64,000 nt of DNA from Fibrisoma limi BUZ 3 (GTDB lineage Bacteria; Bacteroidota; Bacteroidia; Cytophagales; Spirosomataceae). Both the position numbers and the translations under genes were made by a program. Shown one piece after another: positions 1 through 64,000 of the stretch. The notes under the pieces were generated by a model that was not told the origin of the DNA, did no database searches, and saw only the letters and a program-made list of their open reading frames with translations. The stretch lies in assembly GCF_000296815.2 (NCBI RefSeq), contig NZ_CAIT01000004.1, forward strand, positions 372,001 through 436,000. The letters are read 5' to 3'. Each line of letters begins with the position of its first letter. The stretch's first letter is position 1.

Positions 1-237
1 AAACAACGTATCGACCGACTGGCCGGTGGTGATGTTGAATTTAACGATACGGCCGTCGTTCTGAGTGGTATAAAATCCACCGGTTTTCATCCAGTTGACA
101 CCTTCGACGGTACGTTGGGTAAATACACCGGCATTGCGACCCCAGACGTCGTCGAGCGTGACGGCCCGCTGCATCTGTGCCGTTGCCAGGGTGTGGGTCA
201 GAAAAAGGAGCGCAAGGAGCGAACCTATGTATTTCAT
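1..237 (-). CDS. S9 family peptidase (DPP IV-like), N-terminal part only
   Basis: Only the first 79 codons are present; the gene runs off the left edge. It starts MKYIGSLLALLFLTHTLATA followed by Q, a clear signal peptide with a cleavage site around residue 20, so the product is exported. The mature part has TLDDVWGRN and a following FTQRTVEGVNWMKTGGFYTT stretch. These resemble the start of Bacteroidota dipeptidyl-peptidase IV proteins, where a TLEDIW motif precedes the eight-bladed propeller. The S9 catalytic domain lies outside the window, so activity cannot be judged. The start was chosen because the signal peptide begins directly there. Confidence 0.6.
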   Translation of the reverse strand, partial: MKYIGSLLALLFLTHTLATAQMQRAVTLDDVWGRNAGVFTQRTVEGVNWMKTGGFYTTQNDGRIVKFNITTGQSVDTLF

Positions 238-313
238 ATAAAAATGGGTTAACTGTAAACAGAAAATCCAACCCTGCGATGGAGTTGGATTCTCAAAAAT
301 AGCAAAATAGCAT

Positions 314-880
314 TTACGATGGTTCGCCCAGCAGCCCTTTGCGCTTCAGCAGGGCATCGGTGAATTTCAGGTCGTTTTCGCTGTTGAAGATGGTATAAGG
401 CAGGTACAGAAACTGGGCCTTTGACAGCCCACGCGTCACGGTCTTGGCGATCCAGTTGGCTTTTACGTTCTGCAGCGCCTGTTCGTTATTCAGGAAAAAA
501 ATGTAGGCTTCTTTGTCCTTAATTACGCTGCCGATCTGGTCCCATTTCAGCATACCACCTTCGCGGGCGTTGATGCGCATGAGAATCTGCCGACTGTCAA
601 TTTCATACACGTATTTCTGAAACAGGGCTTTGCTCTGTTCCATCTGCGTGATGCCTGTAATCTGCACCGCCCAGAACAATACATACAGAATGGTCAGAAG
701 CACAATGACAATGTAGATCCAGATGTTGGGATAGACTCCCGTAACGTTCAGGACAACGTTCAGAATAATCAGTCCCAGAGGAACAAATGCCCATTTCCAG
801 TTATCTTTTAACCACTGACGCAGGGCTATGTTAATGTACGTTTTTTGATCTAACGCGTATTTCTTGGTTTTAACAATCAT
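314..880 (-). CDS. YcxB-like two-helix membrane protein
   Basis: A protein of 188 residues. Two hydrophobic segments lie at about residues 31-50 and 54-73, separated by a very short turn, giving a hairpin in the inner membrane. They are followed by a soluble C-terminal domain. The pattern FQKYVYEIDSRQILMRI, then LKWDQIGSVIKDKEAYIFFL, matches the C-terminal domain of the YcxB-like family, whose function is unknown. A good -7 box lies 21 bases upstream of the start codon, which supports the start. No enzymatic motif is visible. Confidence 0.7.
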   Translation of the reverse strand: MIVKTKKYALDQKTYINIALRQWLKDNWKWAFVPLGLIILNVVLNVTGVYPNIWIYIVIVLLTILYVLFWAVQITGITQMEQSKALFQKYVYEIDSRQILMRINAREGGMLKWDQIGSVIKDKEAYIFFLNNEQALQNVKANWIAKTVTRGLSKAQFLYLPYTIFNSENDLKFTDALLKRKGLLGEPS

Positions 881-900
881 GGTACCTCATAATGAAGGCA

Positions 901-908
901 CAAAGATA
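901..908 (-). promoter_or_regulatory. Probable -7 element of the YcxB-like gene
   Basis: On the minus strand this reads TATCTTTG, a full match to the Bacteroidota -7 consensus TAnnTTTG. It lies 21 bases upstream of the start codon at 880. No TTG -33 element is present at the usual 19-21 base spacing; a purine-rich tract occupies that place. Confidence 0.45.
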
Positions 909-911
909 GGA

Positions 912-1019
912 GTTTGTTAGGAAAGGAGGAAAGGAGGGAGGGGGAGGAAAGGAGGAAGGGGAGGAGAGGGATGAAGGTTAGGTCGTTCTCCTTTTCTCCT
1001 TCCCTCTCTACGCTTCCTT
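912..1019. repeat. Polypurine / polypyrimidine low-complexity tract
   Basis: From about 919 to 976 the plus strand is almost only A and G, built from repeated GGAGGAAAGGAGG-like words. From about 982 to 1017 it turns into the matching pyrimidine tract (CTCCTTTTCTCCTTCCCTCTC). The two halves are roughly inverted repeats and could fold into a long hairpin between the DUF4783 gene and the YcxB-like gene, which share a strand. No gene is visible here. Confidence 0.6.
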
Positions 1020-1418
1020 ACGGAAATGAAGGGCGTTGATGACGTACTGTCGGCCGGCGGTTTGCCGCATCAGTACGTAAACCGTAAACGTCCGGCCTTC
1101 CGTTGCGTAGGTGCCGGTGTTGTATAACAGCCGGTCCGATGCACCCCGGTACACAAACTGGAAGTTATGGGGCGGATACTTTCGGAAAAAACTGCGCAGA
1201 ATCAACTCTGCGTGCGGAGCCGCCAGGGACGTAAACTCCACTTTCTCCGAATCAATAATTAACTCAATGGTGCTGGCAAAATGCGCTGAGAGCTGGCCGG
1301 CGTTGCCGCTGCGAAGCGAAGTACGTATGGTCTCGCTGAGTTGCGAACCGGGCGATGAGCTGGCCGGGGGCGTCGTCCATAATGTGGAGAAGAGTAAAAT
1401 AGCGATCAGGGCTTTCAT
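1008..1418 (-). CDS. DUF4783 family exported protein
   Basis: The likely product is 136 residues from MKALIAILLFSTLWTTPPAS; a longer reading from 1451 adds 11 residues in front of the signal peptide and is less likely. The N-terminus is a signal peptide. The mature part (LSETIRTSLRSGNAGQLSAHF, an FFRKYPPHNFQFVYRG stretch and a C-terminal YVINALHFRK) fits DUF4783, a small NTF2/cystatin-like fold common in Bacteroidota with no known function. A -7 box 50 bases upstream supports the shorter start. Confidence 0.65.
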   Translation of the reverse strand: MKALIAILLFSTLWTTPPASSSPGSQLSETIRTSLRSGNAGQLSAHFASTIELIIDSEKVEFTSLAAPHAELILRSFFRKYPPHNFQFVYRGASDRLLYNTGTYATEGRTFTVYVLMRQTAGRQYVINALHFRKEA

Positions 1419-1467
1419 GATGATGGTTGTAATCTCGGTATGCCCTGACAATTGGCTAAAACTATGC

Positions 1468-1475
1468 CAAAGCTA
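1468..1475 (-). promoter_or_regulatory. Probable -7 element of the DUF4783 gene
   Basis: On the minus strand this reads TAGCTTTG, a full match to TAnnTTTG, 50 bases upstream of the chosen start. No convincing -33 TTG is seen. Confidence 0.35.
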
Positions 1476-1576
1476 CCCTATCGCTGAAAGCCTTCATGCT
1501 GATAGAGTCTGGCCACGTACTGGCGCTCTGGTGACTTTTTCCCATCTTTGCAGGGCTAACCATCGTTACAGCCGGT

Positions 1577-2089
1577 ATGACGACCGCTCAACCCACGCTC
1601 ATCCTGAACGCCGAACAGATTCAGCAGAAAATCCGGCGGATTGCGTTTCAGATTTACGAAAACAATTTCGAGGAACCGGCAATCATTCTGGCGGGCATAA
1701 CGGGCGAAGGTTATGCGCTGGCTGAGTCACTGGCACAGGAATTGCGTCAGATTGCACCCTTCCGGCTTAATCTGGTGCGACTTACCCTCGACAAGTCGCA
1801 GGCTGCTCAGCCGTCTGTTCAGGTGGATGGGGCTGACGCCGACTTTACCGATAAGGTCGTGATTGTGGTGGATGATGTGCTCTACACCGGCCGGACGCTG
1901 GTTTTCAGCTTACAACCCTTTCTGAGCGTACCGGTTCGCAAGCTACAGGTGGCCGTACTGATCGACCGTAATCACCCGCGCTATCCCGTTGCCGCTGACT
2001 ACAAAGGGTATGAACTCAGCACTACCCTTACGGAACACGTTGACGTGATGCTGAGCGATCCAGGCCGGATTGGCGTTTACCTGCAATAA
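1577..2089 (+). CDS. Phosphoribosyltransferase, PyrR-like
   Basis: A 170-residue type I phosphoribosyltransferase. The PRPP-binding loop is VVIVVDDVLYTGRT at about residues 94-107, with the two acidic residues and TGRT typical of the fold. IILAGITGEGYALAESLA near residue 40 is the preceding pyrophosphate-binding loop. The length and the loop resemble PyrR-type proteins, which act as uracil phosphoribosyltransferase or pyrimidine regulator, but this copy stands alone without pyr genes. The substrate base cannot be told from the sequence. A weak -7-like CATCTTTG lies at 1543-1550. A strong terminator hairpin follows the stop codon. Confidence 0.75.
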   Translation: MTTAQPTLILNAEQIQQKIRRIAFQIYENNFEEPAIILAGITGEGYALAESLAQELRQIAPFRLNLVRLTLDKSQAAQPSVQVDGADADFTDKVVIVVDDVLYTGRTLVFSLQPFLSVPVRKLQVAVLIDRNHPRYPVAADYKGYELSTTLTEHVDVMLSDPGRIGVYLQ

Positions 2090-2099
2090 GAAATAAAAG

Positions 2100-2143
2100 A
2101 GCGGGGACATGGACCGAATTGAATCTCGGTCCATGTCCCCGCT
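2100..2143. terminator. Bidirectional terminator hairpin
   Basis: A perfect 18-bp inverted repeat (2100-2117 and 2126-2143, arms AGCGGGGACATGGACCGA and complement) with an 8-base loop. It sits between two convergent genes, the phosphoribosyltransferase on plus and the small membrane protein on minus. There is no good T-tract on either side, so termination is inferred from position and stem strength. Confidence 0.7.
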
Positions 2144-2149
2144 ATAGTA

Positions 2150-2326
2150 CTACGCCTTCGTGCTGCGAATCAGGCTAACCCCGGCGAAGAAAAAGATGCC
2201 GCCCAGCACCAGGAAAACAAAGGATGCCTGCGCGACGCCCCCTTTTGAAAAATCAATACCCGCGTAAATCAGACCAATTAGACCGATCACTGTCAGGATA
2301 ATACCGAAGATGCTTTTCGTATTCAT
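2150..2326 (-). CDS. Small two-helix membrane protein (58 residues)
   Basis: The frame starts MNTKSIFGIILTVIGLIGLI, has a second hydrophobic stretch SFVFLVLGGIFFFAGVSLI, and ends IRSTKA. It therefore encodes two transmembrane helices joined by a short polar loop containing DFSKGG. The gene stops just before the terminator hairpin it shares with the convergent phosphoribosyltransferase. Similar tiny membrane proteins are common in Cytophagales; no function is known to me. The hydrophobic pattern and the tidy fit between terminator and next gene are the case for it being real. Confidence 0.6.
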   Translation of the reverse strand: MNTKSIFGIILTVIGLIGLIYAGIDFSKGGVAQASFVFLVLGGIFFFAGVSLIRSTKA

Positions 2327-2425
2327 ACGTTGAGCTGATTATTTTGGTGAATGATAGCGTATATCTCCTCAGTAACAAATACGGAGCGCTACCTTCCCAA
2401 AAATCTTGTGAACGTACAACCAGCG

Positions 2426-5413
2426 TTACTCCAGGAGCACCATGACGTCTTCCTTGGTCAGGGATTTGACAAAGTTTTCTTCGGTGGCGATGAGGTTACT
2501 GGCCAGTTTCTGCTTAGACCGCTGCAAGGCCAGAATTTTCTCCTCAACCGTGTTCTTGGTGATAAACTTGTAGGTAAATACTGTCTTCTTCTGACCAATG
2601 CGGTGCGCCCGGTCAACGGCCTGGGCTTCAATGGCGGGATTCCACCACGGGTCCAGAATGAATACGTAGTCGGCGGCCGTCAGGTTATGGCCAAGCCCAC
2701 CGGCTTTCAGTGAGATTAGGAAAAGCTTCACCGAGTCGTCGGTCTGGAACAATTCCACCTGCGACTGTCGGTCCTGCGTCGAGCCATCCAGATAGGCGTA
2801 TTTGATGTTCTTCTCCTTCAAATATTGACGAACTACGCTCAGGTGTTTAATGAACTGGCTGAATACCAATACCTTGTGGTGGTCGGTCATGGCGCTTTCC
2901 AGACGCATCAGTACGTCCTCCAGCTTGCCCGAGTCGCCTTCGTAGGTATCGTCGATCATGCGGGGGTGGTTCGCAATCTGCCGGAGTTTCGTCAGGCCCT
3001 GCAGCACAATCATCTGCGATTTAGCCATGCCGTCTTCCTCGATGCGTTCCAGAATCAGGTTCCGATAGTACGACTTCGCTTCTTCGTACTGCTTCTCCTG
3101 TTCGGGCGTCATTTCCGAATACAGAATGCTCTCTACTTTCTCGGGCAGATCCGTGGCTACCTGCGCTTTGTTCCGACGGAGCATAAACGGTTTGATCAGC
3201 CCGTAGAGCCGCCCTGTTTTCTGCTCGTCGTGCCGTTTCTCAATCGGTACCTGAAACTCATTGCGGAAAAACGACTGGCTGCCCAGCAGCCCCGGATTGA
3301 TGAACGTCATCTGCGTCCAGAGGTCCATAGTACTGTTTTCCAGCGGAGTACCGGTCAGTATCAGCCGGTTGGCCGAATTGAGCTGCATGACCGCTTTTGT
3401 AATATGCGACGAAGGATTCTTGATAGCCTGCGACTCGTCCAGAATCACGTAGTTGAAGCGGTAATCCTTAATCAGTTCAATGTCGATCCGGACGATACCA
3501 TACGACGTGAGAATCAGGTCGTAGTCGTCGAACTGCGCCGTGTTCTTATCGCGGTATGTGCCGGTGTACACCATTACCCGCAGATCGGGCGTAAACTTGC
3601 GGGCCTCCAGTTCCCAGTTGTACAGCAGCGAGGTAGGCATAACCAGCAGCGTCGGTTCCGTAATGCCGAGTTCTTTCTGGCCCTGTAGCATGGCCAGCGT
3701 CATCACGGTCTTACCCAGACCCATGTCGTCGGCGAGACAACCGCCAAACCGATACTGCCGCAGAAAATTCATCCAGTCGTAGCCGGCATGCTGATAAGGA
3801 CGGAGCGTACCGTTAAACTGTTTCGGCAACGGGAAGCTTTCAATTTCCTCAAAGTCGCGCAGCCGTTCGAGCTTGCGGGTCATCACGGCCGTTGCCAGGC
3901 TGTCGCGTTCGAGTTCCTGCACCAGCGCCAGGTGGTGTTTGCGCAGCACGAGCTGGTCGGTACCGTCAGGTTGTTCCAGAAAACCGAACAGTTCTGAATA
4001 CTTCGTGAACCAGGCTTCCGGAATGACAGCAATCTCGCCGTTCGGGAGCGTAAATTCGCGCTTTTTACTCAGAATCAGGTTACGTAGCTTAATGAACGGG
4101 ATTTCAAATTCGCCGAACCGGACATTAGCGTAGATATCGAACCAGTCGCGGCCCTCCTGAATCGATACGTCGATGGACGAGTAACCCAGAAAATAGCGTT
4201 TGGTGTCCTGGGCGCTCTGCTGTAGCACAAACCCGGCCTGTTCGAGCTGGGCGCTGTGCTCCGAAAGCCACGAGAAGGCCTCTGACTTAGGCAGGGCAAG
4301 CCGACCGTGCCGAATGTCGAGGTTGTGTTCGCGTAGCCAGTTTAGTTTCTGCCGTTCAAGTCGCTGATCCCGGCGAATCTTATGAAAGATGTAATCGTCG
4401 CCGTTTTTCTCCAGACTTACGTTGGCCGAAGCCGCAAAGCTGTCGAACCGGAACGTAAAGGAACCGTAGCGAAACGCCAGATCGAACGCGATACGTTGAC
4501 CAGCATCATCGTCGGGGTCGGCACTATCCGCAAAAAGCGATGCCGCCACCGGTCGGCTCGAAGCCACCTGTTCCGAAACAGTCAGAACAGGCACCGGCTC
4601 CACGGTTTCCGTTTTTATTTCGAACCCTTTGGGATATACGTCGTATGATGCGATCAGTGGGGCTACAAATCGCTCATAGTACTGATGCTCAATATTTTTC
4701 GGGATAACAATGTGGTTCTTGTTAAAGAACGGTCGAAGTTTTTTCCCGTCTACATTCTTGCTAAAATGATAGAGCCGATTGTTCACCATCATGTAGGCCG
4801 GCTCATCGCAGATCATCAGCGCATCCTTAAACTGAAACTCGACCCGCTCCGTTTCCCGCGTGGCGTTCTGGCCGTTGATCACCTCGCCGATCTCGGCGAC
4901 CGGATAGCGAATAATAGGAAAGTAATGGGTAGAATCGTCGTTCCGGACGAAATGAAAATGTACGCGGGCGGGTTCCGGCATCCACTCAATGCGTGACCAT
5001 GCCGGATTTCCGTCGTTGCCCATCACGTAAAAGGGCTTGCCGGGCAGCAGGGCCATGACCTGCGCCTTCAGGTTTTCCAGATAACCCGCAATGGCTTCCT
5101 GCACCAGCTTGTCGCCTTTCTGCGGGTCGTATAGTTTAAGGAAGAAGTCGACGGCCGGCAACCGCCGGGTATTGAATTTCTTAACGATGGTATCCTGCTG
5201 AATACTTTCGATCAGCCGAACAAGTTCGAAATCCCGCTCATCGAGCTTTTCGGCAAACTCGCCGACGTTCTGTGTTGAGAGGGTCTGGTTAAGCAGCGTC
5301 AGTTCCCCCCGGTTGTTAAGCTGAACGACAAAGGCTTCAATCAGAAAGCCTAAAAATTCATGCTCCAACAGCGAATAAACGATCTGAAACGGATCAGATG
5401 GTGAAACTTTCAT
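2426..5413 (-). CDS. SNF2-family DEAD/DEAH helicase
   Basis: A 995-residue Swi2/Snf2-type DNA translocase. Residues 1-530 are a family-specific N-terminal region without a motif I can name. The ATPase core follows: FGGCLADDMGLGKTVMTLAML around residue 555-575 (motif I, GLGKT), ILDESQAIKN near 660 (motif II, DESQ), LILTGTPLEN (motif III), and a C-terminal RecA-like lobe with VFSQFIKHL and QAVDRAHRIGQKKTV near 930 (motif VI). Such bacterial proteins remodel protein-DNA complexes or RNA polymerase, as RapA does; the exact target is unknown. A well-formed promoter lies 160 bases upstream. The gene stands alone. Confidence 0.85.
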   Translation of the reverse strand: MKVSPSDPFQIVYSLLEHEFLGFLIEAFVVQLNNRGELTLLNQTLSTQNVGEFAEKLDERDFELVRLIESIQQDTIVKKFNTRRLPAVDFFLKLYDPQKGDKLVQEAIAGYLENLKAQVMALLPGKPFYVMGNDGNPAWSRIEWMPEPARVHFHFVRNDDSTHYFPIIRYPVAEIGEVINGQNATRETERVEFQFKDALMICDEPAYMMVNNRLYHFSKNVDGKKLRPFFNKNHIVIPKNIEHQYYERFVAPLIASYDVYPKGFEIKTETVEPVPVLTVSEQVASSRPVAASLFADSADPDDDAGQRIAFDLAFRYGSFTFRFDSFAASANVSLEKNGDDYIFHKIRRDQRLERQKLNWLREHNLDIRHGRLALPKSEAFSWLSEHSAQLEQAGFVLQQSAQDTKRYFLGYSSIDVSIQEGRDWFDIYANVRFGEFEIPFIKLRNLILSKKREFTLPNGEIAVIPEAWFTKYSELFGFLEQPDGTDQLVLRKHHLALVQELERDSLATAVMTRKLERLRDFEEIESFPLPKQFNGTLRPYQHAGYDWMNFLRQYRFGGCLADDMGLGKTVMTLAMLQGQKELGITEPTLLVMPTSLLYNWELEARKFTPDLRVMVYTGTYRDKNTAQFDDYDLILTSYGIVRIDIELIKDYRFNYVILDESQAIKNPSSHITKAVMQLNSANRLILTGTPLENSTMDLWTQMTFINPGLLGSQSFFRNEFQVPIEKRHDEQKTGRLYGLIKPFMLRRNKAQVATDLPEKVESILYSEMTPEQEKQYEEAKSYYRNLILERIEEDGMAKSQMIVLQGLTKLRQIANHPRMIDDTYEGDSGKLEDVLMRLESAMTDHHKVLVFSQFIKHLSVVRQYLKEKNIKYAYLDGSTQDRQSQVELFQTDDSVKLFLISLKAGGLGHNLTAADYVFILDPWWNPAIEAQAVDRAHRIGQKKTVFTYKFITKNTVEEKILALQRSKQKLASNLIATEENFVKSLTKEDVMVLLE

Positions 5414-5575
5414 GACACTGTATATGATCGGCCAGCGCTAACGAGGAAGGCGAGCAACTGGTATGACGAGACTAACAACTAAACCCCTGAATCGGCCTGG
5501 CTAAAATCAGTTGATAAGTCATGTAAATGATTTATTGTCAACAGTTTATCAGGCAGAATCAGAACATAACGATCT

Positions 5576-5605
5576 CAAATATACGAACTGGGACAAAAAA
5601 CCCAA
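5576..5605 (-). promoter_or_regulatory. Bacteroidota-type promoter of the SNF2 gene
   Basis: Read on the minus strand: TTG (5603-5605), 19 bases, then TATATTTG (5576-5583). This is a full match to the TTG-N19-21-TAnnTTTG promoter of Bacteroidota. It predicts a 5' untranslated region of about 155 bases before the SNF2 start codon. Confidence 0.55.
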
Positions 5606-5718
5606 CTCTACATTTCAGCCAAAATAAACAAAGACGGATTGGATCGCGAATAACCTTATTAAACGGCAAGGCTGGCCTGTAAAATCAATCAGCGCGTAGG
5701 TAGGCGCTTGCCGAATCA

Positions 5719-5750
5719 TTGATAGGATGATCGATTGAAAGATAACTTTG
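5719..5750 (+). promoter_or_regulatory. Promoter-like site far upstream of the giant surface protein
   Basis: TTG at 5719-5721, 21 bases, then TAACTTTG at 5743-5750, matching TTG-N19-21-TAnnTTTG. The next plus-strand start codon is at 6259, so transcription from here would give a leader of about 500 bases or a separate small RNA. The rest of 5414-6258 is AT-rich and I see no open frame with coding character in it. Confidence 0.4.
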
Positions 5751-6258
5751 GCATAGTATTAGATGATCGGTCGTTCAAGTAAAAAAGCAGTTGGCTGACC
5801 CGAAGTTGGTGTTGATAACCTCGAACTGATAGAGCGAATAAGGACTGGCTCGGCAACTAACAGATTAAAAAACGACTAATTTTTACTGGAGTAAATCGTA
5901 GCACGAACGTATGATTTGTTTGTCGTATTAATGAATTAACTAGTAATAATATGTAGGTTTTTGTTATGCATTATGTCTACTAAGTGGTTAATAATAAGTA
6001 CATTATCTAAGAGTTTGTTGCATTATTATAGATTAGGTAGGGTTGTTTATTTTCGCTACCGATCCATTCGTTATTCTCCTGTTTGCCCATCGATTATACC
6101 CCTGTCTTTCGGGCGATAACCCCTCTTCAATTCGGTAAGCTGGCACTCTCTTTGATAGTTTCTGGACAGCTACATAAAGGATAGGCGGGATTAGCTCCTA
6201 ATCGGCTCCGTTTGACTGTCACTTCGTAGGCAATCTTAAAACGTTACTCTATCTGCGT

Positions 6259-9200
6259 ATGGTAAAGAACATTTACCCTCTTGTATATAGTCTGCACAGT
6301 ATTTTCCGCCAGGAAGGCTTTAATAGGCTATATCGGAACCTTGTTCCCTTGCTTCTTCTGCTACTGCTGGGAGGTAACGCAGTCGCCCAGATATCAGGGA
6401 CGGTATATCGGGATTTCAACGCAAACGGAACCCGGGAATACAGTCCCACGTCGCTCACCGGCGAAGTTGGCGTTGGTGGCGTGACCGTCACCGTTTACGC
6501 GGGCGGGGCGGTGGTCGGAACAGCGACTACCAGCTCCGTGGTTGCCACGCAGGGGCAGTTTAGCATTGTACCCTCAGCGGTCGGTCCCTACCGCATTCAG
6601 TTTACCAACCTGCCATCCGGCTATTTTGCGGGGCCAAGAGGATCGCAGAGCGGTACAACCGTTCAGTTTGCCAATACGTCGCCCGCAACGGTCAATCTGG
6701 GTATCAACTACCCAACCGATTATTGCCAGACGGAGCCGAACTTTTATGTGCCCTGCTACGTAAACGGTAACCCGACCAGTACGACCGGCAACGCCGGAGC
6801 ACAACCCGTTCTTGTCACGTTGCCTTACAGCACCACGAGTACCGGAACAACCACGGCCGAAGTTGGTATTGCTGTCAATAGTCAGATTGGAACTGTGTAC
6901 GGCGTTGCCTATCAGCGCGCGTCCAGAAATATTTTTTCGTCGGCTTTCGTGAAGCGGCATTCCGGTCTCGGGCCAAGTGGCGCGGGTGCTATTTACATCA
7001 CTAAGCCTGGTTCCGGAACGACGTACACATCGTCTTTATTCGCTACGATTCCGAATGTCGGTACGGTAGCAACCAATACGGCCCGGGGTTTAACGGGTAC
7101 TATCACCGATCAGAACCGGGATGTATCGGTATTTGATCAGGTTGGAAAAACGGGTCTTGGCGACCTGGAGATTTCGGATGACGGTTCGCAGTTGTACGTC
7201 CTTAACCTGAACGACCGGCAACTGTACCGGGTGCCTATCACTAACGCAAACAGCGCCAATCCCACGGCCGGAACGCCCGTGGCGTTTACCGTTCCTTCAC
7301 CATCACAGACAACGGGGAGTGTGTTCCGGCCATTTGCGCTCAAGTACTACCGGGACCGGGTGTATGTCGGGGGCGTCACAACGAACGAAGGTGTAACGGC
7401 CACCCGAACTTTTTCTGCTGCGGGAAGCTCGGTTTCTTCGCCTAACCTGATCACCCGCGATACGGTCGGTATGAAGGCTGTCGTGTACGAATTCAACCCG
7501 GCTACCAACGCATTTACGCAGGTTTTGTCATTTCCGCTGACGTACAAGCGAGGAGCCGTTAACAACGATAAAGTTGGTGTTGACCGCTCGGAGTACTGGC
7601 TTCCCTGGACCAACATTCAGCCCGGTTATGATCAGAACAACCCGTCGAATGCTAACCCGATACCGAACCGGTTTTCGCGGGCCGATCTGGCTAACTGTAG
7701 CTATCCGCAACCCTGGTTTTCGGGTATTGAATTCGACATTGATGGTTCGATGATTGTCAGCATTCGGGACCGTCTGGGCGATCAATACGGTAACCTGAAC
7801 TTAGGGTTAAATCCGAACAGTACTCAGTTGTTCCGGCCCATTTCGCCGGGCGACCTTCTCCGGGCCGGTCAGTGCTCACCGGGGCAGTGGACGATCGAGA
7901 ACAATGCCCGTATTTGTAACGGAACCCCAACGGCCGGAGCCAACAACGGACAAGGACCGGGCAATGGCGAATATTATTTCAGCGATGCTGTATCGGTGGG
8001 CGAAACCGTCAATAACGTGTTTCGCCCGTACCACCTTGAGATGAGTGTGGGCGGACTGGCCGTATTGCCGGGACGGGATGAGGTAGCCGCGACCGTCATG
8101 GACCCTACCACGAATATTGATGCGGGGGGGATTCGGCGTTTTCGGAACTCAAACGGAACCGGTAGCCCGTCGACCAGCGTGCAGATCTACGAAAGTTCGA
8201 ACGTAGCGACTTTCGGTAAGGCTAACGGCCTGGGCGATCTCGAGATTGGCTGTAATTATCAGCCGATCGAGATCGGTAACCGTATCTTCAACGACGGATC
8301 GGTACAAACGGCCAATGGTGTTCAGGACAATGGCCAGGGAGCGTCGAATTTCGCCAATATTACCGTTCAACTGTATCAAGGCGGTACGCTCGTCGGCACC
8401 ACTACGTCCAATGCTAATGGCGAATATTATTTCACTAACCTGCTGCCTAATACAGCGTACGAAATACGGGTGCCGCTGAGTCAGACCGCTCTGGCTGGCT
8501 ACACGCCAACAACCGCCAATGCCGGGTCGGATGATAATATCGACAGTGACGGCGTTACCGTGGGCAACAACGTTGTTATTTCTTTGACAACCGGCGACTA
8601 TGGCGAGAACAACCACTCCTACGATTTCGGGTTTGCCACCTGCCCCACCATCACGAATGCCTCCGCGTCACAAACCGTATGCTCGGGCACGCCTGTCAGC
8701 TCACTGAGCGTAACGACGACGGCTACCGGGACGGATGCCATCCGCTTTGTCTATTTTACCAGTCCACAAAGCGGGACGGCAGCCTATTCGGGCGGCACGA
8801 GCCTGGGAACAGCTACACCTTCCGGTGGCACAGCGTCGATCAGCAACGTTGCTTTTCCGGCTAACACCGGTACGACGCCAGTTACGTATTATGTATATGC
8901 CATCCTGAACCCGACACCCGGGGCGGTAGATTGCCGACCGCAGGACGATATTCTGATAACAGTCCGGCCATTGCCAGCTGGTAGTGCCACAGCTACCGCT
9001 ATAACCTGTGCCGCCCCGGCTACCGTGACGGGCACGTCGTCGCTGACCGGTTCAACATTTAGCTGGACCGGCCCGGGCGGCTTTACCTCAACCGCAGCCA
9101 GCTTTACGACGAATACGCCAGGTACGTATACACTGGTTGTGTCGGCCAGTGGCTGTACTGATCCGACACCCGCTACGGTGGTGGTCAACCAGAACACTAC

Positions 9201-12200
9201 GCCCCCGCAGAACGTAACAGCGACTAATAACGGCCCGCTGACCTGTACCAATCTGTCTGCGACGGTATCAGCTACAAGTTCAACGACCGGAATCACTTAC
9301 CGCTGGGTCGGTCCGAGTGGCTTTACCTCGACGGCCCAGAGCTTTACGACCAGTATTTCCGGTACGTACTCGGTGACGCTAACAGGCCCGAACGGTTGTA
9401 CGGCCACGACATCGACAATCGTATCCAGCAATACCACCGCGCCTTCGGTAACGGCTTCCGTAAGCAATACGCTGACCTGCGCCCAACCCACGGCGACGGT
9501 TTCGGCCAGTAGCACTACCGGTGGAGTGACCTACCGCTGGGCGGGTCCGGGCGGCTTCACGTCGACTGCGGCCAGTTTCACCACGGCAACGGCCGGCACC
9601 TATTCAGTAACGGCAACGAATCCGGTCAATGGCTGCTCGGCTATTACGTCAGTGGTCGTTAGCCAGAACACGACACTACCGGCCAATGTCGGTGCTTCCA
9701 ACACGGGCCCGCTGACCTGTACGCTGACGACGGCGACGGTATCGGCCAGCAGCACCACGGGCGGAGTTACTTACCGCTGGGCGGGACCGGGCGGCTTTAC
9801 CTCAACGGCCCAGAGCTTTACCACGGCAACAGCCGGTACCTATTCGGTCACCGTTACGGCTCCGAACGGCTGTACGGTGGTTACCAGCACGAGCGTCCAG
9901 CAGGACCTTACCGCGCCGACCATCACGGCAAGCAACACGGGTCCGCTGACCTGTACGCTGAATACGGTGACGGTTAGTGCTACCTCCGACGTAGCGGCTA
10001 CCTACCGCTGGGCAGGACCGGGTGGCTTTACCTCAACGGCCCAGAGCTTCACCACGGCAACAGCCGGCACCTACTCGGTGACGGTGACCTCGGCCAATGG
10101 TTGTACGGCCGTGACAAATACAAACGTTCAGCAGGACCGTACCGCTCCGACCATCACGGCGAGCAACACCGGTCCGCTGACCTGTACGCTGACGACGGTG
10201 ACGGTCAGTGCTACCTCCGACGTAGCGGCTACCTATCGCTGGGCAGGACCGGGTGGCTTTACCTCAACGGCCCAGAGCTTCACCACGGCAACAGCCGGCA
10301 CCTACTCGGTGACGGTGACCTCGGCCAACGGTTGTACGGCCGTGACAAGTACGTCGGTAGGACAGGATGTGGCGGCTCCAACGGTAACGGCTACTAACAC
10401 AGGCCCATTGACCTGTACGCTGACTTCGGTTAACGTTTCGGCGTCAGCCAGTGAAGCAGTGACGTACCGGTGGACCGGCCCCAACAACTTCAGTGCTACT
10501 ACACAAAGCTTTACTACGTCTGTACCGGGTACGTATACCGTAGTCGTAACAGCAGCGAATGGCTGCACGGCTACGGCAACGTCAACAATTAATCAGAACA
10601 CAACCCCGCCGGCTGGCGTAGTCGCATCGAACAATGGCCCACTGACCTGTAATCTGGCGGCTGTAGGAGTCAGCGTCACCAGCAGTGGGGGCGTGGCATA
10701 CCGCTGGGTCGGCCCGAGTGGCTTCACGACCACATCGCAGAGCTTTACGACTTCCGTAGCTGGTACCTATTCAGTCACCGTTACGGCAGCCAACGGCTGT
10801 ACGGCGACGGCCAGTACGAGTGTGACTCAGGATGTAGTTCCACCGGCCAACGTAGCCGCCACGAACAACGGCCCCATCACCTGCGCCCAAACCACGGCGA
10901 CGGTATCAGCCAGCAGCACCACCGGTGGGGTAACCTACCGCTGGGTAGGTCCGGGTGGCTTCACCTCGATTTCGCAAAGTTTCGTAACGACCGTAGCGGG
11001 CACCTACTCGGTGACGCTGACGGCTCCCAACGGCTGTACCGCTACGGCCAGCACCACCGTTGGGCAGAACATCACCCCTCCGGCTGGGGTGGCCGCCACC
11101 AACAACGGCCCCATCACCTGTGCTCAACCTACAGCAACGGTATCGGCCAGCAGCACCACGGGTGGGGTAACCTACCGCTGGGCGGGTCCAAACAGCTTCA
11201 GCTCGACGGCTCAGAGTTTTGCCACCAGTGTAGCGGGTGTGTACTCGGTGACGGTGACCAACCCGGCCAACGGCTGTACGACCACGGTAACGACCACGGT
11301 CACTCAGGACGTAACAACTCCGGCTGGGGTGGCCGCTACCAACAATGGCCCCATCACCTGTGCCCAACCCACGGCAACGGTATCAGCCAGCAGCACCACG
11401 GGTGGGGTAACCTACCGCTGGGCAGGACCGGGTGGCTTCACCTCAACGGCTCAGAGCTTCACCACCAGCGTAGCCGGTGTGTACTCGGTGACAGTAACTT
11501 CGGCCAACGGCTGCACAGCTACGGCTAACACTACGGTCGGTCAGGATATTGTTCCCCCGGCTGATGTTACAGTTTCCAATACGGGTCCGCTGACCTGCAC
11601 ATTGACGGCAGTAAACGTATCGGCCAGCAGTTCAACGCCTGGCGTCACTTACCGCTGGGCAGGTCCGGGTGGCTTCACCTCGATTTCGCAAAGTTTCGTA
11701 ACGACCGTAGCGGGCACCTACTCGGTGACGCTGACGGCTCCCAACGGCTGTACCGCTACGGCCAGCACCACCGTTGGTCAGAACATCACCCCTCCGGCTG
11801 GGGTGGCCGCTACCAACAACGGCCCCATCACCTGCGCTCAACCTACAGCAACGGTATCGGCCAGCAGCACCACGGGTGGGGTAACCTACCGCTGGGCGGG
11901 TCCAAACAGCTTCAGCTCGACGGCTCAGAGCTTTGCCACCAGCGTAGCGGGTGTGTACTCGGTAACGGTGACCAACCCGGCCAACGGCTGTACGACCACG
12001 GTAACGACCACGGTGACTCAGGATGTAACAACTCCGGCTGGGGTAGTCGCTACGAACAACGGTCCGCTGAGCTGTACGCTGACAGCGGTGACCGTCTCAG
12101 CCAGCAGCACCACGGGTGGGGTAACCTACCGCTGGGCAGGACCGGGTGGCTTCACCTCAACGGCTCAGAGCTTCACCACCAGCGTAGCCGGTGTGTACTC

Positions 12201-15200
12201 GGTGACAGTAACTTCGGCCAACGGTTGTGTGGCTACAGCCAACACCACGGTTGGTCAGGATGTGGCTCCGCCAACGGTGATCGCGTCGAACACGGGTCCG
12301 CTGACCTGTGCACTGACCACCCGTACGGTATCAGCAACCGCCAACGAAGCGATGACCTATGCGTGGAGCGGTCCGGGTGGTTTCACCTCAACGGCGGCCA
12401 GCTTCACGACGAGTGTGGCGGGTACGTACTCGGTGACGGTGACCTCGGCTAATGGCTGTACGGCCACGGCCAGCACTACCCTCCAGCAGGATGTGGTTCC
12501 TCCGACCGTAACAGCAGCTAATAACGGCCCGATCACCTGCGCCCTGACAGCGGCCACAGTGAATGCTACGGCCAACGAAGCAGTGACATATGCCTGGAGT
12601 GGCCCAGGTGGTTTCACCTCAACGGCGGCCAGCTTCACGACGAGTGTAGCGGGTACGTACTCGGTGACGGTGACTTCGGCCAACGGCTGTACGGCCACGG
12701 CCAGCACTACCCTCCAGCAGAATGTGGTGGCTCCAACCGTAGCGGCTTCGAACAATGGCCCGCTGACCTGTCTGATCACCAGTGCTACGGTTTCGGCGGT
12801 TGCTAACGAAGCGGTGACCTACCGCTGGGTCGGCCCAGGTGGTTTCACCTCAACGGCTCAGAGCTTTACAGCATCGGTAGCAGGCACCTACTCGGTGACG
12901 GTAACCTCAGCCAACGGCTGTACGGCTACGGCCAGCACCACACTCGGTCAGAATATCACTCCACCAGCAGGTGTAGTTGCCTCTAATAATGGTCCGCTGA
13001 ACTGTGCTCAGCCGACAGCCACGGTGAGTGTCACCTCGACCACGCTGGGTGTTACCTATAGCTGGAGCGGTCCGGGCGGTTTTACTTCAACGGCGCAGAC
13101 CTTTACGACTTCCGTCGCGGGTGTATATTCAGTGACAGCCACCAATCCAGTTAACGGCTGTACAACGGTTACTTCGACGAACGTAGTGCAAAACAACACG
13201 CCGGTTGCGAACGTAGCGGTTTCCAACACGGGGCCGCTGACCTGTACGCTGACGACGGTAACCGTTTCGGCCAGCAGTTCAACGCCGGGCGTTACGTATG
13301 CATGGACTGGCCCAGGTGGTTTCACCTCAACGGCCCAGAGCTTTACGACCAGCACACCGGGTACGTATTCGGTGACGGTATCCGGACCAAATGGTTGCTC
13401 GCCGGTTACGGTCAGTACAACGGTAGGTCAGAATATTACTCCGCCGGCTAACGTATCGGCAACCAATACCGGCCCGCTGAGCTGCACATTGGGTTCGGTG
13501 ACGGTATCGGCCAGCAGTACGACTCCAGGTGTCACGTATGCGTGGAGCGGTCCGGGTGGCTTTACCTCATCGGCTCAGAGCTTCATTACGGCATCGGCCG
13601 GTGTCTTCTCCGTGACGGTGACTTCGGCGAACGGCTGTACGGCTACGGCCAGCACCACCGTCGGTCAGGATAATACGGGTATTCAGAATGTAACGATCAG
13701 CAACACCGGTCCGCTGAACTGCACCCAGACATCCGCAACGGTTTCGGTCAACACAACAACGGCAAGCGTAACGTATAGCTGGGTAGGACCGGGTGGTTTC
13801 ACCTCAACGGCTCAGAGCTTCACCACCAGCGTAGCCGGTACGTATTCAGTGACGCTGACGAGTACGGTTAATGGCTGTACGGCCGTAGCGGCTACCACTG
13901 TGGAGCAGAACATTGCGCCCCCAGCGGCTGTAGTGGCCAGCAATACGGGTCCGTTGACCTGTACGCTGACGACCGCTACGGTGAGTGTGACAACAACGAC
14001 ACCGGGCGTTACGTATAGCTGGGTGGGTCCGGGCGGTTTCACCTCAACGGCCCAGAGCTTTACGACCAGCACACCGGGTCTGTACTCGGTGACGCTGACG
14101 GCCCCCAACGGCTGTACAGCTACGGCCAGCACCACCGTTAGCCAGAACATCACCCCACCAGCGGGCGTAACGGCAACCAATACAGGTCCTTTGTCATGTA
14201 CGCTGCTGAATGCAACAGTATCAGCCAGCAGTACGACCCCGGGTGTCATCTATGTCTGGGCGGGGCCGGGTGGCTTTGTCTCCACAAGTCAAAACTTCGT
14301 CACCAGTGTGCCGGGTGCGTACACGGTTACCGTGACGAATCCAGCGAATGGGTGCTCAACCACGGCTGTAACGACCGTTGGTCAGGATATTACCCCGCCG
14401 GCCAACGTAACAGCTACGAACAATGGCCCGCTGAGCTGTACGCTGACAGCGGTGACCGTCTCAGCCAGCAGCACCACGGGTGGGGTAACCTACCGCTGGG
14501 CAGGACCGGGTGGCTTCACCTCAACGGCTCAGAGCTTCACCACCAGCGTAGCCGGTGTGTACTCGGTGACGGTAACTTCGGCTAATGGTTGTGTGGCTAC
14601 AGCCAACACCACGGTTGGTCAGGATGTGGCTCCGCCAACGGTGATCGCGTCGAACACGGGTCCGCTGACCTGTGCGCTGACCACCCGTACGGTATCGGCA
14701 ACCGCCAACGAAGCGGTGACGTATGCCTGGAGCGGCCCAGGTGGCTTCACTTCAACTTCGGCCAGCTTCACGACGAGTGTGGCGGGTACGTACTCAGTGA
14801 CGGTGACCTCGGCCAACGGCTGTACGGCCACGGCCAGCACCACCCTCCAGCAGGATGTGGCTCCGCCAACGGTGATCGCGTCGAACACGGGTCCGCTGAC
14901 CTGTGCACTGACCACCCGTACGGTATCGGCAACCGCCAACGAAGCGGTGACGTATGCGTGGAGCGGCCCAGGTGGCTTCACCTCAACGGCGGCCAGCTTC
15001 ACGACGAGTGTAGCGGGTACGTACTCTGTAACGGTGACCTCGGCCAACGGCTGTACGGCCACGGCCAGCACTACCCTCCAGCAGGACGTAACAACCCCAA
15101 CCGTAGCGGCTTCCAACAATGGTCCAATCACCTGTGCGCAGACGACTGCCGCTGTAAGTGCTACGGCCAGTGAAGCGGTGACGTATGCGTGGAGCGGTCC

Positions 15201-18200
15201 GGGCGGGTTTACCTCAACGGCCCAGAGCTTTACGACCAGCACACCGGGCACCTACACTGTCGTAGTGACAGCAGCTAACGGTTGTACGGCCGCTACTTCG
15301 ACGACTATTTTCAACAATACCGCGACTCCCGACGTAACGGCGACGGTGAGCAACACAATAACGATCAACCAGCCTACGGCGACGCTTACGGCCAGCAGCA
15401 CCACACCAGGTGTTACTTATCAGTGGAACACGGGTGAGACTACGGCCACTATCTCGGTGAGTGCAGCCGGAACCTACTCGGTGACGGTTACTGCTCCCAA
15501 CGGCTGTACGGCGGCTACAACCACGACGGTGGTCAGCGACACAGCCGCGCCGAGCGTAACGGCATCGGTGAGCAACACGCTGACCTGTGCTCAACCCACG
15601 GCGACCATCTCAACGACGGCTACACCGGGTGTTACCTACCGCTGGAATACAGGTGCAACCGCGGCTTCGATTGTCGTGAGTGAAGCCGGTACCTACTCGG
15701 TGACCGTCACGGCTCCGAATGGGGCAACTGCGGCTACGACTACGACGGTGGTCAGTGACACGACCGCGCCGAGCGTGACGGCATCGGTAAGCAACACGCT
15801 GACCTGTGCTCAGCCCACGGCGACCATCTCGACCACGGCCAGCCCGGGCGTAACGTATCAATGGAGCACGGGCGAGACCACGGCGACAATCTCGGTAAGC
15901 GCAGCGGGTGCTTACACGGTAACCGTAACGGCTCCGAACGGCTGTACGGCAGCTACGACTACGACGGTAGTGAGCGATACGGCAACGCCGGATGTGACCA
16001 TTGCGGCAAGCAACACCCTTACCTGCGCTCAGCCCACGGCGACGCTGACGGCCAGCAGCACCACGCCAGGTGTTACTTATCAGTGGAACACGGGTGAGAC
16101 TATGGCCACTATCTCGGTGAGTGCAGCCGGAACCTACTCGGTGACGGTCACTGCTCCCAACGGCTGTACGGCGGCTACAACCACGACGGTGGTCAGCGAC
16201 ACAGCCGCGCCGAGCGTAACGGCATCGGTGAGCAACACGCTGACCTGTGCTCAACCCACGGCGACCATCTCAACGACGGCTACACCGGGTGTTACCTACC
16301 GCTGGAATACAGGTGAAGTAGCACCTTCCATCCTGGTTGGATCGGCGGGCGTCTACTCGGTAACGGTAACCTCGGCCAACGGCTGTACGGCGACCGCGAC
16401 CACGACGGTAGTGAGCGATACGGCTGCGCCAACCCTGACTGTCGGGGTAAGCAACACGCTGACCTGCGCCCAGCCAACGGCGACCATCTCGACCACGGCC
16501 AGCCCCGGCTCAACGTATCTGTGGAGTACGGGTGCCAACACGCCGAGCATTCTGGTCAGTGTAGCCGGTACGTATTCGGTAACGGCTACCACACCCAACG
16601 GTTGCGTGGCAACGGCCATCGGTGTAGTTGAGCAGAACTTCCTGCCACCAACTAATGTGACGTCTTCGAACACCGGCCCGCTGACCTGTACGCTAACGAC
16701 GGTAACGGTCTCGGCCAGCAGTTCGGCTCCGGGTATTACCTATAGCTGGAGCGGTCCGGGCGGCTTTACGGCCAATACACAGAGCTTTACAACGTCAGTA
16801 GCCGGTACATACTCAGTGACCTTAACGGGTATCAATGGCTGTACGGCGGTGACCAGCACAACGGTGCAGCAGGATGTAGTCGCGCCAAATGTGACAGCTA
16901 CGAACTCAGGGCCGCTAACCTGTACGCTGACGACGGCTGCGGTAAGTGCCACGGCTAACGAAGCGGTGACGTATGCGTGGAGCGGTCCGGGGGGTATTAC
17001 TTCAACGGCCCAGAGCTTTACGACCAGCACCCCAGGTACCTACACCGTAGTCGTAACAGCGGCTAACGGTTGTACGGCCACCACCACGACCACTATTCAG
17101 ATCAATCAGGCGGCTCCGACCGTAACGGCTACCAACAGCGGTCCGCTGACCTGTACACTGACGACGGCTGCGGTAAGTGCCACGGCTAACGAAGCGGTGA
17201 CGTATGCGTGGAGCGGTCCGGGGGGCATTACCTCAACGGCTCAGAGCTTTACGACCAGCACGCCGGGTACTTACACCGTCGTCGTAACCTCGGCTAACGG
17301 CTGTACAGCCACCACCACGACGACTATTCAAATTGATCAGGCGGCTCCGACCGTAACGGCCACTAACACGGGCCCGCTGACTTGTACGCTGACCACAGTT
17401 AGCGTGTCGGCTTCGGCTAGCGAAGCGGTAACGTACGCCTGGAGCGGTCCGGGGGGTATTACTTCAACGGCTCAGAGCTTTACGACCAGCACCCCGGGTA
17501 CCTACACCGTCGTCGTAACCTCGGCTAACGGCTGTACGGCCACCACGACGACCATCATCACCAGCAACACGATCGCACCGGCACTAGTCGCTACGGGTGG
17601 GGTGATCAGTTGTGAGGGAACCTCGTTGCAGATTACGGCCAGCGCCACACCTACGAACGTAACGTATGCGTGGAGCGGTCCGGGCGGGTATACCAGCACG
17701 GAACAGAATCCGACGGTAACTGCTATCGGAACCTATACGCTGACGGTAACCTCGGCCAACGGCTGTACGGCCACGGATACGGCCATTGTCTCGAAACAAC
17801 CGTGTGCCAGCCTGGGTGACCTGGTCTTTGAGGATACCAACGCCAACGGCCAGCAGGATGCCGGTGAGCCGGGTATTGCAGGTGTTACGGTTACTCTTTT
17901 ACAGAACAACTTAGTGGTCAATACGACCACGACGAATGCCAGTGGCGTCTACAGCTTCACGGGCCTGACGCCTGGCTTGCCTTACGTAGTGCAGTTTGGC
18001 GCACCAACCGGATACACGGCTACGGTCGCAAACGTAGGCCCGGATGCCACTGATTCGGACGCTGATCCGAATACAGGGCAGACCATCAGCTACATTCTGG
18101 CAGCCGGTGAAAACAACCTGACGGTCGATGCGGGCTTCTACCGGCCGGCCTCTCTGGGAGATCGCGTCTTTGCCGACGCAAACCGCAACGGTATTCAGGA

Positions 18201-21200
18201 CGGCGGAGAAACCGGTATCCCGGGGGTAACGGTTACGTTGGTGAACAACGGCACAGCCGTGGCCAGCGTAGTGACGGACGCGAATGGCGTCTACAGCTTC
18301 ACGGGTCTGACACCGGGTGTATCGTACCAGGTGCAGTTTACGGCCCCGGCCAACTTCACGGCGTCACCGGCCAATCAGGGTGGCGACGATGCGACCGACA
18401 GCGATGCCATCAACGGGGTAACCCAGAGCGTAACGCTGGCGTCGGGTGAGAACAACACCACGCTGGATGCAGGCTTCTACCTGCTGCCGGCCAGTCTGGG
18501 TGACCTGGTCTTCGAGGATATCAACGCAAATGGCGTTCAGGATGCCGGTGAACCGGGTATTGCGGGTGTAACGGTCAACCTGTTGCAGAATGGAACGGTG
18601 GTTGCCACAACCACGACCAATGCCAGCGGGGTATACAGCTTCACCGGTCTGCTGCCGAACGTAGCGTACGTTGTGAGCTTCACCGCCCCAGCCGGCTTTA
18701 CCGCTACCCTGGCCGACCAGGGGGGGGACGACGCGGCTGATTCCGATGTCAATCCGCTGACCGGACAAACCGGCAGCTACACACTGGCAGCGGGCGAAAG
18801 CAATTCGACGGTCGATGCGGGCTTCTACCGGCCGGCCTCTCTGGGGGATCGCGTCTTTGCCGACGCTAACCGCAACGGTATTCAGGACGGCGGAGAAACC
18901 GGTATCCCGGGGGTAACGGTGAGCCTGCTTCGGGATAATACCGTGGTGGCTATCATTACGACGGATGCAAATGGTGTATACAGCTTCACGGGTCTGACCC
19001 CGGGCGTATCGTACCAGGTGCGCTTCACAACACCAGCCGGCTACACGGCAACGCTGGGTAACCAGGGTGGCGACGATGCGACCGACAGCGATGCCATCAA
19101 TGGGGTAACCCAGAGCGTAACGCTGGCATCGGGTGAGAACAACACCACGCTGGATGCAGGCTTCTATCTGCTGCCGGCCAGCCTGGGTAACTTCGCCTTC
19201 GAGGATATTAATGTCAACGGTATTCAGGATCCGGGCGAACCGGGTGTGCCGGGCGTAACCGTCAGTCTGCTCCAGAACGGCGTGGTGGTGCAGGTTACGT
19301 CAACGAATGCAAACGGAGAGTATAGCTTCACGAATCTCCTGCCAGGAGTAGCCTACCAGGTGCAGTTTGCGCCCATGCCGATGTTCACAATCACGGCCGA
19401 TAATGAGGGTGGGGACGATGCGCTTGATTCGGATGCTAACCCGCTGGACGGCGAAACCGGGGTGTACATCCTGGAGTCGGGTGAGAACAACACAACCGTT
19501 GATGTGGGGCTGTACCGCCAGGCTGCCTTGGGTGACCGGGTGTTTGCCGACGTGAACCGCAACGGTGTGCAGGATGCCGGTGAGCCGGGTATTGCAGGCG
19601 TAACCGTTACGCTGATCAGCAACGGCTTGTCGCTGACGACCACAACGACGGATTCGAGCGGGGTGTACAGCTTCACAGCCCTGACCCCGGGTGTACCGTA
19701 CTCAGTGAGCTTCACGGCTCCGGCCAACTATACGGCTACGCTGGCTAATCAGGGAGGTGACGATGCTGCCGACAGTGACCCGATCAACGGGGTAACGCAG
19801 AGCATCACCCTGGCATCGGGCGAGACCAACAACACCCTCGATGCTGGTTTCTACCTGCTCCGCTTCGATCTGGCCCTGTCAAAAGATATAGTCTCCGCGC
19901 CGAGTCCATTGTTGCCGGGAGGGGTCATAACCTACCAGATTATAGTCACCAACCAGGGAGAACTGACCGCGACTAATACAGAAGTAACCGACTTTATACC
20001 CGACGGAACAGCGTTCAATGCGGCTGCCAGCCCTGGCTTCACGCAATCGGGCAGCAATGCCGTGGCGACTATCGCCAGTCTGGCACCGGGTGAGTCGGCT
20101 ACGCTGACGATCGGCCTGACGCTGACGGCTACGACGGGTGGCATTATCACCAACCGGGCCGAGATCACCGCCGATAGTGGCGACGATGTAGACTCAACAC
20201 CGGGCAATGCCGGTACGGTACCTAACGAGGATGATACCGATACGGCTCTGTTGCAGCCGCAGCAGTTCGCGGCCCTGGGTGACTTCGTCTTCGAAGACCT
20301 CAACGCGAACGGCCAGCAGGATGCCGGTGAGCCGGGTATTGCGGGTGTGACGGTGCAACTGCTGCAAAACGGAGTAGTGGTGAACACCACAACGACCAAT
20401 GCCAGTGGGGTGTACAGCTTCACGGGCCTGACGCCGGGCCTACCGTATCAGGTGCAGTTCACGGCCCCGGCCGGCTATACGGCTACTCTGGCCAACCAGG
20501 GTGGTAACGGTGCGACAGACTCAGATGCAGATCCGCTGACGGGTCGCACGGCTACTTTCACCCTGGCTTCAGGCGAGGTTGATCTGTCGGTCGATGCGGG
20601 CTTCTACCGCCCGGCTTCCCTGGGTAATCTGGTCTTCAACGACCTCAACCAGAACGGGCAGCAGGATGCGGGCGAAACAGGAATACCAAACGTAACGGTG
20701 CAGTTGCTCAATACTAACGGCAACGTACTGCTGACTACGACGACGGATGCCAATGGTGTCTACAGCTTCACGAGCCTGACGCCGGGTATAATCTACGTCG
20801 TAGCGTTCACGCAGCCTGACGCCTTCACGTCGACAACGGCCAATACCGGCAACGATGCGACCGACAGCGATGCCAACGAAGTGACCGGCCGGACTGGGCC
20901 GTACGTACTGGCCTCCGGTGAGAACAACACGACGGTCGATGCAGGCTTCTACTGCATCACGCCAGTGATCGCGGCCAGCGCTCCGCCGGTGTGTTCGGGC
21001 GAAACCCTGGTGCTGACGGGTACTACATCGTCGACGGGCGTTTCCTACGCCTGGACGGGTCCGAACAGCTTCACGGCCAGCGGGGCAGTGGTCACTATTC
21101 CGAATGCGATGACGGCTAACAGCGGTTCGTATACGCTGACCGTCACCAACCTGATCACCGGTTGCAGCAGCAGTATCGGAGTTGACGCGGTAGTGAATCC

Positions 21201-21564
21201 GGCACCGGAGAGCGTCACGCTGGCGGCCCGGGAGGCTACCTGCGACGGGTCTACGTCACGTTCCGATGGCCAGGTGGTACTCGGAAACTTCGGCCCGAAC
21301 GACCGCTTCGACGTATCGACCGGTACGACCTACAACGGCGCTACGAGCTACAATGACGCCCTGCCGATTCCGGCCAATGGGGTTATCCTGAGCAACATCA
21401 GCCGGACCGGTACGCCACAGACGTATATCGTCCGGGTGTTCACTCAGGCCGGGTGCTTCATACAACGGTCCGTTGTGCTTCAGAACACCCAGTGTGAGTG
21501 CCCACCGGCGAAGTGCGTACCGTTCGTGATTCAAAAGATAAAAAGCCGCACGGCTGGAAGATAG
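6259..21564 (+). CDS. Giant secreted repeat protein with Ig-like and SdrD-B-like domains
   Basis: A single 5101-residue frame. After a long polar start comes a hydrophobic stretch NLVPLLLLLLLGGNAVA followed by Q, read as a signal peptide cleaved near residue 44. Residues 45-150 are a first SdrD-B-like domain (ISGTVYRDFNANGTREY). Residues 150-670 look like a propeller-type region (LGDLEISDDGSQLYVLNL). A second SdrD-B-like domain follows (about 670-790). About 38 Ig/PKD-like units of 73-80 residues fill about 905-3850. Eight more SdrD-B-like domains (ASLGDLVFEDxNANGxQDAGEPGIAG) follow, with one DUF11 domain near 4535-4660. The protein ends with one more Ig-like unit and a Cys-rich tail (CECPPAKCVPFVIQKIKS). 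I see no standard type IX secretion C-terminal domain. Expected role: a cell-surface or released adhesin, perhaps for gliding or biofilm; this is inference. A strong terminator follows the stop. Confidence 0.9.
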   Translation: MVKNIYPLVYSLHSIFRQEGFNRLYRNLVPLLLLLLLGGNAVAQISGTVYRDFNANGTREYSPTSLTGEVGVGGVTVTVYAGGAVVGTATTSSVVATQGQFSIVPSAVGPYRIQFTNLPSGYFAGPRGSQSGTTVQFANTSPATVNLGINYPTDYCQTEPNFYVPCYVNGNPTSTTGNAGAQPVLVTLPYSTTSTGTTTAEVGIAVNSQIGTVYGVAYQRASRNIFSSAFVKRHSGLGPSGAGAIYITKPGSGTTYTSSLFATIPNVGTVATNTARGLTGTITDQNRDVSVFDQVGKTGLGDLEISDDGSQLYVLNLNDRQLYRVPITNANSANPTAGTPVAFTVPSPSQTTGSVFRPFALKYYRDRVYVGGVTTNEGVTATRTFSAAGSSVSSPNLITRDTVGMKAVVYEFNPATNAFTQVLSFPLTYKRGAVNNDKVGVDRSEYWLPWTNIQPGYDQNNPSNANPIPNRFSRADLANCSYPQPWFSGIEFDIDGSMIVSIRDRLGDQYGNLNLGLNPNSTQLFRPISPGDLLRAGQCSPGQWTIENNARICNGTPTAGANNGQGPGNGEYYFSDAVSVGETVNNVFRPYHLEMSVGGLAVLPGRDEVAATVMDPTTNIDAGGIRRFRNSNGTGSPSTSVQIYESSNVATFGKANGLGDLEIGCNYQPIEIGNRIFNDGSVQTANGVQDNGQGASNFANITVQLYQGGTLVGTTTSNANGEYYFTNLLPNTAYEIRVPLSQTALAGYTPTTANAGSDDNIDSDGVTVGNNVVISLTTGDYGENNHSYDFGFATCPTITNASASQTVCSGTPVSSLSVTTTATGTDAIRFVYFTSPQSGTAAYSGGTSLGTATPSGGTASISNVAFPANTGTTPVTYYVYAILNPTPGAVDCRPQDDILITVRPLPAGSATATAITCAAPATVTGTSSLTGSTFSWTGPGGFTSTAASFTTNTPGTYTLVVSASGCTDPTPATVVVNQNTTPPQNVTATNNGPLTCTNLSATVSATSSTTGITYRWVGPSGFTSTAQSFTTSISGTYSVTLTGPNGCTATTSTIVSSNTTAPSVTASVSNTLTCAQPTATVSASSTTGGVTYRWAGPGGFTSTAASFTTATAGTYSVTATNPVNGCSAITSVVVSQNTTLPANVGASNTGPLTCTLTTATVSASSTTGGVTYRWAGPGGFTSTAQSFTTATAGTYSVTVTAPNGCTVVTSTSVQQDLTAPTITASNTGPLTCTLNTVTVSATSDVAATYRWAGPGGFTSTAQSFTTATAGTYSVTVTSANGCTAVTNTNVQQDRTAPTITASNTGPLTCTLTTVTVSATSDVAATYRWAGPGGFTSTAQSFTTATAGTYSVTVTSANGCTAVTSTSVGQDVAAPTVTATNTGPLTCTLTSVNVSASASEAVTYRWTGPNNFSATTQSFTTSVPGTYTVVVTAANGCTATATSTINQNTTPPAGVVASNNGPLTCNLAAVGVSVTSSGGVAYRWVGPSGFTTTSQSFTTSVAGTYSVTVTAANGCTATASTSVTQDVVPPANVAATNNGPITCAQTTATVSASSTTGGVTYRWVGPGGFTSISQSFVTTVAGTYSVTLTAPNGCTATASTTVGQNITPPAGVAATNNGPITCAQPTATVSASSTTGGVTYRWAGPNSFSSTAQSFATSVAGVYSVTVTNPANGCTTTVTTTVTQDVTTPAGVAATNNGPITCAQPTATVSASSTTGGVTYRWAGPGGFTSTAQSFTTSVAGVYSVTVTSANGCTATANTTVGQDIVPPADVTVSNTGPLTCTLTAVNVSASSSTPGVTYRWAGPGGFTSISQSFVTTVAGTYSVTLTAPNGCTATASTTVGQNITPPAGVAATNNGPITCAQPTATVSASSTTGGVTYRWAGPNSFSSTAQSFATSVAGVYSVTVTNPANGCTTTVTTTVTQDVTTPAGVVATNNGPLSCTLTAVTVSASSTTGGVTYRWAGPGGFTSTAQSFTTSVAGVYSVTVTSANGCVATANTTVGQDVAPPTVIASNTGPLTCALTTRTVSATANEAMTYAWSGPGGFTSTAASFTTSVAGTYSVTVTSANGCTATASTTLQQDVVPPTVTAANNGPITCALTAATVNATANEAVTYAWSGPGGFTSTAASFTTSVAGTYSVTVTSANGCTATASTTLQQNVVAPTVAASNNGPLTCLITSATVSAVANEAVTYRWVGPGGFTSTAQSFTASVAGTYSVTVTSANGCTATASTTLGQNITPPAGVVASNNGPLNCAQPTATVSVTSTTLGVTYSWSGPGGFTSTAQTFTTSVAGVYSVTATNPVNGCTTVTSTNVVQNNTPVANVAVSNTGPLTCTLTTVTVSASSSTPGVTYAWTGPGGFTSTAQSFTTSTPGTYSVTVSGPNGCSPVTVSTTVGQNITPPANVSATNTGPLSCTLGSVTVSASSTTPGVTYAWSGPGGFTSSAQSFITASAGVFSVTVTSANGCTATASTTVGQDNTGIQNVTISNTGPLNCTQTSATVSVNTTTASVTYSWVGPGGFTSTAQSFTTSVAGTYSVTLTSTVNGCTAVAATTVEQNIAPPAAVVASNTGPLTCTLTTATVSVTTTTPGVTYSWVGPGGFTSTAQSFTTSTPGLYSVTLTAPNGCTATASTTVSQNITPPAGVTATNTGPLSCTLLNATVSASSTTPGVIYVWAGPGGFVSTSQNFVTSVPGAYTVTVTNPANGCSTTAVTTVGQDITPPANVTATNNGPLSCTLTAVTVSASSTTGGVTYRWAGPGGFTSTAQSFTTSVAGVYSVTVTSANGCVATANTTVGQDVAPPTVIASNTGPLTCALTTRTVSATANEAVTYAWSGPGGFTSTSASFTTSVAGTYSVTVTSANGCTATASTTLQQDVAPPTVIASNTGPLTCALTTRTVSATANEAVTYAWSGPGGFTSTAASFTTSVAGTYSVTVTSANGCTATASTTLQQDVTTPTVAASNNGPITCAQTTAAVSATASEAVTYAWSGPGGFTSTAQSFTTSTPGTYTVVVTAANGCTAATSTTIFNNTATPDVTATVSNTITINQPTATLTASSTTPGVTYQWNTGETTATISVSAAGTYSVTVTAPNGCTAATTTTVVSDTAAPSVTASVSNTLTCAQPTATISTTATPGVTYRWNTGATAASIVVSEAGTYSVTVTAPNGATAATTTTVVSDTTAPSVTASVSNTLTCAQPTATISTTASPGVTYQWSTGETTATISVSAAGAYTVTVTAPNGCTAATTTTVVSDTATPDVTIAASNTLTCAQPTATLTASSTTPGVTYQWNTGETMATISVSAAGTYSVTVTAPNGCTAATTTTVVSDTAAPSVTASVSNTLTCAQPTATISTTATPGVTYRWNTGEVAPSILVGSAGVYSVTVTSANGCTATATTTVVSDTAAPTLTVGVSNTLTCAQPTATISTTASPGSTYLWSTGANTPSILVSVAGTYSVTATTPNGCVATAIGVVEQNFLPPTNVTSSNTGPLTCTLTTVTVSASSSAPGITYSWSGPGGFTANTQSFTTSVAGTYSVTLTGINGCTAVTSTTVQQDVVAPNVTATNSGPLTCTLTTAAVSATANEAVTYAWSGPGGITSTAQSFTTSTPGTYTVVVTAANGCTATTTTTIQINQAAPTVTATNSGPLTCTLTTAAVSATANEAVTYAWSGPGGITSTAQSFTTSTPGTYTVVVTSANGCTATTTTTIQIDQAAPTVTATNTGPLTCTLTTVSVSASASEAVTYAWSGPGGITSTAQSFTTSTPGTYTVVVTSANGCTATTTTIITSNTIAPALVATGGVISCEGTSLQITASATPTNVTYAWSGPGGYTSTEQNPTVTAIGTYTLTVTSANGCTATDTAIVSKQPCASLGDLVFEDTNANGQQDAGEPGIAGVTVTLLQNNLVVNTTTTNASGVYSFTGLTPGLPYVVQFGAPTGYTATVANVGPDATDSDADPNTGQTISYILAAGENNLTVDAGFYRPASLGDRVFADANRNGIQDGGETGIPGVTVTLVNNGTAVASVVTDANGVYSFTGLTPGVSYQVQFTAPANFTASPANQGGDDATDSDAINGVTQSVTLASGENNTTLDAGFYLLPASLGDLVFEDINANGVQDAGEPGIAGVTVNLLQNGTVVATTTTNASGVYSFTGLLPNVAYVVSFTAPAGFTATLADQGGDDAADSDVNPLTGQTGSYTLAAGESNSTVDAGFYRPASLGDRVFADANRNGIQDGGETGIPGVTVSLLRDNTVVAIITTDANGVYSFTGLTPGVSYQVRFTTPAGYTATLGNQGGDDATDSDAINGVTQSVTLASGENNTTLDAGFYLLPASLGNFAFEDINVNGIQDPGEPGVPGVTVSLLQNGVVVQVTSTNANGEYSFTNLLPGVAYQVQFAPMPMFTITADNEGGDDALDSDANPLDGETGVYILESGENNTTVDVGLYRQAALGDRVFADVNRNGVQDAGEPGIAGVTVTLISNGLSLTTTTTDSSGVYSFTALTPGVPYSVSFTAPANYTATLANQGGDDAADSDPINGVTQSITLASGETNNTLDAGFYLLRFDLALSKDIVSAPSPLLPGGVITYQIIVTNQGELTATNTEVTDFIPDGTAFNAAASPGFTQSGSNAVATIASLAPGESATLTIGLTLTATTGGIITNRAEITADSGDDVDSTPGNAGTVPNEDDTDTALLQPQQFAALGDFVFEDLNANGQQDAGEPGIAGVTVQLLQNGVVVNTTTTNASGVYSFTGLTPGLPYQVQFTAPAGYTATLANQGGNGATDSDADPLTGRTATFTLASGEVDLSVDAGFYRPASLGNLVFNDLNQNGQQDAGETGIPNVTVQLLNTNGNVLLTTTTDANGVYSFTSLTPGIIYVVAFTQPDAFTSTTANTGNDATDSDANEVTGRTGPYVLASGENNTTVDAGFYCITPVIAASAPPVCSGETLVLTGTTSSTGVSYAWTGPNSFTASGAVVTIPNAMTANSGSYTLTVTNLITGCSSSIGVDAVVNPAPESVTLAAREATCDGSTSRSDGQVVLGNFGPNDRFDVSTGTTYNGATSYNDALPIPANGVILSNISRTGTPQTYIVRVFTQAGCFIQRSVVLQNTQCECPPAKCVPFVIQKIKSRTAGR
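8970..17800 (+). repeat. Array of about 38 Ig/PKD-like coding repeats
   Basis: Each unit is roughly 235 bp and carries the core TYRWAGPGGFTSTAQSFTT, then GTYSVTVTSANGCTA. By hand I count 38 units, marked by the W-x-GP-G/N/S-F/I/Y or WNTGE core. Units 28-33 (about 15400-16560) are a shorter variant of roughly 220 bp with QWNTGE in place of the GPGGF core. Units 35-37 carry GPGGI. The DNA itself is nearly identical across multi-unit blocks, which points to recent duplication by recombination. Antisense open frames in this array follow from the repeat composition and are not genes. Confidence 0.9.
17805..20955 (+). repeat. Array of SdrD-B-like coding repeats with an embedded DUF11 domain
   Basis: Eight units of about 340 bp each begin A-S/A-L-G-D/N and carry a DxNxNGxQDxGEpGI calcium-loop-like motif and GVYSFTGLTPG, ending LDAGFYxxPASLG. 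They start near 17808, 18150, 18492, 18834, 19178, 19524, 20268 and 20610. Between the sixth and seventh lies a DUF11-like domain (about 19860-20240, core VTNQGELTATNTEVTDFIPDG). Alternating units resemble each other most (the FEDINANG type and the FADANRNG type), which suggests the array grew by copying pairs of units. Confidence 0.8.
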
Positions 21565-21590
21565 TGCACATAGAGAGAATGTGTCGAATA

Positions 21591-21626
21591 AAAACCCTGG
21601 CGATAGCATTTCGCCAGGGTTTTTTG
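21591..21626 (+). terminator. Rho-independent terminator after the giant gene
   Basis: A 13-bp perfect stem (21591-21603 with 21611-21623, arm AAAACCCTGGCGA), a 7-base loop and a run of T. It begins 26 bases after the stop codon of the giant surface protein and is a textbook intrinsic terminator. Confidence 0.9.
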
Positions 21627-21845
21627 TTTTCGGATACCGATTAACTTTTAGTAGTCGTTAGGTGTTAATCCATTGAAGTGATTGACTGATTTGGAAGCAT
21701 TGACCAGTTACTTTATTTTCACCCGTTTGTTGAACGTACAGCGTCAGTCTTTGCACTGGCCCGTCGACCGGAACATGACTTATTGGGAAAACACAGCCTT
21801 CTCGGACGTTTTCTGCATCGATTTAATGAATTACCATTACCCTGC

Positions 21846-23438
21846 ATGATCCTGATTGTTGATGACAGACGGGAAAATATCCTGCCTCTGAAAAAAATAC
21901 TTGAGCTGCATCGATTTGTGGTCGACACGGCCGAATCGGGAGAAGAAGCACTACGGAAAGTTCTGACTACGTCCTACTCCGTTATTATTCTCGACGTGCA
22001 GATGCCGGATATGGATGGGTTTGAGGTCGCGAATGCCATTGCCGGGTTTAGTAAGGCCCGGTTCACGTCCATCATTTTTCTGTCGGCGGTCAATACCGAA
22101 AAGAAGTTTATCACCAAAGGCTATACCTCGGGCGGGGTCGATTACCTGACCAAACCGGTCGACGCCGATATTCTGGTTCTGAAAGTCAAGACGCTGCATA
22201 AGCTATACGAACAGCAGCAGGAACTCCGGGCGGCTCAGGATTCGCTACGGAAAGAGGTGGAGGTGCGAAAACAGGCACAGGAGGTCCTTACCGAACGTAT
22301 GCAGGAGCTTCAGGGCGTGCTGGCGTCGTTGCCTCAGGTCGCCTTCACGGTGGCTTCGAATGGGCAATTGGAATACGTCAACGAGTACTGGTTTCGCTAC
22401 GCACCCTCATCGTCGACGTTTCCGGCTGTGTACGCCGACGATAACGTCTGGGATGAATGGAAGCGGTCGTTGACCGACGGTGGTGAATTTACGCGGGAAG
22501 TCCGGCTGAAGGATCTGAATACGGGCGACTACCGGTACCACCTGCTGCGTATCATTCCGATCCGGCAGCAGGGCAACCTCACCCGCTGGATCGGTACGTT
22601 CACGGACATTCACCCGCAAAAGCAGGCTGCCGAATTGCTGGAGCGCGAAGTAGAAGTCAGGACAAACGAACTCCGGGTGAAAAACGCCGAGCTGGAGCGG
22701 ACAAACCACGAGTTGCAGCAGTTTACGTGGGTAGTATCGCACGACCTGAAGGAACCGCTGCGGAAGATTCAATTGCTCAACGACACCATCAAGGAAAAAT
22801 ACCTCAAAGATAATCCGGAGGCAACGCCGTATCTGGATCGGACCATCCGGTCGTCGGCGCGGATGGCGACGCTCATCAATGATCTCCTGTCGTACACGCA
22901 GCTATCGGCCCCCGAAGCGTTTCACCCGACCGACCTGAACAGCCTGCTAACGGATCTGCTCCAGGATTTTGAGGATGTAACCGCGAAAAAAGGCGCTATT
23001 GTAGACGTAGGGCCTATTCCGGTGCTGGACGTGATTCCGACGCGTATTCGGCAGGTTTTTCAGAACCTGATCAGCAACGCTCTTAAGTTTGCGAAAGAGA
23101 ACGTACCGCCCGTTATCACGATTCGGGCCGAACGTATCGATACAAAGGACATTAATGGCTGCCCGGTCCCGGATGGTGCCTATTGCCGGATTGTGGTGCA
23201 GGACAACGGCATCGGTTTTGACGAGAAGTTTCTGGATCGGATCTTCGTCATTTTTCAGCGGCTCCACAACCGGACTAATTACGAAGGTACTGGCATTGGC
23301 CTGGCTATTGCCCGCAAAAACATTGAAAAGCACCACGGCATCATTTCAGCGCGGAGCCGTGTGAACGAAGGAGCCAGTTTCATTCTTGTGTTGCCGGTCA
23401 AACAAGCTGCCAACGAGTCGGTTTCTGAAACGCGGTAA
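21846..23438 (+). CDS. Receiver-PAS-histidine kinase
   Basis: The likely start is MILIVDDRRENILPL; a frame open from 21783 would add 21 residues before the receiver domain and is less likely. Order for the 530-residue form: receiver domain 1-120 (phosphoacceptor Asp in VIILDVQMPDMDG, Lys in YLTKPVD), coiled coil about 122-160, a PAS-like domain about 162-265, a second coiled coil, HisKA with TWVVSHDLKEPLRKI (His299), and a HATPase domain with NLISNALKF, VVQDNGIGFDE and EGTGIGLAI. There is no membrane segment, so it is cytoplasmic. It is the first gene of a cluster with a hybrid kinase, a lone receiver, CheR and CheB. Confidence 0.85.
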   Translation: MILIVDDRRENILPLKKILELHRFVVDTAESGEEALRKVLTTSYSVIILDVQMPDMDGFEVANAIAGFSKARFTSIIFLSAVNTEKKFITKGYTSGGVDYLTKPVDADILVLKVKTLHKLYEQQQELRAAQDSLRKEVEVRKQAQEVLTERMQELQGVLASLPQVAFTVASNGQLEYVNEYWFRYAPSSSTFPAVYADDNVWDEWKRSLTDGGEFTREVRLKDLNTGDYRYHLLRIIPIRQQGNLTRWIGTFTDIHPQKQAAELLEREVEVRTNELRVKNAELERTNHELQQFTWVVSHDLKEPLRKIQLLNDTIKEKYLKDNPEATPYLDRTIRSSARMATLINDLLSYTQLSAPEAFHPTDLNSLLTDLLQDFEDVTAKKGAIVDVGPIPVLDVIPTRIRQVFQNLISNALKFAKENVPPVITIRAERIDTKDINGCPVPDGAYCRIVVQDNGIGFDEKFLDRIFVIFQRLHNRTNYEGTGIGLAIARKNIEKHHGIISARSRVNEGASFILVLPVKQAANESVSETR

Positions 23439-23459
23439 GCTGCATTTATCTCTTTTTTT

Positions 23460-26400
23460 ATGCCACCAAACGCTACGTCGAACTCAATTATCCGGCAACT
23501 TCAGGTTGTCTTCTCGCTCTCCACAATCTTGCTGCTGCTCAGTCTGGTAGCTTCGTTTGTAAGCATCCAGCGCCTGATCAGTAATTCTGAACTGGTCAAC
23601 CACACCAACGAGGTGCTGATCGAGTCGGAAAATATCATCTCATACATGAAGGATGCGGAAACGGGGCAGCGGGGCTATCTGGTCACCCTCGATCCGGTTT
23701 TTCTGCAACCGTATGACGGCAGTTACGAAAAAGTGGTAGCCAGTTTCAATCGGCTCGGCGTACTCATGGCCGATAATGCTGTCCAGCAGAAAAATTTGGC
23801 GCAGTTGAAAGCCCTCTTCGAGGCCAAATTTGATCAGATGCAGAAGGTCATTGACCTGACCAGGGCCGGGGCCATTACGGGCCGGGATACAGCCCGGCGA
23901 TATCGGGAAATGGTACGCGGTAAACAGGTGATGGATGATTTACGGTCGGTAGTCAATCAGATCAAGGCGCAGGAAAACCGATTGCTACAGGTCCGGACGG
24001 ATCAGCAGCAGGTGTACATTACGTATACGCCTATTCTGCTTGTCATCACAGCCCTCATCTCCATGCTGATAACGGGCTTTGCCTACGTTCGTATCAAGCG
24101 GGATATGGATGTCCGGCTGGCTGAACAGCAGAAAACCGAAGAACAATACGTCGAAACCAACCGGCGGATCGGCATCATGGAGGGGATTACCCGTAAAATA
24201 GCCGATGGCGACTATGCCGTCCGGAGTACCGATACGGAAGACGATGAGCTGGGTCGGATTGCAACCGCCCTGAACAAAATGGCGGCCTCGCTCGAACGGA
24301 CTTTTACGGACCTGAAGAGCCGAAACTGGCTGCAAACGGGTGCCGTGGCCGTCAGTGATGCCATTCGGGGCGAAAAGGACCCGAAAAAGCTGGCCAGCCG
24401 GGTGCTGGCTGCGTTGGCGGAGTACATGGAAGCGCCACTGGCTACCATGTACATCATTGACAATGACCGCAACTACCGATTGGCGGGTAGTTACGCAGTG
24501 CAGAAAGTGCCGCCTGTCGTCAGCATCGGAGAGGGGCTGGTTGGGCAGGTCATTGAACGTAAGAAAACCGTAGTCGTGCAGGACGTACCTGCCGACTATA
24601 GAAAGGTGAGTTCGTCGCTGGGTGAGGCCACTCCGGTGTCGCTCATCATCAGTCCGCTGGTCTACGACGGTGTCACCATCGGAGCCATTGAGCTGGGAAT
24701 GCTTCGGGCGCCTACCTCGCTGGATGTCGAATTTGTGGAAGCCAACCGCGAGACTATGTCCATTGGGGTGAATGCCGCGCTGGACTATGGCAAAATGCAG
24801 CATCTGCTCGAAGAAACCCAGGCGCAGGCTGAAGAACTACAGGTGCAGCACAGCGAACTGGAAAACCTGAATACGGAACTGGAGATGCAGGCCCAGCGGT
24901 TGCAGGCGTCCGAAGAAGAACTTCGTGTGCAGCAGGAAGAACTGCAACAGACCAACGCCGAACTGGAAGAGCGGGGCCTGCTGCTGGAGGAAAAAAACGA
25001 CGAGATTCAGAAGAAGGCAGACGAACTGGAACTGGCCACCCGCTACAAGTCCGAGTTCCTGGCCAATATGTCGCACGAATTACGGACACCCCTCAATTCG
25101 ATTCTGCTGCTGAGCCGGCTGCTGGCCGAAAACATGGACGAGAACCTGACCAGCGAACAGGTAGAGTACGCCCGTGTCATCCAGTCGTCGGGGAACGGGC
25201 TGCTGGGTCTGATCGACGAGATCCTGGATCTGTCGAAGATTGAAGCCGGGCAGATGAAACTCGAATACGAGCGTATACCGGTCAGCGACATTGCCGACGA
25301 GATGCAGGCGTTGTTTGGCATCATGGCCCAGGAAAAAGGCTTACAGTTTGGGATTACAGTTGCGCCGGATGTACCGGCCGTTATCGAAGTTGATAAGATG
25401 CGGCTGGGGCAGATTCTAAAAAATCTGTTGTCCAACGCCCTCAAATTTACCGCGAAAGGAAGTGTTACGCTGGCCATCAAACCGGAGAATCGGTCGGCGA
25501 ACCGGCTCTGCTTCATCGTGAAAGATACCGGCATTGGCATACCGCCCGAGAAGCAGCCGCTTATCTTTGAAGCGTTCCAGCAGGCCGACGGATCAACCAA
25601 ACGGAAATACGGTGGAACGGGCCTTGGACTGTCCATCAGCCGCGAGCTGGCCAAGCTGCTGGGGGGCGAAATCACCCTGAACAGCCGGGTCGACGCAGGT
25701 AGTGAGTTTACGTTGATTATCCCGATAGTTGCCGTACCTGGCGCGGCTGCTCCGTCAGCTCCTGCGCCGGCTGAGGTTGTAACGCACCACGTGCAGAAAC
25801 CACCGGTGCACGAACAGCCGTCGCCGAATGATACGCCGGTGGCCGAGACGAAGAAATACATCAGCCCAACCATTCCGGAGCCCGTTCCCGACGACCGGCA
25901 GACGATCACCGAGCAGGACAAGATTATTCTGATCGTTGAGGATGATACAAACTTTGCTAAATCGCTGCTTGAGTTTGCCCGCAAGAAAGGATACAAGGGG
26001 GTTGTGGCCGTACGGGGCGATGAGGGGTTGCGGCTGGCGGCTGCCTACCGACCCATCGGCATCCTGCTGGATATTCAGTTGCCCATCATGAGCGGTTGGG
26101 AAGTTATGGACGCCCTGAAGGCTAATCCGCAGACCCGACCTATTCCGGTGCATATCATGTCGTCGCACAAACTTAAAAATGAGAGTTTGCTGAAGGGCGC
26201 CATCGATTTCGTGGATAAGCCCGTCGCGTTCGAGCAGATGCAGGAGGTTTTCGGCAAGATCGAATACGTCCTGAATCGGGATACCAAAAAGGTGCTGATT
26301 ATTGAAGATAACCCAAAACACGCCAAAGCGCTGGCCTATTTTCTGGAATCCTTCAATATCAATTCTGAACTGCGGAGCGATATTTCGGAGGGAATTACGG

Positions 26401-27095
26401 CCCTGAAACGGCGGGAGGTTGACTGCGTTATTCTGGACATGGGTATCCCGGATAACAAAGCGTACGATGCCCTTGAGGAAGCCCGGAAAAATCCAGAACT
26501 GGAAAACCTGCCAATCATCATCTTTACGGGCAAAAGTCTGTCGCTCTCGGAAGAGCTGAGGATCAAGAAATACGCCGACTCGATCATCGTCAAAACGGCC
26601 CATTCGTACCAGCGCATGCTCGACGAAGTGTCGCTGTTCCTGCATCTGGTGGAGGAGAACAAGTCGGCGGCCAACACTAACGGAACGACGAAAAAGCTGG
26701 GTGCGCTGACGCAGGTACTGAGCGGAAAAACCGTGCTGGTAGCCGACGATGACGTACGGAACATCTTCTCGATGTCGAAAGCGCTTGAGCAGTATAACAT
26801 GACCGTTGTTGCTGCGCTGGATGGCAAAGAAGCCCTGCAGCGGCTGGAAGAAAATCCGACTGTCGATGTGGTGCTGCTGGATATGATGATGCCGCAGATG
26901 GACGGCTACGAAACGGCCCGCAAAATCCGCGAGCAGTATCGATTCAGGAACTTGCCGGTCATTGCCGTGACGGCGAAAGCCATGACCGGCGACCGGGAAA
27001 AATGCATCCAGGCCGGTGCGTCGGATTACATTACCAAACCCGTCGATATTGACCAGCTTATATCCCTCTTGCGCGTCTGGCTGTACGAACGGTGA
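23460..27095 (+). CDS. CHASE3-HAMP-GAF hybrid histidine kinase with three receivers
   Basis: A 1211-residue membrane sensor. TM1 is at about 14-36, then a CHASE3-like periplasmic domain with DAETGQRGYLVT, TM2 at about 183-207 (TPILLVITALISMLI), and HAMP at about 210-285. GAF follows at about 295-445, a long coiled coil at about 445-525, and HisKA with SEFLANMSHELRTPLNSIL (His539). The HATPase domain has NLLSNALKF, KDTGIGIP and GGTGLGLSI. A Pro-rich linker leads to three receivers at about 820-935, 940-1060 and 1090-1205. The third receiver has the fullest motif set (LVADDDVRN, LLDMMMPQMDGYE, YITKPVD). The second receiver has GIPDNKAYD in place of the usual MPxMDG, so it may be less active. 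It starts 21 bases after the preceding kinase. Confidence 0.9.
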   Translation: MPPNATSNSIIRQLQVVFSLSTILLLLSLVASFVSIQRLISNSELVNHTNEVLIESENIISYMKDAETGQRGYLVTLDPVFLQPYDGSYEKVVASFNRLGVLMADNAVQQKNLAQLKALFEAKFDQMQKVIDLTRAGAITGRDTARRYREMVRGKQVMDDLRSVVNQIKAQENRLLQVRTDQQQVYITYTPILLVITALISMLITGFAYVRIKRDMDVRLAEQQKTEEQYVETNRRIGIMEGITRKIADGDYAVRSTDTEDDELGRIATALNKMAASLERTFTDLKSRNWLQTGAVAVSDAIRGEKDPKKLASRVLAALAEYMEAPLATMYIIDNDRNYRLAGSYAVQKVPPVVSIGEGLVGQVIERKKTVVVQDVPADYRKVSSSLGEATPVSLIISPLVYDGVTIGAIELGMLRAPTSLDVEFVEANRETMSIGVNAALDYGKMQHLLEETQAQAEELQVQHSELENLNTELEMQAQRLQASEEELRVQQEELQQTNAELEERGLLLEEKNDEIQKKADELELATRYKSEFLANMSHELRTPLNSILLLSRLLAENMDENLTSEQVEYARVIQSSGNGLLGLIDEILDLSKIEAGQMKLEYERIPVSDIADEMQALFGIMAQEKGLQFGITVAPDVPAVIEVDKMRLGQILKNLLSNALKFTAKGSVTLAIKPENRSANRLCFIVKDTGIGIPPEKQPLIFEAFQQADGSTKRKYGGTGLGLSISRELAKLLGGEITLNSRVDAGSEFTLIIPIVAVPGAAAPSAPAPAEVVTHHVQKPPVHEQPSPNDTPVAETKKYISPTIPEPVPDDRQTITEQDKIILIVEDDTNFAKSLLEFARKKGYKGVVAVRGDEGLRLAAAYRPIGILLDIQLPIMSGWEVMDALKANPQTRPIPVHIMSSHKLKNESLLKGAIDFVDKPVAFEQMQEVFGKIEYVLNRDTKKVLIIEDNPKHAKALAYFLESFNINSELRSDISEGITALKRREVDCVILDMGIPDNKAYDALEEARKNPELENLPIIIFTGKSLSLSEELRIKKYADSIIVKTAHSYQRMLDEVSLFLHLVEENKSAANTNGTTKKLGALTQVLSGKTVLVADDDVRNIFSMSKALEQYNMTVVAALDGKEALQRLEENPTVDVVLLDMMMPQMDGYETARKIREQYRFRNLPVIAVTAKAMTGDREKCIQAGASDYITKPVDIDQLISLLRVWLYER

Positions 27096-27099
27096 GATG

Positions 27100-27190
27100 G
27101 TTTGTCGTTTACGGTGCCTGGTGGAATTTGCAACCTGTTCAAACAGAGAAAGCCGTAAACGTAAAACCACAAACCGTAAACCTTAAGACT
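27100..27190 (+). repeat. Intergenic inverted-repeat element, copy 1
   Basis: The left part reads GATGGTTTGTCGTTTACGGT; the right part has GCCGTAAACGTAAAACC and ACAAACCGTAAACC, roughly its complement, with a unique core between. The same design occurs at 48090-48258 and 51264-51379. It separates the hybrid kinase gene from the lone receiver gene inside one operon. Confidence 0.6.
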
Positions 27191-27556
27191 ATGGAGAAAA
27201 AACGAGTATTGATTATTGACGACGACGTGCGGAACATCTTTGCCCTGACGGCCACGCTGAAGGCAAAGGGGTACGAGTGTCGGTCGTGCCAGAGTGCCCC
27301 CGAAGCGTTGGATCTCCTGAGTGCCGACGCGGTTGTCGACGCGGTCCTGATCGACATGATGATGCCGGACATGGATGGGTACGAGGCCATACCACGTATT
27401 AAGAATATACCTGGCCGGAGCAATATGCCCATCATCGCGGTGACGGCGCAGGCAATGGTCGGCGACCGGGAGAAATGCCTGCGGGCCGGGGCTACCGACT
27501 ACATTGCCAAACCCATCGACGTCGATCGGCTCCTGGCGCTGCTATCGCGTATCTGA
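27191..27556 (+). CDS. Single-domain response regulator
   Basis: A 121-residue CheY-like receiver with no output domain. Start at MEKKRVLIIDDDVRNIF; the frame is open further upstream, but that part lies in an intergenic repeat. Acidic pocket DDD at 10-12, phosphoacceptor Asp55 in AVLIDMMMPDMDGYE, Thr in VTAQAMVGDREKC and Lys in YIAKPID. It closely resembles the third receiver of the hybrid kinase just upstream, including the VRNIF and GDREKC stretches, which suggests duplication. It is probably a phosphotransfer partner of the two kinases. Confidence 0.85.
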   Translation: MEKKRVLIIDDDVRNIFALTATLKAKGYECRSCQSAPEALDLLSADAVVDAVLIDMMMPDMDGYEAIPRIKNIPGRSNMPIIAVTAQAMVGDREKCLRAGATDYIAKPIDVDRLLALLSRI

Positions 27557-27564
27557 GTGTTATT

Positions 27565-28374
27565 ATGATTGAGGAAGAAGAAGTTACGCTCTTATTGAGT
27601 GATCTGCTGGAGCTTTATGGCTATGATTTTACCCAGTATGCCCGCGCGTCGATCAAGCGTCGGGTCAACCGGTTATTGACGCTGGACAAGTTTCCGAGTT
27701 TTGCCGAATTGCGGTACCGGGTCCGTAATGACGCCGATTACCTGAAACGATTTGTGGAGGAACTGACGGTCAACGTCACCGAAATGTTCCGCGATCCGTC
27801 GTTTTACCGGGCACTCCGGAAGGAGGTGCTGCCCGCGTTAACCGCCAAGCCCTTCATCCGGGTATGGCACGCAGGCTGTTCAACGGGGGAGGAGGTATTT
27901 TCGATGGCCATTCTGCTCAAAGAAGCCAATCTGCTGCATAAGTCGCTGCTCTACGCCACCGACCTGAATCCTGAGGTGCTGGAGGTAGCGCGCAAAGGTA
28001 TTTTTGCACTTGCTCCGATGCGGCAGTACTCCGAAAATTACGTACTGTCGGGGGGGACAGCCGACTTTTCCAGCTATTATACCGCGCAGTACGACTACGT
28101 CAAATTCAACGAGGAACTGACCCGGAAGATGGTTTTTTCGACCCACAACCTGGTGTCCGACCGGTCGTTCAACGAGTTTGACCTGATCCTGTGCCGCAAC
28201 GTACTGATCTATTTCGACAAAACCCTGCAGGATCGCGTACTGACCTTGTTCGACGAGAGTCTGGGTATGCTCAGCTTTCTTGGGCTGGGGTCGAAGGAGA
28301 CGCTGCGTTTCTCGAGCATCCGACAGAAATACAAACAGGTAGGCAGCGAAAAGATATGGCGGAAAATCGAGTAG
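27565..28374 (+). CDS. CheR-type protein-glutamate methyltransferase
   Basis: A 269-residue protein from the start MIEEEEVTLLLSDLLELYG. The N-terminal four-helix CheR domain (about 1-75) is followed by NVTEMFRDPSFY and the SAM-binding motif VWHAGCSTGEEVFSMAILL, then LYATDLNPEVLEVA and FDLILCRNVLIYF, all hallmarks of CheR. It starts 8 bases after the receiver gene and overlaps the cheB start. No methyl-accepting chemotaxis receptor is encoded nearby, so the target is probably a non-chemotaxis sensor, as in other Bacteroidota kinase-CheR-CheB clusters. Confidence 0.85.
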   Translation: MIEEEEVTLLLSDLLELYGYDFTQYARASIKRRVNRLLTLDKFPSFAELRYRVRNDADYLKRFVEELTVNVTEMFRDPSFYRALRKEVLPALTAKPFIRVWHAGCSTGEEVFSMAILLKEANLLHKSLLYATDLNPEVLEVARKGIFALAPMRQYSENYVLSGGTADFSSYYTAQYDYVKFNEELTRKMVFSTHNLVSDRSFNEFDLILCRNVLIYFDKTLQDRVLTLFDESLGMLSFLGLGSKETLRFSSIRQKYKQVGSEKIWRKIE

Positions 28375-28931
28375 TCAGCAACAGCGCCATGGTTGTCATT
28401 GGGGGCTCAACCGGCAGCATCGACGTATTGCTGAATCTACTCCCGGCATTGCGGTCACCTCTACCGTTTGCACTGGTGATCGTGCTCCACCGGAAAAGCA
28501 CCTCCGATACGTCGCTGGCCGATCTGTTTGCGCTGAAAACCAGCCTGCCGCTTCATGATGTGGAAGATAAGGACGTTATCTTGCCGGGACACATTTACCT
28601 GGCTCCGGCCGATTACCATTTGCTGATTGAGCACGACGGTACGTTCTCGCTCGATGACTCTGAGAAAATCAACTACAGCCGTCCCTCCATCGACGTCACG
28701 TTCGAGTCGGCTGCTGACGTATATGGCCCCGCTCTAACCGGAATCCTGCTATCGGGGGCCAACGCCGACGGAACGGCCGGCCTGAAAGCTATTCAACAAG
28801 CCGGCGGCCTTACCATCGTCCAGCGGCCTGACACGGCCCAGGTCGCCTACATGCCCCAGCAGGCCATCTTAAACACCCGACCGGATTACGTACTGGATGT
28901 GGTAGGGATGGTAAGGTTGTTGGAGAGGTAA
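28356..28931 (+). CDS. CheB-type methylesterase domain protein, no receiver
   Basis: A 191-residue CheB catalytic domain. The catalytic triad can be read as Ser18 in VIGGSTGS, His45 in VIVLHRKS and Asp138 in LLSGANADGTAG. The start MAENRVVSNS overlaps the end of cheR by 19 bases, showing tight coupling. The usual N-terminal receiver of CheB is absent, so control by phosphorylation would have to come from another protein, perhaps the lone receiver two genes upstream. It is the last gene of the signalling cluster. Confidence 0.85.
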   Translation: MAENRVVSNSAMVVIGGSTGSIDVLLNLLPALRSPLPFALVIVLHRKSTSDTSLADLFALKTSLPLHDVEDKDVILPGHIYLAPADYHLLIEHDGTFSLDDSEKINYSRPSIDVTFESAADVYGPALTGILLSGANADGTAGLKAIQQAGGLTIVQRPDTAQVAYMPQQAILNTRPDYVLDVVGMVRLLER

Positions 28932-29070
28932 GTTATGCTACAATAACTGCTACTAAATTCGTGAAGTAAAGCGGAACGTTGAGTTCAGGACTCTTTCTCC
29001 AGGCAACACCGACGAGTTGATGTTCTCCCGTTTTTTACGTGGAACCCACACCCGTGCGGAGTTTAATGCC

Positions 29071-29111
29071 TAAGTGATTCATTACAAAAACTGTCTGTAA
29101 TGAATCACTTA
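29071..29111. terminator. Perfect hairpin between convergent transcription units
   Basis: Arms 29071-29086 (TAAGTGATTCATTACA) and 29096-29111 form a perfect 16-bp stem with a 9-base loop. It lies between the end of cheB on plus and the end of the NTF2-like gene on minus, the right place for a shared terminator. The stem is AT-rich and has no T-tract, so an operator or an insertion remnant is also possible. Confidence 0.45.
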
Positions 29112-29201
29112 AGCCTGAATAACCGTATACGCTACGTTTAACTTACCATACTACGGTTTCTCACTATCTGCTGGTTACTATTCAATAGCCTGTAAGTAGT
29201 G

Positions 29202-29642
29202 TTAAGCGCCTAACTGCCTGCAGAAACTGGCATGGTCCCAGTCGATATCCAGGTGGGTGATACGGTCAGCAGTGTCGAAGCGGAAAACAAAGATGTGATC
29301 GCTGTTAAAGCGAAGTCCCTGGTTAGCAATGCCCATAAAATCCTGAGCTTGTGTCCCGAAGATGGCAACGCTGGCCCTGATGGTATCGCCGTCGGTGACT
29401 AAACTATCAACAGTGTTGTCTACGTCCGGGAAGCAGTCCATGATAAGCTGCCAGACGCCCTGGCCAAATTCCCAGAACGAACCTTTACCATCTTCGCCCA
29501 TCGGCATAAAATGAACGGTAGCATCCGGAGCTGCTAATTGGATCATACGGGCCGTATCCATGTCCTGGTAGGCCGAAAAGAATGCCAGACAAGCGCCCTT
29601 GCGGGTTTGCTCAGTGAGCGAGATTTTGCGTATAGTTTCCAT
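29202..29642 (-). CDS. NTF2-like (SnoaL-type) protein
   Basis: A 146-residue protein with the SnoaL/NTF2-like pattern: an N-terminal helix RKGACLAFFSAYQDMDTARMI, then LAAPDATVHFMPMGEDGKG, FGQGVWQLIMDCFPDVDNTVDSLV and a C-terminal sheet FNSDHIFVFRFDTADRITHLDIDWDHA. The family covers small ligand-binding proteins, isomerases and hydrolases; no catalytic set can be assigned. No signal peptide, so cytoplasmic. It lies 15 bases after the DinB-like gene on the same strand, so the two are likely co-transcribed. Confidence 0.7.
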   Translation of the reverse strand: METIRKISLTEQTRKGACLAFFSAYQDMDTARMIQLAAPDATVHFMPMGEDGKGSFWEFGQGVWQLIMDCFPDVDNTVDSLVTDGDTIRASVAIFGTQAQDFMGIANQGLRFNSDHIFVFRFDTADRITHLDIDWDHASFCRQLGA

Positions 29643-29657
29643 TGGTTGAAGGGAAGA

Positions 29658-30275
29658 TTATTTTTTCAAAGCGGTTTCTGTGGGGTAGTTGGGATGTTGC
29701 TTGATCTTGCGAATCTGCCGTAGGTGCCGGTCGACGTGCCCCCACTGATAGATGTACACCTGGTGTAGGTTGCGGGGCGATTGGGTGGCTGTTAACTCAA
29801 ACTGCGCCCGCATGTCGGCCTGCGTCGTATCGGCAAACGTAATGGCCTGATCCCGTAGCGTCCGAAAGAACGTCAGGTTGTTTTTGCCCTGGATAAAGCC
29901 GGTTGGTCGTGAATAAGCCTGGGATTGGTGCAGCTTGCTCTCCATAATAAAATCTAGGTAATAACTGTCGGGCTTGCTGGTGGCAATAAGGTCAGGACGG
30001 GCGGTATTGCGGACACCCATACCGATTTCGCGAGCCCAGATGATTTCAAACAACGCGAGGTGTTCAACGACCTCGGCAATGCTCCAGCGGTCGGGCGACT
30101 CGTGGAAGTGCCACTGCGCATCGGTCAGGTGTTCGGTTTCCCGCGTCAGTTCATCGCGGGTACGTTTGAGGTTATCAACTGTGTAGCGTCGGTCGGCCTC
30201 GGTCCAAAGCTTCTGGGCGTAGCTGGTCGTGATTGCCAGCGACAGCATAGTCAGCAGAATTAAGCGTTGCTTCAT
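29658..30275 (-). CDS. Exported DinB-like protein
   Basis: The start MKQRLILLTMLSLAITTSYA with Q after it gives a signal peptide of 20 residues; a reading from 30311 would put 12 polar residues in front of it. The mature 185 residues form a DinB-like four-helix bundle: LKRTRDELTRETEHLTDAQWHF, then RWSIAEVVEHLALFE with its histidine as a metal-ligand candidate, and QWGHVDRHLRQIRKIKQH at the end with two more. The DinB superfamily includes bacillithiol and mycothiol transferases. The export signal is unusual for such enzymes but is found in Bacteroidota versions. Confidence 0.7.
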   Translation of the reverse strand: MKQRLILLTMLSLAITTSYAQKLWTEADRRYTVDNLKRTRDELTRETEHLTDAQWHFHESPDRWSIAEVVEHLALFEIIWAREIGMGVRNTARPDLIATSKPDSYYLDFIMESKLHQSQAYSRPTGFIQGKNNLTFFRTLRDQAITFADTTQADMRAQFELTATQSPRNLHQVYIYQWGHVDRHLRQIRKIKQHPNYPTETALKK

Positions 30276-30308
30276 CGTTTGTCTTAAAAAAGAGGTGATT
30301 CCTGACGA

Positions 30309-30316
30309 CAAAACTA
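30309..30316 (-). promoter_or_regulatory. Probable -7 element of the DinB-like / NTF2-like operon
   Basis: On the minus strand this reads TAGTTTTG, a full match to TAnnTTTG, 33 bases upstream of the DinB-like start codon. It supports the shorter start. No -33 TTG at standard spacing. Confidence 0.35.
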
Positions 30317-30358
30317 CTGGAGCCCCCGAACGGACTATTGTACAAATGCGACATTCGC

Positions 30359-31174
30359 TCAGGACAGGTACTGGGCCAGTTCTTGGTTATCCTTGATGTA
30401 GAGCGTTGGGCGTTTGCCTAAAAACTGCGTGAACTCGCGGATAAAATGCGATTGATCGTAGTAACCACACTGATAGATCAGGTCGTGCCAGTCAGTCACC
30501 TGCCAACGTTGGTTGGCGAGTTGAGCGCAGAGATGACCTACTCGGCGAATGCGGGCAAAATACTTGGGACTTACTCCTACTTTGTGCAAAAACTGCCGTT
30601 CAAACTGCCGTCGGCAAACGTACAGTTCGTCCATTAACTCGCCGACGTTGATAATACCTTTGCGCTCGATGATTAGATTCGCTACGTAATCCGTCCGGTC
30701 GAAGGAGTTCCCTTTTTTCTTAAACTGCTGATGTAAGAATTGGTCAAGTAGTTGAATTCGCTCGGTTAAATTCCCTGCCTGTATAATCTGCTCGTGCAGG
30801 GATTGGCATCTATTGCCTAATACATCGATCAGATTGATGCGCTCGTCGGTAAACTCGTACATGGGTAAACCAAACAGCGACGCCAGACCCGACGGCTTGA
30901 AGACGACGCCTATCATACCGATTTTTCCACTCAGCTCAAGTGCATAGCTGTGCGTGGCTTGTCCCGTTAAAAACGCGGGCGGAACCAGTAGTTCGTTGTG
31001 TTTGTCGTTGTAAAGGCGATAAACATCGCCGTAGTTAAACACCATCGACGCATAACCACTTGGGGGCGACTCAATGCGAAGAGGGGCGATCTGCATGTCG
31101 CGTCTTTCCCATACGAAGTAACATTCCACGTAGGGGGACAAAGGGATAGATGGAGCGATCTTGCGGTAGTACAT
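30359..31174 (-). CDS. AraC-family transcriptional regulator
   Basis: A 271-residue protein. The N-terminal part (about 1-150) resembles the DUF6597-type sensing domain of Bacteroidota AraC proteins (PLSPYVECYFVWE, IGVVFKPSGLASLFGLPMYEFTDE). The C-terminal 100 residues carry the double helix-turn-helix: VGELMDELYVCRRQFERQFLHKVGVSPKYFARIRRV, then WHDLIYQCGYYDQSHFIREFTQFLGKRPTLY. It sits just upstream of the DinB-like gene on the same strand, 83 bases apart, and may control it. Confidence 0.85.
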   Translation of the reverse strand: MYYRKIAPSIPLSPYVECYFVWERRDMQIAPLRIESPPSGYASMVFNYGDVYRLYNDKHNELLVPPAFLTGQATHSYALELSGKIGMIGVVFKPSGLASLFGLPMYEFTDERINLIDVLGNRCQSLHEQIIQAGNLTERIQLLDQFLHQQFKKKGNSFDRTDYVANLIIERKGIINVGELMDELYVCRRQFERQFLHKVGVSPKYFARIRRVGHLCAQLANQRWQVTDWHDLIYQCGYYDQSHFIREFTQFLGKRPTLYIKDNQELAQYLS

Positions 31175-31175
31175 G

Positions 31176-31674
31176 AGAAGCCTCAGCCCTTACGCTGCTG
31201 ATTTGCCTCAATGTTAGCGAGGTAAATCACAGCCGATCCTCCTTTTTTATTCATCGGTTGCGAATTGAAAAAATAGTGAACTTAATCTGACCTTGACCTC
31301 TTCCACACAAAGCAGTTGTAGCATCATTGGTGCGATTGCTCCGCTCTACCCAACCGGGTCGCCAGAGCGATGACAACCCATTGAGTGTCGGTTCATCCTC
31401 TGTATGGTTATAGTTTTTCGACTATAAAGATGACATGAGTCTCCACTTTCTCAATTAGCCAACACGCTCTTAGTGTAACTAAACACCAAGATCACGGCTG
31501 AGATTGGAGGGATTACAGGAATCTGTTTAACGCATACACATCAAGTTGTAAACTTCGCTCGAGCCATAAAGCAACCCCATCTTCTCCAATTAAACATCGA
31601 TACACCTTCGGCACTTTAATTACCAGTCAGTGTACTGGCTATTGCAACAGTACAGTCATATTGATATCTCTCTA
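31176..31674. other. Intergenic region without visible gene
   Basis: About 500 bases between the AraC start and the hairpin at 31675, both flanking genes being on minus. The sequence is AT-richer than the genes, stop codons are frequent in all frames, and no hairpin or promoter motif stands out. It must hold the promoter of the AraC gene, but I cannot place it. Confidence 0.5.
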
Positions 31675-31720
31675 ACAAGCAAATGCCTTATGTAAAACCA
31701 TGCATAAGGCATTTGCTTGT
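31675..31720 (-). terminator. Hairpin terminator of the organophosphate operon
   Basis: Arms 31675-31692 (ACAAGCAAATGCCTTATG) and 31703-31720 make a perfect 18-bp stem with a 10-base loop. It lies 40 bases downstream of the stop codon of the last gene of the six-gene minus-strand operon. Only a weak T-run follows on the minus strand. Confidence 0.65.
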
Positions 31721-31759
31721 CTTATGACCATAAGCATCCTTTTGCTCAAGGTTGCTGGC

Positions 31760-34588
31760 TTATTTCGATTTGGACTTCTTTTTCGTTTTCTGCTCCCGAA
31801 GTTCCCGGTCCAGTTTTTCGCTGTCCTTGATCATCTGCGCCGGGTTGTCCATCTCCGAATTGGCTTCTACGGCTTTCCAGTTAAACTTCTCGTCCAGAGG
31901 GGTCAGGGCCTTCTGCGGGTCGAACAGCCGCGCATCTACGGGTTTGGCATTGTAGGGCGTGAAATCCGGCTTATTCGTGAACAGGTCCGACAGGTCGGAA
32001 GCACCGGCGTCGTACTGGTTTAGGTACGGCGTGTTCAGCGTGTGCCAGAACGTCTTGAAAATACTGCCGAAGCTGTAGTGTGCCGATCCGACATATCCCC
32101 GTTTGACATAGGGTGAAATGACCAGCAGCACGCTCCGGTGCGCATCCACGTGGTCGACACCCCCCTGCGAATCGTCTTCGGTGATGACGATCGCCATGTT
32201 TTTCCAGTACTTCGTACGCGACAGGTATTCGACCACCCGGCCGATAGCCAGGTCATTATCGGCCATGTAGCTGTGCAGGTAGGGGTAGCCGTCTTCCGGC
32301 CGCTCGCCTGCTCCGTGGTCGTTGGGAATGCGGAGCGTCATGACAGCGGGCAATTCCTTACCCGACTTGACCCAGCGCATGTCAGCCTCTTTGATGAACT
32401 GGTCGACCCGGAACTGATCGGGGATGGCGGTGTTGTAGACCGGGAACATCCGCGACGAGTTTTCCCACAGCGAACCGGGCAGCGGAAAGTTAGCCAGGTA
32501 TTTAACACCCAGCGGCTTGAAGTCGCGGTCGTTCAGCCGGGCGTTCAGGCCCAGGCCCAGGCCGAAGTTAAAATACGTGATCCTGTGGCGGTCGAAGTGA
32601 TCCCAGATGGAACCGTGTTCGTTGTAATCTTCGGGATAAATCGCGCTTGATGAACCCGTTATGGCCAGGTTACCGGGAGCTTTGGAGTTAGCGCGCATGC
32701 TCCGGTTATTGCCGTAACTGGCCGACGTACTGGTTTCGACCCACTGGTTCGGATACGTACCCACCAGCCAGCGGTGCCCATCGGCGGAGTGGTCGGCATC
32801 GACGTAAAAATTATCGGCCACGGCAAACTGACGGGCCAGGGCCAGGTGATTGGGCATCACAGACACCCCCGAAAGCGCGGGCGTACTGGCATTGCGGGAC
32901 GCGATACTCACGTTTTCACCAAAACGTGCAATCGTCGGGTCCCCGTTGGCCGTCGTCAACTGACCAAATACCTCGTCGTACGTCCGGTTCTCTTTCGAGA
33001 TAAACACCCAGTACTTGATCGGCGACGTTTTTTCGCCGGGGCGGCCCGGAATGGGATTATTGGTCCGCTGACCGGCACTGGCGGGTTGAAACGTAAAGTT
33101 GTTGGTAATGACCTGCTGCGTGTAGCGTGCCAGGTCGGCATCCGCCGGAATCGGCAGAATCGATACGGTACCTTTCATCAGTTTTCCGATGTTGCTGCCT
33201 TCGGGACCGGGGGTAAACGTACGGCCACCGTTCGGGCCGCTGCCGTAGCCTTTGGCGTTGCTCACAATCAGTTGATTGTCGCGGGTGACGGCCAGCTTGG
33301 CCGGAAACCAGCCAACCGGCAGATGCCCCAGCACCCGGCGCGTCGGTACGTCGATGATACCCACGGCGTTGATACCGGCTTCGGCTACGTACAGGCGTTT
33401 CTGATCGGGCGAGAGCGCCAGCCCGAACGGGATGATCCCCCGCAGATTACCCAAGCGCGGTTCGGGATTCAGAAAGATGTTGTTTAGCATCGCGTGCGTC
33501 CGGGCGTCGATCACCGATACGCAGTCGTTATTGCCGTTGCTGACAAACACGTAGTCGGCCGTAGCGACCAGTGAGTTGGGGCTGGCCCCACCCACGGCGG
33601 GAATGTCTTCCAGCTTCTGACCAACCAGAATGCCCGTTTTCGTTTTGGCAATAACCTGTGGCGTCGCCCCGCCTACATCGACCGTCCAGACCGAGAAGGA
33701 CTCGGGTACATTGGGATCACCCAGGCCCGGCACCCGAACCGAATCGGTTTTTATCCCCTCGCGGGCTTCGCGGCTGTTGACGCCAAAGGGCGGAAACGTC
33801 AGGGCCGTACCCGCCATATTCTTAGGGTCCAGACTTTCGACGGGTTTGTAAACGAACATACCGACGTTGGCAACGTAGACCCGTTTTTCGTCGGGCGAGA
33901 GGGTTACGCCAAACGGATACCGGCCAACGGGAACGCTGAACCGCACCTGCTTCGACGGTACGTCGATGACCACAAGCCGGAAGCCAATCTGGTCAACGGC
34001 GTAAATCGTCCGGCCGTCGCGGGTCAGGACCAGATCCCCAATGTAGCCGTGGGTATAGTCGGCGGAGTCGGTTTTGGCCGAGCAGTCGATGAAGCCGCGC
34101 GATTCGCCCGTGGCCAGATCAAATTGGTAAACGCGGTTTTCCTGGCCACCGGCTACGTAGATGGTCTGGCCTGCCGAGCCACCGCCGTTGTCCGGCGAAA
34201 TGGCCAGCCCCATGAATACCGAAGCCAGCACCCCCTTGTCGGAATTGGCACCGGGCGGAATCTGCTGCACTGCCGGCACCGCTTCCCGGATTTTCCGGAT
34301 AATGCTGATTGAGAGCGGGCTGGTACCAGAATTGGCCGTCACGACCGTATTGCCGTCGGGGCTCAGCACCAGACCGTAGGGGTGCGGTGCTACGGTGACC
34401 TGCCGACCCATCGGCGTGATATACCGGCCATTGGGCAGAATAGTCGTGCCGTTGCGGTCAATGCGCGTGGGTTGTTTACCCGCCGGTGCCGAGATGAGCC
34501 ATTGATTGGTTTGCTGCGACAGCCCCAGCAATGGCAGCAGGCAGAGGACCGCTACCGTAAATTTTCTGATCGAGAACGTGTGCATCAT
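31760..34588 (-). CDS. YVTN beta-propeller fused to a phosphoesterase (PF04185-type)
   Basis: About 942 residues from the start MMHTFSIRKFTVAVLCLLPLLGLS, a signal peptide; the frame is open to 34666 but that part is not signal-like. Residues about 55-490 are a YVTN/lactonase-type propeller with repeats such as GLVLSPDGNTVVTANSG, VTLSPDEKRVYVANVG and LALSPDQKRLYVAEAG. Residues about 530-900 are a phosphoesterase of the acid phosphatase / phospholipase C type: YWVFISKENRTYDEVFGQ (compare ENRSYDHYFG of phospholipases C), NFYVDADHSADGH, and ITEDDSQGGVDHVDAHR with likely metal ligands. It is the last gene of the SusCD operon, 107 bases after susD. It probably acts outside the inner membrane to release phosphate from diesters or monoesters. 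Confidence 0.8.
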   Translation of the reverse strand: MMHTFSIRKFTVAVLCLLPLLGLSQQTNQWLISAPAGKQPTRIDRNGTTILPNGRYITPMGRQVTVAPHPYGLVLSPDGNTVVTANSGTSPLSISIIRKIREAVPAVQQIPPGANSDKGVLASVFMGLAISPDNGGGSAGQTIYVAGGQENRVYQFDLATGESRGFIDCSAKTDSADYTHGYIGDLVLTRDGRTIYAVDQIGFRLVVIDVPSKQVRFSVPVGRYPFGVTLSPDEKRVYVANVGMFVYKPVESLDPKNMAGTALTFPPFGVNSREAREGIKTDSVRVPGLGDPNVPESFSVWTVDVGGATPQVIAKTKTGILVGQKLEDIPAVGGASPNSLVATADYVFVSNGNNDCVSVIDARTHAMLNNIFLNPEPRLGNLRGIIPFGLALSPDQKRLYVAEAGINAVGIIDVPTRRVLGHLPVGWFPAKLAVTRDNQLIVSNAKGYGSGPNGGRTFTPGPEGSNIGKLMKGTVSILPIPADADLARYTQQVITNNFTFQPASAGQRTNNPIPGRPGEKTSPIKYWVFISKENRTYDEVFGQLTTANGDPTIARFGENVSIASRNASTPALSGVSVMPNHLALARQFAVADNFYVDADHSADGHRWLVGTYPNQWVETSTSASYGNNRSMRANSKAPGNLAITGSSSAIYPEDYNEHGSIWDHFDRHRITYFNFGLGLGLNARLNDRDFKPLGVKYLANFPLPGSLWENSSRMFPVYNTAIPDQFRVDQFIKEADMRWVKSGKELPAVMTLRIPNDHGAGERPEDGYPYLHSYMADNDLAIGRVVEYLSRTKYWKNMAIVITEDDSQGGVDHVDAHRSVLLVISPYVKRGYVGSAHYSFGSIFKTFWHTLNTPYLNQYDAGASDLSDLFTNKPDFTPYNAKPVDARLFDPQKALTPLDEKFNWKAVEANSEMDNPAQMIKDSEKLDRELREQKTKKKSKSK

Positions 34589-34695
34589 GTAGTCAGGAAA
34601 TAGGGTTGGTTCTAAGTAGCCGTGTTCCCTGAGCGGACGAAAACCTAATCGCCACCCAGGGAACAACGGTCAGTAGCCAGTAGGCCGGTGCGGAT

Positions 34696-36180
34696 TTAGT
34701 TGCCCATCCACCACAGCCGGGTATTGATATCGTCGGGGCCCTGCACCTTCACGGCCTCCGTGTAGTTCGTCCGGTTGGTCACCTGCTGGTTGGTCGGGTA
34801 CCGGAACCGGACTGGAATCCGGTTGGAGTTGTTGTTCACGAACGACGGCTGGAGCCGCGGAAAACCGGTGCGCTTCCACTCGTGCCAGCCTTGCAGGTCG
34901 TTGAAATACAGGGCGATCCATTTTTGCGTCGCAATCTGCTCCAGCGCCCTGTCGGCCGTTAACGCAACGGTTGGCTGCGCCAGGTACTGGGGCGTGACGC
35001 TGATGTTCGTTCCCGACATCTGGCGGTAGTAGTCAACCGACGCCTGGATACCGGCCGTGTAATACGTCGAGGCATTGCCCGTGATCCAGCCCCGCTGAGC
35101 GGCTTCGGCCAGGATAAACTGCACCTCGGCGGCCGTCATAATTAGGCCCTGCGCCGGTACGGCTACCTGCAAGCCCCGGTAATACGACGACCCCAGCGCC
35201 GACACCGTCCGGTCGATGCTACTCCCCAGGTTCTGATCGGTTTCGCCGTTGCGGACGCCCGTGTACACCAGCGGACCGCGCCCGGCCGTGAACGCATCCT
35301 GCGACGCGGCCGTCGGCTGGGCAAATACGGCCAGTCGCGGGTCCTGCAGGGCATTCAACTGATCGGCCAGGGTCTTGCTCAACCGGCGGTCGAAGAAGAA
35401 ACCGGACCGCTGGCCTGTGAGCGGGTACAGGTTCGGCGCTTCTACGTAACGCAGTACGGCGTTGTCGGCATTGGTCAGAATCAAGGGGTTGGCCGCAGGG
35501 TCAGCGAGGATCTCGCGGATAGCCGCCGACGGATCGACCCGCTTCGACTGGCGCACCAATACCCGCAGCCGCAGCGAATTGGCCAGCCGTTTCCAGCGGG
35601 TGATGTCGCCGTTGTACAGAATATCGCTCCGGACCATACCGCCCGTTGCCGACAGCAGCCGGTTGGCCTCGACGAGATCGGCCAGGATGCCGCGGTAGAT
35701 CACCTCCTGACGGTCGTAGGCCGGGGCATAGATCGGATTTTCTTCCTTGCCTTTCAGCGCGTCGGTGTAGGGCAGATCCCCGTAGGCGTCGGTCATACGG
35801 GCGTAAATCAGCGACTTCATCACCAGCGCGATGCCCTTGTAGTTGTTCAACTGCCGTTCTTCAGCGATTTTGTAGAGGTTGTTCACGTCGCGAAGCACGG
35901 TGTAGCCGTTGCCCCACGTATCGAACGAACCCCAGATGTAGCGGTCGGTATTCGGTTCGCGGATTTCGGTCGCGTACTGTGCCACTACGTTGCCCGTTGA
36001 GAAGGCTTCGTTGACCATCTGGTTCACGGTACCCCGGATGACGGTCACCATCAGCAGTTCAGGATTAACCACCTCGGGGTTATTGGGGTTGGCGTTAACC
36101 TCCTCAAACTTGTTGTCGCAGGACGTTGTGAAGACGCCCAGAACGGCCAGTACAGCGATAAAAAAGTAGGTGCGTTTCAT
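34696..36180 (-). CDS. SusD/RagB-type outer-membrane lipoprotein
   Basis: 494 residues with a lipoprotein signal: MKRTYFFIAVLAVLGVFTTS then Cys21. The mature start DNKFEEVNANPNNPEVVNPELLM matches the SusD-like 2 branch of the family. MTDAYGDLPYTDALKG and the C-terminal IATQKWIALYFNDLQGWHEWKRTGFP are typical of SusD substrate-capture proteins. It starts 15 bases downstream of its susC partner. In this locus the ligand is more likely an organophosphate than a glycan, judged only from the two phosphoesterase genes in the same operon. Confidence 0.88.
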   Translation of the reverse strand: MKRTYFFIAVLAVLGVFTTSCDNKFEEVNANPNNPEVVNPELLMVTVIRGTVNQMVNEAFSTGNVVAQYATEIREPNTDRYIWGSFDTWGNGYTVLRDVNNLYKIAEERQLNNYKGIALVMKSLIYARMTDAYGDLPYTDALKGKEENPIYAPAYDRQEVIYRGILADLVEANRLLSATGGMVRSDILYNGDITRWKRLANSLRLRVLVRQSKRVDPSAAIREILADPAANPLILTNADNAVLRYVEAPNLYPLTGQRSGFFFDRRLSKTLADQLNALQDPRLAVFAQPTAASQDAFTAGRGPLVYTGVRNGETDQNLGSSIDRTVSALGSSYYRGLQVAVPAQGLIMTAAEVQFILAEAAQRGWITGNASTYYTAGIQASVDYYRQMSGTNISVTPQYLAQPTVALTADRALEQIATQKWIALYFNDLQGWHEWKRTGFPRLQPSFVNNNSNRIPVRFRYPTNQQVTNRTNYTEAVKVQGPDDINTRLWWMGN

Positions 36181-36195
36181 GATCGTCAGTAAGGT

Positions 36196-39100
36196 TTACA
36201 GCCGGAAGTTGATGTTGAAGCCAAGGCTGCGCGCCGACGGCAGCGACATATCCTCGATGCCAGGCAGCAGGGTGTCCCCGCTGATACCGGTAGTGTCGGG
36301 ATCGATGTGCGGCACTTTTGTCCACAGGAACAGGTTGCGACCTACCAGCAGTACGTTTACATCGCGGAACGGCAGACGGGTCAGCCAGCGATTCGGCACC
36401 TGGTAGCCAAACTTCAGCTCCCGCAGTTTCAGGAACGTCGCGTCAAACGTGGCCTGCTCGGGGTTGAAGAAACCTGAGCCCCAATAGCGCTCGGCCGTTA
36501 CGTTGACATCGTTCGGCCGGAATGTACCGTCCGGGTTGCGGATTACACCCGGTCCTACGTAGCCATTGTCACGGCCCGGTAGTGACTCTACCAACTGCCC
36601 GGCTTCGTTGCCGCGAACGTACATGTACGAATAGATGCTGCCGCCCTTGCGCATATCCAGCAGGCCGCCCAGCGTGAAGCCTTTGAATGTAAAGGTGTTG
36701 TACAGACCGCCCGTCCAGTCCGGATTGTAGTTGCCAACTTTAATCAGTTCGTTGGTGAACAGCGGCAACCCATCGGCGTGGATGATGTTACCCTGCGGAT
36801 CGCGCAGGAAGCCCCGGCCATACATGTCGCCCATCCGGCCGCCGACCCGGGCCTGCACCGACACGTAGCGGCTCGGCAGCGAATACGTATCCAGGCCATC
36901 GACGAGTTCCACCACCCGGGCGCGGTTGGTCGCCCAGTTCAGGGCCACATCCCAGCGGAATCCGTTGCTCAGTTTCACCGGCGTTGCGTTCAGCACCACT
37001 TCCAGCCCCCGGCTGCGGATTTCGCCCGCGTTCAGGAAGCGGGACGTGTACCCACTAGTCTGATCGAGCGGAATGTTGATGATCTGGTTGCGGCTGACCG
37101 TATTGTAGTACGTCACGTCCAGACCAAGGCGGTTGTTAAAGAAGCGGATGTCGGTACCAATTTCGTAGGTATCGACCGACTCGGGCTTCAGGTCCGCGTT
37201 GTTGATCACCGACGATTCCGATACAGCCTGGTTGCTCTGCCATGGCGTGTTGTAGTTGTACACGTTCCGCAGGCGATATGGGTCGGTGTCGTTACCTACC
37301 CGGGCCCAGCCTACCCGCAGCTTCGCAAACGACAGCGTCTGGGTTCGCAGCCGATCAAACAGATCAGTCAGCACCACGCTGGTGGCCACCGACGGGTAGA
37401 AGTACGAATTGTTACTGGCGGGCAGCGTACTCGACCAGTCGTTGCGGGCCGTCAGATCCAGGAACAGTGCGTTTTTGTAGCTGACCTGCCCGAAGCTGTA
37501 CAGGCTGTTGATACGGTACCGCGAATCACTCTGGATGTTCACCAGCGGTACCTGCGAGTTACCCAGGTTGTACACGCCCGGCACACTCAACGCATTAGCC
37601 CGAGTGCTTAGTTCGTCCCGACGCTGGCGCATCTGGTTCCCGCCCACCGACACCTTGAACTGCCAGTCGCTGGACAGGGTCTTGTCGTAGGTAAGGAGGA
37701 AGTCGGAGTTGCGCTCTTCGAAATAATCGCGGTCCTGGCTGTACATACCCAGCGGGAAGGCGTTGCTGCCGAACGTCCGGCGACGGTCGGCGCGTTCGTT
37801 GCTCATGTCCATACCCGTCCGCACCAGTAGGCTCAGTTCAGGCGTAAACTGATACGTAGCGGTGATATTCCCTGTCAGGCGGTTGCGTAAGAGGCCGTTC
37901 AGGTTCTCGTACATGGTGTAGTACGGGTTGTCGTTGAACTGGTAGTTGTACGTAAACGGCTGCGTTCCTTCCAGTCCTTTCACCCAGTAATCCCGCATTT
38001 TGTCGGTGCGTACCTGCCGGCCTTCCCAGATCCAGGTGTACACGATCGACTCGTTACCGTAGCTAAGCACCGGCCGGTTGTTGCTGATCGTGTAGAAGTA
38101 ATTGACCCCGGTGCTGATGTGCAGCTTGTTGGTCAGCGCGTACTTACCGGTGATTGAGGCCGTGTGGCGCTGCTGATCGGTGTTCGGCACGATACCGGTC
38201 TGGTTCAGGTTGGTGTACGACAGGCGGAAATTACCGTTGTCGTTGCCGGCGGTCAGAGCGATGTTGTTGGTCAGCGTCCGGCCTACTTCGTAAAACTCCT
38301 TTACATTGTCGGGATACGGCACCCAGGGCACCATTTCACCCGTTTTCGGTGGCCATTCGGTATTGACCGGCACGGCGATCATACGACCGTCGAGTTTAGG
38401 GCCCCAGCTACGGCCACCGTCGCCGATGTTGTACTGACCACCCCGCCCCTGGCCGTATTCGTTCTGGTAGTCAGGCAGCCGCAGCACCGACTCAAAACTG
38501 GTCGTTGAGTTCACCGATACACCGACGCCTTTCTTGTTTTTGCCCGACTTGGTTGTGATCAGGATAACGCCGTTGGCTGCCCGTGACCCGTAAAGTGCGG
38601 CTGCATTGGGGCCTTTGAGGACCGAAATCGTCTCCACATCGTCGGGGTTGATTTCGGCGGCTCCGTTGCCGTAGTCGATGTTCTGCCGTTGCGACGACGC
38701 GCTGACGCTGTTGTTAATGGGGATACCATCCACCACGAACAGCGGCTGGTTGTCGCCGGCCAGTGACGTTTCCCCCCGGATCACAATCCGCGACGAGCCG
38801 CCAATGGAGTTGGAGCCGCCGGTTACGTTCACACCCGCTACTTTACCCGCCAATGAGTTGATGAGGTTCGTTTCGCGGGCCTGCGTCAGGTTGTCGCCTT
38901 TCACTTCCTGTACGGCGTAGCCCAGCGCCCGTTTCTCCCGCGTAACGCCCAGGGCCGTCACGACGACTTCTTCGAGCTGGCCCGCGTCGGCGACCATCCG
39001 AACCTCGATTACGTTCTGGTTGCGAATGCGGACCGTCTGTCGCTGGTAGCCAATGTATGAAAACAGCAGCGTAGAAGCCGAATCGGGTACGTTCAGCGAA

Positions 39101-39324
39101 AAGTCACCCGTTGCCGACGACAGCGTACCGATCCGGGTACCTTCGACGACGACGTTCACCCCTGGCATCCCTTCGCCCTGCTCATTAAGGACTCTCCCCC
39201 GAATGGGCCGCTCGGCCAACCGGGCAAACACCGCGGTTGACAGGAGCAGAAAGCTGACACACACCATGAAGCAGCGGCCGACTGCTGACCAACAGCGCGA
39301 CCGGATCGGGCATGGCGATGCCAT
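36196..39324 (-). CDS. SusC/RagA TonB-dependent transporter, copy 1
   Basis: About 1042 residues. The start is uncertain: 39354, 39324 or 39267 would all lead into the signal peptide MVCVSFLLLSTAVFA. Next come a carboxypeptidase-D-like domain (IRGRVLNEQGEGMPGVNVVVEG, about 45-120), a TonB box region LEEVVVTALGV, the plug (VAGVNVTGGSNSIGGSSRIV, then ISVLKGPNAAALYGSRAANG) and a large outer-membrane barrel ending in SLGFNINFRL with the terminal aromatic-x-aromatic-type strand. It forms a pair with the susD directly downstream. It follows the NPP-type phosphodiesterase gene after about 75 bases. Confidence 0.9.
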   Translation of the reverse strand: MASPCPIRSRCWSAVGRCFMVCVSFLLLSTAVFARLAERPIRGRVLNEQGEGMPGVNVVVEGTRIGTLSSATGDFSLNVPDSASTLLFSYIGYQRQTVRIRNQNVIEVRMVADAGQLEEVVVTALGVTREKRALGYAVQEVKGDNLTQARETNLINSLAGKVAGVNVTGGSNSIGGSSRIVIRGETSLAGDNQPLFVVDGIPINNSVSASSQRQNIDYGNGAAEINPDDVETISVLKGPNAAALYGSRAANGVILITTKSGKNKKGVGVSVNSTTSFESVLRLPDYQNEYGQGRGGQYNIGDGGRSWGPKLDGRMIAVPVNTEWPPKTGEMVPWVPYPDNVKEFYEVGRTLTNNIALTAGNDNGNFRLSYTNLNQTGIVPNTDQQRHTASITGKYALTNKLHISTGVNYFYTISNNRPVLSYGNESIVYTWIWEGRQVRTDKMRDYWVKGLEGTQPFTYNYQFNDNPYYTMYENLNGLLRNRLTGNITATYQFTPELSLLVRTGMDMSNERADRRRTFGSNAFPLGMYSQDRDYFEERNSDFLLTYDKTLSSDWQFKVSVGGNQMRQRRDELSTRANALSVPGVYNLGNSQVPLVNIQSDSRYRINSLYSFGQVSYKNALFLDLTARNDWSSTLPASNNSYFYPSVATSVVLTDLFDRLRTQTLSFAKLRVGWARVGNDTDPYRLRNVYNYNTPWQSNQAVSESSVINNADLKPESVDTYEIGTDIRFFNNRLGLDVTYYNTVSRNQIINIPLDQTSGYTSRFLNAGEIRSRGLEVVLNATPVKLSNGFRWDVALNWATNRARVVELVDGLDTYSLPSRYVSVQARVGGRMGDMYGRGFLRDPQGNIIHADGLPLFTNELIKVGNYNPDWTGGLYNTFTFKGFTLGGLLDMRKGGSIYSYMYVRGNEAGQLVESLPGRDNGYVGPGVIRNPDGTFRPNDVNVTAERYWGSGFFNPEQATFDATFLKLRELKFGYQVPNRWLTRLPFRDVNVLLVGRNLFLWTKVPHIDPDTTGISGDTLLPGIEDMSLPSARSLGFNINFRL

Positions 39325-39399
39325 ACCTGATGTTGTTTCACAAAAAGACAGCATAGGTGATTAATTAGGTATGTTGAGTGGGTTGACTGATTGCCAGTA

Positions 39400-40746
39400 T
39401 CAGTAGCCTTTGATGTATTCGTCGGCAATCATCCCTGGGTACAGGATTCCGTCGGGTACTTTGAAATCGATGCCCAGCGTGTAGGCCACCAGGGGTGCTA
39501 CGTCTTCCATGCCGAGCGTCGGCACGACCATTTTCTTACGCAGGCCCGGACCGAAGGCTACGAAACCGGCGTTCAGGCTGGGCCGGTCGGGCAGCATCCC
39601 GTGCGAACCGCCCGGCGTTGACTGCACCAGATCGGGGTGGTTGTAGCGCGAGGTACATACTACGCCCTCCACGGTCTGGATAGCCAGGGCGGCATTGGGA
39701 TCGGCACCATACTTGTCCAGTTCGGCGCGCTCCACAATACGGTACAGTTTGCGGATGGGCGCCGGTTGCTCTTCAATCAGCTTCCGGACGCGGGCTAGGG
39801 TAGCTTTATCGTTCGGGTCTTTCAGGATCAGGAACTGGTCCTTGAAGCAGGCTTTCCAGTTGCCCCGATCCGGCTTGTTTTCGAGCAGACCTTCCTTGAT
39901 CAGCAGGGAGTTCCAGGCCAGTTGGGTGTGGCGATCTTCAAAGCCGTGGTCACCCGCGATGATGAACACCGTGTTTTCATAAATCCCGGCTTTTTTGGCA
40001 GCCTCCACCAGTTGACTTACGCACACATCGGCGTGGGCCACCGCTTTGTACACCTTATCGCCTTCCTTACCCTGTTCGTGCTGCACGTGGTCGGTCGTCA
40101 CGAAATGGACCGTAATCAGGTTGGGTTTATGCTTCTGAATCAGGTAAGCGGCTACGTTGGCGGCCCGCATATCCGACGCGTACGAATCGAAATCGGTTGA
40201 CGTCTGACTACGATCTGCAACCGGCGTTTTCCCAGTTACGTTCTCCTCAATTTCCTTCAGAAACTCGTCGGGAGCGCTGCTGTCCGGCGTGCGGTACGAA
40301 CGGTAGTACCAGTTTACCGGAGCGCCCACCGACACCGGCCAGTTGATGGCCGCGCACGTGCCACCGGATTTTTTAACGGCATCCCACAGGGTCGGCACCT
40401 TGATCTGGCTGCTGTTCGAAAAACTGCCCGCACTCCATCCTTTTGCATCAAATGGCTGGTTGTGGTAGATGCCATGCCGCATGGGCAGCGCCCCGGTGAT
40501 CATGGTGATGTGATCCGGCAGAGTTACCGACGGCAGCACCGGGCGCATACCCCGCGCCTGGATGCCTTCTTTAGCTAACTGCTGAATGGTGTAGGCCGGC
40601 CATTTGCTGTCGGTGTAGAAATCGGGGCGCATGCCATCGATGGAAATCAGGATGACGTGCTTGGCAGTCGGTTTCGGCTGGGCAAAACCCGGCTGAGCTA
40701 CTACGGCCATCAGCAGCAGAAGTAGAAATGCAGTCAGTTTCTTCAT
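39400..40746 (-). CDS. NPP-type phosphodiesterase (alkaline phosphatase superfamily)
   Basis: 448 residues with a signal peptide MKKLTAFLLLLLMAVVAQPG then FAQ. The fold is that of nucleotide pyrophosphatase/phosphodiesterases: HVILISIDGMRPDF (metal ligand Asp37), VLPSVTLPDHITMITG with the nucleophile Thr75, VTTDHVQHEQG, IIAGDHGFED and PGGSHGMLPD carrying the remaining metal ligands. A Thr nucleophile fits NPP enzymes, which cleave phosphodiesters; E. coli PhoA-type phosphatases use Ser. It lies between two SusCD pairs in one operon, 37 bases after susD. Likely role: release of phosphate groups from nucleotides or lipid head groups in the periplasm or at the surface. Confidence 0.85.
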   Translation of the reverse strand: MKKLTAFLLLLLMAVVAQPGFAQPKPTAKHVILISIDGMRPDFYTDSKWPAYTIQQLAKEGIQARGMRPVLPSVTLPDHITMITGALPMRHGIYHNQPFDAKGWSAGSFSNSSQIKVPTLWDAVKKSGGTCAAINWPVSVGAPVNWYYRSYRTPDSSAPDEFLKEIEENVTGKTPVADRSQTSTDFDSYASDMRAANVAAYLIQKHKPNLITVHFVTTDHVQHEQGKEGDKVYKAVAHADVCVSQLVEAAKKAGIYENTVFIIAGDHGFEDRHTQLAWNSLLIKEGLLENKPDRGNWKACFKDQFLILKDPNDKATLARVRKLIEEQPAPIRKLYRIVERAELDKYGADPNAALAIQTVEGVVCTSRYNHPDLVQSTPGGSHGMLPDRPSLNAGFVAFGPGLRKKMVVPTLGMEDVAPLVAYTLGIDFKVPDGILYPGMIADEYIKGY

Positions 40747-40783
40747 GAGTTGGGGAATAAAGTGGTTAGCGAAAAAGCTGGAT

Positions 40784-42439
40784 TTATTGATTCTGGGTTA
40801 ACAAACGGGGATTGGCATCAATAGCTGGTTGCGGGATGGGAAACAACCGACGCTTCGGGTCTTTGTCGGTTTTCGACGCCCGCGTGTCTTCGTACTTACC
40901 GAACCGGATCATGTCGGTCCGCCGAACCATTTCCCAGTAGAGTTCGTATCCGCGCTCGTTGAACAGCGCATCCAGCGTCAGTTCGTTAGCGGCCAGCAGT
41001 TTGGGGTGTTTGCGGGCTCTCCGCACAGCGTTGACGTCTTCGAGGGCAGCGGCTACGTCTCCCTTGCGGAGTTTGGCTTCGGCCCGCATCAGGTAGATGT
41101 CCGCCAGACGAATCAGGGGCTGGTCAACCCGCGAGTAGTTCCGGCCGTTGGTAGCCCGGGGGTCCACTTCGTATTTGGATACCCGCACTCCGTTGGAGTG
41201 CCCGCTGTTCCGGTCAAAATCAACGGCCACGGAAAAGTCAACTGCTTCGCCGGTCCGGGCCCGGTTGAACAGTTTTTCGATGACCAGTTCGCCGTTGGCC
41301 GTCCGTTTGAATCCGTTTCCGGCGCTGTTGAGCACAATGCCGTACTGCTGCCCCTGCAACAGGCCCCGGTTCAGTCCCCAGCGGCTTTCGGGCACCGACG
41401 TAACGGAGCCGTCCTGCGGAATCACTTCCTTGTAGAAGCGCGGATCGTTGCGGTTGTTCTGCCAGGTGTTCCAGAACTCGGGCGTGATGGAGCCGCCATC
41501 TGTACCCACCGACTGCGGATTGATCAGGCTGAAGTGGTGATTGCGGGCCAGGGCAAACCAGGTGAACCGGCCGCCGTTGTTGGCGTCGTCGCGCTGGTCA
41601 AGCACGAAAATATGTTCCGGATGGTTGTGGTTGTCGAGGTTGAAAATCCGGAAATAATCGGTGGTTTCGAGGGCGTACTGGTTTGAGCTGATGATGCGGT
41701 CGCAGAACTCAATCGTCCTGTTCATATCATCGGCCGGGAACGTGAACGTCGAGGCCGTACGATTTAGGTACACCGCCTTGTTCAAATAGATTTTGGCCTT
41801 CAGCGCCCAGACAGCCCCCTTTGTGAAGCGACCGGCCCCCACCTGGCTTTTGGTTTGGAGCGTGTTCTCGACCGCGTCCAGTTCGCGAAGCAGGAAGTCG
41901 ATAGCCTCCTGCCCCCGGAATACCTGCGACTCGCCCGTACCGGCGCTGATCGAAGCCGGATCGCGGTACAGACACAGGCCAAAGGCATCGAACAGAACGT
42001 AGTTGTAGAACGCGCCCATGGCCCGTGCTTCGGCTCCGTAAAGGGTTGCGTTCGGGTCGTTCAGCGTCTTCAGGGTGCTTTCGGCGATACCCGCCCGGGC
42101 AATGCCTTGCGTCAACTGGTTCCAGACGTTGGCAAGGCTCGTGTGGTTGCTGCTCCAGGTATGCTGGTGCATTTCGATCAGTACCCCACCGTTGTACCAG
42201 TCGGTACCACCCCGGAACGGCACGATGGCCTCGTCCGTAGATACTTCCTGGAGCAGAAAATAATCTTCGTGGCCGTTGAACAAACCGTTCATGCGGGCGT
42301 AGACCGGAGCCAGAATGCCACCGGCTGCGCCGGGTCCCTGCAACAGGTTCGTATTCAGAGCTTCGTCCAGCACTTCTTCTTTCAGGTCGGTGCACCCGAA
42401 CGTCAGTCCGAGCAACATCACAAACAGTATCTTTTTCAT
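40784..42439 (-). CDS. SusD/RagB-type outer-membrane lipoprotein, copy 2
   Basis: 551 residues. Lipoprotein signal MKKILFVMLLGLTFG with Cys16. YNYVLFDAFGLCLYRDP, VWALKAKIYLNKAVYL and YLMRAEAKLRKGDVAAALEDVNAVRRARKH are standard SusD TPR features, and LFNERGYELYWEMVRRTDMIRFGKYE marks the family C-terminal region. It belongs to the RagB branch and differs strongly from the other SusD in the operon, so the two pairs probably recognise different ligands. It starts 18 bases after its susC partner. Confidence 0.9.
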   Translation of the reverse strand: MKKILFVMLLGLTFGCTDLKEEVLDEALNTNLLQGPGAAGGILAPVYARMNGLFNGHEDYFLLQEVSTDEAIVPFRGGTDWYNGGVLIEMHQHTWSSNHTSLANVWNQLTQGIARAGIAESTLKTLNDPNATLYGAEARAMGAFYNYVLFDAFGLCLYRDPASISAGTGESQVFRGQEAIDFLLRELDAVENTLQTKSQVGAGRFTKGAVWALKAKIYLNKAVYLNRTASTFTFPADDMNRTIEFCDRIISSNQYALETTDYFRIFNLDNHNHPEHIFVLDQRDDANNGGRFTWFALARNHHFSLINPQSVGTDGGSITPEFWNTWQNNRNDPRFYKEVIPQDGSVTSVPESRWGLNRGLLQGQQYGIVLNSAGNGFKRTANGELVIEKLFNRARTGEAVDFSVAVDFDRNSGHSNGVRVSKYEVDPRATNGRNYSRVDQPLIRLADIYLMRAEAKLRKGDVAAALEDVNAVRRARKHPKLLAANELTLDALFNERGYELYWEMVRRTDMIRFGKYEDTRASKTDKDPKRRLFPIPQPAIDANPRLLTQNQ

Positions 42440-42457
42440 GGGTTGAGACTGAGTAGA

Positions 42458-45400
42458 TTAGAATGAGACATTTATACCAAGCAGGTAAGTGCGGGCTCGT
42501 GGATAGTTGGTGATATCAATACCGTAGGCAATGATCCCATCGGTATTGGCCGGCACGTTAACTTCGGGGTCGAAGCCTGTGTAGTTGGTGAAGGTCAGCA
42601 GGTTCTGGCCCGTGGCGAACACCGACAGGTTTTTCAGCCAGTTAATCTTCGCCGTGTTGAAGTTGTACCGCAGGGTGGCGTTATTCAGCCGCATGAAATT
42701 GCCGCTCTCCAGGAAGCGGGTCGAGGCCGTGGCGGAGTTGGTATTGCTTTCGTTGGCCGTCACATACGCCTGTGCAATGTTTTGGCCGGATGCCAACTGG
42801 GGCAGATTGAAGTAGGCATTGGCCGTGTTGTTATAGATTTTGTTGCCCGACACCCCGTTGAAATTGACCGACAGATCAAAGCCTTTGTAGCCGACGTTAC
42901 CGTTGAAGTTATAGGTAAAGTTCGGAATGGGCGAACCAGCCACAATCCGGTCGGCGGCACTGATGGTTCCGTCGCCGTTGACATCGCGGAAGGCGTTCAG
43001 ACCGTTTTCATTCAAGCCGGTGAACTCCTGCAGGTAGAACGAAGCGATGGGATACCCGTTCAGGTTACCGCTCACCGTTACGCCCGACAGGCCCGGACCG
43101 CTGATGGAACCGGTACGCAGGAACGAGAAGGGCGCATTCTGCACTTCATTCCGGAGGAAGGTCGCGTTACCGCCCAGTTGCCAGTACACTTTGCTGTTGC
43201 GGGGCGATGCGTAGTTCAGGCCCAGTTCCAGCCCTTCGTTGATCACGTTCATGTCCACGTTCTGCCACCGGCTGCCGGTCGGCGATACGGGATCGGACAC
43301 GGTGATGTTCAGCAGCATATCGCTGGTGTTCTTGTAGAAGTAATCGACTGTACCGGACAGCGCACCACCGAACAGGCCGAAGTCCAGCCCGATGTTGGTC
43401 TGCGTCGTTACCTCCCACTTGATGTCCGGATTAGCCGTCCGCGAGTACGTGTAGCCGGGCGTAATACCGGATTCAGTCAGCGGGTAGCCCTGGCCGTTAC
43501 CGGTACCCGACGTCAGCAGTGGCAGGGTGATCTTGCCGGGAATTTCCTGGTTACCGGTCTGGCCCCAGCCCGCCCGCAGCTTCAGATCACTGACAAAATT
43601 TAAACCCGACAGAAACGCTTCATTCTTGAGCTTCCAGGCGCCCGATACTGACGGGAACAGACCGTAGCGGTTGTTGGCTCCGAACTTCGACGATCCATCG
43701 GCCCGCACCGTGGCCGTCAGCAAGTATTTGTCGGCAAAGGCGTAGTTGACCCGGCCGTAGAATGATTGCAATTCGTTAATACTGGCACTACCCAGGATAG
43801 GATTCTGGCTGATGCTCAGGCTGGTACCGATGCCTGGATTGTAGATGGCGTCGATTTCGCTGGTCGAGAAGTTGTTGATGCTCGACGAGTTGGTCCGCTG
43901 GAAGAAGCGCTGGTACGAATGACCGGCCAGCACATCAAACGTATTGTTCCCGACTGAAAAGGCGTATTTCAGGTAATTTTCAATCAGGTTGCTGGACGAC
44001 TCGTTTTTGGCGAACACCGCCCGGCCTTCCGGGAAATCCAGCTTTGGCAGACCGCTCCGCTTCACCTGCGTTTCGCCGTTGCCGACGCTCCGGTCGATCG
44101 CGAAATTGATCCGGTATTCCAGGCCTTTGATGAGCTTCAGTCGCCCTTCAATGTTACCCAGAACCCGGTCGGTGCGGGCGTAGCTGTCGAACAGCTCCAG
44201 ATCGGCCAGCGGGTTACGACCTTGCGGGAACACAAACAGTGATCCATCGGGGTTGCGCACCGGGTACGTCGGGTTGGCCCCCAGCGCATCCGGAATTAGA
44301 CTGCCCGAGTTGGCTCCGGCGAAGTCGTTGCGCGGAGCGGCCCGGTTGTTTGTATGCCCCGCCGTAAAGTTGACACTCACCCCCAGCCGATCATCCAGCA
44401 GCTTCTGCGTAAAATTGATCCGCCCGGTGTAGCGCTTCAGTTCATTCGTTTTAATAATTCCCTCCTGGTTCAGCAGCGACAGCGATACGTAGTACGTTGA
44501 GTTTTCGGAGCCACCGTTCAGCGCCAGGTTATGGTTCTGCGTGAAAGCCGTGCGGAGAATCTGATCCTGCCAGTCGGTACTGATGTTGCGGTTGTAAATA
44601 TTAGCGGGTCGGTTGTTGGCATCCTGAAACCGGATAAACTCCTCGGCCGTGAGTAGGTCAATCTTATTGGCCACCGTCGATGCGCCGAAGTAATTGGAGT
44701 AGCTCAGGCCCGATTTTTTGGCCGATCCTTTTTTTGTCGTAATAATAACGACACCGTTGGCGCCCCGGCTTCCGTAAATCGCCGTTGCCGACGCGTCTTT
44801 CAGTACGTCTACAGACTCAATATCAGCCGGGTTGATGAAGTTGAGCGGGTTCAGCGGGGCGCTGGAGCCGAAGCCTACGTTAGCCGACCCGGTACTCACC
44901 ACCGAATTGTCGAGCGGTACGCCATCCACCACGAACAGCGGAGTATTACCACTACGGATTGAACCTGGCCCCCGCACAATGATCGTCTGGTTAGCGCCCG
45001 GCTCGCCAGTGTTACCGGTTATATTCACCCCCGACAGCTTACCCTGAATCAGTTGCTCCGGCGAAGTGATGACGCCCCGGTTGAAGTCTTTTTCGCCAAC
45101 CGACCCGATGGCCCCCGTCACGTCGGCCCGCTGCTGAGTACCGTAGCCAACCACTACCACTTCGTTGAGGGAGCGCGTATCGGTCTGCATCGTCACGGAC
45201 AGAACCGTACGTGTTCCCACCGTCACTTCCTGCGTAACGTAGCCGATCGAGCTGAACACCAGCACGGCGTTCTGATTTGGTACGTCGAGCCGGAACTGCC
45301 CGTTGCCATCGGTCGTCGTACCGGTGTTGGTCGATCCTTTCAGGACCACGTTGACACCCGGCAGCCCTTGCCCGGCGTCATCGATAACCCTGCCGCTAAT

Positions 45401-45511
45401 TCCCACAACCGTGCCTGCAAACAAAGCGTGCATAGCCATTCCCTGCAGCACAAAGACAACCATCATTAGTCTTACCAGGTGCATTCGAAATTTTCGTAGT
45501 TGTAAGCTCAT
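42458..45511 (-). CDS. SusC/RagA TonB-dependent transporter, copy 2
   Basis: 1017 residues and the first gene of the six-gene operon. Signal region LVRLMMVVFVLQGMAMHALFA, then a carboxypeptidase-D-like domain (ISGRVIDDAGQGLPGVNVVLKG), TonB box region LNEVVVVGYGTQQRADVTGA, plug with VDVLKDASATAIYGSRGANG, and a barrel ending TYLLGINVSF. It transports a bound ligand across the outer membrane using TonB energy. Upstream is a Pho-box-like promoter shared with the phosphonate genes, so the whole operon is probably induced by phosphate starvation. That inference comes from the sequence pattern alone. Confidence 0.92.
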   Translation of the reverse strand: MSLQLRKFRMHLVRLMMVVFVLQGMAMHALFAGTVVGISGRVIDDAGQGLPGVNVVLKGSTNTGTTTDGNGQFRLDVPNQNAVLVFSSIGYVTQEVTVGTRTVLSVTMQTDTRSLNEVVVVGYGTQQRADVTGAIGSVGEKDFNRGVITSPEQLIQGKLSGVNITGNTGEPGANQTIIVRGPGSIRSGNTPLFVVDGVPLDNSVVSTGSANVGFGSSAPLNPLNFINPADIESVDVLKDASATAIYGSRGANGVVIITTKKGSAKKSGLSYSNYFGASTVANKIDLLTAEEFIRFQDANNRPANIYNRNISTDWQDQILRTAFTQNHNLALNGGSENSTYYVSLSLLNQEGIIKTNELKRYTGRINFTQKLLDDRLGVSVNFTAGHTNNRAAPRNDFAGANSGSLIPDALGANPTYPVRNPDGSLFVFPQGRNPLADLELFDSYARTDRVLGNIEGRLKLIKGLEYRINFAIDRSVGNGETQVKRSGLPKLDFPEGRAVFAKNESSSNLIENYLKYAFSVGNNTFDVLAGHSYQRFFQRTNSSSINNFSTSEIDAIYNPGIGTSLSISQNPILGSASINELQSFYGRVNYAFADKYLLTATVRADGSSKFGANNRYGLFPSVSGAWKLKNEAFLSGLNFVSDLKLRAGWGQTGNQEIPGKITLPLLTSGTGNGQGYPLTESGITPGYTYSRTANPDIKWEVTTQTNIGLDFGLFGGALSGTVDYFYKNTSDMLLNITVSDPVSPTGSRWQNVDMNVINEGLELGLNYASPRNSKVYWQLGGNATFLRNEVQNAPFSFLRTGSISGPGLSGVTVSGNLNGYPIASFYLQEFTGLNENGLNAFRDVNGDGTISAADRIVAGSPIPNFTYNFNGNVGYKGFDLSVNFNGVSGNKIYNNTANAYFNLPQLASGQNIAQAYVTANESNTNSATASTRFLESGNFMRLNNATLRYNFNTAKINWLKNLSVFATGQNLLTFTNYTGFDPEVNVPANTDGIIAYGIDITNYPRARTYLLGINVSF

Positions 45512-46235
45512 TTTTCAGCCGTTTTACGTGTAATGTTCTTAGTAATCATATGATTGCGCTGATGAACGCTTCCGGCAACAGTCATGCTGACCGGTCAAGG
45601 AGGGGGCTTTCAGGAATTGATCTGATCAATTCGGTGGCAAGATTATCGCGGCTATGTTAGGGTTATATTTGAAATCGTTTAGGGTTCTGGTTCCCCGTTT
45701 TAAGTTTCGGTTAAGGAATATTGGCCAGCGAAACAGGTAAATAATGTAAGTCGGGTAGACAGGCGATCCGGATGGCTGAGGGAATTTTTAGAAGAATATA
45801 CGTACCCGAATGGACTCTTGTGCCAGTCGGCCTCACTAACTAAAACCTAATACAGGTCTAATCAAATCGACACGTTTGTGCCGGAATATTAAGGTCTGAC
45901 CAGCAAGGTTATACCACGCCTACGCGTGAGATGCGTGATGTTGCTGGTAGAGATTAAAGCCAGCAGATAGGTGTAAATGTGTGCTGAGTCTATGGAAAGC
46001 GTGTCAGCGCCGGTTCAGACGCGCTTAGGGTAAACTGTTAATCCGAAACGGCGGCATGGTATGCCCCTGGCGCCGACAGACTCGCCAGCGATTTAATACT
46101 AACATAAACTCAGTATTCAGGCGACTCACTAATTTAGTCGTTACAGAATGCTAACAATCCAGATCACTTCTTGTGTAGTCCAAGCCTTTTCAGTGGCAAC
46201 TCAATGATAGTTTCGGCTATTAACTGGACATACGA
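45512..46235. other. Divergent control region between the SusCD operon and the PhoB-like regulator
   Basis: 724 bases without a gene. The susC promoter lies at 45638-45683. A 17-base word (TATTGGCCAGCGAAACA, 45719-45735) recurs exactly at 48169-48185. TAGTTTCG at 46208-46215 is a possible -7 for the regulator gene. ACTAAT (46128) and GCTAAC (46150) lie 22 bases apart, a weak echo of the 11-bp boxes, but no -7 follows at the standard distance. The middle, about 45740-46090, shows nothing I can name. Confidence 0.5.
45638..45683 (-). promoter_or_regulatory. Pho-box-like promoter of the susC operon
   Basis: Read on the minus strand: CCTAAA (45678-45683), TCAAAT (45667-45672), CCTAAC (45656-45661), each 11 bases from the next. 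Ten bases later comes TAATCTTG (45638-45645), 7 of 8 to TAnnTTTG. Further 11-bp registers upstream hold ACTTAA (45700-45705) and CCTTAA (45711-45716). The layout matches the promoters of phnG, phnC and the second phnM, with the same 10-base gap. The leader to the susC start codon would be about 120 bases. Confidence 0.6.
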
Positions 46236-46955
46236 ATGAAATTTTCAACAATTGTCGTCATCGACGACGAGGAAGATATTCTAGACCTGATCCGGTACAA
46301 TCTCGAAAGAGAGCGAGCTACCGTCCATACCTTTCTGTCGGGGAGGGAAGCCCTGCAGAACATGTACGCTATCCGGCCCGATCTGGTGGTGTGTGACTGG
46401 ATGATGAACGACATTGACGGGCTGGATCTCTGCCGGCTGATGAAACGGGACAACAGTCTGTCGCACATCCCCTTTGTGATGCTGACCGCCCGGGCCGACG
46501 AAATCGATGCCGTAACGGCCCTCGAATTGGGGGCCGATGAATACCTCATCAAACCCATTCGAATTCGCGAACTGATTACCCGCATAAAAAAAATTCTCAT
46601 CCGCACACAACCAGTCCCTTTGCTGCTGGCCGAGCCGGAACCGATAGAAGTAACTCCGGACGACAAGGTTCTTTCGTTCAAAAAGCTCACCATGAACATT
46701 GAGCAGCACCGGGTTCTAATTGATACGGAAGCAATCGACCTGACCTACACGGAGTTTAAACTGCTGCAACTCCTGATCAGCAAACCCGGCCGGGTGTACA
46801 CCCGCAACCAGATCATGGAGAAGGTCAACGGCATGGACTATTTCGCCACGGAACGCTCCATCGACGTGCAGGTGGCAGGGCTTCGAAAGAAACTCGGACC
46901 GTATAAAGACTACCTTGAAACGGTACGGGGCGTGGGCTATCGGATGCAGGAATGA
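46236..46955 (+). CDS. PhoB-like OmpR-family response regulator
   Basis: 239 residues. Receiver domain 1-120 with acidic pocket DDEED, phosphoacceptor Asp54 in LVVCDWMMNDIDG, Thr in MLTARADEID and Lys in YLIKPIR. The winged-helix DNA-binding domain is at about 140-238: IDLTYTEFKLLQLLISKPGRVYTRNQIMEKVNG, RSIDVQVAGLRKKLGPYKDYLETVRGVGYRM. This is the PhoB/OmpR architecture. It lies between the SusCD operon and the phn genes, 93 bases before phnG, which makes it the best candidate to bind the 11-bp repeats. No histidine kinase partner is adjacent. The PhoB name is inferred from family and context. Confidence 0.8.
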   Translation: MKFSTIVVIDDEEDILDLIRYNLERERATVHTFLSGREALQNMYAIRPDLVVCDWMMNDIDGLDLCRLMKRDNSLSHIPFVMLTARADEIDAVTALELGADEYLIKPIRIRELITRIKKILIRTQPVPLLLAEPEPIEVTPDDKVLSFKKLTMNIEQHRVLIDTEAIDLTYTEFKLLQLLISKPGRVYTRNQIMEKVNGMDYFATERSIDVQVAGLRKKLGPYKDYLETVRGVGYRMQE

Positions 46956-46975
46956 AAATACTACTGTAATTGAAT

Positions 46976-47021
46976 GCTATCTGTTTCCTAACCAAATCTG
47001 AATATAGCCCAGCTACTTTTG
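46976..47021 (+). promoter_or_regulatory. Pho-box-like promoter of phnG
   Basis: GCTATC (46976), CCTAAC (46987) and CTGAAT (46998) stand at exact 11-base steps. After 10 bases comes TACTTTTG (47014-47021), a full TAnnTTTG match. The phnG start codon is 27 bases further on. The first and third hexamers are degenerate. Confidence 0.6.
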
Positions 47022-47048
47022 TCTGCTCACTGATCGAAACAGCCGTTT

Positions 47049-47477
47049 ATGGAGCAGAACCAACGTACGGACTACATTCTTTGCGAATGCCCGCTCGACA
47101 ACCTGACCAGGTTTGTCAATGACTTATCTGATCGCTATCAACCCAGTCTCCTGAAAGCTCCCCGCCTTTGTCTGACCATGATCCAGGCGGAAGATTCAGT
47201 CGAATACCAGCCTTTTTACCTGGGCGAAGCACTCACCACGACCTGCGAGGTAGCCATCAATGGTAAGGTTGGCTATGGCATCTGTCTCGGCGACGAACCG
47301 GAGCGGGCGTATTGCCTGGCCGTTATGGATGCGGTCATGGCGCTGAACGACGCCCAGGCCCCCGCCATTGACGCTTTTCTGGTCGAACAGGAACGGCTGA
47401 TTCAGCGTCGGGACGAAGACGAGTTCAGCCATATAATGCAGACTAAAGTAGATTTCAAACTGATGGAGCAGTCCTGA
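47049..47477 (+). CDS. phnG: C-P lyase complex subunit PhnG
   Basis: 142 residues, close to the usual length of about 150. FYLGEALTTTCEVAINGKVGYGICLGDEPERAYCLAVMDAVM is the conserved core of PhnG, and the end EDEFSHIMQTKVDFKLMEQS matches the family's closing ASRVDF-type motif. With PhnH, PhnI and PhnJ it forms the core complex; together with PhnI it attaches phosphonate to the ribose of ATP in place of adenine. First gene of the C-P lyase run, 22 bases before phnH. Confidence 0.9.
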   Translation: MEQNQRTDYILCECPLDNLTRFVNDLSDRYQPSLLKAPRLCLTMIQAEDSVEYQPFYLGEALTTTCEVAINGKVGYGICLGDEPERAYCLAVMDAVMALNDAQAPAIDAFLVEQERLIQRRDEDEFSHIMQTKVDFKLMEQS

Positions 47478-47499
47478 GGGCTTCTCTGTCTTTTCAGAT

Positions 47500-48111
47500 A
47501 TGATACGGGAAACTTCTTACGACGAGGTCTTCGACGCGCAGACGCATTTCAGGCTTATTATGGACAGCATGGCGCGGCCGGGCAAACTCAACGTACTCAA
47601 TGGGGTAGCCATTCAGCCACCCGATTCCCTCAACCGGGCGTCGGCGCTGATCGGTCTGGGGCTGCTTAACGCCGACGTGTCTTTTTTTGTCGCCCGGAAC
47701 GCGACGGCCATTACCACCTACTTTACGGTGAATACGGCCTCGCGACCAGCCCCGGCCGCCGAGGCCGACTTTCTGTTCCTGCACGGAAACGACAGTCCGC
47801 AGCACCTCGACGCGGCTAAACCCGGCACACTCACTTACCCTGATACGAATGCGTTTGTGATCATCGACGTAGCCAGTATCAGCCTGCATCCCGATCAAAC
47901 GACCGAACCCCGGCTCCAACTGACCCTGTCGGGACCGGGCGTAAACGGGCAGCAAACCGTGTTCGTTGCTGGCCTGAACGAAGCCCTGCTGACAACACTG
48001 CGCGACAAAAATGCAGAATATCCGCTGGGTATTGATACGATCCTGACCGATCAGAACGACCAAATTTTGTGCATTCCACGATCTAATCGGTTTGTGGTGG
48101 GTGGTTTGTAG
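47500..48111 (+). CDS. phnH: C-P lyase complex subunit PhnH
   Basis: 203 residues. The start FDAQTHFRLIMDSMARPGKLNVL is the PhnH signature (compare DAQ-FR-LM-AMSRPG). The C-terminal half contains LTLSGPGVNGQQTVFVAGL and YPLGIDTILTDQNDQILCIPRS, also typical. PhnH is a PLP-fold structural subunit without PLP in the core complex. The last codons, RFVVGGL and stop, lie inside an intergenic repeat element, so the tail of the protein has been shaped by that repeat. Confidence 0.9.
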   Translation: MIRETSYDEVFDAQTHFRLIMDSMARPGKLNVLNGVAIQPPDSLNRASALIGLGLLNADVSFFVARNATAITTYFTVNTASRPAPAAEADFLFLHGNDSPQHLDAAKPGTLTYPDTNAFVIIDVASISLHPDQTTEPRLQLTLSGPGVNGQQTVFVAGLNEALLTTLRDKNAEYPLGIDTILTDQNDQILCIPRSNRFVVGGL

Positions 48112-48258
48112 TTAGTGGGTGGTTTGTGGTTCGTGGTGAGTGGTTTGTAGTTGTCGGACGGCTATGCTTATTGGCCAGCGAAACACTACGAACTACAAAC
48201 CACTCACCACAAACTACACCACCCCCTACAAACCACCCACCACGAACCGCAAACCAAA
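48090..48258 (+). repeat. Intergenic inverted-repeat element, copy 2
   Basis: The left part repeats GTGGTTTGTAGTT-like words about five times (48093-48155); the right part repeats the complement, ACTACAAACCACC-like (48182-48255). The core between them holds TATTGGCCAGCGAAACA. It fills the gap between phnH and phnI and includes the last codons of phnH. The single strand could fold into a long imperfect hairpin in the phn mRNA. Confidence 0.7.
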
Positions 48259-48265
48259 AACGACC

Positions 48266-49489
48266 ATGGGTTACGTTGCCGTCAAGGGAGGGACCGAAGC
48301 CATTGCCAACTCGATTGATCTTGTTGAGTTTTACCGGATAAAAGACGAAACGCCCCCCATCCACATCAAACAGTTGCAGGCGCAGTTCCGGCTGGCTATT
48401 GACAAGATCATGGGCGAAGGCTCCTTCTACGCGCCTGAATACGGAGCCCTGGCCCTCAAGCAGGTGGAAGGGGATGTGTTCGAAGCTGCGTTTATCATGC
48501 GGGCGTTCCGGGCAACGCTGCCCCGCATGTATTACTCAGCGGTAATTGACACCCGAAACATGTTCGTTCAACGGCGGATTTCGTCGTCGTTTCGGGATAT
48601 TCCCGGCGGACAGGTACTCGGCCCAACCTACGATTATACCCAACGTATCATCGACACCCGCCTGGCCGACGAAAGTTACGAGCAGGTGCAGGCGTTTCTG
48701 GAGCAGTTCAAAGCCCGAATCAGCGAAACCGACCGGAAAGCCGTCACAACGTTCGGCAAAGTCATCGACATGCTTCGCGCCCAGGGGTTGCTCAAAGGCG
48801 TCGGCAACCGGGACGACGAATCGGAGGAAGGTCGCCGACTGGTCGACATCACCCGCGAGGCCATTAAGTTTCCGGCCCCCCGCTCCGCCCGGCTCCAGAT
48901 GCTGGCACGGGCCGAAACGGGCGGCATCATGGCCCTCGGCTACAGCAGCATGCGGGGCTACGGCGGGGTTCACCCAACCGTGGGCGAACTTCGGGTCGGA
49001 CTGGTTGAGGTGAACGTTGCTGACCCATCAGGCCGCAGCCGCTACATTGGCCGCATCCGGGTGACCGAAGCCGAGATGATTACCAAAGCTAAAACCGGCA
49101 AAAAGTCGGAACGTAGTGCGGGCTCGGTACCGTACTACGCCATCGGCTACGGCCTGTGCTTCGGCCAGAACGAAACCAAGGCGATCTGCATGGGGATTCT
49201 GGACCGGGCCATGCGAAACGGCACGAAAGACGCCCCGGCCAATGACCAGGAGTTCGTGCTGTACCATACCGACGGTATTGAGGCTATGGGTTTCACAAAC
49301 CACCTCAAGCTGCCCCACTACGTTACGTTCCAGTCGGGACTGAACAACGTGCGCCGGGCCGTTGCCAAAAGCAAAAAGAAAACGGAGGCCAAACCCACGT
49401 CACCGACGTCAACCCCGGCCAACGGCGCATCCGGGCCATCGGCCGGGGATGCCGAGCGTATGCCAACCGAAGTCCTGACCGAACTATGA
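48266..49489 (+). CDS. phnI: C-P lyase complex subunit PhnI
   Basis: 407 residues from the start MGYVAVKGGTEAIANSIDLV, the conserved opening of PhnI; upstream in-frame codons belong to the repeat element. The body matches PhnI throughout (FIMRAFRATLPRMYYSAVI, SFRDIPGGQVLGPTYDYTQRIID, GIMALGYSSMRGYGGVHPTVGELRVG, LPHYVTFQSGLNNVR). PhnI swaps adenine for phosphonate on ATP, together with PhnG, H and L. E. coli PhnI has 354 residues; most of the extra length here is a C-terminal tail of about 45 residues, Lys-rich then Pro/Thr/Ser-rich and probably disordered. The stop overlaps the phnJ start (ATGA). Confidence 0.92.
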   Translation: MGYVAVKGGTEAIANSIDLVEFYRIKDETPPIHIKQLQAQFRLAIDKIMGEGSFYAPEYGALALKQVEGDVFEAAFIMRAFRATLPRMYYSAVIDTRNMFVQRRISSSFRDIPGGQVLGPTYDYTQRIIDTRLADESYEQVQAFLEQFKARISETDRKAVTTFGKVIDMLRAQGLLKGVGNRDDESEEGRRLVDITREAIKFPAPRSARLQMLARAETGGIMALGYSSMRGYGGVHPTVGELRVGLVEVNVADPSGRSRYIGRIRVTEAEMITKAKTGKKSERSAGSVPYYAIGYGLCFGQNETKAICMGILDRAMRNGTKDAPANDQEFVLYHTDGIEAMGFTNHLKLPHYVTFQSGLNNVRRAVAKSKKKTEAKPTSPTSTPANGASGPSAGDAERMPTEVLTEL

Positions 49490-50418
49490 TCCCGACGTTC
49501 AAAAAATTCGATACGCAGTTCAATTTCGCCTTCATTGATGAGAATACAAAGCGCGAAATCCGGCGGAAACTCCTGAAAGCCATCTGCATACCGGGCTACC
49601 AGGTGCCGTATTCGTCGCCCGAAATGCCCATTGCGCGGGGTTGGGGAACGGGCGGCCTGCACGTCACGCTGTCGGTGATCGGCAAAGACGACCGCTTCAA
49701 AATTATCGATCAGGGCAGCGACGCCAGTGTGAACGCCTGTAACCTGCGCGATTTTGTACACCGGGTCACCCACTGCCGCGTCACCTTCGATACGCACGAA
49801 GCTACGTTGATTCAGACCCGCCACCGGATACCGGAAGAGCAGTTGAACGACGGCCAGATTCTGGTGTTTCAGGTACCCCAGCCCGAGCCGCTGCGGGCTG
49901 TGGAGCGCTACGAAACCAAAACCCGCGAGATGCACGGCGAAGCCGATTACGCCCGGATGTGGGTGTCGCTCTACGAAGCCTTTGTTCGCTACGGCGATAT
50001 CATGCAGGGAGCGGGCTACCCGGTGATGGTCAACGGGCGGCACATCATGTCGCCTTCGCCCATTCCCCGCTGGGACGTTCCGAACCTGAACCAGAGCGAC
50101 TGTTTGTACCTGTTCGGCGCGGGCCGGGAGAAACGACTCTACGCCGTGCCCCCCCACACGGACGTTGTTCCCCTTGAGTTTGAGGACGTCAAGTTTCGGA
50201 TTGAGCAGTTTTCCGGCATTCGCTGCTCGATGTCGGGCACGGGGGGCGCATTTATGGACGAACTCTACAACGACCTCGGCGACTTCCGGCACGTGATCAA
50301 CGACAGCGACTTCCTCGACAAGCTGGTCGAACGCAAAACCCGCCCGCAGCAGTGGTCGAACAAGTATTTGCAGGAGGTGCTGGATGAGATGAACGCTAAT
50401 ACTGACCCGCAACCATGA
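49486..50418 (+). CDS. phnJ: C-P lyase catalytic subunit PhnJ, lacking canonical Fe-S cysteines
   Basis: 310 residues, clearly PhnJ: FAFIDENTKREIRRKLLKAI, CIPGYQVPYSSPEMPIARGW, WGTGGLHVTLSVIG, ATLIQTRHRIPE, REKRLYAVPPHTDV. The glycyl-radical glycine is kept (Gly37, E. coli Gly32). E. coli uses Cys241, Cys244 and Cys266 for the 4Fe-4S cluster and Cys272 as thiyl radical. Aligned by eye from memory of the E. coli sequence, the matching residues here are Cys247, Ser250, Ile271 and Leu277. So only one of four remains, in IRCSMSGTGGAFMDE and HVINDSDFLDK. Other cysteines are at 34, 85, 97 and 206. The reading frame is intact and the rest well conserved, so this looks like a variant enzyme and not decay. 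It overlaps phnI and phnK by 4 bases each. Confidence 0.93.
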   Translation: MIPTFKKFDTQFNFAFIDENTKREIRRKLLKAICIPGYQVPYSSPEMPIARGWGTGGLHVTLSVIGKDDRFKIIDQGSDASVNACNLRDFVHRVTHCRVTFDTHEATLIQTRHRIPEEQLNDGQILVFQVPQPEPLRAVERYETKTREMHGEADYARMWVSLYEAFVRYGDIMQGAGYPVMVNGRHIMSPSPIPRWDVPNLNQSDCLYLFGAGREKRLYAVPPHTDVVPLEFEDVKFRIEQFSGIRCSMSGTGGAFMDELYNDLGDFRHVINDSDFLDKLVERKTRPQQWSNKYLQEVLDEMNANTDPQP

Positions 50419-51263
50419 CCAACCTATCCGATAACTGGCTGCTCAAAGTAGAGGGGCTGACCAAGATTTACGGCGAACCCAACGAAAACTCCGTTCGGCT
50501 GACGGGCCCGCTGTTCGGCTCCAACATCTGCCCCGAAACGGACAGCATCGTGGCCTGCGCCGACATTAACCTGGAGTTGTTTCCGGGCGAAGTGCTGGGG
50601 GTCGTCGGCGAAAGTGGCTCGGGCAAAAGTACGGTAGTGCGCCTGCTGTACTTTGATCTGGAAAGCACGGCGGGCGTGGCTTACTTCAACCAGTACGGCA
50701 ACGGCGCCATCAACATCCTGAACGAGTCCAGCCAGAAAAAGCGCTTCATCCGCAACCACCTGATGGGCATGGTGTACCAGAACCCGAAAGACGGCCTGAA
50801 CTTCCGGTTTTCGTCGGGGGGCAACATCGCGGAGAAGCTGCTGATGGCCGGCAATTTCAACGTCGGCCGTATCCGCGAACGCGCCACCGAACTGCTGGAA
50901 CAAACCGAAGTACCCGTCCGGCGTCTGGACGACAGCCCGGCCAGTTTCAGCGGGGGTATGCAGCAGCGGGTGCAGATTTCCAAGGCCATCGCCAACAACC
51001 CACCGCTGCTCTTTCTGGACGAAGTCACGACCGGACTCGACGTATCGGTACAGGCCAAAGTGCTCGATATGATTCGCACGCTCCAGCAGGAACTGGGTAT
51101 CGCCATGATTGTGGTATCGCACGACCTGAGCGTCATCCGGATGCTCACCGACCGGACCATCGTGATGAAAAACGGGCGTATTGTCGAGCAGGGCCTGACC
51201 GATCAGATTCTCCAGGACCCCCAGCATCCGTATACGCAATTACTGGTCAGCTCGCTCTTGTAA
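50415..51263 (+). CDS. phnK: C-P lyase complex ATP-binding protein PhnK
   Basis: 282 residues with an ABC ATPase core: Walker A GESGSGKST (65-73), Q-loop in VYQNPKDGLN, signature FSGGMQQRVQ, Walker B LLFLDE and switch His in VVSHDLSVI. The N-terminal insertion between the first strand and Walker A (about residues 20-50) and the dipeptide-transporter-like C-terminus QHPYTQLLVSSLL are typical of PhnK. PhnK binds the PhnGHIJ core through PhnJ and is not a transport ATPase. The 4-base overlap with phnJ supports tight co-translation. Confidence 0.9.
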   Translation: MTNLSDNWLLKVEGLTKIYGEPNENSVRLTGPLFGSNICPETDSIVACADINLELFPGEVLGVVGESGSGKSTVVRLLYFDLESTAGVAYFNQYGNGAINILNESSQKKRFIRNHLMGMVYQNPKDGLNFRFSSGGNIAEKLLMAGNFNVGRIRERATELLEQTEVPVRRLDDSPASFSGGMQQRVQISKAIANNPPLLFLDEVTTGLDVSVQAKVLDMIRTLQQELGIAMIVVSHDLSVIRMLTDRTIVMKNGRIVEQGLTDQILQDPQHPYTQLLVSSLL

Positions 51264-51379
51264 ACTTGTTTGTGGTTTTCGGTTCTCGGTTTTCCCTTGA
51301 TAAAGCCCCTGAGCCGCTCAGAGGACTTAACCACAAACTACAAACCGTAAACCACAAACCGTAAACCTGTAAACCAAAC
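51264..51379 (+). repeat. Intergenic inverted-repeat element, copy 3
   Basis: The left part has TTGTTTGTGGTTTTCGGTT; the right part has CCACAAACTACAAACCGTAA, then CCACAAACCGTAAACCTG. A unique core of about 45 bases lies between. Same design as the elements at 27100 and 48090. It fills the phnK-phnL gap. Confidence 0.65.
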
Positions 51380-51388
51380 CCCTGCCCC

Positions 51389-52108
51389 ATGCCCCCCATC
51401 CTCGACGTCCGGCACTACACCAAGCGATTTGACATGCACGTATTGAATGGCAAACGCATCAACGCGCTCACCAACGTTTCGTTCAGTCTGGAGCCGGGCG
51501 AAATCGTGGGGCTGGTCGGGAAATCTGGCTCCGGGAAGTCCACCCTGATGAAAAGCATCTACCGGACGTATCTGGCCACCAGCGGGGCGATTTACTACCA
51601 GTCGCTGCGCTACGGGCCGATCGATCTGGTACGGGCCACCGACCACCAGATCATTGCCCTGCGACGCGACGAAATCACCTACTGCTCGCAGTTTCTGAGT
51701 GTAATCCCCCGGGTATCCGCTGCCGATGTGGTCGCCGAAGGCTTGTTCCGCCGGGGTGCTGGGCGGACTGAAGCTTGGCACCAGTCGCGCGACTACCTTG
51801 ACCGGCTGGGGCTTCCTCAGGAGCTCTGGGATGCGTACCCATCGACTTTCAGCGGGGGGGAACAGCAGCGCATCAACGTAGCCCGCGCTATCATTGCCCG
51901 CCCACGGCTGCTGCTGATCGACGAGCCGACGGCCTCGCTGGATCAGCGGACGAAAGATGTGGTGATCGACATGATCATAGCTCTGAAAGCAGAAGGGACG
52001 TCGGTGCTGTGTATTTCGCATGATCTTTACACCCTCGACCGGCTGGCCGATCGACGGATCGAACTTAAAGATGGTCACATTGTAGCTACCACCTCACCTG
52101 TGAGTTAA
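51389..52108 (+). CDS. phnL: C-P lyase system ATP-binding protein PhnL
   Basis: 239 residues. ABC ATPase motifs: Walker A GKSGSGKST (44-52), Q-loop region TYCSQFLSVIPRVSA, signature FSGGEQQRINVARAI, Walker B LLLIDEPTASLD and His in CISHD. PhnL is typically 225-240 residues, and SQFLSVIPRV is a PhnL-type motif. It works with PhnG, H and I in forming ribose-phosphonate triphosphate. Separated from phnK by an inverted-repeat element, it may be expressed at a different level from the genes before it. Confidence 0.9.
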   Translation: MPPILDVRHYTKRFDMHVLNGKRINALTNVSFSLEPGEIVGLVGKSGSGKSTLMKSIYRTYLATSGAIYYQSLRYGPIDLVRATDHQIIALRRDEITYCSQFLSVIPRVSAADVVAEGLFRRGAGRTEAWHQSRDYLDRLGLPQELWDAYPSTFSGGEQQRINVARAIIARPRLLLIDEPTASLDQRTKDVVIDMIIALKAEGTSVLCISHDLYTLDRLADRRIELKDGHIVATTSPVS

Positions 52109-52130
52109 CCCTAAACTACGTTTTCAGTCC

Positions 52131-53309
52131 ATGCTTCTCTACAACGCCAGTATCGTCACCCCCAAAGGACTAATCCGAAACGGCTATGTACACCTGTCAG
52201 GGGGAAAAATCATGACCATTGGTAAGGGCAGTCTCGACTACCTTTCGGTTAAAGATGCCATCGATGCACAGGGCAAATGGTTGTTGCCGGGACTTATTGA
52301 TCTGCATACCGATGCCATTGACGCCGAGATTTCGCCCCGTCGGAGCGCCGACTTCCCGATCGACGTAGCGTTTCGCGAACTCGAACGGCGCATGAGCGGC
52401 TGCGGCATCACAACGGTCTACCATTCCCTGCATTTAGGGTATACCGCAGCCGAACTCAATGCCCAGAGCAAATACAGCCGGCGGGAGATTTTTGACCGGG
52501 TGTACGCCCTTACCCGGCAGCGAACCCTGATTAACAACAAAATACACCTGCGCTTTGAGCTAACGGGTATCGACGCGTTTGAAACTGCCTGTGACCTAAT
52601 CGAAAAAGGCTGTATCGATCTGCTTTCGGTTATGGATCACACACCGGGGCAGGGGCAGGTCAGCGTTGATAGTTTCATCCGGATGGCCGTTCGGCAGGGG
52701 ATGTCGGAGGCTGAGGCCCGGCAGGACCTGGCCGAAAAACAGGCCGCCCCAATCCTGCCCACGAACCAACTTGACATTCTGCTTGATTTAGCCCGCAGCC
52801 GCTCAGTAGTTGTGGCATCGCATGATGACGACACGGCTCAGAAGGTGGATGACATGTACGCAGCCGGAATCCGTATCTGTGAATTTCCGGTATCGATGGA
52901 AGCGGCCCAACGCGGCAAGGAACTGGGTATGTACGTTATCGGCGGCTCATCGAACGTGCTGCGGGGGGGCTCTCTGTCGGGCAACCTCGGCGTTGAAGAA
53001 GCCATCCGGGCGGGGGTTATCGATAGTCTCTGTTCGGATTATTACCCCCCTTCGTTGCTTCATGCGGTGTTCCGGCTGGCGGCCAATGGCATGGCACTCA
53101 CCGAAGCGGTTAAACTCGCAACCCTGCACCCGGCGCAGGCCGTCGGCATCGATTCGATGACGGGTTCCATCGAAACGGGCAAGCAGGCTGATTTGATTCT
53201 GGTGGACGTATCCGAAAGCACGCCCATTGTTACCCATACGTTTGTGAACGGCCACCTGGTCGCGCAGGCGAATCTGCAACCTCAACCCGAACCCGCATGG
53301 CAAGCCTAG
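52131..53309 (+). CDS. phnM: Ribose-phosphonate triphosphate diphosphatase PhnM, copy 1
   Basis: 392 residues, amidohydrolase fold. WLLPGLIDLHTDAIDAEISPR carries the first metal-binding motif (HTD in PhnM in place of HxH). Later motifs are VMDHTPGQGQ, VVASHDDDTAQKVDDM, EFPVSMEAAQRGKELGMYVIGGSSNVLRGGS and SLCSDYYPPSLLHA, all typical of PhnM. The enzyme removes pyrophosphate from ribose 1-phosphonate 5-triphosphate to give the PhnJ substrate. The last 13 bases overlap the next gene. A second phnM lies at 59223. Confidence 0.9.
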   Translation: MLLYNASIVTPKGLIRNGYVHLSGGKIMTIGKGSLDYLSVKDAIDAQGKWLLPGLIDLHTDAIDAEISPRRSADFPIDVAFRELERRMSGCGITTVYHSLHLGYTAAELNAQSKYSRREIFDRVYALTRQRTLINNKIHLRFELTGIDAFETACDLIEKGCIDLLSVMDHTPGQGQVSVDSFIRMAVRQGMSEAEARQDLAEKQAAPILPTNQLDILLDLARSRSVVVASHDDDTAQKVDDMYAAGIRICEFPVSMEAAQRGKELGMYVIGGSSNVLRGGSLSGNLGVEEAIRAGVIDSLCSDYYPPSLLHAVFRLAANGMALTEAVKLATLHPAQAVGIDSMTGSIETGKQADLILVDVSESTPIVTHTFVNGHLVAQANLQPQPEPAWQA

Positions 53310-54109
53310 ACACGTCGGCGGTCGCCGAACTGACGTACCACGAATACCAGCAACGGCAACTCCGGGAAGTTACTGAAGATCAGCTTCGGTACCGGGCCGG
53401 GCAGCTCCGGAAAGCCGACCATTTTGCGTATGTAGGCGGCCAATGGCACCACCTTCCCTACGAAGGTTACGCCGTCGTTTCGATGGTGGATACCAATCCG
53501 GGCAACGACGATGTGAGCCCCCGATTGCGTGCGATGCAGGGGCAGATAGCGACCGGCTTCGACCGACCCGATGCGTTTTTCCCGCTGCCCGCCGACAGTT
53601 TCCACCAGACTGTCGCCAATACCCTGTCCGCCGAGCGGTACCATGCTCACGTAGTAGCCGCCGGACTGACCAACGAATACCCGGCACTGGTGAGCGGGGC
53701 GTTTGCCCAACTGCCGCAGGCCACCGAGGCCACCCCGATCCGGATGCGTCTGGTCGGGGTGAGTCTGTTTTCCAGCGCGGTGGGGATACTGGGAACATTC
53801 GATGAGGAGCGTGACTTCGACCGGATTCTCCGGTTTCGGGAGCAGTTCTACGCCGACGAACCCCTCCGCGCCCTGACCGTTCGGCGCACCCGGCCGTTTA
53901 TCGGGCACATTACGCTGGCTTATTTCGGCTCTTTGCTTTCCGAAGCCGAAAAAAAACGGTTAATCAGCACCTGTGCGACGATCAATGACGCCCTGAACCG
54001 CGAACCCCTGTTTTTTACCGTATCGACAACCGAATTACGCAGCTACCAGCATCTGGCTCATTTCGAGACCAGGCCTGGCTACCCCGTGTATTCATTTATC
54101 AAGTCCTGA
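53297..54109 (+). CDS. 2H phosphoesterase (DUF1868-like), possible PhnP substitute
   Basis: 270 residues. Two HxT motifs mark the 2H phosphoesterase superfamily: HQT at 103-105 (PADSFHQTVANTL) and HIT at 204-206 (RPFIGHITLAYFG). The family opens or cleaves cyclic phosphates and 2',5' links. DUF1868-like spacing fits. In E. coli the cyclic 1,2-phosphate product of C-P lyase is opened by the metallo-beta-lactamase PhnP; no such gene is in this window. This gene overlaps phnM by 13 bases and precedes the hexapeptide transferase by 3, so it is part of the pathway operon. I infer it replaces PhnP; no direct proof. Confidence 0.8.
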   Translation: MASLDTSAVAELTYHEYQQRQLREVTEDQLRYRAGQLRKADHFAYVGGQWHHLPYEGYAVVSMVDTNPGNDDVSPRLRAMQGQIATGFDRPDAFFPLPADSFHQTVANTLSAERYHAHVVAAGLTNEYPALVSGAFAQLPQATEATPIRMRLVGVSLFSSAVGILGTFDEERDFDRILRFREQFYADEPLRALTVRRTRPFIGHITLAYFGSLLSEAEKKRLISTCATINDALNREPLFFTVSTTELRSYQHLAHFETRPGYPVYSFIKS

Positions 54110-54112
54110 CGT

Positions 54113-54769
54113 ATGCTCCTAGCCATCGACCGTTTTCCCGAAGACCCCGAACCGGCGGGTGGAAAACTCCTGAGCGAAGAACCGACCATCCATCCAACCT
54201 GCCGGATTCATAAGAGCCAGGTGGGTAGCTGGACAGCCCTCGGGCCTCATACCACGCTTTCCGAAGCAACGTTCGGCGATTACAGCTACACGGCCGGTCA
54301 TGTGTCTATTATCTACGCCGACATCGGTAAGTTCTGCTCTATCGCCAACAGTTGCCGCATCAACCCCGGCAACCACCCGCAGTGGCGCGTAACGCAGCAC
54401 CACAGCACGTATCGCCGGATTCAGTACGGTTTCGACACCGTCAACGACGAAGCATTTTTCGACTGGCGCCGGGAGCACCGCTGCACCATTGGCCACGACG
54501 TCTGGATTGGTCACGGGGCCATCATCATGCCGGGGGTTCGGATCGGGACGGGGGCAGTTATCGGCAGCGGGGCTGTAGTCACCAAAGACGTCGGGCCGTA
54601 CGAGGTGGCGGTCGGCGTTGCGGCAGCGGTTATTAAAAAACGATTTCCGGACGATGTCATCGAGAAACTCCTGGCTATTGCCTGGTGGGACTGGGACCGC
54701 CCGACCCTCGAAGCGCGCTTCAAGGATTTGTTGGACGTGCCCTCATTTCTGGAAAAGTATAGCCAATGA
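54113..54769 (+). CDS. Phosphonate-associated hexapeptide-repeat transferase
   Basis: 218 residues, left-handed beta-helix. Hexapeptide repeats run through residues 25-70 and again through [37 protein letters not shown] (about 125-160). [19 protein letters not shown] and [16 protein letters not shown] between them match the transferase family regularly found in C-P lyase operons (TIGR03308 type). The acceptor is not established; acetylation of aminophosphonates is a reasonable guess. It lies 3 bases after the 2H phosphoesterase and closes the enzyme operon. Confidence 0.85.
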
Positions 54770-54829
54770 CGTCGCCCACCAATTAACATATCCGGCGACG
54801 TTGCCCGAATAGGGGACACATGACCCATT

Positions 54830-54886
54830 GTTAACGATTTCATCACAGCATCCTAACTTTTTAAACAAATGCCCCGGCTATTTTTA
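54830..54886 (+). promoter_or_regulatory. Pho-box-like promoter of phnD
   Basis: GTTAAC (54830), CATCAC (54841) and CCTAAC (54852) stand at 11-base steps. The next register (54863, AAACAA) is degenerate. Ten bases after it comes TATTTTTA (54879-54886), 7 of 8 to TAnnTTTG. Transcription would start near 54893, 30 bases before the phnD start codon chosen here; the alternative start at 54869 would lie upstream of the transcript. Confidence 0.5.
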
Positions 54887-54922
54887 ACAATCGGTAAGCG
54901 TAACCTCTTACTTCCTACTGCA

Positions 54923-55840
54923 ATGAAAACAGGGTGGTCAACCCTACTGGTTTTTGTGCTGGCCGGAGGATTGCTGGCCGGTTGCGGCCGTTCAGAAGAC
55001 CAGTCTGACAGTAATCCGGAGAAGCTCCGGTTTGGGCTGTTGGTTGCGCAGGAAACCGAGCAGACATATGAGCGGCTGGACGTCCTGACGAAATACTTCG
55101 CCAAACAACTAGGGCGGGAGGTGGAGTTTTTGCAGATAACAACGCCCTCGGCCATGATTGAGGCTATGCGGGCCCGAAAGATTGAGGTCGCGGGGGGCAC
55201 CGGCGCGTTTACGTATCTGGTTGCTTCGAAGGTGATCGGGGCCGAAGCCATTGCCACTACCACGGCTGCCGACGGGAACGTACGTTACTACAAAAGTTGC
55301 CTGATCACGAGCCCTAACTCGGGCTTACGATCCATTGATGACGTCATAAAAAATGCCGGTAATATTACGCTATCCTGGGCGTACCCTACATCTACATCGG
55401 GTCACCTGGTTCCTCGCTACTACCTACAGAAACGTGGCATAAAACCACAGGATTTTAAGGAAGTATTTACGTCCACCGATCACACCGCTACCCTGTTCTC
55501 GGTCGCGTCTGGCAAGGTCGACGTAGCTGCGATCATGTACGCTACCCTTGATCGATTCATGAAGACCGGTAAGGTAAAGCCCGGTGCTGTTCGGGTTATC
55601 TGGGAATCGGAGCCGATTGCACCGGGTCCGATATTTGTCCGGAAGGATCTGGACCCGGCTTTGAAAAAACAGATCCAGCTAGCCTACACGAACGTAGCGA
55701 AAGCTGACCCCGACGCTATGGAGGCCTTACAGTCACAGTTTACCTATAGCATGAGCTATATTCCCGTTACGGATTCACTATACCAGTCACTGCGACAGAT
55801 GGCCAATCAGATTGAAGGACTTACTCTGAAAGAAGAATGA
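54923..55840 (+). CDS. phnD: Phosphonate ABC transporter substrate-binding lipoprotein PhnD
   Basis: 305 residues from MKTGWSTLLVFVLAGGLLAG with Cys21, a lipobox, so a membrane-anchored binding protein. The mature part LRFGLLVAQETEQTYERLDVLTKYFAKQLGREVEF, then VAGGTGAFTYLVAS and FTSTDHTATLFSVASGKVDVAAIMY, follows PhnD-type binding proteins. The frame is open to 54869, but that start would precede both the signal peptide and the predicted promoter start. It delivers phosphonates, or phosphate or phosphite, to PhnE. Confidence 0.88.
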   Translation: MKTGWSTLLVFVLAGGLLAGCGRSEDQSDSNPEKLRFGLLVAQETEQTYERLDVLTKYFAKQLGREVEFLQITTPSAMIEAMRARKIEVAGGTGAFTYLVASKVIGAEAIATTTAADGNVRYYKSCLITSPNSGLRSIDDVIKNAGNITLSWAYPTSTSGHLVPRYYLQKRGIKPQDFKEVFTSTDHTATLFSVASGKVDVAAIMYATLDRFMKTGKVKPGAVRVIWESEPIAPGPIFVRKDLDPALKKQIQLAYTNVAKADPDAMEALQSQFTYSMSYIPVTDSLYQSLRQMANQIEGLTLKEE

Positions 55841-55883
55841 TAACTTTACGTATATCCATACGGCCAAGAAGCTACGTCGAGCT

Positions 55884-56564
55884 ATGAAATTACTGCTGAT
55901 CTCTAACTTTAGCGACATCCCCAACGAGCACTACGTCCTAAATCTGCTGTTCTGCGAGGGACTGCGCTATTTCCATCTGCGCAAACGCGATTATACGATC
56001 CACCAGATGGCCAACTACATTGAACAGATCGCCGAGCCGTTTCGCCAGTATGTTGTCCTGCATTCCCACTTCGAGTTGATCAATGAATATGGCTTAAAGG
56101 GCGCTCATTTTACCAAAAAGTTCGGCTATGACGATTACCTGCTCAGCCGAAAGCTTCCCTCAGACTCTCCTTTGGCATTTGAACACCTCAGCTTTTCGTT
56201 GCACTCGATTCCAGAGATCAAGCGGATGCCTGTTTTTTACGACTACCTGTTCCTGAGTCCGGTTTTCGATAGTATTTCCAATCAGGGATATAACAGTAAG
56301 TTCAGGACGCAGGAGCTAAAAAGCTTCCTGACACAGAAAACCAACCGACCGGAGGTAATCGCCCTCGGGGGAATTACGGATGAAGTCGTCACCAGTGTGT
56401 TCGATACCGGATTTGACGGGATGGCGTTGCTCGGCTACATCTGGACAACATTCGAACGAACCCAAGACATTGTTCAGGCGGTTAAACGATTTAAAACCAT
56501 TAAAAATCTGATTCGCACCCGAGAAGAGGCTACGGCGCTTTCGTTAGCGGCTTCGAGAGAATAG
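55884..56564 (+). CDS. ThiE/TenI-like TIM-barrel protein
   Basis: 226 residues. FHLRKRDYTIHQM, YVVLHSHFELINEYGLKGAHFTKK, LSFSLHSIPEIKRM, YDYLFLSPVFDSISNQGY and VIALGGITDEVVTSVFDTGFDGMALLGYIW follow the thiamine-phosphate synthase / TenI fold step by step. The phosphate-binding loops are present. It sits between phnD and phnC, an unusual place for a thiamine gene, and no other thi gene is nearby. Either a stand-alone TenI/ThiE paralogue or a phosphate-sugar-binding enzyme adapted to this pathway; I cannot decide. Confidence 0.75.
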   Translation: MKLLLISNFSDIPNEHYVLNLLFCEGLRYFHLRKRDYTIHQMANYIEQIAEPFRQYVVLHSHFELINEYGLKGAHFTKKFGYDDYLLSRKLPSDSPLAFEHLSFSLHSIPEIKRMPVFYDYLFLSPVFDSISNQGYNSKFRTQELKSFLTQKTNRPEVIALGGITDEVVTSVFDTGFDGMALLGYIWTTFERTQDIVQAVKRFKTIKNLIRTREEATALSLAASRE

Positions 56565-56583
56565 TCCGACGACGGTTTTGCCC

Positions 56584-56640
56584 GCTAATCGAACCCTAAC
56601 AAATGGCTTAATAGGGGCTAATACGATGCGATTACTTTCG
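56584..56640 (+). promoter_or_regulatory. Pho-box-like promoter of phnC, four repeats
   Basis: The clearest example in the window: GCTAAT (56584), CCTAAC (56595), GCTTAA (56606) and GCTAAT (56617), each exactly 11 bases apart. After 10 bases comes TACTTTCG (56633-56640), 7 of 8 to TAnnTTTG. The phnC start codon is 19 bases beyond. No -33 TTG is present at 19-21 bases, as expected if an activator takes its place. Confidence 0.7.
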
Positions 56641-56659
56641 TTGCAGATTTTTAGCCCGC

Positions 56660-57445
56660 ATGATAGAGGTTCGACAGATCACGAAATCGACGAAAGAGGG
56701 GGTGCCTATCCTGAAGGGTATCAGCTTCACCATAACCAAAGGCGAATTTGTCGGCATACTGGGTCCGAGTGGCGCCGGTAAGACGCTGACCATGCGATGC
56801 CTCAACGGACTCACCCGACCCACCAGCGGTGAAGTCCTGTTTACCGACCACCAGAATAACCTCGTCAATCTGACGCATGCTAAAGGCCGTGAGCTTCGAA
56901 AGGCACGTCGGCAGATCGGGGTGATTTTCCAGGGGTTCAACCTGGTGAAACGTCTGTCAGCGATTGATAATGTCATGATCGGTCAGCTCGGACGTATTAA
57001 CCTGTTGCGCAGCCTGTTCTATGGCTTTACTGACGACGAGGCCATGCGTGCGCTGGCCGTGCTTGAGCACCTTAAAATAGCCCACCTGGCTCAGCGCCCG
57101 GTCGGATCGCTGAGCGGGGGCGAACAGCAGCGGGTAGCCATTGCCCGCGCCATCTACCAGCAGCCGTCTGTGATGTTGGCTGACGAACCCATTGCGAACC
57201 TAGATCCGACTAACGCCCGAAAAATCATGCAGATTCTCAAGCCGCTGGCTGAGCAGATGCCAATTATCGGGGTTTTTCATCAGCCTGATCTGGTTATGGA
57301 GTTCTGCACTCGGATTATTGCGCTTAAAGATGGTGTGGTGGTTCGCGACGGCGATAATAAGATGACACGCAGTGAACTGATTGATCTCTACGGGGCTGAA
57401 CTTTCAGAAATTGAAGCGTCTCAACGAATTCTACAGCCTGTCTGA
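56660..57445 (+). CDS. phnC: Phosphonate ABC transporter ATPase PhnC
   Basis: 261 residues. Walker A GPSGAGKT (35-42), IGVIFQGFNLVKRLSAIDNVMIGQLGRI (Q-loop and a PhnC-type stretch), signature SLSGGEQQRVAIARAI, Walker B VMLADEPIANLDP, and IGVFHQPDLVMEFCTRIIALKDG with the switch His. It energises phosphonate uptake through the two PhnE subunits that follow. Its stop codon overlaps the first phnE start by one base. Confidence 0.92.
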   Translation: MIEVRQITKSTKEGVPILKGISFTITKGEFVGILGPSGAGKTLTMRCLNGLTRPTSGEVLFTDHQNNLVNLTHAKGRELRKARRQIGVIFQGFNLVKRLSAIDNVMIGQLGRINLLRSLFYGFTDDEAMRALAVLEHLKIAHLAQRPVGSLSGGEQQRVAIARAIYQQPSVMLADEPIANLDPTNARKIMQILKPLAEQMPIIGVFHQPDLVMEFCTRIIALKDGVVVRDGDNKMTRSELIDLYGAELSEIEASQRILQPV

Positions 57446-58254
57446 TGAAACAGAACGTATCCTGGACATACAGCAGCTACCGGCGTAAGCAGACGTTACG
57501 TAACTGGACGGTGATGCTGGCTACCTTTTTCTGTGCCTACTGGGCTGGTATTTCCTGCAAGGTCGACTTGGACGCTCTAAGAGCTGGGATTCCTAAAGGC
57601 ATAGAATTTATCAGCTATTTGTTTCCACCCGACTGGACCGCCTTTGCCGACATGGCCATGCCGGCCCTAGAAACTATCTTACTCGCTTTTCTGGCAACTG
57701 TCCTGGGCGCGTTTCTGTCGCTTTTTTTTGGATTGGCTGCTTCGTCGAATATTGCTCCCCGGTGGCTGCGCAACCTGAGCCGTTTTCTGCTGGCTACGGA
57801 GCGATCCCTACCTGAAATTGTGATTCTCCTGTTGCTGATTTCTGCCCTGGGGCTGGGACCTTTTCCCGGCGTTATTGCGATGGCGTTCGGATGTATCGGC
57901 ATGCTGGGTCGGTTGTTCAGCGATGCTATTGAAGAGATAAATCCGGCTACACTGGAGTCCATCGAATCGGTGGGGGCTCGCAAATTGCAGGTAATCGCCT
58001 ATGGTGTGCTGCCCCAGGTGCTGCCCTCTCTGTTGAGCAACACCATCTTCCGGTTTGAAGTCAACATCCGGCTTTCGGTGCTGCTGGGGGCCGTAGGGGC
58101 TGGTGGCATTGGGTTTCAATTGTACTATTCGTTTCAGACACTGCAATACCAGCGGGCTACTACGGCCATTCTCATCACGCTGTTGCTTGTATTCCTCTCT
58201 GAACGTCTGTCGAACTCCATTCGGAAAAAGCTATCCCAGGAGGCTAAACTCTGA
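57445..58254 (+). CDS. phnE: Phosphonate ABC transporter permease PhnE, copy 1
   Basis: 269 residues with about six hydrophobic segments (for example MLATFFCAYWAG, ETILLAFLATVLGAFLSLFFGLA, LPEIVILLLLISALGLG, ATTAILITLLLVFLS). The coupling loop ESVGARKLQVIAYGVLPQVLPSLLS is the EAA-type motif that contacts PhnC. It pairs with the second permease gene 51 bases downstream to form a heterodimeric channel. Confidence 0.88.
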   Translation: MKQNVSWTYSSYRRKQTLRNWTVMLATFFCAYWAGISCKVDLDALRAGIPKGIEFISYLFPPDWTAFADMAMPALETILLAFLATVLGAFLSLFFGLAASSNIAPRWLRNLSRFLLATERSLPEIVILLLLISALGLGPFPGVIAMAFGCIGMLGRLFSDAIEEINPATLESIESVGARKLQVIAYGVLPQVLPSLLSNTIFRFEVNIRLSVLLGAVGAGGIGFQLYYSFQTLQYQRATTAILITLLLVFLSERLSNSIRKKLSQEAKL

Positions 58255-58305
58255 TTAACCCTGTAATGCTTGCGGTTCAACTTGTCAGCTAACCTCTTTC
58301 GCTCT

Positions 58306-59124
58306 ATGAACGTATCGCTCGATAAGCAGTATCTGCCTTCCGAACGCTACAAACGCCATGCTGCATATCTGTCGGTGCTGGCTTTAGTGATCATCGGCCT
58401 GTGTACGTATTTTAAATTTGAGCCGCTGCTGTTTATCACCGATTTTCACTACATGGCCGACCTGGTGGTCGAAATGACCCCGCCTAATTTTGAGGTCTTG
58501 TGGCGCAAAGAAAAAATCTTCATTTCCATCCTGCAAACCTTATCTATGGCGTTTCTGGGTACGCTGGTTGGTAGTACGGTAGCGATGGGACTGGCATTCC
58601 TGGCGGCCCGCAATACAACTCCTCACCCAACGGTAGGTGTCATTGTCCGGACGCTCCTGGCCATCGAACGGGTCATTCCAAGCCTGGTCATACTGCTTTT
58701 ATTCCTAATTGCCGTGGGGCTCGGCCCCTTTGCGGGGATGCTGTCGCTGGCCGTAGGTACCGTCGGGATGTTCGGTAAATTGTTTGCCAATGCCATCGAA
58801 GGGGCTGAGAAAGAACCCATCGACGCCGTGTACTCCGTCGGAGCCAGTAAGCTGCAGGTCATCCGGTATGCGGTGATGCCTCAAGTGCTGCCCTCGTTTA
58901 TTGCCAACCTGTTCTACGCCTTCGACATCAACCTGCGGGCGGCCATTGGGCTAGGGGTTTTCGGGGGCGCGGGCGTCGGTTACGAAATCAGTATGGCCAT
59001 GCGGCTCGTGCGCTATCGGGATGCGCTGGCCCTGATCTGCTTTACAATTCTGCTTGTTTTTGTGGTGGAAAAGCTGTCGGACTGGCTTCGGAGCCGTGCG
59101 TTGGGGCAGGACCTGCTCAAATAG
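58306..59124 (+). CDS. phnE: Phosphonate ABC transporter permease PhnE, copy 2
   Basis: 272 residues from MNVSLDKQYLPSERYKRHAAY; a TTG at 58270 would add 12 residues and is less likely. About six membrane segments; the coupling loop YSVGASKLQVIRYAVMPQVLPSFIA is like that of the first permease. VVEMTPPNFEVLWRKEKIFISILQTLSMAFLGT is characteristic of PhnE. The two permeases differ clearly from each other, so this is an old duplication giving a two-subunit channel. Confidence 0.88.
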   Translation: MNVSLDKQYLPSERYKRHAAYLSVLALVIIGLCTYFKFEPLLFITDFHYMADLVVEMTPPNFEVLWRKEKIFISILQTLSMAFLGTLVGSTVAMGLAFLAARNTTPHPTVGVIVRTLLAIERVIPSLVILLLFLIAVGLGPFAGMLSLAVGTVGMFGKLFANAIEGAEKEPIDAVYSVGASKLQVIRYAVMPQVLPSFIANLFYAFDINLRAAIGLGVFGGAGVGYEISMAMRLVRYRDALALICFTILLVFVVEKLSDWLRSRALGQDLLK

Positions 59125-59140
59125 CAACACGCCCTGAAAA

Positions 59141-59186
59141 TCTCATGCACCCCTAATCTGTCCCTAACAAACGGACTTCACCTTTG
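59141..59186 (+). promoter_or_regulatory. Pho-box-like promoter of the second phnM
   Basis: TCTCAT (59141), CCTAAT (59152) and CCTAAC (59163) at 11-base steps, then 10 bases and CACCTTTG (59179-59186), 7 of 8 to TAnnTTTG. The start codon at 59223 is 36 bases further; a TTG start at 59184 would overlap the -7 element and is excluded on that ground. Confidence 0.6.
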
Positions 59187-59222
59187 GCTGTCTTTTCCGA
59201 ACGTTTGCTCTTGCCCAACTGT

Positions 59223-60395
59223 ATGAACCACCATATCCTGACCAACGCCCACATCATTACCTCGTCCGACGATTTTACCGGCTCCGTTGTCATTGAAAAC
59301 GGTCTGATTACCGACATCGTCAGGGGAAAAACCTACGCCGAGGGCGATAACCTGCAGGGTATGTGGCTGGCACCGGGCTGTATAGACATTCACTCCGATT
59401 ACCTCGAACGCGAAATCCACCCACGGCCGGGTGCTGACTTTCCGATTCCGATGGCGTTCCATTTTATGGATCAGCGTGCGGCAGCCTGCGGACTGACCAC
59501 CGTTCTGAGCGCAGTCAGTTTTTCAGACAATGATGGACTAAACCGCTCGTTCAGCCAGGCTATTGGCCAGTCGCGGGAGATTGATGAGCTGCGGAAAGGG
59601 GCGCTGGTTCGGCATTTTGTGCACGCCCGGCTGAACCCGAATACGGATACGGTGCTGGACTACCTCGACCAGATGAAGTCGATTGAAAGTCTGAAATTAG
59701 TGGTGTACAACGACGCTATCCCCGGCCAGCGGCAGTTTACGTTTGAGGACCTGGTAGTCAAACGCATGAAAGTCTGGAACACGAACGACGCCGAAACCCG
59801 GCAGCGGTTGCACCAGCAGATTGACGAACTGAGCCGTATTAACCACCGCGACGCCATCCAGGCTGCTTTCGAAGGGGTTTGTCCGCTGGGTAGCCACGAC
59901 GATACGACCGTAGCCCATGTTGAAGAAGCCCGGCATTTTGGCGCTACGTTATCAGAAATGCCGACGACGCTGATCGCGGCTCGCAAAGCTAAAGAACTCG
60001 GCATGCTCGTATGTATGGGAGCCCCAAACTACGTTCGGGGGGGATCGCACTGCGGTAATCTGTCATGTGTGAGCGCCATGCAAGAGGATCTGGTCGATAT
60101 GATTTGCTCAGACTATCACTTCCCGACCATGCTCACGGCGGTGTTAATGATGATGCACGATGGCATGTCGCCTAGCCAGGCTATCAACTTAGTATCGCTC
60201 AATCCTGCTAAGGCTATAGGATTGGATAAAATTGTTGGCAGTATTGACGTAGGCAAAGAAGCTGATTTGATAGCTTTTTATAGCAAAGGCACGTACGCTG
60301 ATGTAAAGAAGGTATGGGTACGAGGGGTTGCAAAGTTTCAGGTTGCAGCCCAGGAAGTTACCAATTCGATGGGTGTCAATGTGGCGCTTTCATAG
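59223..60395 (+). CDS. phnM: PhnM-like amidohydrolase, copy 2
   Basis: 390 residues. WLAPGCIDIHSDYLEREIHPRPGADFPIPMAF has the PhnM metal-binding opening (HSD). LVVYNDAIPGQRQF, PLGSHDDTTVAHVEEARHFG, LGMLVCMGAPNYVRGGSHCGNLS and DMICSDYHFPTMLTA complete the PhnM set. It is only moderately similar to the first PhnM (for example PRPGADFPIP against PRRSADFPID), so it may act on a different ribose-phosphonate. It has its own Pho-box-like promoter and ends the transporter group. Confidence 0.85.
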   Translation: MNHHILTNAHIITSSDDFTGSVVIENGLITDIVRGKTYAEGDNLQGMWLAPGCIDIHSDYLEREIHPRPGADFPIPMAFHFMDQRAAACGLTTVLSAVSFSDNDGLNRSFSQAIGQSREIDELRKGALVRHFVHARLNPNTDTVLDYLDQMKSIESLKLVVYNDAIPGQRQFTFEDLVVKRMKVWNTNDAETRQRLHQQIDELSRINHRDAIQAAFEGVCPLGSHDDTTVAHVEEARHFGATLSEMPTTLIAARKAKELGMLVCMGAPNYVRGGSHCGNLSCVSAMQEDLVDMICSDYHFPTMLTAVLMMMHDGMSPSQAINLVSLNPAKAIGLDKIVGSIDVGKEADLIAFYSKGTYADVKKVWVRGVAKFQVAAQEVTNSMGVNVALS

Positions 60396-60702
60396 TCACA
60401 AGGGGATCGATACTTTTTTTTCTCTTTAGCCTTAACGAAAGGTCGATACACCCGGACTTCAATTCTCGATCAGCCTCCGATCCCCCTCTTTGGACTTGGG
60501 AGGGCTGACGGTATGGGAAATCGACGATGAGGTTCCTCACAATTATCTACTGCCCTCGATTGTCCTCGCGTTACGTTCTGTGCCCGAACTGACTGCAACC
60601 GAACGAGCTATCTGGCACCGTGTTAAATCACGTGTGATGCCTCTTTATGAAGTTACAGGATCCTGTGATAGTTCAAATGCGGAATACGCGGCCGCCTGTA
60701 GT
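60396..60702. other. Intergenic region between second phnM and phnN
   Basis: About 300 bases between convergent genes. An open frame of 74 codons runs 60490-60714 on plus (VWEIDDEVPHNYLL, then LRSVPELTATERAIWHRVKS). It has plausible amino-acid composition, but I recognise no family, it begins with no visible promoter, and its end overlaps the phnN stop. It may be a gene remnant. No strong terminator hairpin is visible. Confidence 0.3.
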
Positions 60703-61251
60703 CTAACTATTTAGTAACTCAATAAATCTGGCTCCTGTTTCAGCTAAAGGTTGGTCATTATTGAGCAGTACCAAATTAGGATGCATAACCGGCGCCATGA
60801 GTTGTGAGCGTTCAATGCGAGCGTTGATTTCGCTGGTAGTTTCGCGGCCCCGATCGATCAACCTCTGTCGTAGTACCTCTGGACTTACGTCAATCAACAC
60901 TACCCGCATCGCTGGAAACCGTTGGCTGGCTGTTGGCAAATATTCCCGTGAGCCATTAACTACTACATTGGCTCCCATTTTAAGCCACGAAAGAATTTCA
61001 ATACCGATGCCATAGAAGTTCTGATGGCTTTGCCAGTCGAGTGCGAAAAAGCCCAATTCCCGACGTTTCAAAAACTCGGTCTGACTCAGTTCAATGTGGT
61101 TTTCGCCCCCAGCTGACATAGGTCGTGTTATGTACCGATGCGCGAACACCACGGGCAGTTTGCCGTTGATTTGCTGACGAGCGTAATTCATTAATGTGTC
61201 CTTCCCCGCCCCTGAAGGCCCAATTACGTAAAATAGCTTTCCGTCTGCCAT
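60703..61251 (-). CDS. phnN: Ribose 1,5-bisphosphokinase PhnN
   Basis: 182 residues, a guanylate-kinase-like fold. Walker A VIGPSGAGKDTLMNY at the start, HRYITRPMSAGGENHIELS (the PhnN substrate motif), FFALDWQSHQNFYGIGIEI, VVNGSREYLP and VVLIDVSPEVLRQRLIDRGRE. PhnN converts ribose 1,5-bisphosphate to PRPP, the last step that recycles the sugar after C-P cleavage. It is on the opposite strand to the other phn genes and no Pho-box-like repeats are visible upstream, so it may be expressed constantly. Confidence 0.9.
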   Translation of the reverse strand: MADGKLFYVIGPSGAGKDTLMNYARQQINGKLPVVFAHRYITRPMSAGGENHIELSQTEFLKRRELGFFALDWQSHQNFYGIGIEILSWLKMGANVVVNGSREYLPTASQRFPAMRVVLIDVSPEVLRQRLIDRGRETTSEINARIERSQLMAPVMHPNLVLLNNDQPLAETGARFIELLNS

Positions 61252-61474
61252 AAACTGGTAGTGAAAAAATGAGTGTTTTCAAGCTTTGCTCGAATACCAA
61301 AAGGTGTTGACACCCTGATGGTATACATCTTAGTACTTCTTACAAAATGACGTAAATCATCAATGGCTGGCCATCGCGGGTGTTCGTCCGTCACCACGTT
61401 CTGATTTTCGGAGCCCGAACGTACAGCTGACAATCCATTGATCTCTGATACGTTCAATGTATGAGTTAGTAAAG

Positions 61475-62269
61475 TCAGCTCAATTCGGCTTGAATCATTA
61501 CCCCGAAATGATCACTCGGGTAGATACCCGCTTCATCGGGCGTGTCAAGAACGATACGGGCGTCTGTAACATGTGGATGCGAAGAGTGATTGTATGACAG
61601 CGAGAAAATAAAATCAATGCTTTTACCCTCTGCTGACGGCTCGCCAGACTGATTAACAACTGTATAACAAGGCTGTTTACCATTTCCAACCTGGTAGAGA
61701 TTATGCACTGAAACAGTCGGATGAGCCAATAAATATTGAATTTCATCCGAATGCAGGTCAGCATTAAAGTCGCCACATAAAAAAATAGGTATGTCTTTCT
61801 CATACAAATCGACCTGCGCCAATATCGCCTGCAGTTGTGCTTTGCGAAGGGTCGAACCGTTGTACAGGTGTGTCAAGTGCGTATTGATGACCAATACGGT
61901 TGTACCGTCGCAATCGAGCTGGCAAAAAAGGGCAGTTCGTTCACCATCCCTCTCGTTCATTGGCAGTTTAATTGTATCGGTATTAACAATTGGATACTGA
62001 GATAACAGGCCCAATCCTGAACAACTCTCCATTATCAACCCCTCAAACAGGCGAGGTTTACAGCGGGTGGAACTACCATGGTAATACATTCCCAGATGGT
62101 CGGCCAGGTCTCTTCCAGTATCAGCTCCCGCGGCCTGAAATACCTCCTGGCAAGCGACTACATCAGGCTTCAAAGCTTGCAGTTGATGTTTTAGTAACTT
62201 GAGTCGAGCCCAGTACGTACCGTCGCCTTTCCAGGTATTAATGGTGATTAGTTTAAGAGAAGATCCCAT
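61475..62269 (-). CDS. Endonuclease/exonuclease/phosphatase family protein
   Basis: 264 residues from MGSSLKLITINTWKGDG; a start at 62308 is possible. Motifs of the EEP fold: ITINTWKGDG (Asn), KPDVVACQEVF (catalytic Glu), VLVINTHLTHLYNG, IFLCGDFNAD and YPSDHFGVMIQ at the end (Asp-His pair). No signal peptide. Substrates in this family range from DNA to inositol phosphates and sphingomyelin; the present one is unknown. It lies 223 bases upstream of phnN on the same strand, at the edge of the phosphorus locus. Confidence 0.8.
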   Translation of the reverse strand: MGSSLKLITINTWKGDGTYWARLKLLKHQLQALKPDVVACQEVFQAAGADTGRDLADHLGMYYHGSSTRCKPRLFEGLIMESCSGLGLLSQYPIVNTDTIKLPMNERDGERTALFCQLDCDGTTVLVINTHLTHLYNGSTLRKAQLQAILAQVDLYEKDIPIFLCGDFNADLHSDEIQYLLAHPTVSVHNLYQVGNGKQPCYTVVNQSGEPSAEGKSIDFIFSLSYNHSSHPHVTDARIVLDTPDEAGIYPSDHFGVMIQAELS

Positions 62270-62309
62270 AACGCGCTCGAGCGATAACAGATTTTCGTGT
62301 GAGTTCAAG

Positions 62310-62850
62310 GGAAACTCCGATGCAAATCTACCGCAATCTTAAACAGTCAATTATTAAGAATTTATGTATTTGATGTGCCGATAAAACGCGCAATGCAACT
62401 CAAAGGCGCACTGGGGCTTTCGTTGCGAATTCTAAAATTTTATCCTTTATATCGAGTAAGTATGAGCAAAATATAGCGAAGGCAATTCAACCGGCCCGCA
62501 ACAAAAATTTTTACGGGCCGGCTAAACGTTTATGCATGTGCGAACAAGAACTTACCTTAATGCTTTCCCCGGTTTGCCGAGAATGTTACCGTACCCACGG
62601 ATCAACGACATTAACCCTGTCAGGACTTATAGTAATGTTAGTAGTTGGTTAGGCTGACTTAATCGCTTACAGCAAATGTAACCTCTTGTGCTTACAAGGA
62701 GTGGGAACCCCTATCTTTTACAATAGATTGCTAATCTCAAGTTCAGGCACCACCTGCCTGCCGTTCTGGTTTGCCCCAGCAATTTGGCATAGGGTAAAAT
62801 TACTCACTTATATGGGGCGAGAGCCAGATATTGTAATACTTGTAACACAA
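62310..62850. other. Intergenic region without visible gene
   Basis: About 540 bases from the EEP gene to the tRNA remnant. A minus-strand -7-like TAGATTTG lies at 62323-62330, a likely promoter for the EEP gene. A GC-rich hairpin lies at 62491-62521. The rest is AT-rich with stops in every frame. This is the last chromosomal stretch before the integrated element. Confidence 0.5.
62491..62521. terminator. GC-rich hairpin, orientation unknown
   Basis: CCGGCCCG (62491-62498) and CGGGCCGG (62514-62521) form an 8-bp stem; the loop of 15 bases holds AAAAATTTTT, itself a palindrome. It lies alone in the intergenic region, and no gene on plus reads into it within the window. Confidence 0.35.
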
Positions 62851-62851
62851 A

Positions 62852-62881
62852 AAAGCCTCAAATCGTGAGATTTGAGGCTTT
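62852..62881 (-). terminator. Terminator of the tRNA-Asn remnant
   Basis: AAAGCCTCAAATC (62852-62864) and GATTTGAGGCTTT (62869-62881) form a perfect 13-bp stem with a 4-base loop. On the minus strand it is followed by a run of six T. It directly follows the 3' end of the tRNA-Asn fragment, so it is the original terminator of that tRNA. Confidence 0.8.
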
Positions 62882-62884
62882 GTG

Positions 62885-62928
62885 CTCCCGAAGCTGGGCT
62901 CGAACCAGCGACCCTCTGATTAACAGTC
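62885..62928 (-). other. 3' half of a tRNA-Asn: attachment site of an integrated element
   Basis: On minus the sequence runs GACTGTTAATCAGAGGG, then the T-arm GCTGGTTCGAGCCCAGC, the acceptor strand TTCGGGA and discriminator G. GTT in the loop CTGTTAA is the Asn anticodon. The 5' half is missing: beyond 62928 the bases no longer pair with the anticodon stem, and no D-arm or 5' acceptor follows. A tyrosine recombinase gene starts 166 bases to the right. This is what remains at one end after integration into a tRNA gene: the displaced 3' end with its terminator. The rebuilt tRNA-Asn should be at the other end of the element, outside the window. CCA is not encoded. Confidence 0.8.
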
Positions 62929-63048
62929 GTATGTAATTTTATTCTTGTTATTTATTGTCGTTTGCCTGTATTTGTTAAAGTATTGAAAAACAGAACCTAA
63001 CAGGCGGTAAGGCTTTGCCATTGTTTATAGTTGTTGCGTGTTATTATG

Positions 63049-63056
63049 TAAGTTTG
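63049..63056 (+). promoter_or_regulatory. Probable -7 element of the integrase gene
   Basis: TAAGTTTG, a full TAnnTTTG match, 38 bases before the integrase start codon. No TTG is found at 19-21 bases upstream; the nearest are at 12, 15 and 25. Confidence 0.35.
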
Positions 63057-63093
63057 TGTATCAAACTGTGTTCACGCAAAAAAATATTAACGT

Positions 63094-64000
63094 ATGCCCA
63101 CAGGTAAATCAGAGGTTAAGCCCACTGCTGCGGTCGTCTTAGACACCCGGCGCCAAAAAGTCAATGGTACATTTCCCATTCGGCTACGAATAACGTACCA
63201 GCGAGAGCGTAAGTACTATTCCATCAGGTTGGACGATTTAACTTCTGAGGAATGGTATAAGCTGAGGAAAGCAGAACGTCTTAAAGACAAACGTTTGGTG
63301 GCTATGCGTGATGAAATTGCGGAGTACGAAAAGTTGGCCAAGGACATTATCAAAGAGATACCACGATTTTCGTTTGAACGTTTTGAAGAACGATATTTTG
63401 CCGACCATTCCATTGACGCTAAGTCGCGAGCCGATGACGTTTACATGGCTTTCACGGATGAGATTGCAAAGTTGCGAGGTCAAGGTCGTGTGTCAACCGC
63501 TAGTACATACGAAACAGCGCTTAATTCGCTTAAAAATTATAGGTCACGTTTACGGTTCACCGACCTAACCCCCAAACTTCTTGAAGAATACGAAAACCGT
63601 TTGGTACATGAGGGAAGATCAATCACAACAGTCGGAATATACTTGCGTAATCTACGGACGCTGGTAAATCAGGCTAAGGCGAAAGGGGTAATCACTGCTG
63701 CCGAGTACCCTTTCGGAAAGGGGAGGTATGAGATACCCGCTGCCAGAAACGTTAAGAAGGCCTTGACATTGTCAGAGATTGAGCGAATTTATAATTCGCC
63801 TACAGTGCCGGAGTCACCCGCTGATCGTGCCAAGGATTTGTGGTTTTTTTCTTATCTGTGTAACGGCATTAATGTGAAGGATATATGCCGCCTGAGGTGG
63901 GCCAATGTGGATCAGGACCGAATCACGTTCGTCAGAGCTAAAACGGCACGTACCAGAAAAAGCAATCAGAAGCCGATATCAATTATTGTGACCAAGGAGG
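63094..64000 (+). CDS. Tyrosine recombinase / integrase, 3' end outside window
   Basis: 302 codons are present, starting MPTGKSEVKPTAAVVLDTRR; the frame is open at the right edge. The N-terminal arm-binding domain (VNGTFPIRLRITYQRERKYYSIRL) is followed by a SAM-like core-binding domain (STASTYETALNSLKNY, then TPKLLEEYENRLVHEGRSITTVGIYLRNLRTLVNQA). The catalytic domain begins with KALTLSEIERIYNSP and WFFSYLCNGINVKDICRLRWANV. Arg I, which lambda Int has in TGQRVGDL, is Asn here (residue 260), as in other Bacteroidota integrases of the CTnDOT kind that lack this Arg. The later His, Arg and Tyr are not visible. Its place next to a tRNA-Asn fragment marks it as the integrase of a genomic island or conjugative element. 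Confidence 0.88.
   Translation, partial: MPTGKSEVKPTAAVVLDTRRQKVNGTFPIRLRITYQRERKYYSIRLDDLTSEEWYKLRKAERLKDKRLVAMRDEIAEYEKLAKDIIKEIPRFSFERFEERYFADHSIDAKSRADDVYMAFTDEIAKLRGQGRVSTASTYETALNSLKNYRSRLRFTDLTPKLLEEYENRLVHEGRSITTVGIYLRNLRTLVNQAKAKGVITAAEYPFGKGRYEIPAARNVKKALTLSEIERIYNSPTVPESPADRAKDLWFFSYLCNGINVKDICRLRWANVDQDRITFVRAKTARTRKSNQKPISIIVTKE

Follow-up and report, generated by a model that had tools for sequence, protein, structure and literature searches.

Can a C-P lyase work when its PhnJ lacks most of the cysteines on which the enzyme is thought to depend? PhnJ is the enzyme behind the aerobic release of methane from methylphosphonate, and a main route by which phosphorus is obtained from phosphonates and from some herbicides. 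In the Escherichia coli protein, we take Cys241, Cys244 and Cys266 to be the ligands of a [4Fe-4S] cluster, with Cys272 presumably forming the thiyl radical and Gly32 the glycyl radical. The cluster and the thiyl cysteine on which this mechanism depends lie about 30 Å from the radical glycine; the 30 Å between Gly32 and the cluster site are unchanged during ATP-driven opening of the complex (PMC9947105), and the conflict is described as unsolved, as confusing and as needing more work (PMC7916636, PMC9947105). A preliminary description of 64,000 nucleotides of the Fibrisoma limi BUZ 3 genome (hereafter the window, numbered from its first nucleotide) claimed a PhnJ without most of these residues.

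The phnJ open reading frame was intact, as had been claimed, with 310 codons for amino acids and an ATG overlapping the phnI stop codon. Its product is a full-length match to the PhnJ family (PF06007, 416 bits for a cut-off of 25, positions 2-272 of 275). Alignment with the E. coli protein by phmmer (7z15_D/4xb6_D) paired C241 with C247, C244 with S250, C266 with I271 and C272 with L277; the same four pairings were obtained when 53-77 other PhnJs were aligned with it by MAFFT. The residues and the codons TGC, TCG, ATC and CTC (Table 1) are those announced by the preliminary description. The three cluster cysteines thus read C-S-I at 247/250/271 and the thiyl cysteine is Leu277; Gly32 is retained as Gly37, and is present in all 78 PhnJs that we compared. 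No second PhnJ, canonical or other, was found in the F. limi genome (7.6 Mb, 99.99% complete). Judging from its sequence, the PhnJ of F. limi cannot form the canonical PhnJ-borne radical-SAM cluster. The PhnJ of F. montanum (locus L006), 94% identical, shows the same loss. As the loss of C266 and C272 is common to this species and to all members of the sub-clade V1 described below, it can be ascribed neither to chance nor to a sequencing error.

Table 1. Features of the phn region of F. limi (window coordinates)
Feature	Position	Strand	Basis and remarks
Alkaline-phosphatase-superfamily-like protein	39400-40746	-	apparent
SusC/SusD-like pair	40784-45511	-	apparent
PhoB/OmpR-type response regulator	46236-46955	+	Pfam Response_reg and Trans_reg_C; upstream of phnG
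phnG	47049-47477	+	PF06754, TIGR03293; six Cys
phnH	47500-48111	+	PF05845, TIGR03292
phnI	48140-49489	+	PF05861; Zn-site His219/328/333 retained
phnJ	49486-50418	+	without four-Cys site (C247, S250, I271, L277); Gly37, Arg112, His113, Gln129 retained
Codons of former four-Cys site	50224-50316	+	DNA and alignment
C247 TGC	50224-50226	+	former four-Cys site codon
S250 TCG	50233-50235	+	former four-Cys site codon
I271 ATC	50296-50298	+	former four-Cys site codon
L277 CTC	50314-50316	+	former four-Cys site codon
phnK, ABC ATPase	50415-51263	+	TIGR02323; Walker A, signature and Walker B intact
phnL, ABC ATPase	51389-52108	+	TIGR02324, motifs
phnM, first copy	52131-53309	+	NF011990, TIGR02318
LigT/2H-type phosphoesterase	53297-54109	+	PF02834; recurs in variant operons
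Hexapeptide transferase of phn operons	54113-54769	+	TIGR03308
phnD, phosphonate-binding protein	54869-55840	+	PF12974
Thiamine monophosphate synthase-like	55884-56564	+	
phnC	56660-57445	+	ABC_tran
phnE1	57445-58254	+	BPD_transp_1
phnE2	58270-59124	+	BLASTP matches to phnE genes of relatives (loci comparison)
phnM, second copy	59184-60395	+	TIGR02318, NF011984
phnN-like	60703-61251	-	45% to E. coli PhnN
Endonuclease/exonuclease/phosphatase-family protein	61475-62308	-	near phnN

The cluster of F. limi holds phnGHIJKLM together with the phosphonate transporter genes phnCDE, and contains two phnM genes. The true start of phnI probably lies near 48266 (MGYVAVKGG). The LigT/2H-type phosphoesterase is the probable substitute for PhnP and would open the cyclic phosphate. 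In the other loci with a cluster-less PhnJ, phnGHIJKLM, transporters and accessory genes were likewise intact where the contig allows, and the recurrent extras were the PhoB-like regulator, the LigT-type phosphoesterase, the hexapeptide transferase and the endonuclease/phosphatase-family protein. Clustering of unlabelled ORFs placed a relative of the regulator at 17 variant loci; it mostly lies directly upstream of phnG, and at one locus it is on the opposite strand. The endonuclease/exonuclease/phosphatase-family protein recurs in 9 variant loci, F. limi included, and may act in the pathway as a phosphodiesterase. Relatives of the thiamine monophosphate synthase-like gene, which in F. limi sits between phnD and phnC, adjoin phn genes in L006, L010-L012 and L027. 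Two further features, called by reading the sequence, are divergent to the phn operon: an apparent SusC/SusD-like pair and a protein resembling the alkaline-phosphatase superfamily. Genes for large outer-membrane receptors border the phn operons of L012, L013, L015 and L020 as well, those of L020 being of SusC/SusD type by Pfam.

The loss proved to be widely shared. Among the 78 PhnJs, 41 are cluster-less: C266 and C272 are absent from every one of them and C244 from 40, and their sources span five phyla (Bacteroidota, Verrucomicrobiota, Acidobacteriota, alphaproteobacteria and Thermus thermophilus HB8). It had been envisaged that other residues fill the cluster positions. This was not the case, since C266 is replaced by I/V/L, C272 by L/G/M/A and C244 by S/T, with a single Cys; His, Asp or Cys as replacement ligands were thus rejected. 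C241 is the sole invariant cysteine of the 78 PhnJs, and D268 is also present in all of them. In a single scan, 84,980 species genomes yielded 26 PhnJ loci, 23 of which, mostly from Bacteroidota, Opitutales and Bryobacteraceae, carry a motif of the type NDS(N/D)F(L/M) in place of CSDTDYC. These 23, F. limi and three loci from a further genome search constitute sub-clade V1 (n = 27), in which the alignment shows C266 and C272 absent in 27/27, C244 absent in 26/27 and C241 present in 27/27. All four cysteines were found in 27/27 canonical control PhnJs. The cluster-less protein is the only PhnJ in F. limi and in 22 of the 23 V1 genomes searched, the remaining genome having an extra truncated copy. 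The phn genes are scarce in Bacteroidota, with three matches in a set of 149 genomes of relatives and one, F. limi itself, in a sample of 395 genomes of the phylum; the two sets overlap, and all matches are of V1 type.

A second cluster-less group, V2, occurs in alphaproteobacteria. An intact second PhnJ of this type was detected in 7 of the 126 phn-positive genomes of one order; all seven lack C244, C266 and C272 and keep C241, and all seven genomes also hold a canonical-scoring PhnJ and phn operon. PhnJs of V2 type were also found on plasmids of Microvirga, Mesorhizobium, Sinorhizobium, Nitratireductor and Haematobacter, and a third cluster-less form in T. thermophilus HB8 (plasmid pVV8) and SNM1-1. 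Several side observations were made on these loci. Canonical and cluster-less operons (L060/L065, L100-L106) are sometimes about 20 kb apart in one alphaproteobacterial genome. A truncated second PhnJ is present in one Bacteroidota MAG (L067, G539:C25:29311-29771), and the cluster-less PhnJ of one alphaproteobacterium (L107) is frameshifted. Two contigs look misassigned: L020, labelled Beijerinckiaceae, because of its SusC/SusD-type genes and of a PhnJ that falls among those of Chitinophagaceae and Sphingobacteriaceae, and L011, labelled Bacteroides fragilis, because its PhnJ groups with those of Bacteroidetes MAGs. No report of a PhnJ without these cysteines was found in the non-subscription literature searched, and the novelty of the loss is therefore provisional.

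The rest of the active site is retained. G32, loop 47-50, R107, H108 and Q124 (E. coli numbering) are identical in 27 variant and 27 canonical PhnJs. The CIPGYQVPY motif, which had been described as kept, is not conserved as a unit, Cys34 being present in only 12/27 V1 proteins; its PG.Q.P part is invariant in all 78 PhnJs, together with Gly32 and one cysteine. The histidines H219, H328 and H333 of the PhnI zinc site are found in 25/25 variant and 27/27 canonical proteins, as well as in the Thermus and rhizobial operons, and the Walker motifs of PhnK and PhnL are retained in variant operons. In E. coli, the PhnI zinc site binds a product-like cyclic phosphate (PMC9947105, PMC7916636), and in cryo-EM structures this ligand and the Zn ion are held by the PhnI histidines and R107/H108/Q124 (PMC9947105).

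Cluster-less PhnJ is under strong purifying selection. The dN/dS of phnJ was 0.061 between F. limi and F. montanum and 0.005-0.039 in six other pairs, and that of its C-terminal domain was 0.03-0.15. A dN/dS of 1.5 for phnI was discarded as a probable alignment artefact, since a stop codon preceding the true start would put the codons out of register. With complete genes, retained active-site residues and this selection, the operon does appear functional, as the preliminary description had it. In a PhnJ tree built without the C-terminal domain, V1, V2 and Thermus each formed one strongly supported group. All cluster-less PhnJs fell on one side of a branch with moderate support (92/65; 90% of bootstrap trees; one state change), and a single loss of the cysteines is favoured over two. 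The nearest canonical PhnJs were those of Thermodesulfobacteriota/Myxococcota, haloarchaea and Methylibium. A PhnI tree, made by a quick method and with long branches, also gave one group each for V1, V2 and Thermus; its canonical set needs two changes, and the case for the complex having been inherited as a unit is thus not firm. Outside the C-terminal domain, the positions separating cluster-less from canonical PhnJs are concentrated in or next to the PhnK-binding insertion (127-172, E. coli numbering).

The limit case is T. thermophilus HB8, a strain in standard laboratory use. Four PhnJs (HB8, SNM1-1, Mesorhizobium AR07 and Sinorhizobium B11) have no cysteine besides the C241 equivalent, and in HB8 PhnG, PhnH and PhnI have none either, which leaves a single cysteine, C243 of PhnJ, in the PhnGHIJ protomer; PhnK and PhnL have one each. 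A cysteine-ligated [4Fe-4S] cluster is thus impossible in the HB8 core complex, and a branch-wide alternative Fe-S site in PhnGHIJ, with at least three conserved cysteines, was rejected on the same count.

Zinc-ribbon-like domains commonly lose their metal, with hydrophobic residues taking the place of the ligands. The AlphaFold2 model of F. limi PhnJ (mean pLDDT 76) had, along its length, the fold of the E. coli protein (4xb6_D/7z19_H; TM 0.86-0.87 by target with Foldseek), and its C-terminal domain was modelled without metal ligands at a pLDDT of 84-95. The former metal site was modelled as a beta-hairpin and a helix, with aliphatic residues at two ligand positions and an added C-terminal helix. 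The control model of a canonical PhnJ was poor (pLDDT 66) and was left out of the comparison.

Taken together, we regard one conclusion from the alignments as safe: in a large branch of C-P lyases, PhnJ cannot carry the radical-SAM cluster described for E. coli. Its members are predicted still to be C-P lyases, and this is likely because the substrate site, the ATPases, the upstream and downstream enzymes and the transporters are retained. On balance, we lean towards a complete and selected C-P lyase whose PhnJ lost its C-terminal four-cysteine metal site and which would cleave the C-P bond without a PhnJ-bound cluster. The C-terminal domain would fold as a metal-free beta-hairpin and helix, phosphonate would still be loaded onto ribose by PhnGHIL, and PhnM would trim the loaded ribose-phosphonate before C-P bond cleavage releases the phosphorus. 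Cleavage would proceed without a PhnJ-bound [4Fe-4S] cluster and use parts common to every PhnJ, namely the Gly32 loop, Cys241 as the one invariant cysteine, and the metal site formed by His219/328/333 of PhnI opposite Arg107/His108/Gln124 of PhnJ. The reaction may be radical, with a radical from another protein or cofactor, or non-radical; if a PhnJ cysteine is catalytic throughout the branch, it must be Cys241 and not Cys272. More tentatively, and with clearly less confidence, we suggest that no PhnJ-borne radical-SAM cluster is needed anywhere in the branch, with cleavage at the PhnI/PhnJ Zn-His site together with Gly32 and Cys241, and that the canonical four-cysteine site is structural or regulatory.

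Several points speak against the preferred reading. The biochemistry of Kamat and Raushel reportedly found the cluster cysteines and C272 of E. coli PhnJ essential. Essential roles are also assigned to them in a review (PMC7916636). A cluster-less homologue could therefore fail to cleave the C-P bond by that chemistry. Also, the occurrence of V2 beside a canonical operon is as compatible with another function as with use under another condition, and support for the joint cluster-less clade is only moderate.

We consider it unlikely that the radical is outsourced, as in pyruvate formate-lyase, to a separate radical-SAM enzyme encoded elsewhere, which would activate Gly37 while Cys247 carries the thiyl. 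The invariance of Gly32, its loop and one cysteine agrees with this, as does the reliance, to our knowledge, of all classical glycyl-radical enzymes on a separate activase. Radical-SAM domains were matched 15 times in the F. limi genome, 4 of the matches being shared with Fer4_12; none of the 15 lies within about 100 kb of phnJ. No classical glycyl-radical enzyme (PF01228) was found in this genome, and a spare activase of the corresponding type is thus not expected. The preliminary description had proposed a separate protein supplying the radical chemistry; no ORF with CxxxCxxC or CxxCxxCxxxC was detected in the 26 variant neighbourhoods, in which, beyond the response regulator and the endonuclease/phosphatase-type protein, no unlabelled family recurs widely. 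Also, in E. coli a distance of 30 Å separates Gly32 from the cysteine site of the C-terminal domain (PMC9947105), which is far for a radical transfer to Cys247.

Slightly less credible still is a complex that leaves unactivated C-P bonds alone and performs another reaction on phosphonate-like substrates, for example those with an already activated C-P bond. The coexistence of cluster-less and canonical operons in the same alphaproteobacterial genomes would suit such a role, and the many group-separating positions in the PhnK-binding insertion and the C-terminal domain suggest that regulation or chemistry may differ. Nevertheless, the residues binding the ribosyl substrate and PhnG/H/I/K/L/M are retained, phnCDE accompany the operon, and in F. 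limi and nearly all V1 genomes searched the cell has no other PhnJ.

A new Fe-S or metal site in V1, built from newly fixed cysteines of PhnJ (C85, C97), PhnG (C14, C41, C66, C79, C89), PhnI and PhnK, seems very improbable. C85 of PhnJ is present in 27/27 V1 against 0/27 canonical proteins, C79 of PhnG in 24/24 against 0/5, and an N-terminal cysteine of PhnK in 25/25 against 1/26, but these cysteines are absent from Thermus and most rhizobial relatives, and those of PhnG were lost independently within V1 (few remain in L009 and L027). A new cluster held by the PhnG cysteines was rejected on these grounds, as they were lost piecemeal in V1 and are absent in HB8. The several cysteines newly fixed in V1 PhnG, PhnI and PhnK and C85 of PhnJ are not all-or-none. 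Cysteines 34, 85, 97 and 206 of PhnJ, which had been put forward as substitutes, do not hold as a general solution: C97 is found in 22/27 and C206 in 14/27 V1 proteins, and all four are missing from the related Thermus, Mesorhizobium and Sinorhizobium PhnJs in which only the C241 equivalent is present. The earlier interpretation is thus partly supported. Finally, a decaying or mis-sequenced phnJ, to which the loss of residues called essential and one frameshifted alphaproteobacterial copy might point, is refuted by a loss common to 41 sequences of five phyla, intact frames and a dN/dS of 0.005-0.06.

These data imply that the textbook C-P lyase mechanism cannot apply to all members of the family. 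A natural branch without the cluster site and with all else retained offers a direct test of the 30 Å problem between Gly32 and Cys272, and T. thermophilus HB8 carries the cluster-less form at its simplest, with one cysteine in the core. If no PhnJ-borne cluster is needed, the canonical four-cysteine site would not be the source of the catalytic radical. Also, surveys of phnJ that depend on the four cysteines, or on primers for this part of the gene, would overlook or misinterpret the members of the branch.

Among known systems, pyruvate formate-lyase and PflA provide a working analogy for activation in trans, with a glycyl radical, a cysteine thiyl and the cluster on another protein; unlike them, PhnJ has no PF01228 domain, no detected homology and no operon-encoded activase. 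With the E. coli Phn(GHIJ)2 core (PDB 4XB6, 7Z15-7Z19), F. limi shares the family, the fold, the operon core, the Zn-His site, the substrate-binding residues, the Gly32 loop and the PhnK/PhnL ATPases. It differs in that PhnJ lacks C244, C266 and C272 and keeps C241, in a C-terminal extension of about 25 residues, in a diverged PhnK-binding insertion, and in a LigT-type phosphoesterase where no PhnP was found in the cluster. A further parallel is the phn operon of HB8 pVV8; the carriage of phosphonate genes by this plasmid is published (PMC5529391, citing Ohtani 2012). The HB8 operon, complete as phnCDEGHIJKLM, is cluster-less and keeps the C241 equivalent like that of F. limi, from which it differs in lacking C85 and the PhnG cysteines of V1, the C241 equivalent being its sole PhnJ cysteine.
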